In this document: positions 1 through 64,000 of the stretch, piece by piece
Layout of the letters: every line of letters begins with the position of its first letter
How positions within the stretch are numbered: the first letter of the stretch is position 1
Assembly (NCBI GenBank): GCA_027382625.1
Contig: JAJKFJ010022115.1
Location: forward strand, 50,681 to 114,680
Direction of reading: 5' to 3'
Origin: Tetmemena sp. SeJ-2015
Lineage: Eukaryota; Ciliophora; Spirotrichea; Sporadotrichida; Oxytrichidae
DNA: 64,000 nt
Notes under the pieces: model-generated
The model's input: the letters and a program-made list of their open reading frames with translations, nothing else
Told to the model about the DNA's origin: nothing
The model's database searches: none
Program-made: the position numbers and the translations under genes

Positions 1-4
1 AGTT

Positions 5-669
5 ATGGTTATTCTCACCTCAATAATTCTCACCAAGAGGAAAAATAAGACTATTGACGTTATCTTTGCAGTTATGAGCTGTGTGGAATCGTTGGACCGC
101 TTGATCCTGTTAGGTAACATGTGGTTTAAATCAAATGTGTTTGCTCTCGCAGTCTGTTTCATTATTTTTTTATTTGAATATATTTGCTATTCTTTTCATG
201 AATCTGATAGCTACTTGCGCGATAGCAGTATTTTTCAACTTTCTCTTTATGTCTCCAATATTTGCTCACTCGCCACTTTATCGCCAGATATATAAGAAGC
301 ATACTATGGCCTTCCAATCAGTAACTTGCATATCTTAAAAACTCAATAGGTCTTATAATATTTTTATCTTACTTCTCAGGAGTAAATGTGATGAGACTAC
401 TTTGCTCTAAATTCTTGGGAATCGAGGGCTTTACTTCAAATCTAAATGAACAAAAGTTCTTCTTTGTTCCTCTGAATACGATGGCGAACTTCACATTCGC
501 TTTCAATGTTTGCCAAATTGCTGTGAACATATTTGTACTCATGACCCTGACAATTAGCGATGACGCATTCGTACTATCGATTTTAGGAGCTTTCCTAAAT
601 GCGTTCCTAATTATATTCCAGGCAGCCAAGCACCTAAATGTCAAGGCAACTCTTGCAAGGATGTCCTGA
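5..669 (+). CDS. Multi-span membrane protein, C-terminal part (5' end outside window)
   Basis: The frame starting near base 5 runs to about 320, then joins at a GT-AG intron (321-379, 59 nt) to the frame ending in TGA at 667-669. The product is hydrophobic, with several likely membrane helices (around FIIFLFEYICYSF, and FTFAFNVCQIAVNIFVLM near the end). No family recognised. The ATG at 5 may be internal, since the window edge cuts any upstream part. Joining at the intron keeps frame (phase 1). The downstream 500 bases contain no plus-strand gene and lead into the convergent gene that ends at 929. Confidence 0.5.
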
Positions 670-928
670 GCTAATTATTTTATTATCTCTTTATGTTATA
701 GGCATATAAGTTTATTTTCTATTTTTAGATTTTAGCTTTATATGATTCATAAATGCAATTGATTTCTGTAAAAATCTACTCTGATTTAAAAAGTAAAAAG
801 CTTTATAAATTCAAGCTATTCTATTCTATCCCTCAGTTAAAAGTTTTGTGTCAAAAATTCTGTATCTGCTCTTTACAAGCCCATCTAAATCTTCTCTGAA
901 ATCGTAATTATACAGATATAAATTCTCC

Positions 929-2937
929 TCATAACTATAATACCATGTTAAAGCTACTCAAACCTTACTTTTGCTTAAACTTCTTGAGGCTTTCAATTAT
1001 CTCTAATAAGGCATCTAAGATTATAGGTGACCTATCTCTCAGCTGATTAAATTGGTCAGTCAATACTCCAAGCAAATGATTCAGCTGCTTTGCCTCCTTT
1101 TCTCTAAACTTCTTTGTTCGCACTACTGTCCTCCTCTAAAAATGAAAAATAAGTTTAAGATAAAATTCCTTACGAATTTCCTCGCCCTCTTTATATAGAA
1201 TATCGCATAGTCTTAACCTTATATGGCCTTCATCACTCTTTCTTTATCTACATTCCATTTACCTTTAACTATTGCCAGTAGAATCATAAAACAGAGGATT
1301 AAGAACCAGCAGAAACCATTTACAACCATCAGCAGACCGTAAAAGTACTGCTCGACAAACAAAGCACTTTTTAAATTCCCTTTCTTTAGAAGTAAGAGGA
1401 AGGATGTTGCTAGAACTGGGAGTGTGCAAGCAAGGACTAATATGTTAGTGTGATTACTCCTGTAAGGTCTAGTTGCAATTATGTAGAACAAGTAAATTGC
1501 GAGCAAGCCAACTGTTATTCCAATTTTGGTTTAGCTTTCTTGCATCAGAGCATGAGCGACCATCATAAGAAGTTACATGAAGTTGAAAACCTAGCGCTGA
1601 TACATTCTTGAGATTTCACTTTTAAATGACGAGAAGGCAAATAAGTATCTTGAACTCCAAAGTTCTGATATTCCAACTGTGTACTCTATCTCCTTTTTCA
1701 CTAGGAATTCTTCATGCAGCATATTGGACACTTTTTCTTTGTATAGATGAAGACCTAGTACGAAATTGTACAATATGGCTATGACAAATGCAAACAGTAG
1801 ACAAGCGAGCATAAAGTACCTTCCAGTAGAATCGATATCATTGCATTAGACTACCTGGATAGCATTATTTGAAGAGTAGTACTGGCAAGATGAATAAGTA
1901 ACTATATTGGTGAATAGAGGGAAGTAAAGTATTTCTAAAAGCCAAAATCCCCATTTGTAAAACAAAAATCTGTGACGCTTCTTCATAATTCTGAAGTGAA
2001 TAATTTTGCAATAGATTACAGTAGCCATTATCGCTATTATCAAGAGGACGAAGAATGTATAAGAAGCAAGATTTATTCCAGTTGTGTTAACATTTTGAAG
2101 TACATCATAGTATTACTCGCTGCTTATCATGAATTAGAAGGCTCCTATTAAGAAGAAAAAGAAGCCTTACCAATGCTTGCGAGCTTAGTAAGGCCATACT
2201 TCATAACAAAGAAGAAGTAGATATCCATAGAATTAGGCAAAACGGATTATTATTACAATTTTCTCTTCCCAGTAAAGGGATACAACAACATTTCCTAATT
2301 TGCTTTCCTTTATTTCTGAGTTCAATATCATCAAGGATTCGGTATCACCCTTCGTTATTTCATCAATCTCACTTTATTCATCCTCTCTTGGCCTAAATCT
2401 ATTCTGGTTAGGTTCATCCTACTGTGTATCTGCTCTTGAATTGGCTCGATTGAGTGATGACTAATCTTCTCTGTCACCTCCCGACATCTTATTGACTCTT
2501 GCGTTTCCAAGTCTTCTCAAATTATAAGTTCTGAGATTGAAGCTTGACTGGTTGCTCTTATTCATTTGAGAGCCAGATCTCTCGGAAACTTAACCCTAAG
2601 ATTGAGGTCTGTAATAATACTACTAGCCATCTTCTTCGGTATCCCTGCCTGATCTATTCCTGCCATCAACTCTCCCGAAAGTATGGCCATTGTCTCTCAT
2701 CACCTCTGAGTAAGCCTAGTTTCTTGGAGTTCCTCTATATTACTAGCCTAAGAGTCCATTCTCTCCCTGACTGTTATCTTTCTCTTCCTCAACTGCTTCC
2801 TCTTCATCTTCTCCGAAATTATGAAGCAACACTTATGGAGATTCCTCCTAGATTTCATCATCCACCTTTTCTAATTATGGTTACAAAAAATTGTTGTTCT
2901 CTGCCTCCTCCTAAACTTTTATTAAAAGTAGGGGCAT
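929..2937 (-). CDS. Multi-span membrane protein with long acidic N-terminal tail
   Basis: Reading TAA/TAG as Gln, one frame runs from the ATG at 2937 to TGA at 929-931, with one 38-nt GT-AG intron (1136-1173), giving about 655 residues. The first ~250 residues are hydrophilic and Glu/Gln/Asn-rich. They are followed by at least six hydrophobic stretches (for example GFFFFLIGAF, YTFFVLLIIAIMATVIYC, LACLLFAFVIAILYNFVLG, ILVLACTLPVLATSFLLLL and LMVVNGFCWFLILCFMILLA), then a charged C-terminal tail with helical character. This resembles the C-terminal membrane block of large ciliate surface proteins, but no named domain is visible. It shares a ~100-bp promoter region with the divergent gene at 3039. 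Confidence 0.65.
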
Positions 2938-3038
2938 TATAATTTGGGAAGATTACTTTAGTTCATGTTGATTATTTTGAGAAGAAATTAATTAGTTCTA
3001 ATTATAAAATTGATAAAGTAAAGGTTATAATTAATAAA

Positions 3039-3513
3039 ATGTTAGGGAAAATACTTGAAAAATCAAGAAGTCTCGGCTGGAATTCAGCTATGGCCGCCTC
3101 TATAAAATCAGAGTACGACATCACCAAGGCAGCTAAAAACGTATCAGCCAACGGCCTACCTCACGCTCCTCAAAACCCTTACAAGAAAAGACCCATAAAG
3201 CTAGTTTATGATAGTACTGAATATTCATTGGCATTTTTCTATTTAATATCACGCTTTCAGACTTCCTAGTGAGCAGCACTTTTTGCTCAGCTCCTTTGAT
3301 TCTCAAGACATTTTCGGAAAGAGAAGAGGTATCGAGCACTCACCTCATATCAGAGCTCAATTGAATCTCGATTCTAACCTTGTCTGGATCTACTTCTTAT
3401 TCACCGCCTTCGCCTTCTTCTCTGAGTTTAACAAGGATGAAGAAATTGTGAACTTAAGAGAGAGCATGTTCAACGCAGAGATGGGTAAATTCACAGTCGA
3501 AGATTTCAAGTGA
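3039..3513 (+). CDS. Small single-span protein, possibly mitochondrial
   Basis: ATG at 3039 follows an AT-rich leader; the frame ends in TGA at 3511-3513. The N-terminal frame and the C-terminal frame differ by one base. An intron from the GT at 3204 to the AG at 3276 (73 nt) joins them in phase, giving about 130 residues. The C-terminal half has one hydrophobic helix (LVWIYFLFTAFAFFSEF) followed by a charged end (FNAEMGKFTVEDFK). Size and shape suit a small subunit of a mitochondrial respiratory complex, but that is inference only. A five-base direct repeat CTAGT also brackets the region (3201-3270), but excision there gives the wrong frame. Confidence 0.45.
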
Positions 3514-3752
3514 GAAGCTTAAAGTCCCACGACTTTTCGCAAAATGTAGTAATATGAAGGAATTTCTTCATTATCTAGTGTTAAATATTCTACTCTAAAG
3601 TAAGGGTCAAAGCTTGCTTGATGGGTTAGAGTGTTTCAGGGATGTAGATTCTTTCATGTTATTGCAACCTATAAATATTTAAACATTTATTCCATAAATT
3701 TTTCTTGTATTTTCTCTTTCATCTCATATTTTGATTAGTATTATCTTGTAAA

Positions 3753-5473
3753 ATGTAGCAATCGATGCCTCTCTTTTTGGCTCCTAATTTAGGCTTTCAG
3801 TCAGCCTAGTCTTAATTGAACCAAAGTAAGTTCGTTTATTGATTTCATTCCTCTATAGATTTATTGTAGAATTAACCTTCAATCTCGCAGCCTCAGATAT
3901 CATAAGCACTCCCTCAACTTCATAGATTCAGTGCAACTTAATTACCACCCTTTCGAAACTAAAATTAGGATGGACTCACTGCAAAGGAAAATCAGTTTTA
4001 GCCAGTCCATACCAACATCTTATTCGAATAGATGACTAATTAGCAAAAGTAAAGCAGGGTAGTCAACAACTACTTGGATGAGGAAATGACTTTTTCAAAT
4101 GTAACTGGCGATCTCTAGTCCTAAGTGTCTGCATCCTTGGATGATTCTGGAATCATGACTAACTTTGCAACAATGAATAACAAAGGAGGAAAGTAGTAGC
4201 CACAAGGAATAGATGCATTTAAAGAACCTCCAGGTCCTAAGTTAAGTTTTGGGGTGGTGTAAATTCTTTAATTTATTAATTATTTTTAATGTTAGAAAAT
4301 AAAAATTTGACACCCCTTTAAGTTTCTATGAAGAGTCTTAAATAGCAAAGATCTATGGTATGACTGAAGATTACACTCCACCTAGTAGAACTAAATCTGC
4401 TTTTGAGATATTCAATGAACATGTAAGTAGATTCCTCCTTTTTTAAATGAATTTTAGAAAAGAGAAGAGATACTTGAGGATTTCCCAGATTTAACTCATA
4501 ACGATCTGGAGAGGGAAGTAGTGAAAGCATGGGCTAGACTCGATTGTGATTTGAAAGCAAGGTTTGTAGAGGAAGCAGCAAAGGACAAGGAGAGGTATTA
4601 AAACGAGATGAGGAATCTGCCGATCCCTATTTTCAGAAATAGAAGACCCCGCAGGCCTAAAGATAGGAGAATGCCTAAGAAAGTACTTAGTCCCTATATG
4701 TTCTTTGTCAAGGAGGTAACAATAAACTATTCTATAACTGTTTATAGACTCGACCAAGGATCTAGAGAGAAAATCCAAACATGACTTTCAATGAGGTGAT
4801 GCGAGAAGTTGGTATAAGGTGGGGCAAGATGTCAGAGAGTGAGAAAGATCCCTACAGAGAGAGATCTTCCGAAGATAAGAAGAGGTTTCAAGAGGAGCAT
4901 GAGGTCTTTATTCGTCAAAGATATGCTTTTCCTTCTAACACTTTCGATCTGAGGTTGGCTCAAACTGCTAAGCAAAACTAGCCAAAAAGAGTAATAACTG
5001 GGTTTTAAATGTATGTTCGTCATCTCAGAGAAAAAATGAGAAAGGAAAACCCTCATTTAAAAATGTGCGAATTCATGCCTATGGTATCAGCGAACTGGAC
5101 AAGAATGAACTAAAAAGAGAAGAGCTATTTTGAGAAGCTTGTTCATAAAGACAAGGGAAGATATGACGATAAATATCTAGACTATCCTCAAAAGCATGAG
5201 TTTTAAGTCGGAGTGCCAGATTCTTAAGCACTTTCAATATGCTCAGAGACATACTCAGAATTGGATAATGGACATCTACTTAACAAAAATGAATTAAGTT
5301 AATCATCGGCTCAAACAGAAAAGTAGCTACACAAAATAGCTAAATTTGATTTATGCCTTCAAAGTAGAAGGTAGAAGCAAAGCCAAGTTCCTTCAGAAAT
5401 AAATTTTTCAAGCAAAATTAAAGGTCTTGTAAAATTTAGTGCAGACGATGATTCAGATATTGATCTTGATTGA
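3753..5473 (+). CDS. Triple HMG-box DNA-binding protein
   Basis: Five exons joined across GT-AG introns 3826-3858, 4241-4295, 4423-4457 and 4716-4747 encode about 520 residues, ending at TGA 5471-5473. A Gln/Asn-rich N-terminal ~175 residues precede three HMG boxes: roughly residues 180-240 (PSRTKSAFEIFNEH...), 266-330 (PKKVLSPYMFFVKE..., with WGKMSESEKDPYRE) and 358-425 (PKRVITGFQMYVRHLREKM..., ANWTRMNQKEKSYFEKL). The tail ends in acidic residues (SADDDSDIDLD). HMG boxes bend DNA, so the protein is probably a chromatin or germline-chromosome architectural factor; that role is inferred. The first box is the most divergent. All four introns are 32-55 nt, showing the organism's normal intron size. 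Convergent with the next gene, only 27 bp apart. Confidence 0.85.
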
Positions 5474-5500
5474 AAATTAATTTAAGTAAAATTTAAACTA

Positions 5501-8500
5501 TCAATCTAGTAATTCTATTTAAGGGCTTAATGACTCAACTGAGTCGTATTATTGGTATTACCTTATTAATTCTTTTTCTTTATCTAGTCGAGAAGAAGAT
5601 CTACTTTTATTAGTTTTCCTCTTTGAATATATAAGTTTTCTTTTTTCAACTTGGCCAAGATACTGAGATTAAAGCGCTTTCTTCTCCACGCTGAAACCTT
5701 CCAGCTTCTTTTAGTCAGGGCTTTTATGAATAGCCTGATTTACTTCTTGTGCAAAAGCTACTGAGCTTAAATCATGCTTAGATTTAATTGAAGTTATACC
5801 TCTGGGAGAAAGAGGATGACACTTGCTTGCTCTAGCTGTTTAGTGATTTTGAACATTTACTTTAGTTTTCACATTTGATGGCTAATTATAGGATTTCAAG
5901 TAAGCAAGAGGCTCTCTCAAATCTCGTAATCTATAAGAATTGATAGTCCTTATGGAGAAAAAAGTTAAATCATATGTTTTATTCTCCCTCTCTATGAACT
6001 ATTTCATAATCTTGGTTCATTAAAATTCGCTGTTTGTCTAAAACATTCAAAGTCCCCAACTCTTTATAAAGTTTTCCATGAGCTTTCTAGTTTAGACCAT
6101 TTTAAAATTCCTGAGTCTTTCTTAGATTTTTAGGGACATAGCCTTTCTCATGCAGATAGGAATCGATCTATCTCTCTGCTAATTTGAGCTTTTTCTTATC
6201 ACTGATAGGCTTTCTTGCTTAAGTGTTACTAACAGTTGGAATAAGATCAGCTCTCTAGCTCATTAAATTTAGATTTGGCATCTTCCTGCTCGCAAATCCT
6301 CTCTAGAAATTATAAAGCTGTTAAAATATTATTCTAGCTGTAAAAGGAAGAAGATTAAGACATTTTAAATTGAGATCTTGCTGTATTGAAGCCCTTGGGG
6401 AGCTCTAAGCTTTATTTGAGACTTCGATTTGTGAAGTTGTTTGTTAAATTCTAGTTAGGAGTAACAGTTCTCTCTCCTAATTCAGAAGTTTAGCAAACCT
6501 AATCAAATCTTAATTTCATTAGACGGTCATTGATATCCCCTCCAGCTGTTCCCTTTTTCATTCCTGAAATAATCCTATGAATATTCGGAGCCTAATGGAG
6601 ATTTTTTGCAGTTAATTCGTTCAAGCTCTGTCTTCTTGAAGTCTTAAATTCACTTTGGTTACCTAAATGGGGACTATGTGTCTAAGGATCTTTATTCTAA
6701 AGGTCAAAATTGTTATGAGTCTTTGAAATTATATAAATGGGCTCTCTTATGAAATTTTTATCGTTTTTGTGAAAGGAAAAAGAGCTATTCGTGTTGCAAA
6801 GACTAGACGTCTTCGAAAACTAATGGAAATTATTTTTTTCTAAGTTTAAAATACTCTAAATTATAAGTTCTGATTGAGACGCATAAGAAACTAATCTTAG
6901 ACTTTTCTGTTTCATCGATTATGAATCCCTAAGATCCATCCCTATTTACTAAATAGAGCTCATTGAAATTTTTGAGAGCCTAATGATTTATTACGCTCTA
7001 AGATTTCATAAGTTTTCTCTGAGCATGTATTAAGTCTGGATCATCGTTTTCCTAAATAATGATAGGTTTTATTTGGAGCTAAGAAAGTGGCTAAGTATCT
7101 TAAATTATATTCTCCCCATATACTCTAGCTTGGAAGAATCTTTATATTCTCTTGAATTCAAAATAATGTCTGGTGAGGAATATTTGAGATGTTTCTCACT
7201 TGCCCTAGTCTATATATAGATGAACTAACATCACTTGCGCTATCCTTTCTTTCTAACTTCTCTGTAACATTCAAAAGTGAAACAGCATTTCTTGGGGGAG
7301 TCCTAGGGGGCTAAGAATTATAATTTGCTTATTCTTGATGAGTTTAAACCTACTCTTATTACGTAAATTGCTTATCTTACTCTTATACCTCGAAATTGGT
7401 TTTTGATTAATTCAAGTCTTGCTCTAGTGTTGTATTATTCGCTTGAGCATTTAGATGGATTGAAAAGTCTATTTTTCGATTTACTTCCTCATAGTTTGCT
7501 TCAATATCTACTGTCTATAAATTTTATTGGGGCCTCATTTGAGTTTTAATTTCTAATTTGATTAGGTCTTCAGTTATAGGAACTGTATCTTTCTCATTTA
7601 AGTTAGCTGCTGAATGAGAAACTTCATGAGTGTGGCCTTTATAAACAGCCTAATTTCTTGTATATTACGTCTTATGAGCTGATTTTAAGTCCCTCTCAAG
7701 ATCTTAAAGATTAAGGCTTGAATTGGCATTCTAGTCTTATGTCCTCACTTTATCTTTAGTGCCTTTTTAACTCATACTACTCTTATTTTGTTGAGATTTT
7801 TACAATCGAGAGGTATTTTCAACGCTTTTATGAAGTAAATTAGGACTATGAAGATTTTACTCTTTCTAAGCTGAGCTTTAAGCTTTAGCTTTCGACTCTT
7901 TTAATGCGTGAGTGTTCTGTAATGAGTTTGCATGGATGGCTTCAAGTTTTGAGCTCTACTCAACATGCTTTGTCTTTTTATTTTTCTACTCCCTTGGCTC
8001 AAGCATCTCCAGAGCAGCTTGTCTCGCGTTTCGAGTATCTATCATTCTCTGATTTAGGTAACTGCCTACATTTTGCATCATTTGCTCTGTTTTTTGCTTT
8101 GTCTTTAAATCTGTAAAGCGCTTGATTGACAATTTAATCGAGGGACTGTTTCCGTCTATGTCTGGCAAAGCCTCTATATCGTATTTATAAATTTGCCTTA
8201 TTATGTCTTCCTTAGTTCGAATGACCTAAGATCCATTCGTATACTTTAAGCAAATTATTGAAAAGGAGCCAATAAAATATAGTGTTTATTATCTTGATAA
8301 GCAGAACTAAATCTCAACATAATGTCCACATTTTTGAAAAATTCCTGCTCCTCTTCCAACTCTTGATCTTCATCTTTACTTTAACCTTAGTTCTGTTTTT
8401 GAAAAGCTTTACTCTCTTACAAGGAGATATAGCGATTCAAGACCTTCTTTTGCAATGCCCTTATTTTATCATCTTCAGGGTCGATTTAACCTAGTTTGAT

Positions 8501-9471
8501 CCTTCTATTTAAATCCTTTATAAGATCATTTTCTTGTTTCAGTTTCTCTTTTATCTTCCTTCTCTCACTTGCAAGTTTTTCCCTGTTTTAGATTGCATTA
8601 TTCTTTCTAAGATAATTCTGCTATCTCATTGGTTAGGCCAAAAGTAAGCGAGCTATACTGGCATTAGTTAACTTCTAAGTGGACTGCAGCTGCTATAATA
8701 TTTCCTCCTACTCATTGCTTTTATTCATATTTGGATTCAAATTGTTGAATTTCTCACTTTTGTCTTTATACTGAGTTTTCAACAAATCTGGAAACTCAAA
8801 ACCAGTTTCTATCTCAGCTCCTTATGGATTTAACTTAAGCTGGATTTACTCATTGGCTTTGTTGACTTGCCGCTGTCTGTAAGTCAAGTTTTGATTCTTA
8901 TTTTTAGCATCTAACTGGATTGAGACCTAATTTGGCTTGTGTCCCTGAGATAAAGCTGCTTATCTATTCCTTTAGTCCTCTGCATCCTTATCTTTGGCAA
9001 TTTAGAATTTGTGTTCAAGGATTTTATCCTTGGTTTTAAGGATCTGAGTTCTAATCTCCTTCTTATCTAGAATCAAATCCTCTTTTTAAAGCACTGGTAC
9101 CCTATCAAAGGCGAAACTTCCCCTGAGAAGAATATCCTTAGACTAAGGAATTATATTCTGCTTGAAAGGAAGAATCTGGTTCTTCAAATTTAAAGTTTAG
9201 TATAAAGAGGAAGATGGCTCATTCTTTAAGATTTAAAGGTAACTTAGGGGAGCCTAAATAGCTCGAACAGAGCTGGAATGATGTGAAATACTCAGTCTTT
9301 GGTGAAGTGGCGCAAACTCTCTCTTAGAAGACAAATTACCATTCTAGAAGTTTTCTTCTCAAGCAAAATCTGTAGCTTGCATTTAATTCATGGAATTATC
9401 TTAGGATCCTCTTCTGGAAGTTTTCTTAGAAACCTCAACTTATTTTATACCTTCGGGTCTATTGTAAGCAT
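5501..9471 (-). CDS. Large Gln/Lys-rich, largely disordered protein
   Basis: From ATG at 9471 (MLTIDPKVQNKLRFLRKL) to TGA at 5501-5503. The chain is rich in Q, K, N, S and E, with long helical charged segments (for example around KEKLKQENDLIKDLNRR). The frame changes several times by one base. One change is explained by a 49-nt GT-AG intron near 7146-7194, another by excising a 13-bp repeat-flanked piece at 6003-6015, which restores LMKQFIERENKTYDLTFF. Others (near 6250, 6700 and 8220) are unresolved. No catalytic domain recognised. The abundance of TAA/TAG Gln codons in a single strand and frame is the main coding evidence. Confidence 0.55.
6003..6015. other. Candidate 13-bp IES, pointer ATGAA (minus strand)
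   Basis: On the coding (minus) strand ATGAA occurs at both ends of this segment. Removing 13 bp fuses two frames without a stop. The piece is very small and unsupported by a homologue, so a sequencing indel is an alternative. Confidence 0.35.
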
Positions 9472-9772
9472 GAAGGTTTATTTAGTCTACAGTTTTGCTT
9501 TCTAGCTAGTTTAAGAATTCAGGTGTGACATTCAATCAAATGGACTAAATATATTTTTAACTTATTTAGCGAGTAAATTAAAAAATTGCGAGCTCATGAT
9601 GATAAATTATGTTATTTGATTTTAACTTTATTTTATAAACCTAATTTAATGATCGAAAAGATTGTGCTTAAAAAGAGTTAAGACTCTTAAATATACTTGA
9701 CAACTCATTACCTGTTAAACAAGAAGTTTTAAATCTTGCCTCCGCTACTCTAACCCATGCTTACTCCTCTTT
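9472..9772. other. Intergenic AT-rich stretch
   Basis: About 300 bp between the start of the Gln-rich gene and the end of the F-BAR gene. It should hold the promoter of the former and the 3' region of the latter; no motif, RNA gene or repeat was seen. Confidence 0.5.
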
Positions 9773-12700
9773 TCATAAATGACTGGAAGACTATGTGATT
9801 TAGTTACTAATATTTAGGTCCTTACTTTAGGGGATTTGAATTCCTAATTCATTCCCTCCCTCCTTAGTTGAGTTTGAATTGGTACTACTCTAACGATTTT
9901 GATGATCCTTGCTACTGCTTTTGCTCTTACTCAAAATAATAGAAGAGTTTAGATTAACTGGTGTTTGCGAGATGAGGTTGAATCTAGATAGATGGGTTTG
10001 CAGTGGCAACCTTAGCATTTTTAGTGGAGCCCTTTGAATTTTAAGATCTGCTGCCATCTAATTAAAAATAGATTTATGATCTTAAGCAGACTGTTATGCA
10101 GATTCCTAGTCCTTTTAATCCTCTTGCATTAAAGTCTCCTCTCTATGAGTAGCTTAATTCTGCTGAAGTTTTAACTTTTGATCAGATTTAGAGAACTAAT
10201 GCAATAAAGAACAAAATAGTAGCTCTTACATCTTCACTGCTAATTTCCTTAGAGTCTTCTAATTAAGTCCAATTTAACTGCTTTATTTTCTCCTCTGTGC
10301 CATATGTCACTTTTGACTAGCTTTGAGAGCTTGTGTAAGCTGAAAAGTTCTCTCTAGGTGTCACATCCTCCTCTCTTTGTTGAATACTCACCTCTAGACT
10401 TTTCTAAAAATAGTATTAAGTCTGGTTAAAAATATTGTTACCATAATCTCCTCAGATTCACTAAGCGATATACTGTACTTGTGACAGTATCTATAGATCA
10501 GATCAAATATAAAAGATATAGCTTAAGGATTAAATAAATCTTTGATGTAGCTTCTCTCAACTTAAAATGAAACCATGTCTTAAACTGTCTGAATCAGTTT
10601 CTATTTCACTAGCTGCTTCGTGACTTTGCGTCTATCTAACTCAATATACTATTGATTAGACTTTATCTCTTCAGAAATTCCTTCTTGAATTGAAAACTCC
10701 CAAAAATTTAGATCCTAACATAATCTATGATGTGCTATGCCAAAGCACAGTCTGTTCCTGTGGAGGATTATCTTTGGGGAAATAGCTTCGTTTAAATTTA
10801 GTTGCGCTGCATTTTGGGAGATTGACTTAGTCTATATTTAAGAAGTTTAAGAATCTTGCAAATGTTGCATAACTGGCATTGGAGAGGAAGATCGATTCAA
10901 AGTAGTTTAGATCTATAAAGAAGTAGGCATGGAAGTAGTCTTAGTATGGTCAAGGTAAAAGTTGCTTGCGAATTACATTGTTTTGAGAGCGCACTAGAAG
11001 TCTCTCACTTTATAGCATTCATCTAAGGTTATATTAAGCACGTCAACTAAGTTATCGTAGTTTTCTCTGCTTGCAAGAGGACATTTAAACTATGAATTCA
11101 CAATACAATTCATTTTATTCAAATTGCAAATGATTGATCTTCAGTTTTGAAAATCATAAGTTTCTTAATGTAGACATCTCTGCCAGCTGTTGTGGAAACG
11201 TGCTACTGGAATTTTTTAATTACCTCGGGGGCGAGTCTATCTGGGAGAAAAGTAGCCTCTTTCAGAATTTATTCTATATCCTCAGACACTCTTCTTCTAC
11301 CCGTATACATTCCTATCCCGCTAGAGTTATTTGGAATCCCCTGTCCACTCATAGCAAACAGAATGCTATTACTACCACTTCCCTGCTTATTTAGGTTCAA
11401 ACCTTGGACTTAACTCCCACTAGTGTTACTGCTCGCTCCAATAGTTGAGCTATCTGAAAATTGGGATTGCAAAGAGGGCTGCTTCTTATTGATTTTGACT
11501 TGATGCTACTTTTGGTCAGGGGAAGTATTTAAGCTAACCATCTTACAGCTTTGAGATTTGAGGGTACTGCTTTAGTTAGGTTATGTTTCAACTATTTGAT
11601 TTCTGAGTTATAAAGGCTGCTCTTTCATCATATTAAAGGGAAGAGGTATCTACTATGACTCCTGCTAGAACGAAGATTAAATCCTCGAAGATATTTCAAT
11701 TGAGTTACTGTCTTCATCCATCGAATCCTCTGTCCTTTGAGAAAGCTGCTTCTAAGGAATGCCGAAGATTTAATGCTTGGAGTGGATTGATTAGCATGGG
11801 GAAGCTATGGAAATGCTCAAATTTAGTAAGTCTCTTTAGTCATAGGTAGGCAGACGCATAAATTAGAAATCGGGTGTCTCTTCTATTCTCATTAAGCTAA
11901 TTTTAGATCTAAAGAATTGAATCTGTCTGTCTTAAATATATATTGACAATGATACCATCTCCGTTGATATTCTCAGCAACTTTAGCGAAGACTTTCGCAT
12001 CATAGCGATTATTCATTTCTTGATTGGTCTCATAAACTATGATTCTATCGGCTGCGACTTTCAAGCAGTCTATTCTTTCCATTTCATGTTCTTCCAATCT
12101 CTTGAGAATACTTTGAAGTGATTCTATGTAGAATTACTTAAACTCATTAGCCCTTTTAACCATGGACTTGTATATGATCATCTTTTCTTCAGATTCTTTT
12201 CTGAACTAATCATTTAAAATAAGATCAGATCTATAGCTTAATAATATTATGATGAATGAGCACTATAGTAGTATTAAGGCGAGTTGAATTGGTTACTCTT
12301 TGAGTAGGTTATCTTTGTAGTTTTGAGAGCTTTCCCCTTCTTGATGTTTGATGACATCCCATTAGTCCCACAACTGATTTGCTTATTTTGCGACTTTGTG
12401 ATAGTTGGCTTGGTATGTGGTGACTTCCTCAAGCCTGCATTTCATGGCTTGGAACAGGTGATTAGCTTGCTCCTGTATCTATAATGCCTCTTAGTCCTGC
12501 TCTTCTTTCATTGCTTTGAGCGGTTCAAGAACATCATTAGTCAAAGATTCCCCTAAGTCGAATGATTGCAGTGCCTTTTAGTGGGAGTTGACCAACAAAG
12601 TTTGCACAAACTCCTCGAACTATCTAAACTAACAGATTCCTCACAAGATTTAGAAGATTAATTCACTCTTATTGCGAGTCAATTACCGCAATAGATAATG

Positions 12701-13050
12701 ATGTTGCTTACGTTTTTTCAAGGGAGGGAATCGAAATCTGTGAGAGATCTTCGAGTGCTTTTGCATAACCAAACTCCGCTTGAGCTTTCCTTTCTATGAT
12801 GACGATCAAATCAAGCAATGACTTCCGCCTCTCCTCCGATAGTTTGCTCACAATCTCAAAGTAACTCTAAAATGCTTTAGAACTTGGAAATCAACAGTAA
12901 ATGGAATACAGTTTTATTTCTTACCAGCTGGGGTTAAATAACTGTCTCCAAGCACATTGTATGAGGTGAATATGATTAATTAGAGGCAGAGGTTTGAGTA
13001 AGGAGAGGAGCGGCCACTGAGTTGCTTGAAGAAGTAGTGGAAGCTTTCAT
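9773..13050 (-). CDS. F-BAR (FCH) domain protein with long Ser/Gln-rich tail
   Basis: ATG at 13048-13050 (MKASTTSSSNSV...), TGA at 9773-9775. After a 58-nt intron (12868-12925) the N-terminal ~300 residues are helical and show the FCH signature FGYAKALEDLSQ after ERRKSLLDLIVIIERKAQ. A coiled helical region follows (EALQIQEQANHLFQAMKCRLE; FRKESEEKMIIYKSMVKRA), typical of membrane-curving F-BAR dimers used in endocytosis or cytokinesis. The middle is Ser/Gln-rich and low in structure. A later conserved-looking segment holds LNFWEFSIQEGISEEIKSNQ and ISFIFDLIYRYCHKYSISLS. Introns near 10340-10380 and 10200-10235 are inferred. One frame change near 11720 coincides with a GATGGATG tandem repeat. 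The F-BAR call rests on the N-terminal helix pattern. Confidence 0.65.
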
Positions 13051-13126
13051 TAGCAATTTAATAATTTATAATGGTGCTGTGTTGGTTTAACTCCAATAAA
13101 TTATAAATATTATTTTAAGAGTCAAC

Positions 13127-13592
13127 ATGAACTCAACTCAGAAACGCACGGGCTAACTCAAGACACATAAATTTGCCAACACTGATTCGAGACTTTACCA
13201 ACAGAGAAGTCAAACTGCCTCCTCCTCCAAGGCTATGGGTAAGATACTCATCTAACCCTGATTCTTGCTCTAAATGGACTACATACTATCATTATGGAAG
13301 TTTGTTTGGAAGTTATGGGATTCTTAAAATTTAATGGGTTAAAACAATTATAGGACTGACTGATGATATGATGGCTCAAATTGAGAAGGACCCCGATCTT
13401 CAGTGTTTATTAAAGCTGCACTAAACTGTGCAAAAAGTGAAGTCCACTAACAACGAAAACATTTCATTTTATAACAGTGTCAAGATCAAGGAGCTGAGGG
13501 AGCTGTTCACTGATCTCAACGAGAAGATTCAAGTCGTTTTCAAGGAACAGAGCAACACTAGTTCTTTTAACTCTATAAAGTTCAATCAATGA
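13127..13592 (+). CDS. Small coiled-coil protein
   Basis: Two exons (intron 13239-13353, 115 nt, GT-AG, phase 1) give about 116 residues, ending at TGA 13590-13592. The N-terminus is basic and Ser/Gln-rich (MNSTQKRTGQLKTHKF). The rest is an amphipathic helix (DLQCLLKLHQTVQKVKSTNN; IKELRELFTDLNEKIQVVFK). It lies head-to-head with the F-BAR gene, 76 bp apart. No family recognised. Confidence 0.6.
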
Positions 13593-13938
13593 GATATTGA
13601 TTTATAGTGAGTGGAGCCTCCCTCGTAGATAAAAAGAAAGAGGACATGAAGAAAACTAAATGAGTTAGCGTGTACTCTATGAAAAAGAGGCCACTATCTC
13701 TATAAGCATAATCCAAGTTAATTCTTATTCAAGAAATTCATCGAATTAAGGTTTTATTTGCCAATCACTCACAAATATTGCTTCTAAACATTGGGTAGAA
13801 AGCCGAAATAGATCTTAAATTATGCAAATACAGACATTTAGAAATTTCCATTTGCAGGGGACTGCCAGTATCAGTTTATTGCCTTCTCTTCTTCTCTCTT
13901 ATTATCTTATGTCATTCTTAAATGATGAAGTGTATCTC
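13593..13938. other. 3' convergent intergenic region
   Basis: About 345 bp between two convergent genes; short open stretches but no supported gene or RNA. Confidence 0.4.
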
Positions 13939-15545
13939 TCAGTTGATCTGTGACTCGTAGTCCTTGACGGAGCCATCGTAGTTGGTGACTCTCTTCTTTT
14001 CGTTGATCTCCTTCAGAGGGGCTTGTTGAGGAGGAACTCCTGCTTGTTCATCTTGGCTCTCACCTTGCCGTGCTTGTCGACCATCTGCCTCTGCAAGAAG
14101 TCGGCGTTCTCCTTGTTAATCTTGTTGATCTTCTCGTGAAGTCTTCTCTCCTCCTCAGTGTAAACTCAAACTTATCAGTGAGGACATAAAATCTATAATA
14201 GGAGACATGAGTATAGTTCCTGAGGTCTTGACCCCACATCACAGCCTGCTCGTCGTTGAGGGCCTTCTCCAAGCGCTCTCTGTGCTTCTTCTCGTCCATC
14301 TGCTTGGCAAGGAAATTACGCATCTGCTGCTGTTCGCTCTTCACCTTGTTGAAGCGGCGCTCATCTTCCATGCGCTCTCGCATCTCTTTCTCCATCTCAT
14401 AACGTCTAATCTTGTCCTCCTCGTCCTTTGCTCTCTCGTCCATGTTCTTAATGACTGTATCTGCCATGCGGTTCATGAACTCCTGAGCTCTCTTCTCTCT
14501 GGACTTGAACTCGTTGAGTCTATCCTGCTCCTGCTTCTCTAGCATCCTGGCGTATTCATTCTGCGCTCTGATGTCCTCAAGTCTCTCCTTTTCTCTCTCC
14601 CCATAAATAGCTCTCATTTTCAGTGAGCATTTTTTGGAGATATTCCTTCTCCTATCTTCACCATCAATTATTGCATCTATCTCTCTTGATCCATTTCACT
14701 CTGGAGTCTCTTCACAAGATCAATAATTAAATAATGCATAGAAGGTTATAATGCTGTTCTCTCTTTCTGTGCTTTTCCTCGTAGAGTTACTTGTCTCTGG
14801 ACTGCTTCTCCTGCATAATCTTACGCTTCATCTCGTGCTGCTTCTCGATCTCCCTCTCTTCAAGCAACTTAATGTGTTGCTCTTGCAGCTTCTCGTACAT
14901 TTTGCCCTCCTCCAATTCTCTAGTCTTGCGACCCTTCTTCTCATTCAACTGCTTCTCCAACTCCTGCCTAATCAGTCTCTTTCTCTCCTTATCTCTCAGA
15001 AGACATCATATCAATAGTAATGCAAGAGGGTGTTGAACTTCTGAATGGCAGTCCACTCATCATTATAGCTCAGAGTAAACTTCAGTCTTCTAGGCTTGAG
15101 AGGAAGTCATCGATAGAGAGTCAAATTATCTGCCTTGAACTGGTGCTTCTTGGTTCTTGGAAGTCTTGGAAATCTTACTGGCCCCAGACATTCTAGAGCT
15201 GGCAACTGACCTGGTTTCAATATCCATACCTGCACCTGCGGCAGCGCCTCCTCTCTGAGAGCCAGTGGTGCCAGGTCTGACAGAGCCAGCTCGGCGGCTT
15301 CCCTGAGAGTGAACAGATCTTCTGTCATCAAGCAAGTCTTGCTGCTTATTTCTGAGTTCGGCCTCCTTGAGAATTTTATCGTCTAGTCGCTTCAAGTTCT
15401 CCTCTGTGAGGCGATCATTCTTCAAAAACTTATGCACCTCGTTATCGATGTACTTTGCAAGGGTGGGCTTGTCTCCGTACTTAACTTTGCACAAAAACTA
15501 TTAATTAATAAGTATGAGAGATCCCTTTTGTGATTGAGTAGCCAT
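13939..15545 (-). CDS. Trichohyalin-plectin-homology (TPH) ciliary coiled-coil protein
   Basis: ATG at 15545, TGA at 13939-13941. The N-terminus holds LAKYIDNEVHKFLKNDRL and a Ser/Arg/Gly-rich linker. Then comes a long, unbroken Glu/Arg/Lys helix (REKRAQEFMNRMADTVIKNM; ERLEKALNDEQAVMWGQDL), the pattern of TPH-domain axonemal proteins such as MNS1, CFAP45 and CFAP53, which line doublet microtubules. A 53-nt GT-AG intron interrupts after NYTH and joins to EERRLHEKINKI. Near 14030 the frame slips by one base between EFLLNKP and KEINEKKRVTNYDGS; an extra C in the CCCC run would repair it, so this looks like a sequence error. One or two further joins near 14640-14730 and 15000-15090 are unclear. 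GC content is higher than in its neighbours, typical of a well-expressed gene. Which TPH member it is cannot be told. Confidence 0.75.
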
Positions 15546-16044
15546 AATTGTTTATTGTTTGGAGTGACTGTTTCAAATAATAATTATGAAGAAATTAATT
15601 TATACGAGTATTTTATTTCAAAACTACTCGCGATCATGCAAACAAAGCATGAATTATAAACTTTTAGAAAGAAAATAATGCGAAATATTATCTTGTAAAC
15701 TAAACTCTAAGTATAGATATCAGGAAAGAGTATTCTGGTGAGATGAAGTTCGAGCAGTGAAGAGTCTGCTATTTCTGGAAGCTGGGCGTCTTTAGGTGAG
15801 AGTGTGTTATGCAGCACTCAACTAACATATTACATTTAAAGAAATGTTTCTGTTGATAGTAAGGATTTAAAAATAGCAAAGTGCTTAAAGAGCAATCGCT
15901 TAGACTCATTTGATAAGCCTCTCTTAACTATTTACCTTATAAATTCAATTAAAGGACAGACATAATTTAAATGAAACAGCGATATCCTAATTCTTTTATC
16001 CGAACAACTACTCTTTAGCATAGTCTCTCTTACAAATTTGTCTA
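15546..16044. other. Intergenic region
   Basis: About 500 bp of AT-rich DNA with no supported gene; a slightly richer patch at 15720-15830 has no tRNA-like folding I could confirm. Confidence 0.4.
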
Positions 16045-16676
16045 TCATTACCGGATCCAGCTTTCTTTGATTATGTTCCCTTTATAAAGTTTAACCTTCT
16101 TCCTATTCTTCTTATTGCTTAGTTTAGAGTGGATTCTTCTTTCAAATTATAATCCAATAAATTATTGACCATATGAATTAATTAAAAAAAAATAGTAAGT
16201 TTCAGAACTACGAAGAAGAACTAATTTGAATTCCATCTTTTTCTCTCTCAGCTGCAGTCTTAGCCTTTTATCTCTCATTGCTGAAATATTTGATTTTCCT
16301 ATCTTCTCTTTTCGAGCAGCATCTATCTCCAATTTTATATATACGAGTCACAGATCAACTTCTTGCTTAAATTGCTCCTTGTCCTCAACTCTCTTTCATC
16401 TAATGATTTTGTTGAGTTTTAATTAAACAATAATATTCTCTCAGAAGAGCCTGTTTTTATTCTTCGTAATTAAATTATGCTCACTCATCTTCCTCATCAA
16501 TCTCAGAGTAATTAATCATCAAATATGTATCACGATAATTAAAGATAGATTTATAACTTAACTTTGAATTTGTTAATGAGGAGTCCCTTGAGCTGCTCCC
16601 TCTTTTAAATATCAAGCAGCCTTTCTCTTCTAGCCTCGCTCATCTGCGATTTTCCTGCGGAAACCAGAGATCCCAT
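16045..16676 (-). CDS. Small basic helical protein
   Basis: ATG at 16676 opens MGSLVSAGKSQMSEARRERL, followed by DIQKREQLKGLLINKFK, then after introns EDKEQFKQE, IDAARKEKIGKSNISAMRDK and RLRLQLREKKMEFK. The last block ends KLYKGNIIKESWIRQ at TGA 16045-16047. One 36-nt GT-AG intron (gttgat...ttggag) joins EQFKQE to IDAARK in phase; the two flanking introns are only approximate. The charge pattern suits a small microtubule-associated or ciliary protein, but no family is assigned. Confidence 0.45.
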
Positions 16677-16824
16677 AAATATTGATATAAATGATGGCAA
16701 TTACAGTAGATTTGCAGCACTCAAGTCAATTTAATGAGGATTTGCATTTTAAGGGCTCTATATGGCTTTCAGATTAAGATCTTCATCATAAACAGAGTAC
16801 ATTTTATGCTTTTGGTTTCTCTAT

Positions 16825-17577
16825 TCAATAAAATATAAAGAACTAATTTTAATCAAGTTTGACCATATCTAAGAATCGTATTTGCTCTTGCTTTGAAGAC
16901 GGTTTAGATTCTCTTGTTGTCATAGATCCTACCATTTCAAAAGCGTTGGTTCTATTCATTGTTTCTAAATTTGAACTCGCCACAGTTGAGGTCAGAAAGT
17001 TCTTGTAATCGTGAGTCAAATGAACACCCTTAAATACTAATTTTTCAAGGTGGCTTGAAGTTTTGGCGAAAGACTTTCTCTCTTTCATTTTCTGAAGTAT
17101 GGCATCTTTCAGTTAGTTCAAATCTTAAGAAGACTCCAAATCTCTACCAGTGATTTAGGTCTATAACTTGTCCATTTATTTAATATCTTTCTCTGAAATG
17201 TTTGATTAAATATCTCTAAGGATTTTTGTAGACGTCTGTATTTGGGGAAGCTTGGAGAGTTCTTTGAAGATTTGAAAGTTAGACTTGGCTCTTGCAGTGC
17301 CACTCCCTTTTTATAATTCAGGTTATCTTTTGGGTTCTGAGTCTCTGTCAGTAAGGAGCAATCGTATTTGATAATGATTCTTCTTTGTGTATGATTGAAG
17401 GTTATTTGTCTATCTAAGCATTCGATGGTTCACATCGATAGCCACTTTGCTATTGAGCATTAGCTTAATTGCTTCACTCTATATTTTATTCCCAGAGTTG
17501 GCAAAATTTGCAGAGCTCACTCTTTAACCACTTGCCTGTTTGGCTTCTTAAATCTCAATTAAATGGAATTTATACAT
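16825..17577 (-). CDS. Coiled-coil protein, ~250 residues, single exon
   Basis: One uninterrupted frame from ATG 17577 (MYKFHLIEIQEAKQASGQRV) to TGA 16825-16827. It contains SEAIKLMLNSKVAIDV and IFKELSKLPQIQTSTKILRD, then a helical stretch KQMDKLQTQITGRDLESSQD before DAILQKMKERKSFAKTSSHL. An in-frame TGA lies just upstream of the ATG. The shorter frames at 17118-17303 overlap but are shadows. No family recognised. Confidence 0.6.
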
Positions 17578-17795
17578 ATCTCATAGCTCTTGCTGCTGTC
17601 TATCTTCCACAGATGAGCGAGAGAGCAAATTATTCTCTTTATCTTAGCGAGGTTACGATCATTTTCTTTGTAAACGATTTAGTAATTCCCTAATATAGTT
17701 AACATATATTTAAATATAGGTAATTGTAATTTATCTAAATTTCTCTTAATTTTTAGTAAATGCATTTTTAAATAAATGAGAAAAAAGAATATAAA

Positions 17796-18030
17796 ATGAA
17801 AAATTGCAATAAGAATCCAATGATTTCTTACTAAATAGATGAAGTGAGCTAATAGCAATTAACGCATGTCACAATGGAGTCATATATCCAATGATCTGAA
17901 TCCTTTAGTTTCCTCTCAAATTGTTTCTAAGTGAGTTCTCTAAAAATTTAAGCCAGAGGGAAAGGAATAGATGCCTTTGAAAGCTTCAATGTCAAACTTA
18001 AGTAGTACTATGGCAGATATATATTTTATA
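17796..18030 (+). CDS. Possible small gene
   Basis: ATG at 17796 opens MKNCNKNPMISYQIDEV and runs ~34 codons to TGA. Further open sequence (for example GIDAFESFNVKLKQYYG) could join through an intron near 17931. Weak: only length and residue mix support it. Confidence 0.2.
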
Positions 18031-18041
18031 ATAATCTTATT

Positions 18042-19227
18042 TCATAAACTACTATTTAGTTAATAGAAATCATCTTCAGCCTACTCATCATTCTAAACAT
18101 TTTGATAAGCTTAAGCTGTGAGGGAAAGGAGCTCTGCAAACTGTTGATAAAGATTTAGGACTTGCTTGATGATGAATTCATGATTCTCGTTGTTCCCACC
18201 CTTCAAATTTTTCTCACAAAAGGTGCAATTAACCATGTTCTTATCCTCAACGCTCTCTGAATCTGCGAGATTATGCTTACCTTGAAACTCAAGAGCTTTA
18301 GGATAAAAAAGCATAAAGGTAAGGATTAGCTTTGACCTCTTCATTCAAGCTTTTAACCTCTTTGAAGAGCTGCAGCCTTCTTTCTTCTGGAATTTGAATG
18401 TTTACTCTCTTGTCAAGAGCCACCTTATTTCTATATTGAGAGCCCTCCACGTGCAGGTTTGAGCAGCCCACTAGATACAGCTTGCTCTTTTTAACTTTGA
18501 AGTAAAAGGTTGCTTTGGATAGGACTATCTCACCTTGCGCAAGTTTGTCATATATCATGAAGCAAGCTTGCTCGATATCTTTTATAGTGTAAGCAGACAG
18601 CACCTTTTGTTGAGTTGAGAGTCCATAGGGGCCCTCATAGGTTACTGTTCTTTGATCAAGGGTGAGAGTTTCATCAGTTTGATTAAAGTTGTTCTCTCTC
18701 GATTCTATTAGCATAACGAAGGAGTCCATTCGCACTTTATTACGCAATTCTTCTCTCTCTAAACAGTTGGCACATATTCGATTAGCAGATCCAAATTCAA
18801 TTTATCCGCCTCAAAGATGAAATGTTCTAATAGTCTTTAAGAGTACAATAAATATTACTGAAGTCATTGATCGATACATGCCTCATTATCATATCAATTC
18901 TGTCTCTGTGCTCCGTGTAATAGAGAGCACTCGCAACTGGATAAGAGTTATGTCCTGCTTTCTTGTACTTCTTGAGCAAGGATTCATAGATAAACTTCTT
19001 AGTCAACTTTCGCTCATACTTTCTCATTATGCAGTTATCTTTAGAAGAAAAAAAGTAGGAGTAGGGCTTATTCACTCTTTATGAAAATTAAGAAGATAAA
19101 ATATTACTTGTAAATCACTATCTCAGGAATCCTGAAATTAAAGCGAAGCTGGCTCCGGTCTTTCCTTGATCCACAGTCTATAGACCAGCCATTCATATTC
19201 GTTTGTTATAACTTGCTCTATTTGCAT
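18042..19227 (-). CDS. Cys-containing protein, possible zinc-binding motifs
   Basis: ATG at 19227 opens MQIEQVITNEYEWLVYRLW; TGA at 18042-18044. The visible blocks are RKYERKLTKKFIYESLLKK, then ICANCLEREELRNKV, a well-formed middle block (TYEGPYGLSTQQKVLSAY; EIVLSKATFYFKVKKSKLYL) and a C-terminal NCTFCEKNLKGG. The CxxC pairs suggest metal binding, as in FYVE/RING-like fingers, but no complete finger is seen. An intron of 31 nt lies near 19082-19112. Three one-base frame changes remain (near 19160, 18800 and 18290). Confidence 0.45.
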
Positions 19228-19306
19228 TTTATTTTAATTTTTCTTCATAAGTTGCAAATTATATCATCATAAAATTATAAATGCATTAGAATTCTTATTG
19301 TATAAA

Positions 19307-20424
19307 TCAATACCTTTAAAAGCTATATTTTCCATGTCGCATCTTCTTGGAAGCGCTATTCTCAAAGTTATACCTTCTAGCTCTGTCTACTTAAAACTAA
19401 TAATCATTGCAAATCTTCTTGATCTACTCCTCCTCATATCGGGAAGAGTCAATGACTAACTGCTCCTGCATTTATTAATTACTAGAGTGATTGACTACAG
19501 ATTAATTTCTAAATTTCTCAGAAGATCTTAATCCTCCAGCTGTCTCAGGAGCAAAACTTTAATGATTTAAGGTGGACAGCTTTTGATTATGGGATTTTGA
19601 GAAAGTTCCATTTTAAATAGCCCTTTCAAGATCATTATATCTGGCTCCATTGGCAATATTCTGATTTGTAAATTAAGCTAGTGCTGTATTCGAGTTCAGA
19701 GTATGATTGTAAACTTTATTAGAAGTGATTTACCTTGTTGCTGAGGAAGATGAAGTCATGGTAGTAAGCTCACAATTCTACGATACTTATAGAGCATTAA
19801 GATTTTACTAGGCGCTAGAAAGCTCAGTGCTCCTCATTACAAAACTCTCAAGACCGTCCATATTTTCAACTAAAGGTTGTCCAATATTCTTGCTTTCAGA
19901 TATTCTGTGGCGTGACAGACGAGAAAGATTTCTCTTGTTCACTCTTTTAGTCTAATTCATTGAATTAAAAGTTAATTTCAGAATAAATATCGATTAAATA
20001 TCTAAGTTCCTTGCGAATCGATAATGGCGTTAACGAATGCCCTCTAAGAAAGGTTATCCTTTCTGGCTGATGGATCATTCTTTGGGGATAAAGTGAAATC
20101 ATTTATCAGATTGAGTATGCTTGGACTCTTCTCAGCCTTTGGTGCAGCAGAACTTTTTTCCTAAATTCTAAGCTTGTGCTCGTTAAACTACTAGAGATAA
20201 GGCTGCGGTCTTTTAGAAAGAGGTTACAAAAGCTTACTCTTCTTTGGAGGAATTTTTGTGAGAAATTATATAGGGTGAGTGTTGCAAGTATCAAACCTTT
20301 ATGGAGGGAACTGCTCCAAGACATGGCTTGTGATCTTTGTTAATTCTTAGCTCTTCCTTTGCTTTTCATTACTGGCGATCGATATTTAAACCTCAATTAG
20401 TTTCAATAATTTTGAATTGTACAT
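19307..20424 (-). CDS. Ser/Asn/Gln-rich protein
   Basis: ATG at 20424 (MYNSKLLKLIEVQISI), TGA at 19307-19309. An 83-nt GT-AG intron (19952-20034) joins DNLSQRAF to TKRVNKRNL in phase. About 345 residues, mostly polar (KSKLLQPLSKRPQPYLQQ; LNHQSFAPETAGGLRSSE), ending in a charged helix (EEEQIKKICNDYQFQVDRAR) and KKMRHGKYSF. No domain recognised. It may be the 3' part of the same gene as the upstream open block, because that block ends only ~20 bp into it. Confidence 0.5.
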
Positions 20425-21726
20425 TTCAAAGATTACTTAGAATGATGAGGACTAAACTTAGTTATCTTTTGAGTTTTAAGAAACTCAAGGATCTCTCTGT
20501 TTTATTTATCTGCTTGAGCTCTTAGCTTGCTTGCACTCTCTATGAGTTTAGTTCCTTGAAGCATCTAGGGTTTTGATTCCTACTAAGCGAAAACTGGTTG
20601 CTGAATTTACATGGTAGCAGCTTGAAGCTAAGAGTTAAAAATTAGCATTAAAAGTCTAACTTGTATTAGGGGTACATCTTTTCATACTTCTCATAAGAGT
20701 TTTATGATTTGAGTCTTGCGTGGTGCAAAATCTGATGAGCATACTAGAGTTGCTTTTAATTTTACTATACCTTCTAATTTTGTAAAGCCTAAAGTTGTCA
20801 ACTTTTGCCCTAAGCAAGGTTACTTGTATCAAAATGAGTAAGAGGCTAATCTGAATACTACAGAGATGTTAAATTACTGCAGACTCCCTCCAATATTTCT
20901 ATACTACCTTAAATAACTTATCTTAACATTTTTTAATTACCTTCGTCCATATCCTTGTTTAAAAATTAAAATGTGTTTGAAGTCTCAATCAGGTATTTGA
21001 TAGGTACATCAGAAGCAAAAGAGGAGAAATTGTCGAACTCTCTGCTCAATATAAACTTTTTCTATTTCTCTTGTCTCTCTAAAAATGAAAAAAAAATGTC
21101 CTTTTAACTTTATTAAAAAATGAAACTATTTGTTAAGACTTGTTAGTGACTGTATTTTAGAATCATGATTGCTAATTCTTTATTGCTTGGCCTGAGTTGT
21201 TCTAGTTTTGATTTGATCTTTGCTATTACTTGACAGTTTAAAGCTAAGCTTTACTTTCAGTCTAAGTTAATTTGCACATAGCTATCTGTGTATTGGGCTA
21301 TGGATTGCAGGGCATCAGTGTAAAAATTACTCTGCTAAGCTGGTTTAGCGGAGCATCTTCACCTCTCAAAATTATTAAAATTGTTCTGACTACTTTGATG
21401 TCTAGTGTCAGACTGATTATTCTATTTCTAGAATAGATACGAGTTGAAGTTGTATCTATCTTCTCTCTATTTTGATCTTTGACTAATCTAAAACAGTGAT
21501 CCACTTTGTTCTCCCTTTTTAGGATTTGCAGTTTACTCTCTTTCCTTATTATGTTTATCTTCATTTTCTTGATATTTGAGAAGGTAGTAGGGAAGTTAAG
21601 ACTTATCGAAGCGGAGCTTAATTCTTTGAGTAAGTAATCTTTGTTCGTCTTTGCAGTCAAAAATTTATGATAGCAGACTAAAAATAGCGAAAGATAAATC
21701 TTAATAAGAATAATGTATGACGACAC
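20403..21726 (-). CDS. Upstream coding block, probably 5' part of the preceding gene
   Basis: Opens at 21726 (MSSYIILIKIYLSLFLVC, a hydrophobic start) and runs through KQQQRSNQNQNNSGQ. Exon FDNFSSFASDVPIKYLIETS follows after an AG at about 21077. A 33-nt intron (gtaattaaa...) comes next, then blocks with SYEKYEKMYPQY and ESASKLRAQADKQNREILEF. Exon borders are uncertain and at least one frame change is unexplained. No family recognised. Confidence 0.35.
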
Positions 21727-21789
21727 TTTGCTGGTGGTGGTGATACATTAATAATAAAGAGAGAGCCTAATTACTAATTTATTTCCAAA

Positions 21790-22812
21790 ATGAATGAAGA
21801 CAGCAGTCAAGACATTACTACTATCTAAAAAGAGAAAGCGAATATAAAATAAGAACGGCATCGCTCTCAAGTCCTCAAGAATTCTAAGCTTACTAGAAAC
21901 AATAACTCAATAATCTTACAGATTTATTTATTTGTGTATCTCGAGAGAGTAATAGTTTGGCTCTAACAGAATAAATGACTTCTTCCAGCTTTAATGATTA
22001 GCAATACTTGATAAACTATGTGCAAAAGTTCATTTTTTTTTTTTTCAACCACCAGACTCAGGATTCCCAGAGCATTTTAAATTTCCTTTGTAAATTTTAA
22101 GAGCCTTGTTTCATTCTGGTTAATTAAGAGTGCCAAGTAATTTTAAACTCATGACTCCTTCAAAGGAAAAACCCGAAAACTTTTAAAATCAAGTTCTTCA
22201 CTAAGAGCCTTAAATAACATCCAAAATTGGCTTTAAAGGCAACTAAAAGCTGGAAGCTTTCCAATCTGGAATGGCAAATAAAAAATAGCACTACCAGGCC
22301 GAATAAATAGAAATCTATGACGATCTTGGGACAGCAGAGGAAGACAACTAAAGCGAATGTTAGGATGAATAAAAGAAAATTACTGCGAAGAGGATGAAAA
22401 TAGATAAGAGGGTGGTCAAATTAAAAATTGGAGAATCCTGATCTCTTTTACGAATTTCCATTTGTAAATAAAACTTATTTCAAGATGACTTAAGTGGGAT
22501 AGAGCTAGACAAAGTTGTAAAGACTAATCGTCTTTGATAATTACACCATGTTCTGAAACACCAATACAGAAATTCAACAAGTGTCCTCGCCTGATAAATA
22601 GAATAATTCGGTTCCCAAGCTTATAATAGTTTCAGCTTTCATGCAAGGGATCAAAAGCTATCTTGCAGCCACGAAGAAAATTAAAAATAGAGCACTATCA
22701 TAAATTTTTAAAAGGGAATCTGTAGATATTAAGGAAGGATATTTAGTTAGAAATTTTATTAAAAATTTGTACTGCACACAAATTAAATTATTCTTGAAAA
22801 TCATTCTCTGAT
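21790..22812 (+). CDS. Acidic/charged protein of unknown function
   Basis: ATG at 21790 (MNEDSSQDITTIQKEKANIK) after a short AT-rich leader. Clear coding blocks are SSSFNDQQYLINYVQK, MTPSKEKPENFQNQVLHQEP, IYDDLGTAEEDNQSECQDEQ with KKITAKRMKIDKRVVKLK, and NPDLFYEFPFVNKTYFKMTQ. A run of ~13 T at about 22030 lies in a probable intron. One in-frame TGA occurs at ~22555 inside otherwise open sequence; it may lie in an IES or be an error. It ends close to, or overlaps, the convergent EF-hand gene. Confidence 0.45.
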
Positions 22813-22829
22813 GGACTCAAAACCTTTGG

Positions 22830-24904
22830 GTGATTAAAATAGAATCCAACTATTTAAATTGTTGAAATAAAGATTTTTGAATTATAATTTATTGGTTTTG
22901 ACTGGATACTTTGAAAAGCAACTGCAAAATCTTCATCCATCATGTCTTTTTGATCTACTGATCTCGCCATGTCAGTTTTCACTTTCTCTGCACAAAGATG
23001 CATGAGAATTACCTTTCCAATAAGTCTCTGAGTCTCTAAGGAGAAAATGCTTTCATAGTCAGGTGATTCATAGTAGTACTCTGGTCTCTCAACCACCAAC
23101 TAAGAGTACTACGGTTTCGCAGACAGGAAAATCCTGCCGATATCTGTGAAGAGCAGTCTATCATCGTAGTCCTTATCAAAGGTTCTGATAAACATTTTAA
23201 TTAGGTCTCTTTAGAGATCCTTCTCAAAATGGTTTAAGTTTAAATAGGAGCAAATCCTCTCCAAGTCCCTATAGTCAATAAATCCTTTCCTCTCCAAATC
23301 TAAGAATCTAAACAGATCTCTTAAGTTAAAGTCCACCTTTAAGGCTAGCTCGCACTTTATCTTTTCAAGGGACACATCTAGCTCGTGAATTTTGCCTCTG
23401 CAGTTATCAAGAAGCTCATCCATTAAATTAAAATATTCTTGTCTTTTTTGCATTCTTAACCACTGCTCTAGCATTAATTTCACTCTCGTACTAAGAGAGC
23501 ATGGGATATTTCTTGTTTGCACTTTTCAAAGCTAACTCCAAATTTTGAGTAGAATTAACCGACATAAGTACTCTTCTAGACTCTGATCCCTTTAAAAGCT
23601 AAGTATTTTCAATAGACTGAGGTTTTAAATTAGCCTTTGAGGACCTGTTAGAAGGTAAAGCTGAACGATAAGATTTTAAAGTCTAATTGTCATCTGCAAA
23701 AGAGATCCTCTGACTTGGGCCCTTTGAGGTTCTAAGAGAAGGTTTTATTGATGACTTTAGATTTTAAGATCTATCTGGGGACTACAAATTGCTAAAATTT
23801 TTATACTTAGTCTATGCGTAAGGGTACTAAAGAGTGTCTGGGTTGGTATTCTTTCCCATGGAGTAATAGTTTTCCTTCATGGCAGAATTTTTCTTTCTCA
23901 AAGAGTGAGTCAGTCCTTTATCTATACTAGAATAAGATGCTAAATCTCCCAGATTCTTTTAAGATTCAGATTATTAAACTGGTTTTGGCTTAGGTTAGTT
24001 TTGGTAGAGCATCAAATATCTTGCCAGCTCCCCCATTGATATTGCATCATCATAATTCAAATCAAGCCTCTTAATAAACGCTATTATGTCGTCTTAAGTT
24101 GCATAGAACCCATTTCTCTTGAAAAATTATTCTAGGCCTTTTAAATCGATGTAGGCTGAGATGTCTGCTGTCTTCTAAGTCTACAAGTTCTTTCTGACTA
24201 AAGAATTCATAGTTGAGTCCATGTCAAAGTCATCTCTGGTGAGGAGCTATCTCACGCATCGCTTGAAGTCATTTTAATGATAAGATATCTCTCTAAATAG
24301 ATAATTATTAATTTCAAGAACTTACTTGTAGATGATCTCCCCCATTAAAACTACCATATGCTTATAGACTTCTTAGTTGAGTTGGACTTTTGTATCTGTG
24401 ATAGGTTTTAAGCTGACATACTCTCTCAAATCTAAGTCTGATCTTGGCAAAAAGCAGTGATTGAAGCTAAAATTTAAGTTAATCACCTAATATTATTTAC
24501 TTATGAATATCAAGGAAGCCCTTTTTCTCTCCATCGTAAAGTCTTATGAATAACTCCACATCCTCTATCTGCATTTGGTGCTCTTCTTCTTGTCTAAAAA
24601 ATGATGAGACATTTCAAATAATTACACAAAGAAATAGTAGAGATCATTAGAGTTGATTTCTTTCTTGTTTATGGAGTCGATGATTCTATAAGCTGCATAG
24701 GGCTCAAATTCATCTATCCTATTTAGCTGAAGTCTTAGCTTCTCAATCTCTTGTTCATGTTTGGAGAGGACTCATTACGAGATTCTTCAATCTTAGTTGA
24801 CTTGATAGTGACAACATTCTTAAAGAGGAAATTTGAGATGGGGTTACTTCTTTCCTTGCTTTGTAATTTATATTTGATTTAATTTAACAACTACTCTTAT
24901 CATC
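22830..24904 (-). CDS. EF-hand protein (ciliary/calcium-sensor type)
   Basis: Read from about 24904. After a variable N-terminus the sequence shows AAYRIIDSINKKEINSNDLY, then IRLYDGEKKGFLDIHNF, then YIDLKGLEQFFKRNGFYATQ and IAFIKRLDLNYDDAISMGEL. Near the C-terminus are FRFLDLERKGFIDYRDLERI and RTFDKDYDDRLLFTDIGRIF. These are repeated helix-loop-helix units of EF-hand type; several loops keep D/N at positions 1, 3 and 5 and glycine near position 6, others are degenerate. Short GT-AG introns separate exons (for example around 24290-24325, 24480-24515 and 24580-24615). The linker HMVVLMGEIIYKEISYHQ resembles EF-hand families abundant in ciliates. A calcium-responsive structural or sensor role is inferred. 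The exact 3' end is uncertain because it abuts the plus-strand neighbour. Confidence 0.7.
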
Positions 24905-24993
24905 ACCTCCAAAATGACTCCACCTCTACTCTTTATCTTAATTAAGGAGGAATAAGATTTCTGGATGCAAAATATGAGAGATTTAATAGCAGT

Positions 24994-27209
24994 ATGAATA
25001 ATCATTTATAATTACAAGTTATTTAAGCTATCGATTAATTGAGAAGCAGACTCTTTAACGAGATGACGCCACAGTATAATCCTGACCAGCCACATGGCTT
25101 CAACTATAAAGATCATAAAACAGACAAAGCCAATACTCTCGTAGAGGTAAGGCATTCCCCTCTCATTTCTCAACCTCTAGGAGGTAGAACTTGCAACCTT
25201 AACTATTCCTCCATAGGACATATTAAAATATTCTGCTTATTTATAAGGAGAGAAAGGGGTTAATACAAAGAACCTCAAAGCTTACCGATACTCGGGACGG
25301 TGGGTAGTATTCAGCATTCGAAGACTAGATAGAGGATGAGGAAGAAGGGTCTAAAGATGACAAAGCCCAGGGTTAGGCTCCAACGGAGATCGGGGTCTAC
25401 TCAAACGACCCCATCCCCTTCTAATTTAGTTGGAGAAAACTCTGGGCATTCTCTGGTCCTGGACTATTGATGTCAATCGCTTATCTTGACCCCGGCAATA
25501 GTAAGTCTTCTCTCTTAAACGAGAGAAACTGATAATTAATACTCTCACTTAAGAAGAAATTTTTTAACAACATCTAAAGTTGAGATAATCCTTCTTATGT
25601 TATTTTGCTGGGGACCTTGGAGCTGGAAATGCAGCTGGATATAGACTACTTTGGGTTTTGTTGAGCTCTACCGCCTTAGGTCTCTTCTATTAGATACTCG
25701 CAGCAAGACTAGGCGTGGTAACTCAAAGAAACTTAGCAAGGCTTTGTAGAGAATAGTACCCCAAGTACGTTCGAATCATACTTTGGCTGATGACAGAAGT
25801 CGCAATTATCGGTTCAGACATATAGGTAATAAATCGACTCATAATTTATCAATCACTCATTTAAACTATTTCGCTTATTTAATAAATATCTTTAGGAGGT
25901 GATTGGATCTTCTATAGCTTTCAATATTCTCTTTGGACTTCCTATATGGGCAGGAGCTATCATTACCATCCTTGACTCACTCATCTTTCTTTTCATTCAC
26001 TATTTTGGAGTGAGAAAGCTTGAGGTACTACAACTTGAAGTCTAACTAATGAGCTTTATAGGGTTTCTTTGCTCTGCTAATTGGAACGATGGCTATATGC
26101 TTCTTCATCAACTTTTTCATAGTGGGTCCTAACTTTGGGGATTTGATGTTCGGTACCTTTGTTCCTACAATTCCTGAAGGTACCGCTGGTCAAGCCATAG
26201 GTTTGATTGGAGCAGTCATCATGCCTCACAACTTGTACCTGCACTCGTCACTTGTCCTTTCAAGAAAGATCAATTCAAAGAGTGCTAGACAAGTTCATGA
26301 AGCCAATATCTACAACTCGATTGAGAGTGGAATCTCTCTCTTTGTGTCCTTCCTCATTAACTTCGCTGTCGTTGGAACTTTCGCTTATTACCACAATAAG
26401 GGCTTTGATGATTTAAACCTAAGAAACGCTGAAGTTGCCTTGCAAGAAACTTTTGGCAACTTTGCTCGCGTAATCTGGGGAGTTGGTCTTCTAGCTGCTG
26501 GTTAGTCATCTACTATGACTGGAACCTATTGTGGTCAATTTGTAATGGAAGGTTTCTTCGATATCAAGTTAACCATTTGGAAGAGAGTTTTGGTCACTCG
26601 TAGCATCGCCATCATGCCAGCCTTAGTTGTAGCTTTCCTACAAGACTTTGACGACGTAGATAACTACCTTAATATCCTTCAAAGCATCCAGCTCCCATTC
26701 GCACTCATCCCACTGCTTAAATTTTCCTCAAGCGACCTCGTGATGGGAAGATTTGCGAATGGCAAGTTCGCCAAATGGTTTGCCATAGTCATGGCATGTG
26801 GACTTTTCATTGTCAATGCAGTTGGCCTCATTCCTATAGGAGGTAAGGGCTCTATTAAAATATCAAGCGTCATTTAGGGTTTTAATTAGGATCCGTTTTT
26901 ATTTTAGTATTGCAAAGTTTGATAAATTTGAGATAAAAATAACAATTTTACTTATTTAGTTGCAATATTTGATATCAAAGGCGATAATCATATTATTATT
27001 TAGTACCTGGTTGGGTTTACGCTCCAGTTTCGATTGGACTTCTCATCTATGTTACTCTGATCATAATCGTAGTGCGGGCTCCAGTCTCTCCTCTTATTCA
27101 GCACAAGAATACGGAGATGGAAGAAAACTATGATAAGGTCGTAAGCTTACAAACTCGGAAATTAAATCTCCCTTCTAGAATAAACTTAAATTTATTTTAA
27201 TGTTGCTGA
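24994..27209 (+). CDS. NRAMP-family divalent metal transporter
   Basis: Exons join at introns 25147-25247, 25501-25579, 25826-25895, 26025-26061 and 26843-27003. The N-terminal ~100 residues are acidic and cytoplasmic ([14 protein letters not shown]). TM1 carries the family hallmark [13 protein letters not shown]6 carries [20 protein letters not shown], the conserved MPHN metal-binding motif. Other family blocks are [11 protein letters not shown], then [20 protein letters not shown], and [19 protein letters not shown]. The protein moves Mn, Fe and related ions with protons, probably across a vacuolar or plasma membrane. Oddity: the expected N-I-E-x-D-L following DPGN is interrupted by about 25 AT-rich bases (25585-25610, between TTGAG and GGGGACC), which knocks the frame off. 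GAC-CTT-GGA-GCT-GGA then resumes the family sequence. Confidence 0.88.
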
Positions 27210-27462
27210 CTATGAGACATCCACTAAGGCGTCTTGAATCTTTCGGTGTGAGATCGACTGATCTCAACCTTTATTCACACAATTATTAACTTTTGATTCA
27301 AATAGAATCTCCCAGGCGATCAGAACAAAGATTTGCCAAATCTTAATTACTCAATCAACAATTTAATCTAGAAATTTCCTTTTTTAATGCCTTCTTTTTC
27401 AAAAATTTAAATCCAACTTAAATAGGAAAAAATATTTTAATACACTTTTTAACTTAATCAGC

Positions 27463-28647
27463 TCAAGCCTCCTCTTCTTCTCCGTCTTGCTTATTAGCTC
27501 TGTCGGTATCTGGCTCTGGCTCTAGCTCTGGTGCAATAAGTGGTGTTGGCTCTGGTTGCTCTACAAGATCGACTGGATCTCTCTGGACTTCAGGTGGTTC
27601 AGTGGGGTTGAAGCTGACATCACCCTTCTTCAAGCCATGACCGATGTAGATGTTTGCAAATTTGCCGTTTTACGCTACCGTAACTGCACCAGGCCATCTG
27701 AGAGATCTAAGAACATTGACTGCATAGGTGACTGTTCCTTCCTTGGGTGGTAGTTGATTGTAAGGTTAGATGTCTCCCACTACCTTTGAAAGCCAAGCTA
27801 CCTCCAAACCTGGATAGGGGGCATCAGTCTGCAGGGCGGTATATCTCTCTTCAGTCTGGGGATCTTCAGTTGCCAGTTTGCCCATTAATTCTTCCTTCTC
27901 CTCTTCGCTCAAACCCTTGGGAGCTAGGTGAGTCACTCTTCCAGCCTTCAATATTAAGATGCAATTAATTCTTCAAGATCAGTGGATGTTAGTGAGCCCA
28001 CACTTCAAGGCTTGTTAGGTCAGATGGGTTGGTAGGCACTGAGAAATCTTCAGCATAGACCTCCTTACCAGTCTCCTCATCAGTTGCTAAGAGTCCCTTG
28101 GGGATGATTTGAGTACCATGAGTGATTCTAGCAATTTGAGCTCTCAAGAAATGTCTTTCCTTGCCGGGGAATGGAGGGTTTGAGTTTATAGCTGCGTTCA
28201 AATCTCCAGTGAAAACTTATAAAAGGAGGAAGTAATTTCGAAAACGTACTTGATCATTCTTGCGAGTTGAAGGTGGTCAGGGTGCACATCTGGCAGTTAT
28301 ACCCAGTCATCTAAGACGTTGTCTGCAACCCAATACACTAAATCTTATTAATTAATACCTAGAGTATATCTGTTATAGTCTAGGTTTAATTTGTTGACTC
28401 CCTCTCCTCTCTTTTCTTGGAAATAGTTAGAGCTATCTTCCTCAGAGACATCTAAAACGCCCTCAACAACCCAATAATCCTTGACTCTGCCATAGATCTT
28501 TCCCCAAAATCTTAGCTTAGAAGCTCCAGAAAGAATTGAAAGTCTCCTCAAAGACTTGCTTAGCTTGTAAGTTTCATCTTCTCCGAATGAAATGCCAGCC
28601 CATTCAAAAATTCTTGCCTCATCTATAATGTCTGGCAACACAACTTG
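27463..28647 (-). CDS. RSP4/6: Radial spoke head protein RSP4/6 (RSPH4A/6A homologue), main part
   Basis: Encodes all but the first ~70 residues of a radial-spoke-head protein, the T-shaped axonemal complex that signals to dynein. Family blocks in order: LPDIIDEARIFEWAGISFGE, then KLRFWGKIYGRVKDYWVVEG, EKRGEGVNK, VYWVADNVLDDWVQLPD, GDLNAAINSNPPFPGKERHF, RAQIARITHGTQIIPKG, LRSLRWPGAVTVAQNGKFAN and IYIGHGLKKGDVSFNP, with an acidic C-terminus (DGEEEEA, TGA 27463-27465). A 21-nt GT-AG intron lies before VYWV. Two repeat-flanked insertions (27946-27970, 28211-28239) must be removed to keep frame. The normal N-terminal region is absent here; a matching piece lies at 36346-36560 on the same strand. 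Confidence 0.9.
27946..27970. other. IES in RSP4/6, 25 bp, pointer TTGAAG
   Basis: On the coding strand TTGAAG flanks an AT-rich piece with no GT-AG ends. Removing 25 bp restores EVWAHQHPLILK-AGRVTHLAPKG, matching the family. An intron cannot explain it because no GT donor is present. Confidence 0.85.
28211..28239. other. IES (or intron) in RSP4/6, 29 bp, pointer GTTTTC
   Basis: GTTTTC on the coding strand flanks this piece. Removing 29 bp gives RMIKYVFTGDLNAAINS in frame. A GT-AG intron of 30 nt is also drawable but leaves the frame one base short and hits TGA, unless a T is missing from the TTTT run. Confidence 0.7.
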
Positions 28648-28929
28648 CTAGTTTAAATAATATCAGCTAGATTTAATTTAAGAATAGTGCTTCAGGAATA
28701 TTATGGATATATTGATAAGGATATTTTAACATCTAATTATAATATATTAAACGAGAAGATTCAACTTTCACTAATCAAACTGTATTTATCCGTAACAAAT
28801 ATTGTTAAAGATTAATTAATTTTGGAACGTTCATTAAAGTATAAAAATAATATATAAGAGGAAATTACACTTATAAAAATACTTTAAAATACGCAATCGA
28901 GTTTCTTAATTCTGTTTATTAATTCCAAT
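28648..28929. other. AT-rich germline spacer
   Basis: About 280 bp of very AT-rich DNA between the main RSP4/6 part and the first nested gene. No coding potential seen. Confidence 0.5.
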
Positions 28930-29229
28930 TCATTTCTGGTGATAATTTGAGTTGTTCTTATTGATGAATTCTCTATCCTCCTTGGAAAGAAGATCAAGTG
29001 ACTATAAAATTATAACTGACTGACTTTAAGGATCTCACCGAGTTTTATGAAAGTTGAAATGAATTTTCCATTTCTGAAATTATTTCTTAACTTACCTCTT
29101 TAAGGAGATTCCTATACTTATTGATGTATTCAATTTTGCCTGGATTTTCAACTTAGTGAGCTATCTATAATTTAAATAATATATATATTTTGTGCTATAT
29201 TTGTTGTAGTTGACTTGATGATCATACAT
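28930..29229 (-). CDS. Very small nested gene (~48 residues)
   Basis: ATG at 29229 (MYDHQ) followed by a GT-AG intron, exon IAHQVENPGKIEYINKYRNL, a ~95-nt GT-AG intron, and exon SLDLLSKEDREFINKNNSNY ending HQK-TGA at 28930-28932. All joins are phase 0 or keep frame. The helix-rich residues and canonical splice sites suggest a real micro-protein; no family recognised. It lies downstream of the RCC1 gene on the same strand. Confidence 0.4.
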
Positions 29230-29356
29230 GGGATTCTTATTTTATAATAGAACTGATAGGGAAAATATTAATCAATTTAATCTAAAAATTTGGGGTCTAA
29301 GTTCACTGAACCTAGGCTTTCTTACACAGTATTTATCTCCTACTTTAGTGGAGAAT

Positions 29357-31542
29357 TCATAGATCCAACGCGAAACAGAGTTTAATTAAATTTATTACAA
29401 TTTATATTTAGTACTCTGTTTGATTACTAAGAAAATCTGACTCTTCAAGAATTACTTGATTCGATGAGAAGGATTGATTTTGGTTTTAAGATCTGACCTT
29501 CTCAGCTCGTTAAATTAGGTTCCTCCAGGCTTGAGATTTATTTGGGTCAAAGATGAGACACATTGTGAAGAATTTCTCTTCTGGGATGTTAGTTGAGTCT
29601 TAAAATGGGGAGTTCTTGGCATCATCATACCCCTCTTAAATCTTGTGATACATAAGAAAATTAAAGAGCACCAGGATCTTCTCTATACATTTGCCTGATG
29701 AACTCGTCCAAAGCTTCTTTGGCCTTTTGCTCCTCTGCGTATTGAGTCTTCGAGAATTCGAAACTTATGAAGCGATGGCACATAGAAGTTTCAGAATATG
29801 TGACATGAAGACTGATCTCGTGCTTCTTTTTCTTATTCGCATTTAGTTGATTAAAGCCCTTACTTTAAGAGAAGGCCACTCTTGATTCACTGGAAGCTCT
29901 GGGAGATGAAGGAGTTGGAGAAACGCTCTCGTGTCCCACTGGAGAGGGAGGTCTATAGTTTTCTCTGACTGGAAGGACATCATCAATTACCACCCAAGAG
30001 TGATTTCCTCCAGCATAAATTTGGTAATACATTTTTAGCTCCCAAACTAGCCAAGTGAGTAAAGGAAGTTCTAGATTCTTTGTCATTCAAACCTCTAAGA
30101 AAATTAGGGATAAGTTATTTATGCTTACAGTTATCCATGGTTTCCGTATCCACTCGCGAAAAGATCTCCCTTATCACTTAAAACCAAGGAATGATTCCAC
30201 CCTGCGGCAATACACTTTATGTTCTTACTTAATAGGTCCTTCACTAATTGAGGAGAGCAGAAGTTCTTAGTTGTCCTAAGACCGAGCTATCCATGAGAGC
30301 CATAGCCAAAGGAATAAACTCGCCCTCTAGATAAATAAGTAATTGATTATAAAGATGTCAAAAGCAAAGTGTGATGGCCGCCAGCACTTACTTGAGTTAT
30401 AAAAGGCTTAGTTTATTGAAAGGCGAACTCATTCTAAATGTTATTGATTTCCGTATTGCTGATAAAATCTTTGGGCATCTTTTAACTAATCTAGGTTTAG
30501 AGATAGCTTAGAATTCTCCTAATCCACACTCGCCGTATGTGCCTGAACCCCAAGCATATAGTTCATTATCTTGCTCACAGAGGGCTAAAGTATGAAACCC
30601 TCCAGCTGAAATTTGAATCACCTTACGATGCGCTAGATCTTAAATTTGTATGGGGAGCTCTGTGTCTTCATTGTTTCCGTGGCCACATTAAATTTAAACT
30701 AAGAAATTTATTATCCTCGGTTGTATGAGGCTCCTCCACCTCCCCATGAATAAACTTTTCCCTGAGAATCAAGAGCAACTGAGTGGAAATCTCCACAGTA
30801 AAAAATATTATATTAGTCAATTTGCACTATATTTTTTCCTAGAAGTGATTGTACTAGCTTAGGCTCATTATTTGAAACTTAAGTATTCTTTTCGCCAACT
30901 TTCTTATGGAGAGTTCCTCCCCAAGCGTATATGGTTCCATCTTGCATGAGGCAGAGAGTATGGTAATCACCGCATGCTACCTGCTACACTTTCATTCCAG
31001 GGCTGCTCTAATCAAATAAGTTGACTTGGGTGAATCGTGAGACATACATCCCATTCACAGATTAGATACCTAACTTTCCATGAAGCTAAGAGCCGCAGAC
31101 AAGCAACTCTCCAGACTTTGTAACGATTGCTGAATGATGAGAGCCACTAGATATGTGCTTTGCAGTGTGCGAAATTCTAAAGTTGCTGTTTAAGATCGGT
31201 TTAGGTAAGAAGAGGTCCTTCTATGATCCTATTCCTAATTCTCCATCTCCATTCTAAAAATAATCTTACCAAAAGTCCAAATGTAAGCTTTCTTGCTCTA
31301 GATTTCTCTATTGTATTATATTTAGCAAATAGATTTAATGTCTTATTTTTTAATTTAACAATAGCTATGTCATTGATGTTATCTGAGTTCAAAGCATCAT
31401 AGATAATCTTTACTTTCTGATTCTAATTTTGCAACATAGTTTTGTTACTTGCTGCCTCTCTTACCGGGGATTTAGATGAATTGACGTAGCTTTTAAGTTG
31501 TCTATTTTGGTAGAGCTTATGCGGTGAGACTACTGTAAACAT
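29357..31542 (-). CDS. RCC1-repeat protein with C-terminal extension
   Basis: ATG at 31542 (MFTVVSPHKLYQNRQLKSYV), TGA at 29357-29359. RCC1-type blades are seen as LTFGLL-NGDGELGIGSQKDL, SSGSHHSAIVTKSGELLVCG, VACGDYHTLCLMQDGTIYAW, GDFHSVALDSQGKVYSWGGG and AGGNHSWVVIDDVLP. These form a seven-bladed propeller used in GTPase exchange or as a scaffold. A C-terminal extension holds EEQKAKEALDEFIRQMYRED and KFFTMCLIFDPNKSQAWRNL. Two introns are only 16 nt (31254-31269 and 29615-29630), each with GT and AG ends and each needed to keep frame. The gene sits inside the 7.7-kb interruption of RSP4/6. Several middle blades cross frame changes that I did not resolve. Confidence 0.7.
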
Positions 31543-31574
31543 TATTCTAAAAATTTAAATGAGAAACTTATGGA

Positions 31575-31964
31575 ATATAATTTATTAGTGGTTTGAGTTT
31601 AATTTTGAGAATCTTCGAGGTATTAATTATAATCTCCCTCATTGGCTAAACTTTCATCATAGTTCTGCTAGCTCTAATCGAACCCCATCATTTAAAAGAA
31701 AAGCTAATACGCATATACAAAATTATTTCAAACTTGTTCTCTAGTCCAAAGTTTCCAGGAGTTTTGTGCTCTTCTTGGTAACTATCCTCTCCATCGTCGA
31801 AGTAGTGAGTCATTTATTGAAGATCATCTGCAAAACTTGGATTCTTCATAAACTTTTGCTACCCAAAAAGTTAGTCTTATTCCTAATCAATACAACATAA
31901 AAGATAAAAATTTATAATCAAGTGAGGCAAGCAGATCTTGTCGGAAACGCTAATTCATGCTCAT
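31575..31964 (-). CDS. Small acidic Gln/Asn-rich protein
   Basis: ATG at 31962-31964 (MSMNQRFRQDLLASLDY). After an intron come KFMKNPSFADDLQQMTHYFD and EDSYQEEHKTPGNFGLEN, then NYDESLANEGDYNQYLEDSQ. The last intron (gtttga...attag) leaves the phase unresolved and the end is not sharp, because the open frame runs toward the RCC1 start. It could alternatively be a 5' exon of the RCC1 gene, but the phase does not fit. Confidence 0.4.
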
Positions 31965-32092
31965 TTTTGCGTAAATTTAAATTTAAATCTATCAATTTAT
32001 AATCTATACTTAAGAAATTATCATCTTCTCAAATCTTTAAAAATATAACAAGAATAATTGAATTTAATCAGATTAAATAATTTCACATCTTG

Positions 32093-34995
32093 TGAAAGCT
32101 CCTCTGAGATAGTTTTACCTGTTTGAACTCTTTGTTCTACTTTTTAGCATTTGATAAATTTAAATTTGGGACAAAAGCCTTGTGATCGTATCTGCTGGCA
32201 CCTTGCAGACCGATCGCTCCTTCAATTTATAAAGTTTCAAGTTGTTAAGTTAAAATTACAGCCTCTTCTGCCTCTTCAATAGATCTATGTGATTCTAGTT
32301 AAATATGAGGAGGGATATTTTAAATGCCCCCTTAGTTTATGCTTTGGTGTTTGGCTTACACACTCTCAAGATTGTGAATAGGATTGAAATCCTTCGCATT
32401 TCTAGAAGAGAAAATCTTTAGCCCATGTTTTTACTTTTGCTCCTTCAACTATCTCAGTAGCTCTTCTTCAACTAAGTCCTCCGTTTGAATTAGTCTATTC
32501 TAAAACTCCTTTTTGTTAATCATCCGTAGAGTTTCTTATAGCTTTTACATGTTTTCATCTGGAAATTAAGTTCCTTTAGTGTCTTAGTATTTCAAAGGTT
32601 TCTTGAATACTTTCACTCCTATCCTTTCACCCTGATCTTGGTCTTGGCAAGAGGATTAAGTTTTTAAAGTAGAAGTATTCTGGTTTGCATCTCTTTAATT
32701 TCCAAACTTAGGCTGAAGGAAAGATTTGGTCTTATATCCGTCTTTGAATTATGATAAATATAATTCTTATTTTTCTCCTTTTTAGTTTGAGTTCTTAGAC
32801 TTGTTCTTCAACTCGTTTATCTATTGCTATAGAGACTATTAAATAAGGGCCCTAAATTTTTATAATGGCTAATGGTTATCTAATAAAATTAAGTACCCCA
32901 TTTTATTAAACTTTTTAGTCTTTCTTTTTTTCCTCTTCCAGCTTTTAAATCTTGATCATCATCTGTTATTCTTTTGAAAAGACTGCTCAACTCATCCCCA
33001 TTAAAAGGCTTAATTTTCTAATTTTGTCCACCAAGAGAAATTCCATCCTCATTCCCATCATTGTAAACCCATTTAGACCTATCCTAGTTAGGATTCCTCT
33101 CAGGACTTTACCTACTATCAGCCGAGCTTTGAACACCCTACGCTTTTGTAAGAGTTGACTAATTCTTTGAATGATTATAGAAATCTTATTAAGAGACATG
33201 ATTACTAATTGCTTGCGAGAAAACGCTCTCTAGGTTCTTATCATTTTCATTTTCTCTACCCTTCATTATATCAGCCAGTTCAGTATCTACCCCACTTATC
33301 CCCATTTGATTTTAAAGAAATATAACTATATATTTGCTTCAAAATTGCAGGTAGCATCCATCGCTTTAACAATTTTGCTGAAGCCAATAAAAGCTCTAAT
33401 TAAACTGCTTCTGTCCCTCTTAATTTTGCTGCCACTTTACATTTCTTCATCAAGCTTACCAAATATATCCTTAATGTTGTTTGACATCTCTAGAATTTTG
33501 TTTTCATTGAAAAAATTCTACCTGACTAGCTTGTTATTCTCTGTGGTTGAAATCTCATGCTTAATTTGTAGCTCTCTGTGGTCAGTGACGAGCTCTCTCA
33601 TTTTCTCATTAATTTTTGTATGCTTCTAGTTTAATTCTTTATTCTCAATAACTAGGGTCAGCTTTTGCTGGATCTCATCATCTAATTGATGCTTTATTAC
33701 TTCGTTTTCAGTTCTTAGCTCTTTCACTTCTGTGGTCACGAATTGCTAAATGAACTCTTCATCGTATTCAGTTTATACTCCTTAATTAAGCTTCTTCCTT
33801 CCATTAAGCAAAAAAGTATAATAAAATGTGGACCATGCTTATATCTGAATAGCACTTTTTTAGCAGTTTTATACTATAGACCAAGCACTCTCGAAAAAAG
33901 AAACTCGATTAGCTTCTCATACTTACTCTGTTCATAAATGGCAGCAAGAGTGTGATCAGTTTGTTTGAACTAATTTATCAAGTCAATCTAATCTACTTTG
34001 CTCATCCTATAAACTATCATCCCTAGTTCTTCACTCACTCCTGAGAACCCTATTCCTCTCTCTTTATCTTCCTCAAGATCAAGTAAATCCTCCTCTAGAT
34101 TCAAGGTCATTTTATTTATCTCTTCCTAAAGCAACTCAAGTTCTTTCTAGCTATGAGGATCATCAATAAGCTAAGTGTGCCTCTTTCTCTGGAATTTGAC
34201 AAATTAGTATTGCTTGTCAAACCAATCTCTAAGTTCTCGCTGCTAAACACTTAACCTACTTACACCTTTTTCATTGATAGTTATTTTTTCATATTCATCA
34301 ATTAGCTCCTTAAGTTTTGGCACGTTAATGAGCATCTCTTCTCTATACTTTTCATCTTTTTCAAAGTACTCCTTATAAAACTTTTACTTCTGTAGCTCCT
34401 ATTCCTATTACTTTATTAAAATTTTCTTGTCAACTTCCAATTACTCTATTCTTAACTTTAGGATAGTCATTTGCTGACTGAAGCAGGTATCTCTCTCTTT
34501 AATAAGCCTCTCGATCAAGAGATAGTATAAATCAATTGGAAGAATGGAGTGAGCTTTTTAATTTTTCAATAGATCTTCAATTTGAAAAGAATAGTGATCT
34601 AGGTTTTATTAAATCAGGCTCTCTGGATTTTTGAAATGAGCTCTGTAGTCTAAAGTTTTATGCTATGAGCTTTCATATTTATTAAGCTTCTTTTCAAAAC
34701 CTTACAGATACATCTCAAATCAATAATTTATGTAAAAATGTGTCTATTTGTTGGTTTCTAATTTAGCGAATTGTTGTTTTATCATAAGCGGTTCTATTTG
34801 GTAGTTGCTAATTATTCTCTATGGTCATACTTTAAGTGTTTAAATCGTCTTAAGAGTTCAATTCGTTGTTTAAGGGTAATAAAATTTAAGAATAATTTAT
34901 AGTAATTCTCTTTAGGATAAGAGATAAGCCTCACTCTATGAATTTTTATAATCTTTTCTTTGCTCTTGATGCTAAGAATCCTGTTTCATATTCAT
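32093..34995 (-). CDS. Long coiled-coil protein, probably ciliary/centriolar
   Basis: ATG at 34995 (MNMKQDSQHQEQRKDYKNSQ), TGA at 32093-32095. Most of the ~930 residues form helical heptads: LRIEQLEVDKKILIKQQEQE, LNLEEDLLDLEEDKERG, KHTKINEKMRELVTDHRELQ and KHEISTTENNKLVRQNFFNE. A polar region follows (DSRQSPERNPNQDRSKWVYN), then further helix (LRMINKKEFQNRLIQTEDLV) and a Gln-rich tail. Length and composition resemble axonemal or basal-body coiled-coil proteins, but no named family is certain. One short intron and one frame change occur near the N-terminus (34730-34870). Open plus-strand frames at 32952-33937 are antisense shadows. Confidence 0.6.
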
Positions 34996-35152
34996 GACAT
35001 GTTTAGAATTTTATGAGAAGTTTCTTATCTAAAATCTAGTTTTATAATGAGTATCATTATTAATATATACTTTAAAACTCATTTTGAGAAAAGGTATCTT
35101 GGATATTATTATCAATTCTTTACTTGATGAGGTTACTTTAGTAATTGATCAT

Positions 35153-35929
35153 TCATATTTGCTTGTTTGCAAACTGCCTATTCTTTGATTAAAAGAGCTG
35201 ACTTTATCGGTTTCTATCTCTAAAAGTCTTGAGCTTCCCTTGCCTTTTCTAAGCCAAAGATTTCAACTCATTCTACCCATTAAACTCGTCGTTGTAATCT
35301 GTAGATATCTAGAAGGTTTAGAGTATTTCATTAGGAATGTTATTATGACTGCTGCTATCCTCCGAATCCTGATTTATCATTTAGGTGTCAATTTCCTTAT
35401 CCACTTTTATTTTCTTGAGCTCTTAGTAGCGTTGCATAAAGTTTCTGGTTTAACTATTTTTGAGATCATTAATATCTTCCTGAACTACTTAAGGCAAGGC
35501 TCTCGTTTTATAAAGAGTCTAGTCTCTTTTTGTAAAACTCTCTTGTTTAAATTAATTCTCTACAGATCTAGGTTAGATCTAAGTCCTCCTCATATGAGAA
35601 TCTTCAAATATGCTGATTGGAGAGTGGCTGTTCTTATTATGCTTGCCTAATAAATCTACAGATGCAAGGCTATCGTCAGTCAGGGTATGGGCAGATTGCT
35701 TTTATGTGTTTATATAAGTCTTCTGCTAGGGGTTAAACTAGTTACTCCTCAGCTTCATCTGTATCAGATTTAAATTAATAGTTTCACTCAGAAATTATAG
35801 ATTGTTAAATCTGGTACTGGGCAATTTGACTTCTGAGCTAAGATTGAGAAACTATGTCTTTGCAAAATCAGAATTCAAAATTCTATCCTCTTAATGTTCC
35901 TGCTTACCATCAGCTGCGATTTAATTCAT
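35153..35929 (-). CDS. Single-exon polar protein, 258 residues
   Basis: Uninterrupted frame from ATG 35929 (MNQIAADGKQEHQEDRILNS) to TGA 35153-35155. It contains LLGKHNKNSHSPISIFEDSH, VENQFKQESFTKRDQTLYKT and NFMQRYQELKKIKVDKEIDT, and ends KNRQFANKQI. The plus-strand frame at 35240-35650 looks membrane-like but is antisense. No family recognised. Confidence 0.6.
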
Positions 35930-36028
35930 TTTCTAGTTATCACAATAATATAATGAATCTTGAACTAATATAAGAAACCACTTTCTAATATCCTTTTAAT
36001 TTTATATTCTTCGAAAGATTGATTATAT

Positions 36029-36268
36029 CTTTCAATATATTTTACCTTTAATATCATAAGTCCGTTGAGCAATTGAGTTTTTAGGGTTTGATAAGTTTCT
36101 AAAGTTGATTGATAAATTCTTAAAGGACTTGTTCGAGCTTTGAATATTGTTTATAGGGGTGAAGTACTTTGAAGCAGTTAGGGAGGCAAAATTTGTAGCT
36201 GTAGTAGGTGTGGGGTGCTTCTGTAGACTCAAATCATTTTGAGAACTGCTGAACAACTGATTCTTCAT
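36029..36268 (-). CDS. Small Ser/Asn-rich protein or exon
   Basis: ATG at 36268 (MKNQLFSSSQNDLSLQKHPT) to TGA 36029-36031, 79 residues, low complexity (PINNIQSSNKSFKNLSINFR). The bases before AATCAG end in AG, so it could instead be spliced in phase to the RSP4/6-like N-terminal piece upstream, forming a short separate protein. That is the main alternative to the long-range RSP4/6 joining. Confidence 0.35.
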
Positions 36269-36345
36269 TATACAAAGAGTAATATTATTTTATTTGCACT
36301 CTATCAAACATAAATTCACATTTTGCAAATCAAATTTACTTCATT

Positions 36346-36560
36346 ACTTGTATGGGATTCTTAATTTTGAGATTGGTTTGCTTGACTAGGAGTGATATCT
36401 CCTCAAATTTGTCGTAGGCATCATAGGGGTGACTCAACATAATGCGATTGAAAACCTCAGTCAGGTGAGTGTAAAGATCCAACTTGATAGTGCTGCCGTT
36501 GTCCCTAGCTTGTCTCAGCTGTTACTTTATGCGCTCCAAAGCCTCCATGCTCACGCTCAT
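36346..36560 (-). CDS. RSP4/6: RSP4/6 N-terminal part, separated from the main part
   Basis: ATG at 36560 encodes MSVSMEALERIKQQLRQARD, then LDLYTHLTEVFNRIMLSHP and YDAYDKFEEISLLVKQTNLK, the usual N-terminal RSP4/6 pattern (LYDHLTxxLxxIL...P..A.d.FE.iS..vK). It ends KIKNPIQ at CAA-GT. The main RSP4/6 block at 28647 lacks exactly this region and begins with the same CAAGT in the same frame and orientation. So either this is the first germline segment of that gene, or a first exon of a giant intron. It lies divergent from the C3H gene, ~325 bp away. Confidence 0.7.
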
Positions 36561-36885
36561 TTTTATTTCCTTCTAACTTAATTCTAATTTAAATTTCTCC
36601 CAACTCAAAATAAGCAAGCTGCTATAAAATCCAAAATTTGCTCAAGCGTAATCAAAATAAATGTAGTACGAATTGCGCCAAAGATTTAAAAGTCACTAAA
36701 ATGAAACGAGAGGCTGTGTTTAATGATTAGTTGGTGGCTGTCCCTGAGTTTAAGCAGTTTAAGCTAAGATATTATTTTAATTCCTCCTACTTACTATATA
36801 TTCAAAAATTAAGAAGATATCTAATGCAATATTCTTGATTTTTATTTCACAATATATAATAATGAACTCAAATAATTAACAAAGT
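36561..36885. promoter_or_regulatory. Divergent intergenic region
   Basis: About 325 bp between two outward-facing starts (RSP4/6 N-terminus and C3H gene), so it should contain both promoters. AT-rich, no motif recognised. Confidence 0.4.
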
Positions 36886-39708
36886 ATGAACAACAACCTA
36901 TAAAGATAGACATCTTTTCAAAATCAACGCAATCCGCATTATAATTAGATTGAACCATAATAAATGTACCCGCACTAAATCTAAAATGCACCTTTGTCTC
37001 AAATGGCATTCTAGGGGCAGCAGATCCCTCAGTTTCAAAAGTAGTATTTTTTTATTAAACCTGGATCATGACTAAATTCAAATGATTCAAATGAATCAAG
37101 CGTAGACAAACTAATTGAGCATGCAAACATAAGCCTCTCCATCTCAGCATTTTTAGGCTAGCAAAATAAGCTCATCTCAGCTCATTTAGTAAAGTTCCAT
37201 CTCTGATATGAGAAACCTTGAAGTTATCGTTGTACCCATGGAGACCAACTAAGGCCTTTATCCAATGACTCTCAAAATTAAGGGAAGCGAGACAAGCTTG
37301 AAATAGGTCTTTGACGAAAATAGCAACAACTATTGGACGAAAGTTTTCAAGGGCCATTCCCCCAAAGAGCCTCCCTCTTATAGGTTAGTATCTAAAAGTC
37401 AAATTACAATCTTTGGTTATAAGAATCTTTACTGAGAGAGTCTTAATCTTATCTTCGTTTAGTGTATTCAGAAAGCCCATGAATGTTGAAGTCAAATACT
37501 GTGAAGATTTTAATGGAAAGAGTAAGATTTTGTTTCTCTTATAGAATTTAGGTTTGCACATTCTCCTATTGAAATGCGAGGGATTTAAATTCCCTAGAAA
37601 CCCGAACGCCCACCTGCTCGAGCTATTCTGTAACACTCATTTCTACGGGCCTCTGGTAGTTGCAATGAACTTGAATTAAGTTCCCTACCATTTGGCAAAC
37701 TTCGATTAGTCCCTTATCACCGAAATGCATAAAATTAATGAACTTGAAAAAAGATAATATCCTCCTCCTTTCGTGCAAACTAATTCTCAAAAGAAGAATA
37801 AAGCAAGTAAGCAATCGAATTTAATAAAAGTTCTTAAATAGTGCCCTTCTTTGTTGCAGGAGAGCAGAAATCTTAGCCTGACGATTTATAAAGTCTTCGA
37901 GAAAAATTAGACCCAGATATGTTTTACATCTATCGGTATAAGACTGCATACTGCCCTTAGAAAAATGTTAAGCATGATTGGGCCTAATGCATCTACGCCC
38001 ACAAACCCTAGGATTTCAGAAGACCTCCTGATCAATTCAGTTACTGGCCTGATGATTGCAAAAGCTTTCTCTAAGACTAAGAGGAGGGTTGCCCATTAGG
38101 CTTTAAGTGCAAATACGCTCACTCAACTTTTGAAAGACTATATCACCCTCTTAAGTATAAGACCAACCCTTGCGATGTACGATCTCATTTCTTTGTCTTA
38201 AAATTTTTAGTAAAACTTCAAAAGTTAAAGAAAACAGTGCAAGAGAGGAGAGATTTGCGCATTTTTCCACGATAAAACTTAAAAAAGAAACCCTTAGAAT
38301 TGCCCAAAGTCCTAGCCTTTCTTTAAAATTTCTGGGAACATGAGTCCAATCTAATAGAAGTAGTAATAGTAATCATCTGGGTAAGAATTTTCCATGATCA
38401 TACTTTTATATAGAAGTTATACATCTCACATGATACAATAATCTTACAATCCAAATGAAGCCGTCCATTATCCTCTGTCATTTTCTCCCCCACAATAGCA
38501 ACTAAGCGGAGGCGTGCACATAAATTTATCTCCTTAAGAATAATAGAATATGCAAAAGAGCTCTCCTCATAGCTTTGGTTTTAATCTCTCTCCTAATTCC
38601 TTTAACTAGCCTTTCTCTTAAGATATTATACGTTCAGCTCCAATTTTGAGTTTTCTTCTCTAAAGCCTGAACGAACGAGGTCAAAGCCCTTTTCATCCGT
38701 GTTAAAACTTGGAACTGTATGTGCTCCTTTTTTGGCCGAGTATTGCTAGAAAAATTTCAAAAAAGGTAGTTTTACTTTATTAAATCACACAATTATAGGG
38801 AATTCTTGACCAACATGCCAATTATAGATAGTTTCTAAACCACTTCTCTATATTTCAGTAAAAAGACTAAAATCAGTGGCTACTTACTGTAAAAGCTGGC
38901 TTACTAGCCAATACTATAAAATCTGGGCTGATCGGATAATAGTAACCATTCTTATGGCAGCAATAATCACACAATTTATTCCTCCCCACCTGAGGGAATG
39001 ATACCGAATTACATTCCTTAGAACTAAGGTCAACCTCCCCAACTAAACTATACTCTTCAATAGTAATAACAGCTCATGATGAATCAACAAAGTATATTTA
39101 GATCACAAACACCAATTAGCTAGAGCATGATTAATTAATCTTTCTAGCAACCTAACAATTTTCAATAGCAGCAAATCATGATGCAGCAATAGTAAATTAT
39201 TGCTTAGAGTATGATGCAGTAACAGCAGCACTACCTTCAGCAATAGATGAATATGTAAAATACCTAAAATTCAGGCTATGCTCACTAGGCTATGAGAAAA
39301 GTTTCAGCTTTCTAGAATCAAAGAGATCTAGCAGTCCAATCAATTTGAAGTTAAAAGTTTTATGTTCAATCTACTGTCAACACCGACTCTGTCTTAAACA
39401 ACATTTTCTCTTTTGATATCGGTGCTAAGGAACGTGCCCTCTCCACGGATAATATTTTCTCTTCTCCTAAAGGTCTTCCCTATCTGTCTGACATGGTTTA
39501 CTAGTAGCTGGATGAAGAAAATGAAGCAGAAATAGAAATGCACATTTAGGAGAGTGAAGAAAAAAACAAGGCAAAGAAAGAGAAAATTTCTTATCCTTAG
39601 CATGAGTTAATTTTTTATGCAAGTACAAAGTAATTAGCCCTACGAAGAGGACTCGATATTTTCGAGTTCTCTATTAAAAATGAACCTCCTGAATCTCGAA
39701 GAGAGTGA
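36886..39708 (+). CDS. C3H (CCCH) zinc-finger RNA-binding protein, Gln-rich
   Basis: ATG at 36886 (MNNNLQRQTSFQNQRNPHYN) opens a Gln/Ser-rich region (QMYPHQIQNAPLSQMAFQGQ). It is followed by a folded block with ILFLLQNLGLHILLLKCEGF and LLELFCNTHFYGPLVVAMNL. A 58-nt intron joins, in phase, to REKLDPDMFYIYRYKTAYCP. Three CCCH-type fingers follow: YCPQKNVKHDWAQCIYAH, CPLGFKCKYAHSTFERLYHP and, after another intron, QCKRGEICAFFHDKTQKR. The order C..C..H with KYKTNPCD between fingers resembles plant-type tandem CCCH proteins that bind mRNA. The tail is very Gln-rich (QQQQIMMQQQQ) and ends near SYPQHELIFYASTKQ, TGA at 39706-39708. A role in mRNA decay or translation is inferred. Frame changes near 37420 and 38660 are unresolved. 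Confidence 0.75.
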
Positions 39709-39869
39709 GGAGCAAAAGTTGCAGAAATCAAATAAGCAATGAAATTCCCTAATTAATGTTGAAAAATTTTACTCTAAAACACACATAAGTTTTATTTTTA
39801 AAGAGAATTAAACCGCCATGCTCTTCTTATAAAAGAAGTTTACTAAACTGTACAAATTTTGAAAATCTA

Positions 39870-42800
39870 CCTCCTGTAGATGTTAAATAGATTCAATCCG
39901 ATATAAGCCTCTAATAGGGCACTGATCTATTAATTTTAGGGCATGTAGATATTTTAATTTAAGCTAATCTTTAATGAATATTTTGCAGAGAAGATTTGAA
40001 TTTCTAGGAAAATTTGTTGTTATAAATATTTAATCGTAAACAAAATGCACTGCTCCACCTGTGAAGATAAATAGAGAGAGAAAAATAAAAATCTTCCCCT
40101 GAAAGATAGAGAAGTATTCTTAAAACTATTAATTTATTTTTTATCCGCTTCAGAGTTCATTATTGACTTTGATCAAATGCCAAAGCACAAGGGCCATAAA
40201 TTCCATTCGCTTAGTATTTTCTAAGAAACTCTAAAGAAATAAGTGGAGTAATTCAAAGACAGCTTGAGAAAACACTAGATGGTTTACGTCTAGGAGATGC
40301 TTTAGAGTATTTTTTATTGAAATATACTTAAGAAGATCATGTTTCATTCAAACAAGAAAGCCACTGAGATTAAAAATCAATACATCAAGTAAATAGATGA
40401 ACTCATGGAATCAGATGAAACTGGAGATATCAGCGTCCAAAACACCCAAAAGGTTGTCAATATGATATAGAGTTATAAAAGCATCAACAAAAAGCTATAA
40501 TCTTCATTAATCTTATTAATAAAAGCTTGCTAAATTAGTTACCATTATCAGCTAAACAATTACAGACCATAACTTTTTAGAAGACGATTCAGAAGATGAC
40601 GGCTAAAATGATGAGATATGCGAGAAACTATTACAACAGAGAATAACTAGGATAATCGATTCTTATTCTAATTTTTAAAATAATACTTCCTCAGCTTTTC
40701 TTGTGTATCTTTTTTTTTTAAATTGTTCTAATTTACCTTAGGAAATTATTTGAAGAAGTGTAAATTTATATGATATGCCTGATTTTCGACGCAATTTAAT
40801 TTTTTTAAAGACCTAATTCCATATTTCTGAGAATAGAGTTTATATAAAGATAAATTTTTAGAACTGCATTTTAGTTTATTGCCTATATAGTAATTAAAAG
40901 ATCAAGATATTATACTATTATAGATACAGCTCTAATAAGTTTTTAATTATTTGTACAAATATTTTTAAATAACCTTTTTGAATAAATTAATTTACCACTA
41001 TTTCCTGATATTATTGAAGATAATTATTGCTCATTAAATTGTTAGCTATAGGATAGTATGACTTTCTAAAGGGACCTGAGGAACATGATAATGATCAACA
41101 ACAAAATAATTCTAGAATGGTGGACTAATTCTTGAGAGATCCCTTCATCGGAGGAGAATCAGGCAGCTCTTAAGGTGTATTAAGGAGCTAGTAAATAGAG
41201 CAAAAGGACTTCGCTTATAGCTCAGCAAACTAAAGTTAACCTAATCTTTTCTAGAGCAGGGAAGTCAGTCACGATAATTTTGACAACCTAGACAATGTAG
41301 ATAGGGAGTCCACTGGCAACTTTAATTTTTCAGAAACTCAATCCAGATCAGGCAACCTGCCAATGCCAAGTAATTCTCAACTTTAGTAGTAGCAGCCTAT
41401 TAATTATAAAAGCTTAGCACAGGCAACAATCCCTCAAAGCTTTGGAAGCTAGAAATCTAATCAAATTTAGGCACCAAAGCCTTCATAAAATAAATTAATT
41501 GATTGTATCCTTCGATGCTAGGGTATGAGGTGAATGATTTTGTTTATCAATCCAAGAGGAACTATCAGACATTATTTATTTTAACTAGTAGGACTCTTCA
41601 GAAATAGCACTCGGAAAGAGAAAAAAGCCAGAAAGCGAGTTATAAGAATATGCTGTGGATCAATTTGGACTCCCAGTAGACTCATATTTAGACAGTCTTG
41701 ACAATCAAAAAGGCTCATAGCTTATAGATAGACTGCAAAAGAACTAAAGTCAAAAGCATTATCAAGAGTAGGAAACCTTAAAGAGGTAGATGTCAACTCA
41801 AAGCCAGGGAATTGATTTTAAGAAACCTTCAGGCCCAAACTCAGTCCACTCTATGAGGTCTGATGCAATTGTAAAATTATGAAATTCATTTATTTATAAT
41901 TAAAAGCTTATCTAAATGGGGTAGAGACCGAAATATAAATTATTTTAAACATTAGCACAATTAGCCTGACCCAAGGCTCTTCAAAGTAATGAAAGAAGCA
42001 GATTTATTTTAATTTTAAGATGAGGATCTTGAGGATATCGTAGCAGCCACTGAGAATTTAGACTTTTGTAGCGTGGTTGCATTCATCAATGAGAAAAACA
42101 ACCTCTTCATTAGAAATATGAAAACTAGGGAAACTTATCTCAAAGAATTTATAAACATACCTAATATTGGTCAATTAAAAATATAAAGAGGTTAGATAAA
42201 AATAATAAAGGTTTCAAAAATTATATAACTATTTGAACATAGAAAGTTATTAGTAGTTAAATAAGACTTATTTATTATGAGCACTAAAATGCAGGATATT
42301 AAGCTATTTCTTAAATAACTTTGTTAATAAATTAAAAATTTGGTAGATTAAAACAATCCTAAATGTATATTTCATAAATGGAGTAATTTTAAATTCTTTA
42401 TATTCTTGTCTATAATGAAAAAGTTGTAAGGATGATCTAGACAAGAACTGGACAGAAGTAATTTATACTTTTTAAGTCTCATATGCTGTTTCTGAGTGAG
42501 AATTCACTCGTGATGTATGATTTCTTTTGCAAGGACTCGGGGGATGAATTTAAATTATCAAGGCAGCAGGTAATACCTCTTGGTGGAGGTTAAAATATTG
42601 ACATGATCTATTTCTAAAATTAAAGCGAGAGATTGTTCGTGCTCAAAGAACGAGAACTTCTTAAGGTTAATCTTACTGAAATATAATACGGATATTAACA
42701 GTCAGTTCTTTCTTTATATTTTATCAGTCAGTATTGCCAGAATAAATTAAAGGAATATTTTGCTCTTAATTGTATTATTAACTTTTATAAATTAAACACC

Positions 42801-43300
42801 TTTTTTATTATATAAAACTCCCTACCTATATAATTAACTTTATAAAATGAATAAGTGATAAGATATTCTCGTGCTACATTCCAGAATAGGGAAAGACTCT
42901 GACCTGTTTAGCTGGAAGGAAAAGCATCTATAATATTTTATCTCAAAATAAACGTATCTACTATATATAGGAACTGATAAAGGATTTTGCATTACTTTCG
43001 ACTTCTCTGGATTAGTTATTATAGCTGAGGATTTAATGATTCTTGTCTAATTAGTAAATTCTTTCAACAACAGAATAAGATAGAGCAGGATGGATGAATA
43101 AATCTTAATTTCAACAAATAAATATCTTTGAGATTAATATTTTTGCATTTTATCTTCGCAGATTTATGCATCTTAGGACTAGAATAAAAAGTTTGATAAT
43201 TAATTATCAGAAATTAGAATTTAAATATCAAAATATAATCTGCCTAGCAAAAAACTAATTCAGGCAGAAAATTGAAAAAGGATAGTGTCTTGGACAGAAT
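39870..43300 (+). CDS. B-box-like zinc-binding protein with coiled coil and beta-rich C-terminus
   Basis: Coding blocks in order: CTNFENLPPVDVKQIQSD; HCSTCEDKQREKNKNLPLKD and FDQMPKHKGHKFHSLS, which together give a B-box-like C-x2-C ... H-x2-H pattern; then the coiled coil FQETLKKQVEQFKDSLRKHQ. After AT-rich gaps there is a Ser/Gln-rich middle (SREVSHDNFDNLDNVDREST; LPMPSNSQLQQQQPINYKSL) and a folded end (EADLFQFQDEDLEDIVAATE; LFLSENSLVMYDFFCKDSGD). AT-rich gaps at 40650-41040 and 42170-42420 interrupt it and are likely introns or IESs. B-box proteins with kelch-like ends are common in ciliates; the C-terminal assignment is weak. Confidence 0.45.
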
Positions 43301-43775
43301 TAATCAATAGAATTTTTAACTTTAATAAAATAGATCTCTATTCACTAATACAATATCGATTTATAACTTCACCAATATTAAAGAGTAGAAACTCTTTCCT
43401 AATGCAATAAAGTAGCTAGTTTTGGTGTAAGAGTAACCGAGCATGTATTATCTTGCGGCTATTCCTTCTCTTATGGGGGGAGAGAAATAAGAAATCGCAA
43501 TATACAGAGATTACGAGCACAGTAACTCCTCCGTCACAATTTTTTAAACTCCCTACCCTGTTAGTAAACTGGGAGTTTACAAGCTGTTTAATAGTGATAA
43601 CGTGACAACTGGTGTTTAATATTTGATGGCGATGCTTGAAAAGTCTTTTCATATCTATGATTTTGCTTATATGCAAATCGGGTGTCAAGTTAAGCTTGAG
43701 AGGGGATAGGAATAGATTGGGATTTGGAAGTAATTTAACTTAGGGTATTAAATTGGCTTCTTCGAATCACTGCAT
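43301..43775. other. Unassigned region
   Basis: No supported gene on either strand; may contain 5' coding pieces of the RGG-tailed gene in broken frames. The minus-strand open frame at 43416-43688 has no supporting feature. Confidence 0.3.
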
Positions 43776-44309
43776 ATGTAGTCTGTTTAAGGAACAGAAA
43801 GAAACACATTCGTTTTTGGAACCAAATAAGTGTACATCTTCTCAATCAATTTCAACCAGAGTCATTATCAGCAATAAAACTATCAAAATATGCCATAATC
43901 CAATTGAAATGCTCATAATGAACAACGCCAAATTTAATAAAAATCTAATAGGAGTCAAGATGATCAGTAAAATAATAATTAGAGTTTTGGAAGCAGAGAG
44001 GAATAGTTTAATATTAAATTCGAGAATAACTAAGCTTCTAGAGCTGAGAGAGATAGCAAAAGTAGCTATGGCTCCTCTAGAGAAAAGTTAGATAGGAGAG
44101 ACAGAAAGTCCAGCAGTATTGATAAAAACGATGATAATTGGAAGCCTGGAGAAAAGATTTAGTCTTAGCCTTCTCTTAATGCCGAGGAGAGAAAGCCTCG
44201 AATGTTTGGAAGGGGTGAGAGGAATAATTAATAATTCAATGATCAGCCAAGCAGATATGGAAGAGGAGGAAACAGAAGAGGATATGGAAATAGAGGAGGA
44301 TATCGCTGA
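43776..44309 (+). CDS. Q/N-rich protein with RGG tail, LSM14/Scd6-like (tentative)
   Basis: One frame from about 43776 gives VQGTERNTFVFGTKQVYIFS, then YQQQNYQNMPQSN, a central EEQFNIKFENNQASRAERDS, and a tail MFGRGERNNQQFN then SRYGRGGNRRGYGNRGGYR before TGA 44307-44309. RGG repeats bind RNA and promote granules. The order GTE..., an F-x-F-like motif, then RGG recalls LSM14/Scd6 translational repressors, but the N-terminal Lsm fold is not visible. One in-frame TGA near 43902 needs explaining (IES, intron or error). The 5' end may lie further upstream. Confidence 0.45.
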
Positions 44310-44479
44310 ATACAGTATTTTTAATGTTATTAAATAATTTCCTTAACTTAGTATTTAAATCAACCATCATTAGAAGCAGATATTTTATGATAGAGTTTAT
44401 TATAATTAATTACAGAATGGATAGAAAAAGTATTGCCTTCATCTTAAAAACAAACTTCTTTTACTACTTTTTTAAATCT

Positions 44480-46274
44480 TGATTGGACTTCTATTCCTTG
44501 AAGGATTTGCTTCGGCAGATGACACTTACAAGAACCGATATAACTAAATTTCCTGCGAGTAGGTTGAGAAATAATAGCCTTACCTCGCCTAAATACCTTT
44601 GTCTTTGTTTACTGTGTTCTTTATTTATATTCCCTGAGGACTCTACAAAAAATCAAGTGAATAATTTTCCTTAATTGCAAAACTTTTTTGAAGCACGTTA
44701 GAGGATATTGCTTTTACGATTGGACTGTGACATCTTCTATGAAATATTTAAATGAAGAGAAGAGCTCAGTTAAGGTCACCATCAATATCAACCTAAATGG
44801 CAACAAAATGAAAAGCTTCGAGTGCATCGAAAACTTTATGTGGGGTACAACTTTCAAAGAGGAGTTCAACTATTTCTTGAAAGCAGGCCAGCATCAACTT
44901 CAAATGACTTTCGACCAACCAAGGGATATTATAAACTTAGATTCATTTTAATGTGAAATCTTTCCAGCGCTTCACAATTTAGACTTGTAGAAAAATGGAA
45001 TTACGTTTTATGGTTTCTGCGGAACGTGGATGACTAACTTCTACGGGATAGTAGAATAGTTCGGCATGTTCGCTGGAGGTTTAGGGTTAAGCAGTTACAT
45101 CCCTAGTATGGGAGATCAGCTGACAAAGTATCAGAAAGAACAAAACGCAGATCTCATTAAAAGAGGGATGAATATCACACTAGAGAAAAGAGTTATCGAT
45201 GTCTTTAAATTTAATGTTGTGGAGATTGACAAGAAGGAAATTAAATCAGGGGATCTGTTCTTGGTGAGAAGACTTGATGGCGTCTAACCTCTACTGATGA
45301 TGGCGAGTGGAAGCCATATAGGTCACGCTGCTATGGCCCTCTGGCAAAATGACACACTTTGGATCTTGGAGTCACAACAGGCTTCTTACTTTGAGTCAGG
45401 GAAGACTGGCGTTCAAAAGAACAAGTAAACTTACTTCAATTAAAAACTGATGATCATTTATTCATTTCTTCTTACGAGACTTGGATTAGTTTGGCTGAGT
45501 ATGCAGACTATGAGGTCGCATGGATCAGACTAAGAGATGATGTGAGAGAGGATTTCTTCAACGAGACGAGGGCATGGGAATTCTTCAACTAAACTAATGG
45601 AAGACCATACGGACATCAGCACAACATCTTCTCATTCTTTGACACTCCTTCAAACAACTTCCCTCTTCCTTTCTAGAAAGAAAATGTTGGAATGGTCATA
45701 AAGTATATCAATCAGTTGAACCCTTTGTTCTATCAATAATGGCTGCAAGATGGTTTGAAAAAGAGAATTGGAGTGCAAGGAAATTTGACTGATTTTGATA
45801 ACTACGAAGACCTCTTCATTAAGATTTTATTGGACATGAATTTGACATTAGCTGAGGTCATGGCAGTTCCTGAGGACGATACCTTCGTTTATTTGGATTA
45901 AAGTGGAGATATGTATTTTTAAAGAAGTAAAGGATGAGGTTTACTCATCTAGCACCTTCGTAGCTGCACTCTACAAGGCAGCAGGCATGTTTGGAGATCT
46001 TGAAATTAATGCCCAAGAGTTCAGCTTGAAGGACATCTACTAACTCCATTTCTTCGAGCATTCAAAGAAAAAGAGACTGCCCTAATGTATTGAGGCTGAT
46101 CCAAAGTTAGTATTTTAAATATTACCTTTTTTTGAAGAGTTGACATATTGCCAGCTAATGGGCGAAACAAGAATATAGCTTCCAGGGTTCTCTACAATTG
46201 AGCCATATCCACACATGAACGAGAAATGCGAAAGCTTGGTCTCAAATCAATACGCCAGAAATGATCAGTGCTGA
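44480..46274 (+). CDS. Permuted papain-like (NlpC/P60-type) secreted protein
   Basis: A hydrophobic leader (ILIGLLFLEGFASADDTY in one frame) precedes blocks YCFYDWTVTSSMKYLNEEKS, ALHNLDLQKNGITFYGFCGT and RMNITLEKRVIDVFKFN-type sequence. The catalytic-looking segment IKSGDLFLVRRLDGVQPLLM, MASGSHIGHAAMALWQND, TLWILESQQ carries the Asp, His and Glu positions seen in permuted papain-fold hydrolases. It is followed by YGHQHNIFSFFDTPSNNFPL. A later EVYSSSTFVAALYKAAGMFG fits the expected region of the catalytic Cys helix, but Ser/Thr stands where Cys is usual. Introns occur at about 45428-45480 and 46108-46140. Ends NQYARNDQC, TGA 46272-46274. A secreted or lysosomal amidase-like role is inferred. 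The exact start is uncertain because two frames compete before 44690. Confidence 0.55.
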
Positions 46275-46440
46275 AATTATATCCTTACAATCTTTGAGAT
46301 AAACATTAAGTATATCCAAAAAAATTTCTTTGTTTCATATCATCACTTAAGTAGTATTTATGAGATAAAGATTTTCAAAAAATCAAATTCTCTCGTTAAG
46401 CAATTATATAAATAGTAACTTTATAGAGCCTAGGTCTAGA
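46275..46440. other. Short AT-rich spacer
   Basis: No gene or repeat recognised. Confidence 0.4.
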
Positions 46441-46980
46441 AGACTTATAAAATCAATCTAAGAGCGAAGATGAATGACATAAGCTTCTTGAGTCTTCGCT
46501 GATTCCTGCAAGTAACGCACTTGTAGTTATATTTACTTTCTACTCGTAAACTTCTATGTTATCGTGCTTCTTGTACCAACTCTTCTTCATGAAGGTGTTG
46601 TGTGTGAACACAGCTTCGTCAGCACATACAAACTTCACGCTATCCCTCTCACACCTGAGCAGTGTTTAAATATATTTGTATTAATAAAGAAATTAATTAT
46701 ACACAACTTATTTTCACTTTCTTATCATATTGTTCTCCATGAATTAAAAAAGCAAACTGCCACTTTGGTGTCTAGAGTTTGATTTTCAAATGGGAGCCCT
46801 TTACTATTTGATTTTAAAAGTTTGATCATTTTGGTTGTATCCTTGTTGAATAAAGTATAGCCAGCTCCCAATGTTTGTTCCTTTGAAGAACTTCATTTTG
46901 AGATTATGAACCATAGATTCAAGTTGAGTACTAAAATGCCAGACCAATTACGTTTGAGAAATTTGCTGATAGTTTATATA
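46441..46980 (-). pseudogene. Decayed DDE (Tc1/IS630-like) transposase remnant
   Basis: On the minus strand 46640-46441 encodes SVKFVCADEAVFTHNTFMKK, SWYKKHDNIEVYEQK and ITTSALLAGISEDSRSLCHS before TGA. The pattern hydrophobic-x-D-E-A-x-F ... W-x-K is the second catalytic block of DDE_3 transposases. An upstream minus-strand piece (46980-46780) has EQTLGAGYTLFNKDTTKMIK, the kind of helical N-terminal region that precedes it. The two pieces are separated by AT-rich DNA and frame changes. The first catalytic Asp region and the C-terminal part are missing, so it is a fossil. Such elements are confined to ciliate germline DNA. A host gene of unknown type is the alternative. Confidence 0.55.
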
Positions 46981-48437
46981 TGCTCTTGAATATAAAGATA
47001 TTTTTTACAGTAATAATATAAAAGACAACTTAATATTTAAATTCCGTGTTGATACCATCATGGGATTTGGTGATAAATTTACAATTTCCAATTCTGTGTT
47101 TATTCTAGATATATTTATATATTTATCAATTTCTATCCTTTTCATATTAAAAAAAATCTTTATGGATAAATTGAAAAGCGAGAGATTATAATAAATAAAT
47201 AAAAATTTCTTTAAGATTTAGAATGAATTTTTGTTAATTTAATTTTCTTAAAGTTTTAATTTAATCATCAATTTATAGAATTTATAAAAAACCACTCTAT
47301 ATAATTTGATTAAACTCTTTCAAATGTAGATTTATAATGTTTAGTTGCTTCTGTGAAAATTATTTAATTAAATTAATTATCTCAACTATATAGGATTTTT
47401 TATCTCAACATTTAAAAATAAAGGAGGCTTAAAATAAATATTCTTACTGAGATAAGGTTTAGAACTCTGGTAAAAATAAGGAATGTTTCAAACTTAAATT
47501 AAAATATAGCTGATAATTTAAATAAAATAAATGATTTTGTAATATATTAAGGAAATGGTAATTTAGAAGCATCCCTTTCTGTAAGTAGTTCAATAGCAAA
47601 TTTAAAAATAGGATGAATTACTTATTTAATCATTTTAAGAACACATCTCATTAGAGATATGCAGTGCACAAGCTCTTTCACCTATATTCAAACTTGTATA
47701 TCCTCAAACTCTTAACGAGGAACTCACAAGATTAATTATTAAAAGAGGAGAAACCCCTCTACCTTAATTTTCCCCCTATTAATTTAATACAAAAAACTAA
47801 TTCCATTTATAATAAATTATTTGCTGTAATAAAAAAGCATGCTCCAATCATTAAAGTTATTGAAATAAATATTTTTTAGTTTTAAGTCGCTAATATATCT
47901 AGACTCACTTTATTATACAAACTGGATTTATTATATATGTTTAAAATTGAATGAGAGACAAATTAAGGGTGTTGGAATATTTATGCTGTAATAAGTTTAT
48001 CCTAAAGTTTGAAATGAAGCTATAATCTTGTTTTAAAAAATATAAATGTAAAATAAATTTAGAATTTATATTGGAATGTCATTCTAGGAGTTTTAAGAAT
48101 TGGATGGACACAAAATCTCTTTTGCTTTTAAATTATATGATGGGTACTTTCAAATAGAAAATTATTTCAACATTATTTAAAAATTGACTCTTAATTTATA
48201 ATATCAAGAGACTTCAATAAGATAACGCCAAGAATTTTAATTTTATTGGAAAGAGAGTACAGTGATTTTTTAATTCAAAAATCACAGGCAAACAAATAAA
48301 TTTTCTACAAAATAGAAGCCATTCATTTGATTGTGCTTCTAATCTTTAATCTTTTCAGCTAAAATAGATAATACAATTTTATTTTAGAGAGCTAGGAAGA
48401 TATAAGGCAAAGTGTCGGAAGATTATTTGTGACTTTG
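46981..48437. other. AT-rich noncoding germline DNA
   Basis: About 1.45 kb with very low GC and no supported frame on either strand; probably germline-limited sequence between the transposase remnant and the kinase cluster. Confidence 0.5.
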
Positions 48438-51400
48438 ATGTTCATTTATTCCTCATACAGTCTAATTATCAGATTTATTTTGAGATACCCTAAGCTGCAT
48501 GAGAAAATGGAGCTTGCTTTTTTCTTTCCTTTGGCAAGCTTTTTAGTTGCTCATAAAGCAGTTAACATGAGCTAAGTCTTTAAAGTGGATCATTTTCTGT
48601 TCTCGCCTGTAATCCCATTCACACAGATAAGTATAATTGTCAGGCTAGTCAACTCCTCAATAAATTAAAGTTTCATAATCTCATTAAAAATATGCAAATT
48701 TATATTAAAGTTATAAATTGGTTCTACAAAACGTGCTTTTATATGGTGACACAAATAACTCTTAATACTTATATACTTTACACATTCGGCTTCATAACTG
48801 AGAGCACCGCTTAACTCCCTCTCTATACAATCACTTAGACTTTATTCGTAGGAGTTGTCACCAGATAGGTCGAAATAATCCAGAGGACAATTCTCATCAT
48901 GAGGAAGAAGGAACAGCAGCAAGGACAAAAGCTCAAGGCCATTCTTAATTAATTTCAAGATGGGGTTCTCATTCTTAACAAAAATCAATTAGATCAGTAG
49001 CTCATTTATTCAAATGAGGGATTCATCGCACTCCAAACCCATCTTATTTTTTCTAAAAGAGGAGTTAACTGCTTTTAAGAAAAGACATTAAATGAAAGAG
49101 TTAGTAAGTTTAAATAAGTTAATCGAAAATAAATTAAATAGTTTACTTGATTAAAATTGATTCAAGGAGACACTATTAAAGTGTCTTATTATTCTATATA
49201 TTTGCATTTTTTGAAATTGAGCACTGAAAAGATAACTCTAAAAGAAACTCGTATTAAATTTTGATTTTTTATCGAGCTTGCTGCAAACCAAGATAAGAGA
49301 GATCCATTTATACAGTCTCGATTTTGCAGCTCCCCATTTTATAATAAAAGTTTTGTGAACTGCAAAATGAATCTTCCTTCGATTGTCAAACTTAATAATT
49401 TTTATAGGCAGGAATGAGTCACTCCAAAATTCCTTACCAAATTAAAAAAAATAATACTTGAAGTATCCAGACTTGAATTAGAGATTCCATGATTTTAGGC
49501 ATCAACTTCTAAGCACATGGTATAAAATATGGCCTGCATTGAATTACTTGCATCTTATTCTCTCCATTAACAATTTTAGCAGCTTTTATTACTCTATTTA
49601 GTATTAATTTCGAAGAGAGAATATTAGAGGCGATTGAGCTAAATATTGGAGGCTATTGATATTCTAGTACTATTTTAGGGTCTAGTCTCATCAAATCTTA
49701 TCTCTAAAATATTTCGTAGCATTTATTGATTCTATTTCAAATTTTAATTAATTTAATTTAATTTAATTTATTAGGAATTAATTATGCCTAACGAGCATAT
49801 AATACTTAATCGATTTAAAGTAATTCACAGGCGTAACTCCTTGATCAGTTGTGCCAAGTCACCGTGAAAGCCCACCGTAAAATTTTAATTAAAATCAGTG
49901 ATTGGTTAAAATAATAGAAGAATAGTTGCAACTTCATGGCAGTTGAAATCACATATTCATCCTCTGATCTGCTGCTTGTTTTATAGACAATCAAAAATTA
50001 ATATGAATTTCTTCTTTAATAATCTCCGCACCCCCTCTCAGCAGTGAGATATGATAAACGCAAATTAATCAAAATGATATTTCAGTCTTTTAAGATCGTA
50101 TAATCCTTATAACTCTGAATGAAAGTTCCCACAAAAAAGTTGCCAGGATGGAAAGTTCTTATAATTTTATGCTGAATCGAATGGGCTAATAACTAATTAA
50201 ATTGGAAACACTTCACCTGCTAATGATTTATTCCATTTTAATTTAATTAGTAATTTAATTCTCTTTTGTATTAAAATCTCAGCTAATTTATTCAAACTTA
50301 AATTTATTGAGAAATTTACTGACTCTTATAAACGAGTAAAATACCTCAAAATCTATCTCCCAGTCATTTTTTTTAAAAAAAAATTATATAGACGCTTTAC
50401 TATCCACTCGATAATTTAAATGTGATTTTATTTTTAAAGAGAGGAAGCGAATTCTTCGGAATACACATAATTTACTGTTTATCAATATATTTTAAGAAAA
50501 AGAAATCTAAGAAGGTTTTATCGTCGTAGTCAAATACTTAATTATACTAAAAGACATCAAGCTAAAATGACATGGATCCTTTGACTTCTTTCAGAAAATA
50601 AAATAGCTTTCTTCTCAAATTTTAAGTATTTTTTGGTTTTCTAGATGATTTGTTTGAGGAATTTCAATTCAAGCCGGAGTTTTCAACTAATAATGATAAG
50701 TCAAGTATTTTGTCAATTTTATTTAGTCGATAGACTTCGGTGATTTAGTTGAAAGTGCAAGAAAAGCTCTAGCTAGTGGTTCTCAGATGTAAAACTACTT
50801 TTTTAAGGTTGAGCCTATTTCCTATTCAGTTCAGATCAGTGCAACTCTGTTACAGGAGGATGATCAGATTTTATTTGTGTTCAAGGAGGTTTCAACTATC
50901 AAAAAGCTTCAAACCTCAAAAAATAAAGAAAAATTTACCAACATATTCATCAACTTTAATAAATCATTATTTCATAATCGTTTAACTCCACAGCCCATAA
51001 TATTTTCACTCCCATTAATTTATAATTAATTTAAATGGGCTTCTTGGGATAGCTGAACTTATAAATAAAGAAATATAGATTCCCTCTGCCCTTCAGTACG
51101 TCAAATTAATGAAGAGCTGCATCCATTAACTTTTTTACACTACTCAAAATATTATTGAGCACTCAAGAATTCGACTAAAGACCGAGGCAAAAGATATAAA
51201 AGAAAGTGAGTTAAAAGCTTACATAAACAGCGTGTTTGATTTATTTAGCCACGAGGCCAAACAGAAAAATTAATTTCTCTTCATTTGTAAATATCAAGTA
51301 CGTAAGTAGAGTAAGCGAGGAGCAGGCGGACATTTAACTACAGTTTGAGGTGTAGAGGGCTCAACTTGTGCTATTTAATATGATCAGCAACTCCTTCAAA

Positions 51401-54299
51401 TTCACAAGAACTGGTTAGATAGTGGTGACAGGCGCGATAACAAACTCAATATCTTATTATGGTGTGTATAATTTCGATTATTAAGTCAGATGAGTTAGTA
51501 TAGATTTAGGAGAAAGTTCACTAGAAATGTAAGAAACAAATAAGACTTAACTTATTTAGCATTACTCAAGCCTCTGACTATTCTGCTCTAAATTTTTATA
51601 TAATATTACTTATTTCTCTAAGAATAGAACAAGGAAGACTTCTGCAATTAAGAGTGGATTTATGCAACTGTAGAAGTTTTATTTAATTTAAGACACAGGA
51701 GAAGGAATAAAAGAAAATACAGTGAAGAAAGTTTTCCATATGCTCGCTTATTCATGAATATAATCAAATATCATTAGATAATAAGCTCAAATATAGTTTA
51801 GTTGAAGATGAATAGCAATCTAATTTTATGTTAATCAGATAAACTAGCATGGACTAGGACTCGGTCTATCCATTTCTAATTAGATCTGTAAATCCATTTT
51901 GTATTATAATTTAAGGCACGTAAATGGGAGGTTAAATAAATTTCTTTTTTTTAATTTAATGTATATAATTCTTTTTACTAATAGACCAAAGTCTTTATTA
52001 TTTGAGGTTGCATTTTCTTAGAGAGATCTGGCAAAATGAAAGGTTCAAGATTAATTATGAAAATAATATATATGAATGATTTGGATTCATAATTCCAGTT
52101 GCAAGAATGTCTTCTGCTATAGTCCAAGAGACTCAAATCCTAAATAGAAAGTAAATTATTTTTAATTTACATTTCCAAGTCGGAGTTTACTTACTGATGA
52201 ATTTTTAGGATATACAGAGAGAGTGCCTATCTTAGCCCAACACCGAATTAATCAATAGCAGTTAGAGTAAATTTAGACAGATCGGTCAGTGTAAGTTTTA
52301 GCTATTAAATTAATGAAATATGTTTTAGAGCGATGGACACTATTGAGTCTTATTCAGAGAGGATATGTGAAACGATGGATTCGTCTATAATTTATATATT
52401 GTAAAGGAAGGTGCTGAAATAACCCAAATGAGGCCCACAATGAAAAAGAAAACTTCATTTATTATATGAATGCATATGAAAAAGTTAAAAGTGAGAATCC
52501 GTGGTGTGGTATCAAAGTTGGGTTAGTGCGGGGAAAGAATATTGCCTGCTATTATTCTCTGCATCTTTTGGTCACTATTATCCTTCAAGAGGGGCAATCT
52601 TTTTTTTAAAGAATCAGTACAGTAAGTGCTCTGGAAATAAAATAGAGGCCAAAACTGAGGAAGAAGAGTAGTTATCCACAAACCGAATATCAACCGCCCT
52701 AGTTTATCAATCTCTCTTCGATATAAGGGTCCAAAGGAGGAACGATTATGTTTAAAATAGCGAAGAGTGAGCTAAACAGATGCGAGACTATCTCTCAGCA
52801 TGAGTTAGATTATCATTTTTTGGGATATTGTTTCGTTAAATTTGCCATCTGGCTATTTAAGCCATAATTTTCTTTAAAGTGACACCTATCCATGGAATTC
52901 TCAGGTCAGACTAGGTGTTTTAAGTCATTTTTTGCATCTTAGTTTTTTCCGACGTCAAAAAGAATTGTGTTCTTCGTATCATCCACTCAGATGTAAAGAC
53001 TAAAAACTGAGAGATGATACGGGAGTCTAAATTTTCTATTCCACTTTTTCATCAATACTGTTGATATATAAAGCATAAGGGGTGTTCTTCACGGTATTTA
53101 TAGGTACGTCATATGTTTCAAGTGCAAATAAAATATAAGTGGTTACTTAAAATACTCAGGTGATAAATTTATGCACTGAGCAGTTTTTATTTCCTCTAAA
53201 TTATTATATGAAAGCAACGAAGAGCTTAAATTTTTATTTTGGTATGCAGAATCTCTGCGAAAGACGAGCATCTTCCAGAAGCTTTAAAGAAGAAGAGAAG
53301 AAGCAAATTTTTTAAACCAATTCTACTATCAGAAACGAAAGTTTACACTCTGCTTGCTCACGTTAATAGAATGCATAAAAGTCTAAGCTTGACAAAGAAA
53401 TTGATAAAGGTCATAGGTTTAGCTTCGCTAATGAGTTTGTGACTCAAAACTCTAAAGCAGCTCGTAGGAAGAACCTTATTACAAACAACTTCTTCATTTA
53501 TTAATTTTTTATTTAGTGCGAATGACGTGGGCTTTCACGGTGACGTGGCACAACTGATCAAGGAGTTACGCCTGTGAATTACTTTAAATCGATTAAGTAT
53601 TATATGCCCGTTAGGGATAATTAATTCCTAATAATTTAATTTAATTTAGTGCGAGAACATCAACTTCAAAACAGATCCAAACGCTATTGTGGCACATAAC
53701 AATAAAACTCATTCTTCTTCCAAACTTATTCATCCTTTCGCTTCATGTGAGGAACAAGAGACGCAAATTCTCGTTGTGGATGACACTATTTTCAATGTGG
53801 AAATTGTTAAAATGTTCCTGAATAAATTCTTCGGAGTTAACTGCGATGTGGCTTACTCAGGCCAAGAGGCTATTGATAAAGTAAAGAGGAAGATCAACTC
53901 AGTGGCCACGTCATTTTGTCTCCCATACAAGATCATTCTTAAACTATTTTTCCATTCTCATGGATAAATAATAATACTCGTAATAATAGATTATAATATT
54001 TTACAATAGATACAGTAATTTAATTAAATTTTAATGATGGATATAAACATGTCAGGACTAGAGTATTTAATATTTTTATAGATGGAGTGGAGACCACTTC
54101 TTAAATTAGGAGAATTTTTATGGGATCTTTGAGACAAGACTGCAAAATATACGCGCACACTGCTATTCCTGAAAGCTAGCTAGGTAGCTGGATTGAGAAA
54201 GGTTTTGATGGATATTTACCAAAGCCCTTAACTCTAAACCATCTCCTCTAAATTTTAAAGATTGCCAAGATACAAATATTTATGTTTTAATCAAATTGA
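48438..54299 (+). CDS. Hybrid sensor histidine kinase 1, heavily IES-interrupted
   Basis: The N-terminus has membrane helices (MFIYSSYSLIIRFILRYPKL; AFFFPLASFLVAHK; FVGVVTRQVEIIQRTILIMR). A PAS-like segment follows (LKAILNQFQDGVLILN; FFKVEPISYSVQISATLLQE). The dimerisation helix carries the phospho-His in STAHNIFTPINGLLG (H then N, not the usual H-E). Then come TTQNIIEHSRIRLK, the N box LVLFNMISNSFKFTRTGQ, a G1-type DTGEGIKE and G2 GLGLGLSISNQICKSI. The receiver domain has ILVVDDTIFNVEIVKM, the acceptor Asp in KIILMDINMSGLDG, and FDGYLPKPL with the conserved Lys. TGA at 54297-54299. At least eight repeat-flanked IESs must be removed for a continuous frame. Regions 49141-50640 and 51950-53230 hold long AT-rich, still unresolved gaps. 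It shares its order with the next two genes, so they are tandem paralogues. Confidence 0.8.
49739..49892 (-). mobile_element. MITE-like element copy 1, flanked by AAATTTTAATTAA
   Basis: A ~125-bp unit whose reverse complement recurs at 53522-53643 with only a few mismatches over ~110 bp. It is bounded by 13-bp direct repeats AAATTTTAATTAA (49739-49751 and 49880-49892). Noncoding, probably a short germline transposon or IES. Confidence 0.7.
50699..50724. other. IES, 26 bp, pointer AGTC
   Basis: AGTC at both ends. Excision joins FSTNNDKS to IDFGDLVESARKAL in frame in the PAS region of kinase 1. Confidence 0.75.
50952..50983. other. IES, 32 bp, pointer AACT
   Basis: AACT flanks; no GT-AG ends. 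Excision restores FTNIFINSTAHNIFTPIN, matching uninterrupted FTNVFINSTAHNIF and FTNVFINATAHNIF in kinases 2 and 3. Confidence 0.92.
51017..51033. other. IES, 17 bp, pointer AAT
   Basis: AAT flanks. Excision restores TPIN-GLLG, as in SPINGLLG (after its own excision) and TPINGMLG of the paralogues. Confidence 0.88.
51267..51288. other. IES, 22 bp, pointer AAAT
   Basis: AAAT flanks. Excision joins AKQKN to IKYVSRVSEEQADI in frame, leading directly into the conserved N box of kinase 1. Confidence 0.82.
53511..53643 (+). mobile_element. MITE-like element copy 2 = IES, 133 bp, pointer ATTTAGTGCGA
   Basis: Eleven-bp direct repeats ATTTAGTGCGA (53511-53521 and 53644-53654) flank a near-perfect inverted copy of the unit at 49752-49879. 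Excision joins NNFFIYQFFIQ to CENINFKTDPNAIVAHN in frame in kinase 1. Confidence 0.85.
53934..53952. other. IES, 19 bp, pointer CATTCT
   Basis: CATTCT flanks. Together with the next IES, excision restores KIILMDINMSG at the receiver phospho-Asp, matching LVLMDINMAG in kinase 2. Confidence 0.9.
53960..54036. other. IES, 77 bp, pointer ATGGATA
   Basis: ATGGATA flanks. It splits the phospho-acceptor motif only seven bases after the previous IES ends. Confidence 0.9.
54059..54078. other. IES, 20 bp, pointer TAGA
   Basis: TAGA flanks. Excision gives SGLDGVETTS, matching AGMDGVQTTR in kinase 2. Confidence 0.85.
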
Positions 54300-55356
54300 C
54301 AGTTCAGCTTATATTTAGCGTGAATGAGGTAGCAACGAATAAATCAGCAACAATAAATACTAAATTTATAGTAATTATAGCTAAGAACTTAATAAAAAAG
54401 AGAATTAAATAGATATTAAATTAAAAGGATTAAAATCGTGAATGATGAAGTATCTCAGATTTGAATAATTATTAGACCATTCGATTCAGCATAAAATTCT
54501 AAGACCGACCTTTTATCCTTGCAATATTTTTGCGGGAGCGCTCAGTCAAGAGCTATAAGCATTACATATTTTAAAGGAGGGAGAAGAATATGATGATGAA
54601 GAAGAGTGCGTGAGTCATATCTCGCTGCTATGAAGTGCTGTGAAGATGATTAAATTTTGATGGATATCTGCCAAAGCCCTTAATTTTAATAAGCTATCTA
54701 CAAGCTGTAGATCAAGGGCGAACCTATGATTTCAACTGTCACCATTTTGCAACTCTCCATTTATTATTTAACCAATCATCGATTTTAATTAAAATTCCAA
54801 CTATAATGATTAGTTAGTAGAATTATTATTTTTTATCTTATTTATAGATTCAAAATAATTATTAATTATAGCATAGAATTATTAAAGAACTTATTAATTA
54901 GCAATTAAATTAATTGAGTTCAGGATTTGGTAGCGATAATATAATAAATTTGAAAGCAGGTTATTATATAAGAAATCCTCACAAGTTTGTAAGATAATAA
55001 ATTTAAATTTTTTTAAATATGCAAATATAAGAAAGTTAATTTAATAAGATAGGATAGGCAATAATTTCGCTACTAGGATGCTTAACAATTGAACTATTTT
55101 TACAAATGAATTAGTTTTGCAAAATCTTAGCTATAATAAATTAGGGATAAATGACTATTTCTGGTCTTTAAAATTATGTAGATAAACATTTATATAAATT
55201 AAATTTTTTTGCCTGATATCCCTTTGATTGATAAATGACAGAAGATTTATAAGATTCACATAAATGTTTATCAGTGCTAGTATTAAGTAATTTTTAGTAA
55301 AGTTAAGCTGGTAGTTAATTAGAATAGAAGGTTTATAGAAACACTACTTACTTTAA
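54300..55356. other. AT-rich region with a second receiver-tail fragment
   Basis: Mostly AT-rich, with no complete gene. Around 54653-54690 a piece encodes FDGYLPKPL in one frame, nearly repeating the receiver end at about 54205-54240 of kinase 1. It is preceded by EYDDEEECVSHISLL. It is a partial duplicate or an unplaced germline segment of a related kinase. Confidence 0.5.
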
Positions 55357-58300
55357 ATGGCTAGAAAGACTTACACTAAAGAGCAATATGAAAAATATTA
55401 TGAGAAAACATTTCAGAACTACTAGAGGTGCTCATCAAGATTTATATTTTGAGATTGCACATTACTGGCATATCATGATGTTCGTTATTGCTCTCATTTA
55501 TAACATATTCACCCTCTCAGACATCCTTGGTTTATCTTTCTCTTATATACTTATGAGTGGAATGAGTAAGTTGCTTATCAACAAATCTTACTACTAAACT
55601 TAATTCTAAAGTCTTTAAAGTGATATCAATTAAAAAACTTATAGGACTAAAAGTATTTAAAATAAAAATTCTTTATAAAAATTGAAGTTCATAATAGGGT
55701 TTACTTTTACGTTGAGACATATTTCTCATTGCCAGTAATAATAGATAAAAGAATTAAGGAGTAATCTCCCAGAGCATAAATAAAAACATATGCATAACCT
55801 GAATAACTACCACTCGTGAGCAAGAGTCAGCAGAGAAAAATTCCCCAATTAATGTGTAAAAATTCTTAAACTAAGAAATTCTGACAACACGTTGGCAACT
55901 TCTCCTAACTTAAAAATTCTGCTAGTATGAGTGCTCTATTCATTAAACCCTAAGCTTATAATTGGAGGGAAGAAAATTGATCCTGGCTCTCAATTGTATG
56001 AGTAGCATCTATAATTAATTTGTATATGAACATTGCCAAAATCTACCCTAATAAATAATTCCTCTAAATATCAAGTGGGAATTCAATAGCGGCCTTTTGC
56101 CATATGTAAGTTCCTTCTGCCTAACTATCAGTTGAGAGGAGGACATAAATCTAGGGAAGGTATATCCAACTTACAGATTAGTGTGAAAATCACACGGCTT
56201 CGGGATTCTCTATAATCCAAGTATCCCTAAATTAAAACTAAACCTTATTTACCACGAAACTATAAAGTTTATCAGTGATTTATCTTCTCATAACTAGTGC
56301 CATTTAAATTTCACTAATTAGGGAATCTAAAGGTCATCATATTTATTTATTTTCTAATTTAATAATTAATTTCCAATAATAAATATTCTGATTGCGTATA
56401 CTATGCTTGACCGAAGTTGAGAAAAAGGTAATTTTTTGTTATTTCTTTTAAGTTTAAATAGACTTCATAATCTATGATCCTGTGGTGTGTATCGGCTAAG
56501 CTTACACCATGACTAAGCTATTTGTTTCTCCAACTTTATTTGTAAATTAAAATGAGTTTTCTCCAATAGACTGGCGACATAAAACCTTGACATTTGCATT
56601 TACTTAAACTGTTTACTACTTGATGAGAAACTTATTAATATTTATGATGTTTTCAACAAAGTATGGATTTGCTCACCCTTTCTAGAATCTCTCTATACCT
56701 TTCATTTAAAACACAATTATAATATTTTGTGTGCCACCACCTATTTCGCAGCTGCTTAGAAGGAAATGGAAGATCTCTTTTACGAATTCATGATCGCTAG
56801 ACTCAGAGAGAAAAGTCTAAAAGAGAAACTGTTAAACTCAACTGTTAATATATAATTTATAAATTATTTAAATACAACTTATTCCTATTTGCGTTTATCT
56901 GTATTGGGAGTATTCCAAGATGGCGTCCTTATGATTAAAAATTTAGAGAAAGACTGCTCAATTATTTACCAAAATGAGAGCTGCAAGAAAATGCAATCAA
57001 TCTCAATTTATATTTAAATGAAAAATTGTTATTAAGAACCAATGAATAACAGTTCAAAAAGCAATTTAAAGTTCAGGCTTTTCAAAAAGCATCAATCAGC
57101 ACAAGTGAGCAAGATAAAGATTTTCACATGCGAAAAATAGAGGAAGATCTTAAAAGCTCTATTTAGAATATTAGTTACCAATTTAATAGATTGCTTATCA
57201 TTTTAAGTTTGGAATCGATATTCAAAGGATTGAAGTTTAAACCTGAGTTTGGCCATGGACATGAACTCTTGATGACTTTTGAGGAGTGGATAGATGTTTA
57301 AAGACTATAGTTAAAAGAACAGTCGTGTCAAAGTGTCCAGAGCTACTTTATTAAAGTTGAACCCATTTCTGCCTCTCTTTAAATTAACATCAGTCACATC
57401 AAGCAAGATGATTAACTATTAGTCGTGCTTAAGGAGATAACTACGATTAAGAAGCTACAAAATACAAAGAACAGAGAGAAGTTTACCAACGTCTTCATTA
57501 ATTCTACGGCCCATAACATATTTAGCCCGATAAATGGCCTACTTTCAATTTAATAATTTACTTGGAGTGATTCAGCTGTTCTAAGTAGAGATGAGCAAGA
57601 ACAGTAAAATTGCATCTTACTTGAGGATCATGAAGTGCTGCATATTCCATCTTTACTTCACCACCCAAAACATTATCTTAGATTTCATTAATTATCGAGC
57701 ATTCAAGAATTCGGCTGAAGCAGGAAATAAACGAGACTAAAACCATCAAACTGGGAAAACTTATTTAAGAGGTAGCTTAGATATTTGAAACTGAGAGTTC
57801 AAGAAAAGGCATCAATTACAACTAAGTCATAGAAGGATTAAAAGTTCTTTATTTAATTTAAGGTAGTAAAACTTAGATGGTTGTATAAAAGACAAGAGTT
57901 TAGCTTATTCTTTATAACTTACTTAGTAATGCCTTCAAATATACCTTGCATGGGGAAATTTTTATATTGTCTGATTTTTAATCACAGTTCAGTCCTAGAT
58001 ATTGACATCAGGACCAACTACAAAGATTTATAAATATTTTGAGATAACTCATATTTTATTTTGAGATTTGATGAAGCCCTTTTTATTAAGAATGATGGTA
58101 AATCATATTTTAACCTAATAATTATCCACAATAGAAATAAAATAAGAGTTAATCAGGCATGTGAGTTCAAGAGATCTGAGTTAAAATTAAAGCTACTTGT
58201 ACATAAGTATTTCGGATACGGGTGAGGGAATGCCTGAATTCAACGCTGGCAAGCTTTTCCATCTTTCAAATAATTAATTTATCTATTCAGAAAGCTTAAA

Positions 58301-59535
58301 GTTTCGTCTGACAACATTAACTAACAAGGCCTTGGGCTAGGGCTCTCTATATCCTCCTTGATATGTAAATACTTACTTATTCTGATACATTTCTAGGCGA
58401 GCAATTAAACGGAAAGATATTCGTAGAGTACTCAAAACTTAAAAAGGGCTCAAAGTTCGGGCTGTTTATCCCAGTAGTGATTACTTAAGAGCACCAGGAT
58501 TAGGAAAGTGAAAGTTCAGACTTGGAAAGGAGAAACTTAGATTGTGATGAGAATCAAATTCTTATTGAAGACGATGAGGACGATGAATATGAGGAGTAAA
58601 AAGATGGCAACTACTCTAGTTCAGAGCTTCTCCCTCACTCAGAACTTAAAAGGCATGAGACTTCTACTAACAATGACTGCTTCCTAATTCAAAGCTTATT
58701 TTTAATTACAGAGAGTGATAAGAGTTTGGAGTTACTACCCTCACACAGGATTCCAGATTACAATGTTAAACTCATATATTCTTAATTTAAATCGAGAGTT
58801 CTTTCAATCACTTCACACTATAGAAAGGTAGACACGAAGAAATATGGAGGAAGATAACTATAACCTCTTATTCGAAAGGATAAGGTTTGAGGAAGAGTCC
58901 ATTCATGAATAAGATATCTTATCCATACATAAATAATTAAAGTTTATTATAATCCAACTAAAGCTTCACTCTGGACAAGGTTGAGCCAGCAGAAACTTAA
59001 ATAAATTATTTTAAGACATTATCTCCAAGGCCTTGCATTTATTTATTTTGAATTTAGAGGAGGAAGAAAAGAAATCCTCACCTCAGATCCTTGTAAAATA
59101 ATATTTCTTAAATATGAAATATGTAGTTGATGACACGATTTTTAACATTGAGATAGTGAAACTGATATTGCAGAATATTTTCCAGCTGGAGTGTGACGAG
59201 GCCTACTCGGGACAACAAGCAATAGAGAAAGTAATGTAAAATATAGAAAGTCACGAGTTGGAGGGAACTTCTCTCTACAAATTAAATTAGTTATTTTAAT
59301 TGGTGCTGATGGATATAAATATGGCAGGCATGGATGGAGTACAGACTACCAGGCTTTTGAGGGAGAGATTCAGCCACATTTACAATGAAAGGGGTAGCAA
59401 GATATTCGCTCACTCGGCCATCCCAGAGGAGTAGTTTGGAGAGAGCTCAGACAGAGGATTCGATGGGTTCTTGCCTAAGCCACTCGACATAAATCTGCTC
59501 AAGAACATTCTGTGTGATCTAGATATTATAATTTG
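55357..59535 (+). CDS. Hybrid sensor histidine kinase 2
   Basis: ATG at 55357 (MARKTYTKEQYEKYYEKTF) leads to membrane helices (IAHYWHIMMFVIALIYNIF; LGLSFSYILMSGMSKLL; TLTFAFTQTVYYLMRNL). Then come FAAAQKEMEDLFYEFMIARL and a PAS-like part (GVFQDGVLMIKNLEKDC). DHp: FTNVFINSTAHNIFSPING with the phospho-His. TTQNIIEHSRIRLK follows after one excision, then ATPase pieces (RLILYNLLSNAFKYT-type sequence near 57900; SDTGEGMPEF; GLGLGLSISSLICK). The receiver is intact: VDDTIFNIEIVKLILQNIF, LVLMDINMAGMDGVQTTR, AHSAIPEEQFG, RGFDGFLPKPLDINLL, with TGA 59533-59535. Short IESs occur at 57541-57559 and 57672-57690; AT-rich gaps at 55610-56400 are probably germline-limited. Of the three, its receiver is the cleanest reference. 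Confidence 0.8.
57541..57559. other. IES, 19 bp, pointer ACTT
   Basis: ACTT flanks. Excision joins SPINGLL to GVIQLFQVEMSKNS in frame; kinases 1 and 3 have no insertion at this base. Confidence 0.88.
57672..57690. other. IES, 19 bp, pointer ATTATC
   Basis: ATTATC flanks. Excision restores TTQNIIEHSRIRLK, identical to the uninterrupted sequence in kinases 1 and 3. Confidence 0.92.
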
Positions 59536-59676
59536 AATCTTACCACCTTTTATTCATTTAAGTAGTAAAGTTATTAAAAACGTAGTGAGAGAAAATATAA
59601 TTATAAAATTCAGAAGCATTTAGCAAAGTTACAGAGACAGAAAAAGTTAAATTAAAAAGTAGATTTGGTAATTTAG

Positions 59677-62600
59677 ATGGACAAAAAGAAAGAGTAATAT
59701 GCCTGACTACTACCTTAAGTACTTCCTCGAATATCAAACTATCCTGATCAATATTTAATTTTTATTGGGCAGCTCTGGATGGTTGGAATTGTTATATTTA
59801 TTTTTTATGAATGGGGGTGGTATTTTTCTTCTTGAGCGAGGATTACGTGATAAATAATGTGCGCATGCTATTTGTAATTGTGCTTTTGTAAATAATGAAA
59901 AAGTTTATGAGATGGAAGCCAAGTTACTACTTCATCATAGAAAGTTTTATCACTCTCCCTATAATTAGTGCCTAGAGTGGACATATTCTTATCGAACGTA
60001 GTCCAGGAGAGGTAATATAAAAATATTTATATCCATTACCATTTAAAAAATTTTAAGTACTTTCTTGTTTAAACATTAATTTTATTTAATGTTATAGTAG
60101 TTATTATAATAAATGAGACCCATCTCTTTATACTATAAAAATGTTGAAAGAAAAGAAGTAAATTAAAACAAAATTGTCAAGGTTAAAAATTCAATTCAAT
60201 TAATTTGATGTTTATTCATCTATGGATAGAGGAATGAAAATTAATAATTTATTATTCAATTCAATATTTTTAAAGGTAATTTAGCATTAGCACTCAACTC
60301 TAAAATTTATAATTATTTTACCCTGTCTATTTTGGCTTACGTCGTCATAAAGCTATTTATATCGCCAGATTTTTTTATTTTAAGTTTATATTAAAATTAT
60401 AAACTTAAAAGAGAGCCAGGGACCTATCGTTGCCAAATTTGAGTTGGAATAATAATTGCTGCTAAGCCTTCCATTATTTATATAACTCTACCTTTAGTTA
60501 GCGAAACAACTAAAATTTATCTTAAACAATTTTTGGTTGAATGGCCAATAATTTTTTTATAGCAATAAATTGTAATAAATATGGTGGCCTTCGTAAAACG
60601 AGAGTGATAAAATATTAAACTGCCGCAATATAGAGTAAAGCATTAAAAGAATTTCCTTTAGGAATTGGGGCTTCTATTGATCTATGCGAAGAGATTTCTA
60701 ACCTGGATGTAATTTTAATCGCCTATAAAAATTATGAAAGACCTGTTTTTTTTTTTTAACTGTATTTATATCACTAAATCTTTTCTATTTACCAGGATAT
60801 TCTAAAAATGCTCGAAGGTTTGAAAGATTAAAGACTTAAAGTGATTATTGAAACGACGTCTGAAACGAAATATGTTTAGCCCTTTATCATAAGACATCTT
60901 TTTTTTAACAGCCTTCAAAATGATGTTGATGCTAGGGTGTTATTCTTTAATTTATTTTTAGGCCCTGAAGGATTTGTAATCCTTTTGATTATAATATGTA
61001 TTTTTAGTTGACTGGAGGTTGAAGACGGTGTCTTACATTTTTAATTAACTAGTGTAATACTCAGTATTAGCAACTCAAATAGGTTTTTTCCATCGCTCCA
61101 TCCAGGACAGTATTATGCTGATTTGCTGCGAGACTACTTTATTTGCAGCTGCTCAGTTTAAACTAGAGTCCTTGTTCTATCAATTCATGAATCTGCGGCT
61201 GAAAGAATAAGACAGGAAGGAAAAGCTAATTTAAGTGCTTAACGTGTTTCAGGACGCAGTCCTTGTCCTCAAGGCTCAACCTGCTGATTAAACCATATGC
61301 TACAAAAATTAAGGCTTCGCTAATATGCAATATGAGGATAAATATTGTATATATATTCTATGAGTTCACTAATAGAATCATCAATTCTAAATCAAGAATA
61401 AATGGAACCGATGACATCAGAAACAGGCTCAGAAAATCCTCCGAATTCGAACCAAAAGCTTAAATACATTAAAATAATTATTCATTCACAATTTATAAGC
61501 ATTTGACCTGAAGCAAATTTTTGAAGGTCTGAGTTTTAAACCTGAATATGAAGTCTCAAAAAATGAGAGTGCTTTGAATTTCAGTTAGTGGATTGATTCA
61601 ATAAGAGAGTCGTATTCTTAAATAAGGAAAAGCTAAGTCTCTAAAAGGGAGAACAAAAAATAATACTCGTTAAATAGGGATTGGAAAAGAGAAAGCTTAT
61701 GTGATGTGTCAAGCTACTATATAAAAGTCGAGCCAATTTCAGCTTCGCTGCAAATAAATGTCTCTTATCTGGCACCTGATGATAACCTTTTGGTTGTGAT
61801 AAGAATATAGTGTATTTTATTTGTGATAAAAGAAATTTCAAACATCAAGAAACTTCCTCACATTTTCTTTAAATAGTTTTAACTTTAGAACACTAAAAAT
61901 AGGGAGAAATTTACAAACGTATTTATTAACGCCACAGCGCATAATATATTCACTCCAATTAACGGGATGCTAGGGGTGCTTAAACTAATGAAACTAGAAA
62001 TCCCAAAAAATGGTAAACTCTAATCCTACCTCAAGTTAAAAATTTTAAAGTTGATGAAGAGCTGCGTGTGTCATCTATATTTCACAACTCAAAATATAAT
62101 CGAGCACTCGAGGATAAGACTAAAAAAGCAAACTAATGAAGTTAAGCAGGTAAGGATGACTAAACTCATTTACGAAGTGGCGAACATTTTTGAAACAGAC
62201 TCTAAGAAGCGGAATATTAAATTTAGGAAAAGCATCTCTCTTAAAGCCTAATTAAATCTTAGGCATTTAATAGATTAAGGTTCAACTCGTGCTATTCAAC
62301 CTCATCAGCAATTAGAATATGTATATATAAAAACATTAATTATAAATTATAAATCTAAATGCATTTAAATACACTGAATAAGGGGAGATAACTTGCTTAT
62401 TTATAATTTTAAAACTGTAGAAAGCTAAATATTTAATCTTGAGTAACTCAAACAATTATTTATTTCTTTTATTTTGCGAGAAGAAAATCAACGAGAGCAG
62501 ATGTAATAAATTATATAGAAATAATACTGATTACTTAATTCACTTTAGGCCTGCAAGATCAACTGGATATAATTTTACTTTATATGTTTTAAATTGTTTT

Positions 62601-63430
62601 AAATTAATTGGAGGAATATATTCACGATTTAGTTCATAAAAGTCAATCTGCAGATATTTTTAGCTAACAGTCCACTCAAACTTTCCAAAAATATCTGTAC
62701 ATTCGAATATCTGACACAGGAGAAGGAATCATGAATGCAGATCCTGAAAAGTTATTTCAAATGAATTAAAAGCTTTAAGATAATTATTATTAACACTTCA
62801 CTAAAGTATTATTTTATTTTAATAGTTAAATAGTGAATAAGATAATCATTATTTAATTCTTTAACTATTTCACCTGTTCCAGAAGTTTAGGGTGTCGAGT
62901 GACTAAGTGAACTAGTAGGGTCTTGGACTGGGCCTATCGATATCTAGCTTGATATGTAAATATATATACTCTCTTATTCATTATTTAAAGGTGAATAACT
63001 TGAAGGCAAGTTATTTAATATTTGATTATTATTTTTGGAACACTCAGTCTTGCACCAAGGGTCAAGCTTCGGACTTATAATCCCGATTACTGTGATGACC
63101 AGCCAAGCTTCGCTGTTCTCACACAGGGACGTGTCCTGCGAATTTGAACTAAAGAACATTTTAAATTTAAGCTGATTCAAATGAGTATGAAATCACTTAG
63201 GCTAGCGCAGCCTTTCCCTGAGGAGGAGTAGAAAGATATACCACAAATCATTTCAGAATAAGATGATGATGCTCTATAATATCAAATTAATTTAAAATAA
63301 GGAAAGGACTATGAATCAATAACGATATGAATTTAATTCATTTCTTCTTCAATTAAACAATTAAGTCTATAAGCCTTATAAAATAAAGTATAAATAGAGT
63401 AGAATATAAAATTGTAATTACATAGGAGCA
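59677..63430 (+). CDS. Histidine kinase 3, without a visible receiver domain
   Basis: ATG at 59677 (MDKKKEQYA). Membrane helices follow (VVFFFLSEDYVINNVRMLFV; KPSYYFIIESFITLPIISAQ), then FAAAQFKLESLFYQFMNLRL, PAS-like VLNVFQDAVLVLKAQ and DLKQIFEGLSFKPEYEVSK. Next are YIKVEPISASLQINVSYLAP and the DHp TNREK-type stretch with FTNVFINATAHNIFTPINGM. TTQNIIEHSRIRLKKQTNEV leads to QLVLFNLISN-AFKYTEQGE, YIRISDTGEGIMNADPEKLF and GLGLGLSISSLICKYI. The last coding block is MSMKSLRLAQPFPEEEQKDI. No receiver signature (VDD, MDINM, LPKP) is visible before the next gene at 63509, so it is a non-hybrid member, truncated, or its receiver lies elsewhere. AT-rich gaps at 60050-60600 are unassigned. Confidence 0.72.
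61794..61820. other. IES, 27 bp, pointer TTGTGATAA
   Basis: Nine-bp repeat flanks. Excision gives LLVVIKEISNIKKL, matching LLVVLKEITTIKKL in kinase 2. Confidence 0.92.
61851..61880. other. IES, 30 bp, pointer AACTT
   Basis: AACTT flanks. Excision gives IKKLQNTKNREKFTNVF, identical to IKKLQNTKNREKFTNVF in kinase 2. Confidence 0.93.
62310..62357. other. IES, 48 bp, pointer AAT
   Basis: AAT flanks an AT-rich piece. Excision joins LVLFNLISN to AFKYTEQGE, restoring the N box as in NMISNSFKFTRTGQ of kinase 1. Confidence 0.85.
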
Positions 63431-63508
63431 GGAAGATGAATTTAACCAAGACATTCAACACTAATTCCAAGCTTACACTTCTTTTTATTAATATAAATAA
63501 CTCAAGAG

Positions 63509-64000
63509 ATGGTTCATAAGCCCTCGAAGAACTTGATGTTCACCAGAGAGCCTTACTCCGTGCCGAGCTTTGAAGACTAGTTTAGAGATGAAGTTTCATA
63601 CCTCATTGATGGTAGAATGGAAACAATTTATTAAAAGATTTGCGAGGTTATTGTAAAATAATGAATAAAAATTAGAAAAAATTAATTCTCGACACTAAAA
63701 GTCTTCTCCTATATGCAGGATAATATTAGACCCGTGCCAAATTAATTGGGCTCGACGACAGAATCTGCTTGCTCTACTCCGATTTGACCTTGGCGGATAA
63801 ATTACGACTCGGCTGGGAGAATTATACTGCCAGCTAAAAATACGACCGGCATAAAATATTACTAGTTCTACTAGAAAGGGGACGATGACAAATGCAAATT
63901 GTACACTTAATTTCAAACTCTGGCGCTCTGTTTTTTGTGGCCACTGTTCAAACGAAGCCCAACCTGATTTTCTAGAGCCATTTCTTGATACTGAGCACCC
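63509..64000 (+). CDS. Gene truncated by the window end
   Basis: ATG at 63509 (MVHKPSKNLMFTREPYSVPS) through FEDQFRDEVSYLIDGRMETI to a GT-AG intron (about 63650-63704), then FSYMQDNIRPVPNQLGSTT, INYDSAGRIILPAKNTTGIK and YYQFYQKGDDDKCKLYTQ to the window edge. One frame change near 63790. No family recognised; the 3' end is outside. Confidence 0.5.

What the first reader, a model, noticed from the sequence alone, without database searches (positions are those of the whole stretch)
50699..62357. Tandem kinase paralogues prove germline IESs inside the window
Three paralogous kinases each carry AT-rich insertions of 17-133 bp at positions where the sister genes are continuous. Each insertion is bounded by exact direct repeats, most lack GT-AG ends, and removal with one repeat restores identical peptides (for example IKKLQNTKNREK, TTQNIIEHSRIRLK, FINSTAHNIF, MDINMSG). 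This shows directly that the DNA is micronuclear and gives about a dozen exact IES borders.
Basis: partly seen in the sequence, partly recalled or inferred. Interest (0 to 1): 0.93.

Follow-up and report, generated by a model that had tools for sequence, protein, structure and literature searches.

The report
Germline-only inserts in ciliate kinase genes
Three neighbouring sensor-kinase genes in a ciliate's germline DNA are interrupted by short AT-rich pieces of the kind that such ciliates cut out when they build their working nucleus; this is a clear, well-mapped example of a known process.

Summary
Three tandem hybrid histidine kinase genes (HK1 ~48.2-54.3, HK2 ~55.4-59.5, HK3 ~59.6-63.4 kb; TAA/TAG=Q), aligned by a repeat-blind method to somatic (MAC) proteins of related hypotrichs, carry AT-rich insertions with direct repeats at their ends far over chance (14 of 25 tested junctions >=4 bp, 3.9 expected). 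I fixed 22 exactly: 15-113 bp, 3-9 bp repeats, 85.5% AT against 63.6% in coding parts; 21 of 22 cannot be GT-AG introns. Removing three lifts HK1's response-regulator match from 19 to 56 bits. Against its nearest paralogue the inserts show frame-breaking indels; 13 coding blocks do not, but a 17-bp gap lies just outside them. These are ordinary non-scrambled IESs with pointers. Corrections: one insertion per gene is a conserved GT-AG intron; not every insertion has a provable repeat; proof needs MAC DNA or RNA of this species, not held. Added: one IES position shared by six paralogues with changed, slid pointers; another shared one missing from HK2; a possible 14-nt MDS in HK1.

The parts
48660..48712 (+). 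HK1 IES, 53 bp, pointer ATAAATT
   Evidence: same place in paralogue C3677, there 82 bp with TATAAATT
50699..50724 (+). HK1 IES, 26 bp, pointer AGTC
50952..50983 (+). HK1 IES, 32 bp, pointer AACT; restores FINSTAHNIF
51017..51033 (+). HK1 IES, 17 bp, pointer AAT; restores TPINGLLG
   Evidence: the repeat-scored model preferred an 11-bp reading that adds two residues
51267..51288 (+). HK1 IES, 22 bp, pointer AAAT
   Evidence: the aligned stretch of C3677 is 21 bp, but C3677's own model has no IES here and a 17-bp gap lies beside it
51435..51474 (+). HK1 IES, 40 bp, pointer CGAT
51888..51915 (+). HK1 GT-AG intron, 28 bp, phase 1 in SISNQI|C
51928..52003 (+). HK1 IES, 76 bp, pointer GAGGTT; the only one of 22 that could also be cut as GT-AG, with the same product
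   Evidence: in C3677 only the repeat reading (GTT) keeps frame, by my reading of the alignment
53934..53952 (+). HK1 IES, 19 bp, pointer CATTCT
53953..53966 (+). HK1 possible 14-nt micro-MDS between two IESs, 13 of 14 nt belonging to pointers
   Evidence: inferred; the model of C3677 did not reproduce it
53960..54036 (+). HK1 IES, 77 bp, pointer ATGGATA; 40 and 3 bp shorter in C3677
54059..54078 (+). HK1 IES, 20 bp, pointer TAGA; joins MSG to LDGVETT
56621..56644 (+). HK2 IES (less secure, in frame), 24 bp, pointer TGATG
   Evidence: flanks moderately conserved
56704..56723 (+). HK2 IES (less secure), 20 bp, pointer ATTT
57540..57558 (+). HK2 IES, 19 bp, pointer TACTT; restores PINGLLGV
57672..57690 (+). 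HK2 IES, 19 bp, pointer ATTATC; restores TTQNIIEHSRIRLK
58261..58280 (+). HK2 IES, 20 bp, pointer ATCT; position shared by 6 paralogues
58365..58396 (+). HK2 GT-AG intron, 32 bp, phase 1 in SISSLI|C
59280..59297 (+). HK2 IES (less secure, in frame), 18 bp, pointer AATT
61794..61820 (+). HK3 IES, 27 bp, in frame, pointer TTGTGATAA
61851..61880 (+). HK3 IES, 30 bp, in frame, pointer AACTT; position shared by 5 paralogues; restores IKKLQNTKNREK
62033..62047 (+). HK3 IES, 15 bp, in frame, pointer AAGTT
62310..62357 (+). HK3 IES, 48 bp, in frame, pointer AAT
62753..62865 (+). HK3 IES, 113 bp, pointer TATTTCA; position shared by 6 paralogues
62956..62990 (+). HK3 GT-AG intron, 35 bp, phase 1 in SISSLI|C (the model chose a 35-bp IES with pointer AATA, 3 bp on, which also keeps frame)
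63011..63028 (+). HK3 IES, 18 bp, pointer TTATTT, holds an in-frame TGA
48249..54287 (+). HK1 gene locus as modelled, approximate (~49.05-50.5 and ~52.2-53.7 kb not resolved)
55357..59530 (+). HK2 gene locus, approximate (N-terminal part not resolved)
59557..63409 (+). HK3 gene locus as modelled, approximate (N-terminal part not resolved; no response regulator modelled before the contig ends)

Best explanation
The region is germline (micronuclear) DNA of a hypotrich ciliate of the Oxytricha/Stylonychia lineage (species not identified). It holds a tandem array of hybrid histidine kinase genes in linear, non-scrambled order. Their coding segments (MDSs) are interrupted by short AT-rich internal eliminated sequences (IESs), most of them flanked by a direct repeat (pointer; 3-9 bp in the 22 exact cases). 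During development of a new macronucleus each IES is cut out of the DNA and one pointer copy stays, which restores the reading frame; in studied hypotrichs template RNAs guide this (PMC9797194 section 3) and transposase-like excisases are implicated (recalled). A short conserved GT-AG intron in each gene is then removed from the RNA. Shown here: the repeats, restored frames and domains, composition, divergence between paralogues, shared positions. Inferred: the excision itself, its timing and machinery, and the splicing.
For: Seven MAC-derived hypotrich proteins (four Stylonychia lemnae; three EukProt entries that I take by recall of their GI numbers to be Oxytricha) supply the uninterrupted reference. 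Repeat-blind junctions: 71 in 10 paralogues, mean repeat 3.46 against 2.18 bp, z 9.5; >=4 bp in 34 against 9.5 expected (HK1 and C3677 are close relatives, so the 71 are not all independent); HK1-3 alone 14 of 25 against 3.9, 0 of 20000 resamplings. 22 exact inserts, 85.5% AT against 63.6%; 21 of 22 not readable as GT-AG. HK1's response regulator: 19.4 bits over profile 1-41 in the longest uncorrected frame, 56.5 bits over 1-110 after removal. HK1 against C3677: inserts 262 of 337 aligned positions identical with 11 indels, 7 not multiples of 3; 13 chosen MDS blocks 1412 of 1560 with one indel of 12; codon positions 94.2, 97.6, 80.6%. IES positions follow the gene tree. At least 150 DDE_3 matches in the assembly (150 of 921 candidates scored).
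Against: No MAC DNA or RNA of this species is held, so excision was not observed. Of 25 core junctions 7 had repeats under 3 bp, 2 of these none. 22 of 47 HK1-3 jumps were left out of the statistics because their flanks are poorly conserved. 7 of 22 inserts are in frame; by my reading only 63011-63028 of these holds an in-frame TGA, so the others could be protein indels. Three insertions are introns. A 17-bp gap between HK1 and C3677 at 51238, in an MDS stretch (51231-51266) that I had left out of the blocks, breaks frame unless C3677 uses another IES border. Insert divergence is uneven: 51267-51288 and 51435-51474 are 100 and 95% identical.
Confidence: 0.95

Rival explanations
1. The insertions are short spliceosomal introns in somatic DNA, removed from RNA.
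For: A phase-1 GT-AG intron of 28, 32 and 35 bp sits at the same codon in HK1, HK2 and HK3, and one of 29 bp in C3013b and C3677. Introns and IESs can coincide in spirotrichs (PMC9797194 section 10; PMC1805493 passages).
Against: Only 1 of the 22 exact inserts can be slid into a GT..AG frame. Lengths of 15-20 bp; direct repeats far over chance; 6 to 10 exact inserts per gene (10, 6 and 6) against 1.1-1.7 introns per gene in Tetmemena and Oxytricha (PMC9797194 section 10).
Confidence: 0.03
2. The copies are decaying germline pseudogenes whose insertions and frameshifts are random damage.
For: The family is large (15 matches in the assembly, the window's own included), parts of each gene could not be modelled, and C3677 has a frame-breaking 17-bp gap against HK1 at 51238.
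Against: Most core insertions are mended by removing repeat-bounded AT-rich DNA. In 13 chosen MDS blocks (1560 positions) HK1 and C3677 have no frame-breaking indel and second codon positions are 97.6% identical, third 80.6%. The domains scanned after removal score over Pfam cut-offs.
Confidence: 0.03
3. The insertions are protein segments or assembly errors.
For: 7 of 22 are in frame, 6 of them free of in-frame stops by my reading.
Against: 15 of 22 have lengths not divisible by 3; positions recur in other contigs (C3677, C3466) and follow the tree.
Confidence: 0.01

Closest known systems
Non-scrambled IESs with pointers of Oxytricha trifallax and Tetmemena (PMC9797194: abstract, sections 3 (part 1), 6, 8, 9, 10, 27 and passages seen)
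   Same: Short inserts between coding segments, flanked by repeats of variable sequence and length (2-20 bp); positions often conserved while pointer sequences change
   Different: Nothing in kind; here seen among paralogues of one tandem family in an unidentified hypotrich
TA-pointer IESs of Paramecium (2-bp pointers) and of Euplotes crassus/vannus (PMC9797194 section 3; the Paramecium TA consensus is recalled)
   Same: Excision between direct repeats, frame restored
   Different: The 22 pointers here are 3-9 bp and many contain no TA
Introns flanked by direct repeats, intron-IES interconversion (PMC1805493 passages; PMC9797194 section 10)
   Same: A GT-AG intron at one codon in several paralogues; HK3's could also be cut as an IES, one HK1 IES could also be spliced
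   Different: The other 21 exact inserts cannot be read as GT-AG introns
Stylonychia lemnae 'multi-sensor hybrid histidine kinase' proteins P0001, P0003, P0005, P0007
   Same: HATPase_c precomputed in four of four, Response_reg in three; 35-43% identity to the HK2 query where aligned
   Different: Annotated from contigs of 2.9-3.1 kb, without the inserts

Membership tests
Hypotrich non-scrambled IES | Present in germline DNA, absent from macronuclear DNA of the same species | not testable with these tools
   No MAC genome or RNA of this species held; proteins of relatives are continuous there
Hypotrich non-scrambled IES | Bounded by short direct repeats, one copy kept | tested here: met
   14 of 25 repeat-blind junctions >=4 bp against 3.9 expected, 0 of 20000; 2 of 25 without any repeat
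Hypotrich non-scrambled IES | Removal restores the open reading frame and protein | tested here: met
   Response_reg 19.4 to 56.5 bits
Hypotrich non-scrambled IES | AT-richer than the neighbouring MDSs | tested here: met
   85.5% against 63.6% in 1937 bp of chosen MDS
Hypotrich non-scrambled IES | Segments in linear order | tested here: met
   Conserved segments of the three genes match each other in the same order on one strand in BLAST; the spliced alignments assume this order and do not test it; linkers not resolved
TA-bounded IES (Paramecium, Euplotes crassus type) | TA dinucleotide pointers at both ends | tested here: not met
   Pointers such as AACT, AGTC, CGAT, ATCT contain no TA (AACT to be read as A-A-C-T)
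Spliceosomal intron (the SISSLI|C insertion only) | GT..AG ends, conserved position and phase | tested here: met
   HK1, HK2, HK3, C3013b, C3677 of 10 paralogues; C3466b has a less clear one
Spliceosomal intron (the SISSLI|C insertion only) | Removed from RNA | not testable with these tools
   No RNA data
Hybrid histidine kinase | HATPase_c and Response_reg domains | tested here: met
   HK2: HATPase_c 62.6 and Response_reg 49.3 bits. HK1: Response_reg 56.5, HATPase_c not scanned. HK3: HATPase_c 43.3, no Response_reg modelled. Enzyme activity untested

The most novel reading that the evidence does not exclude
Within this family the same IES has been inherited through several gene duplications while its pointers were replaced and moved by up to 16 nt, and one copy (HK2) lost another IES precisely; together with an IES (51928-52003) whose DNA excision and GT-AG splicing would give the same message, and a 14-nt micro-MDS made almost entirely of pointers, the array would be a natural series for testing what an excision machinery needs to recognise at an IES border.
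Probability: 0.3. Interest if true: 0.5.

Novelty: new member of a known kind. Interest (0 to 1): 0.36.

Why it matters
It marks the window as germline DNA with high probability and gives 22 exact IES borders and three introns without a macronuclear reference. The ten paralogues let gain, loss and sliding of IES borders be followed in one genome. The process itself is long known in hypotrichs.

Tried and rejected
Rfam (gathering scores) and tRNA scans of the window: no match. The first Pfam scan of three uncorrected HK2 pieces found only the response regulator. Species: I first guessed a length-filtered Tetmemena MIC assembly from size and G+C (PMC9797194 Table 1); dropped, because a second gene of the window matches its best two proteins at 50% (EukProt, taken as Oxytricha) and 42% (Stylonychia) only, and the paper's section on PCR prints no primers to test with. 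No MAC copy of HK2 seen in the assembly: outside the window's own place no match to the 246-residue query exceeds 79%, and that over 34 residues. The telomere 20-mer is its own reverse, so the control is empty. The repeat-scored model is used for borders and positions only, not for the repeat statistics; it also fills unresolved linkers (HK1 ~49.05-50.5 and 52.2-53.7 kb, HK2 ~55.6-56.4 kb, HK3 ~59.6-60.9 kb) with long 'IESs' that I do not believe. HK2 ~56832-56899, ~57834-57876 and ~57974-58107, HK3 61621-61710, 62219-62247 and 62396-62596 look like insertions whose borders stay open. GT-AG reading of 51928-52003: about 0.5 such case is expected by chance among 22 (my estimate, equal base use), so one is no evidence of double use.

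Papers: PMC9797194 abstract, sections 3 (part 1 of 2), 6, 8, 9, 10, 27 and passages; PMC1805493, PMC7586852, PMC4702850, PMC10946202 passages only; all others search listings. Histidine kinase + internal eliminated sequence + Oxytricha: 0 papers. Histidine kinase + ciliate + Stylonychia + gene family: 1. 'Shortest MDS': the phrase occurs in none of the ten listed of 19.
Full report
What is there. The window is the last 64000 bases of a 114,680-bp contig (C3013) in an assembly of 146.2 Mb in 5213 contigs. At its right end lie three paralogous genes on the + strand, with open frames under TAA/TAG = glutamine. They are hybrid histidine kinases: after removal of inserts HK2 matches HATPase_c (62.6 bits) and Response_reg (49.3), HK1 Response_reg (56.5), HK3 HATPase_c (43.3). 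The seven best of 910 protein matches are hypotrich: four Stylonychia lemnae 'multi-sensor hybrid histidine kinases' from contigs of 2.9-3.1 kb and three EukProt entries that I take, by recall of their GI numbers, to be Oxytricha trifallax. The assembly holds further paralogues: two at the left end of the same contig, two on C3466, and one each on C3677 (repeated on C3550), C4471 and C2013; C4234 repeats the left end of C3013.

Check of the observation. I aligned the DNA of ten paralogues to a profile of the seven proteins with a spliced alignment that may jump over any stretch at a flat cost and knows nothing of repeats or splice signs. It made 147 jumps; 71 have well-conserved flanks on both sides (25 of 47 in HK1-3) and only these were tested. 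For each I took all placements of the junction that score nearly as well and recorded the longest direct repeat; the control pairs the left side of one junction with the right side of another. Mean repeat 3.46 bp against 2.18 (z 9.5); >=4 bp in 34 of 71 against 9.5 expected. For HK1-3: >=3 bp 18 of 25 (8.7), >=4 bp 14 (3.9), >=5 bp 7 (1.3), 0 of 20000 resamplings as high. Two of the 25 had no repeat. HK1 and C3677 are close relatives, so the 71 are not all independent; the 25 do not include C3677.

Exact borders. A second model that scores repeats and GT-AG ends, followed by reading, gave 22 exact inserts of 15-113 bp with 3-9 bp repeats (see parts). They are 85.5% AT against 63.6% in 1937 bp of coding segments; 15 of 22 have lengths not divisible by three, 7 are in frame; one of 22 (51928-52003) could be slid to GT..AG. 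The finding's own start and end coincide with two of these borders. Three of its four peptides are restored by removal; MDINMSG is unbroken in the DNA and is joined to its neighbours. For 51017-51033 I keep the 17-bp, AAT reading over the 11-bp reading because it restores TPINGLLG.

An intron as well. In HK1, HK2 and HK3 a GT-AG segment of 28, 32 and 35 bp interrupts the same cysteine codon after SISxxI, and C3013b and C3677 have one of 29 bp there; C3466b has a less clear one. This is best read as a conserved intron, so a gene here would lose inserts at two levels, DNA and RNA. Oxytricha averages 1.7 and Tetmemena 1.1 introns per gene (PMC9797194, section 10).

Domain and divergence tests. 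The HK1 response-regulator region, in its longest uncorrected frame, matches the profile over positions 1-41 with 19.4 bits, below the cut-off of 30.2; with the inserts 53934-53952, 53960-54036 and 54059-54078 removed it matches 1-110 with 56.5 bits. Between the first two would lie a segment of 14 nt, of which 13 belong to the two pointers; the model of C3677 does not reproduce it. HK1 and C3677 differ in ten inserts by 75 of 337 aligned positions plus 11 indels (7 not multiples of three), in 13 chosen MDS blocks by 148 of 1560 plus one 12-bp indel; codon positions are 94.2, 97.6 and 80.6% identical. So the coding blocks are under selection and the inserts drift about as third positions do. 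Against this: a 17-bp gap at 51238, in a stretch (51231-51266) outside those blocks, breaks frame between the two copies unless C3677 uses another IES border. Identity is uneven: apart from that gap 51034-51540 is nearly identical, inserts included, which suggests a recent exchange between the copies.

History of the inserts. A tree of 296 columns groups HK2, HK3, C3013a, C3013b, C3466a and C3466b (support 98). All six carry an IES within 16 nt of each other around K(L/I/V)F|xLF, with differing pointers. C4471 and C2013 have none modelled there; HK1 and C3677 have poorly bounded insertions close by (51750-51815, 51793-51838; C3677 3028-3094), so the site may be older than the clade. Five of the six carry an IES at IKK|LQ; HK2 is continuous there, as are HK1 and C3677. 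Shared positions within 9 nt number 27 pairs against 11.5 in simulation, reached by 1 of 5000 (C3677 left out, uniform placement over conserved columns). The simplest reading is ancestral insertion, inheritance through duplications, sliding and replacement of pointers, and one precise loss. The positions come from the repeat-scored model, so offsets of a few bases are soft. Conserved positions with changed pointers are known between Oxytricha and Tetmemena (PMC9797194, section 9).

Interpretation. Germline IESs of the non-scrambled hypotrich type explain nearly everything; introns explain three insertions; pseudogene decay may touch C3677. The DNA is micronuclear with high probability; at least 150 DDE_3 transposase matches in the assembly fit. 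It is inference, not direct proof, until macronuclear DNA of the same species is compared. The species is a hypotrich by its nearest proteins but was not identified.

Novelty. The kind of element is known; I found no report of these instances in the searches, which cover open-licence papers only. Expansion of families of phosphorelay genes in encysting ciliates has been noted (PMC10946202, one passage seen).

Noticed in passing
HK1 51034-51540 against L034 (C3677) ~2311-2800: Nearly identical stretch, inserts included but for a 17-bp gap at 51238, between paralogues whose other blocks are 70-97% identical: possible gene conversion between loci on different contigs.
   Followed up: partly
contig C3013, ends: Histidine kinase genes lie in tandem at both ends of the same contig, in opposite orientation (two at the left, three at the right); the left pair recurs on C4234, perhaps the other allele.
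   Followed up: partly
G000 contigs C298, C586, C672, C739, C770, C1030, C1301, C4311, C4966 (base 1) and C334, C508 (last base): Contigs that begin or end exactly with CCCCAAAA telomere repeats: macronuclear contamination, natural ends or transposon ends.
   Followed up: no
62956-62990: HK3's intron can also be removed as a 35-bp IES with pointer AATA, shifted by 3 bp, giving CKQ instead of CEQ in frame.
   Followed up: partly
14001-16000 and 26001-28000: Stretches of raised G+C (0.42 and 0.40), perhaps MDS-rich loci of other genes.
   Followed up: no
23419-24771, - strand: Open frame (table 6) 50% identical to a EukProt protein and 42% to a Stylonychia EF-hand protein.
   Followed up: partly
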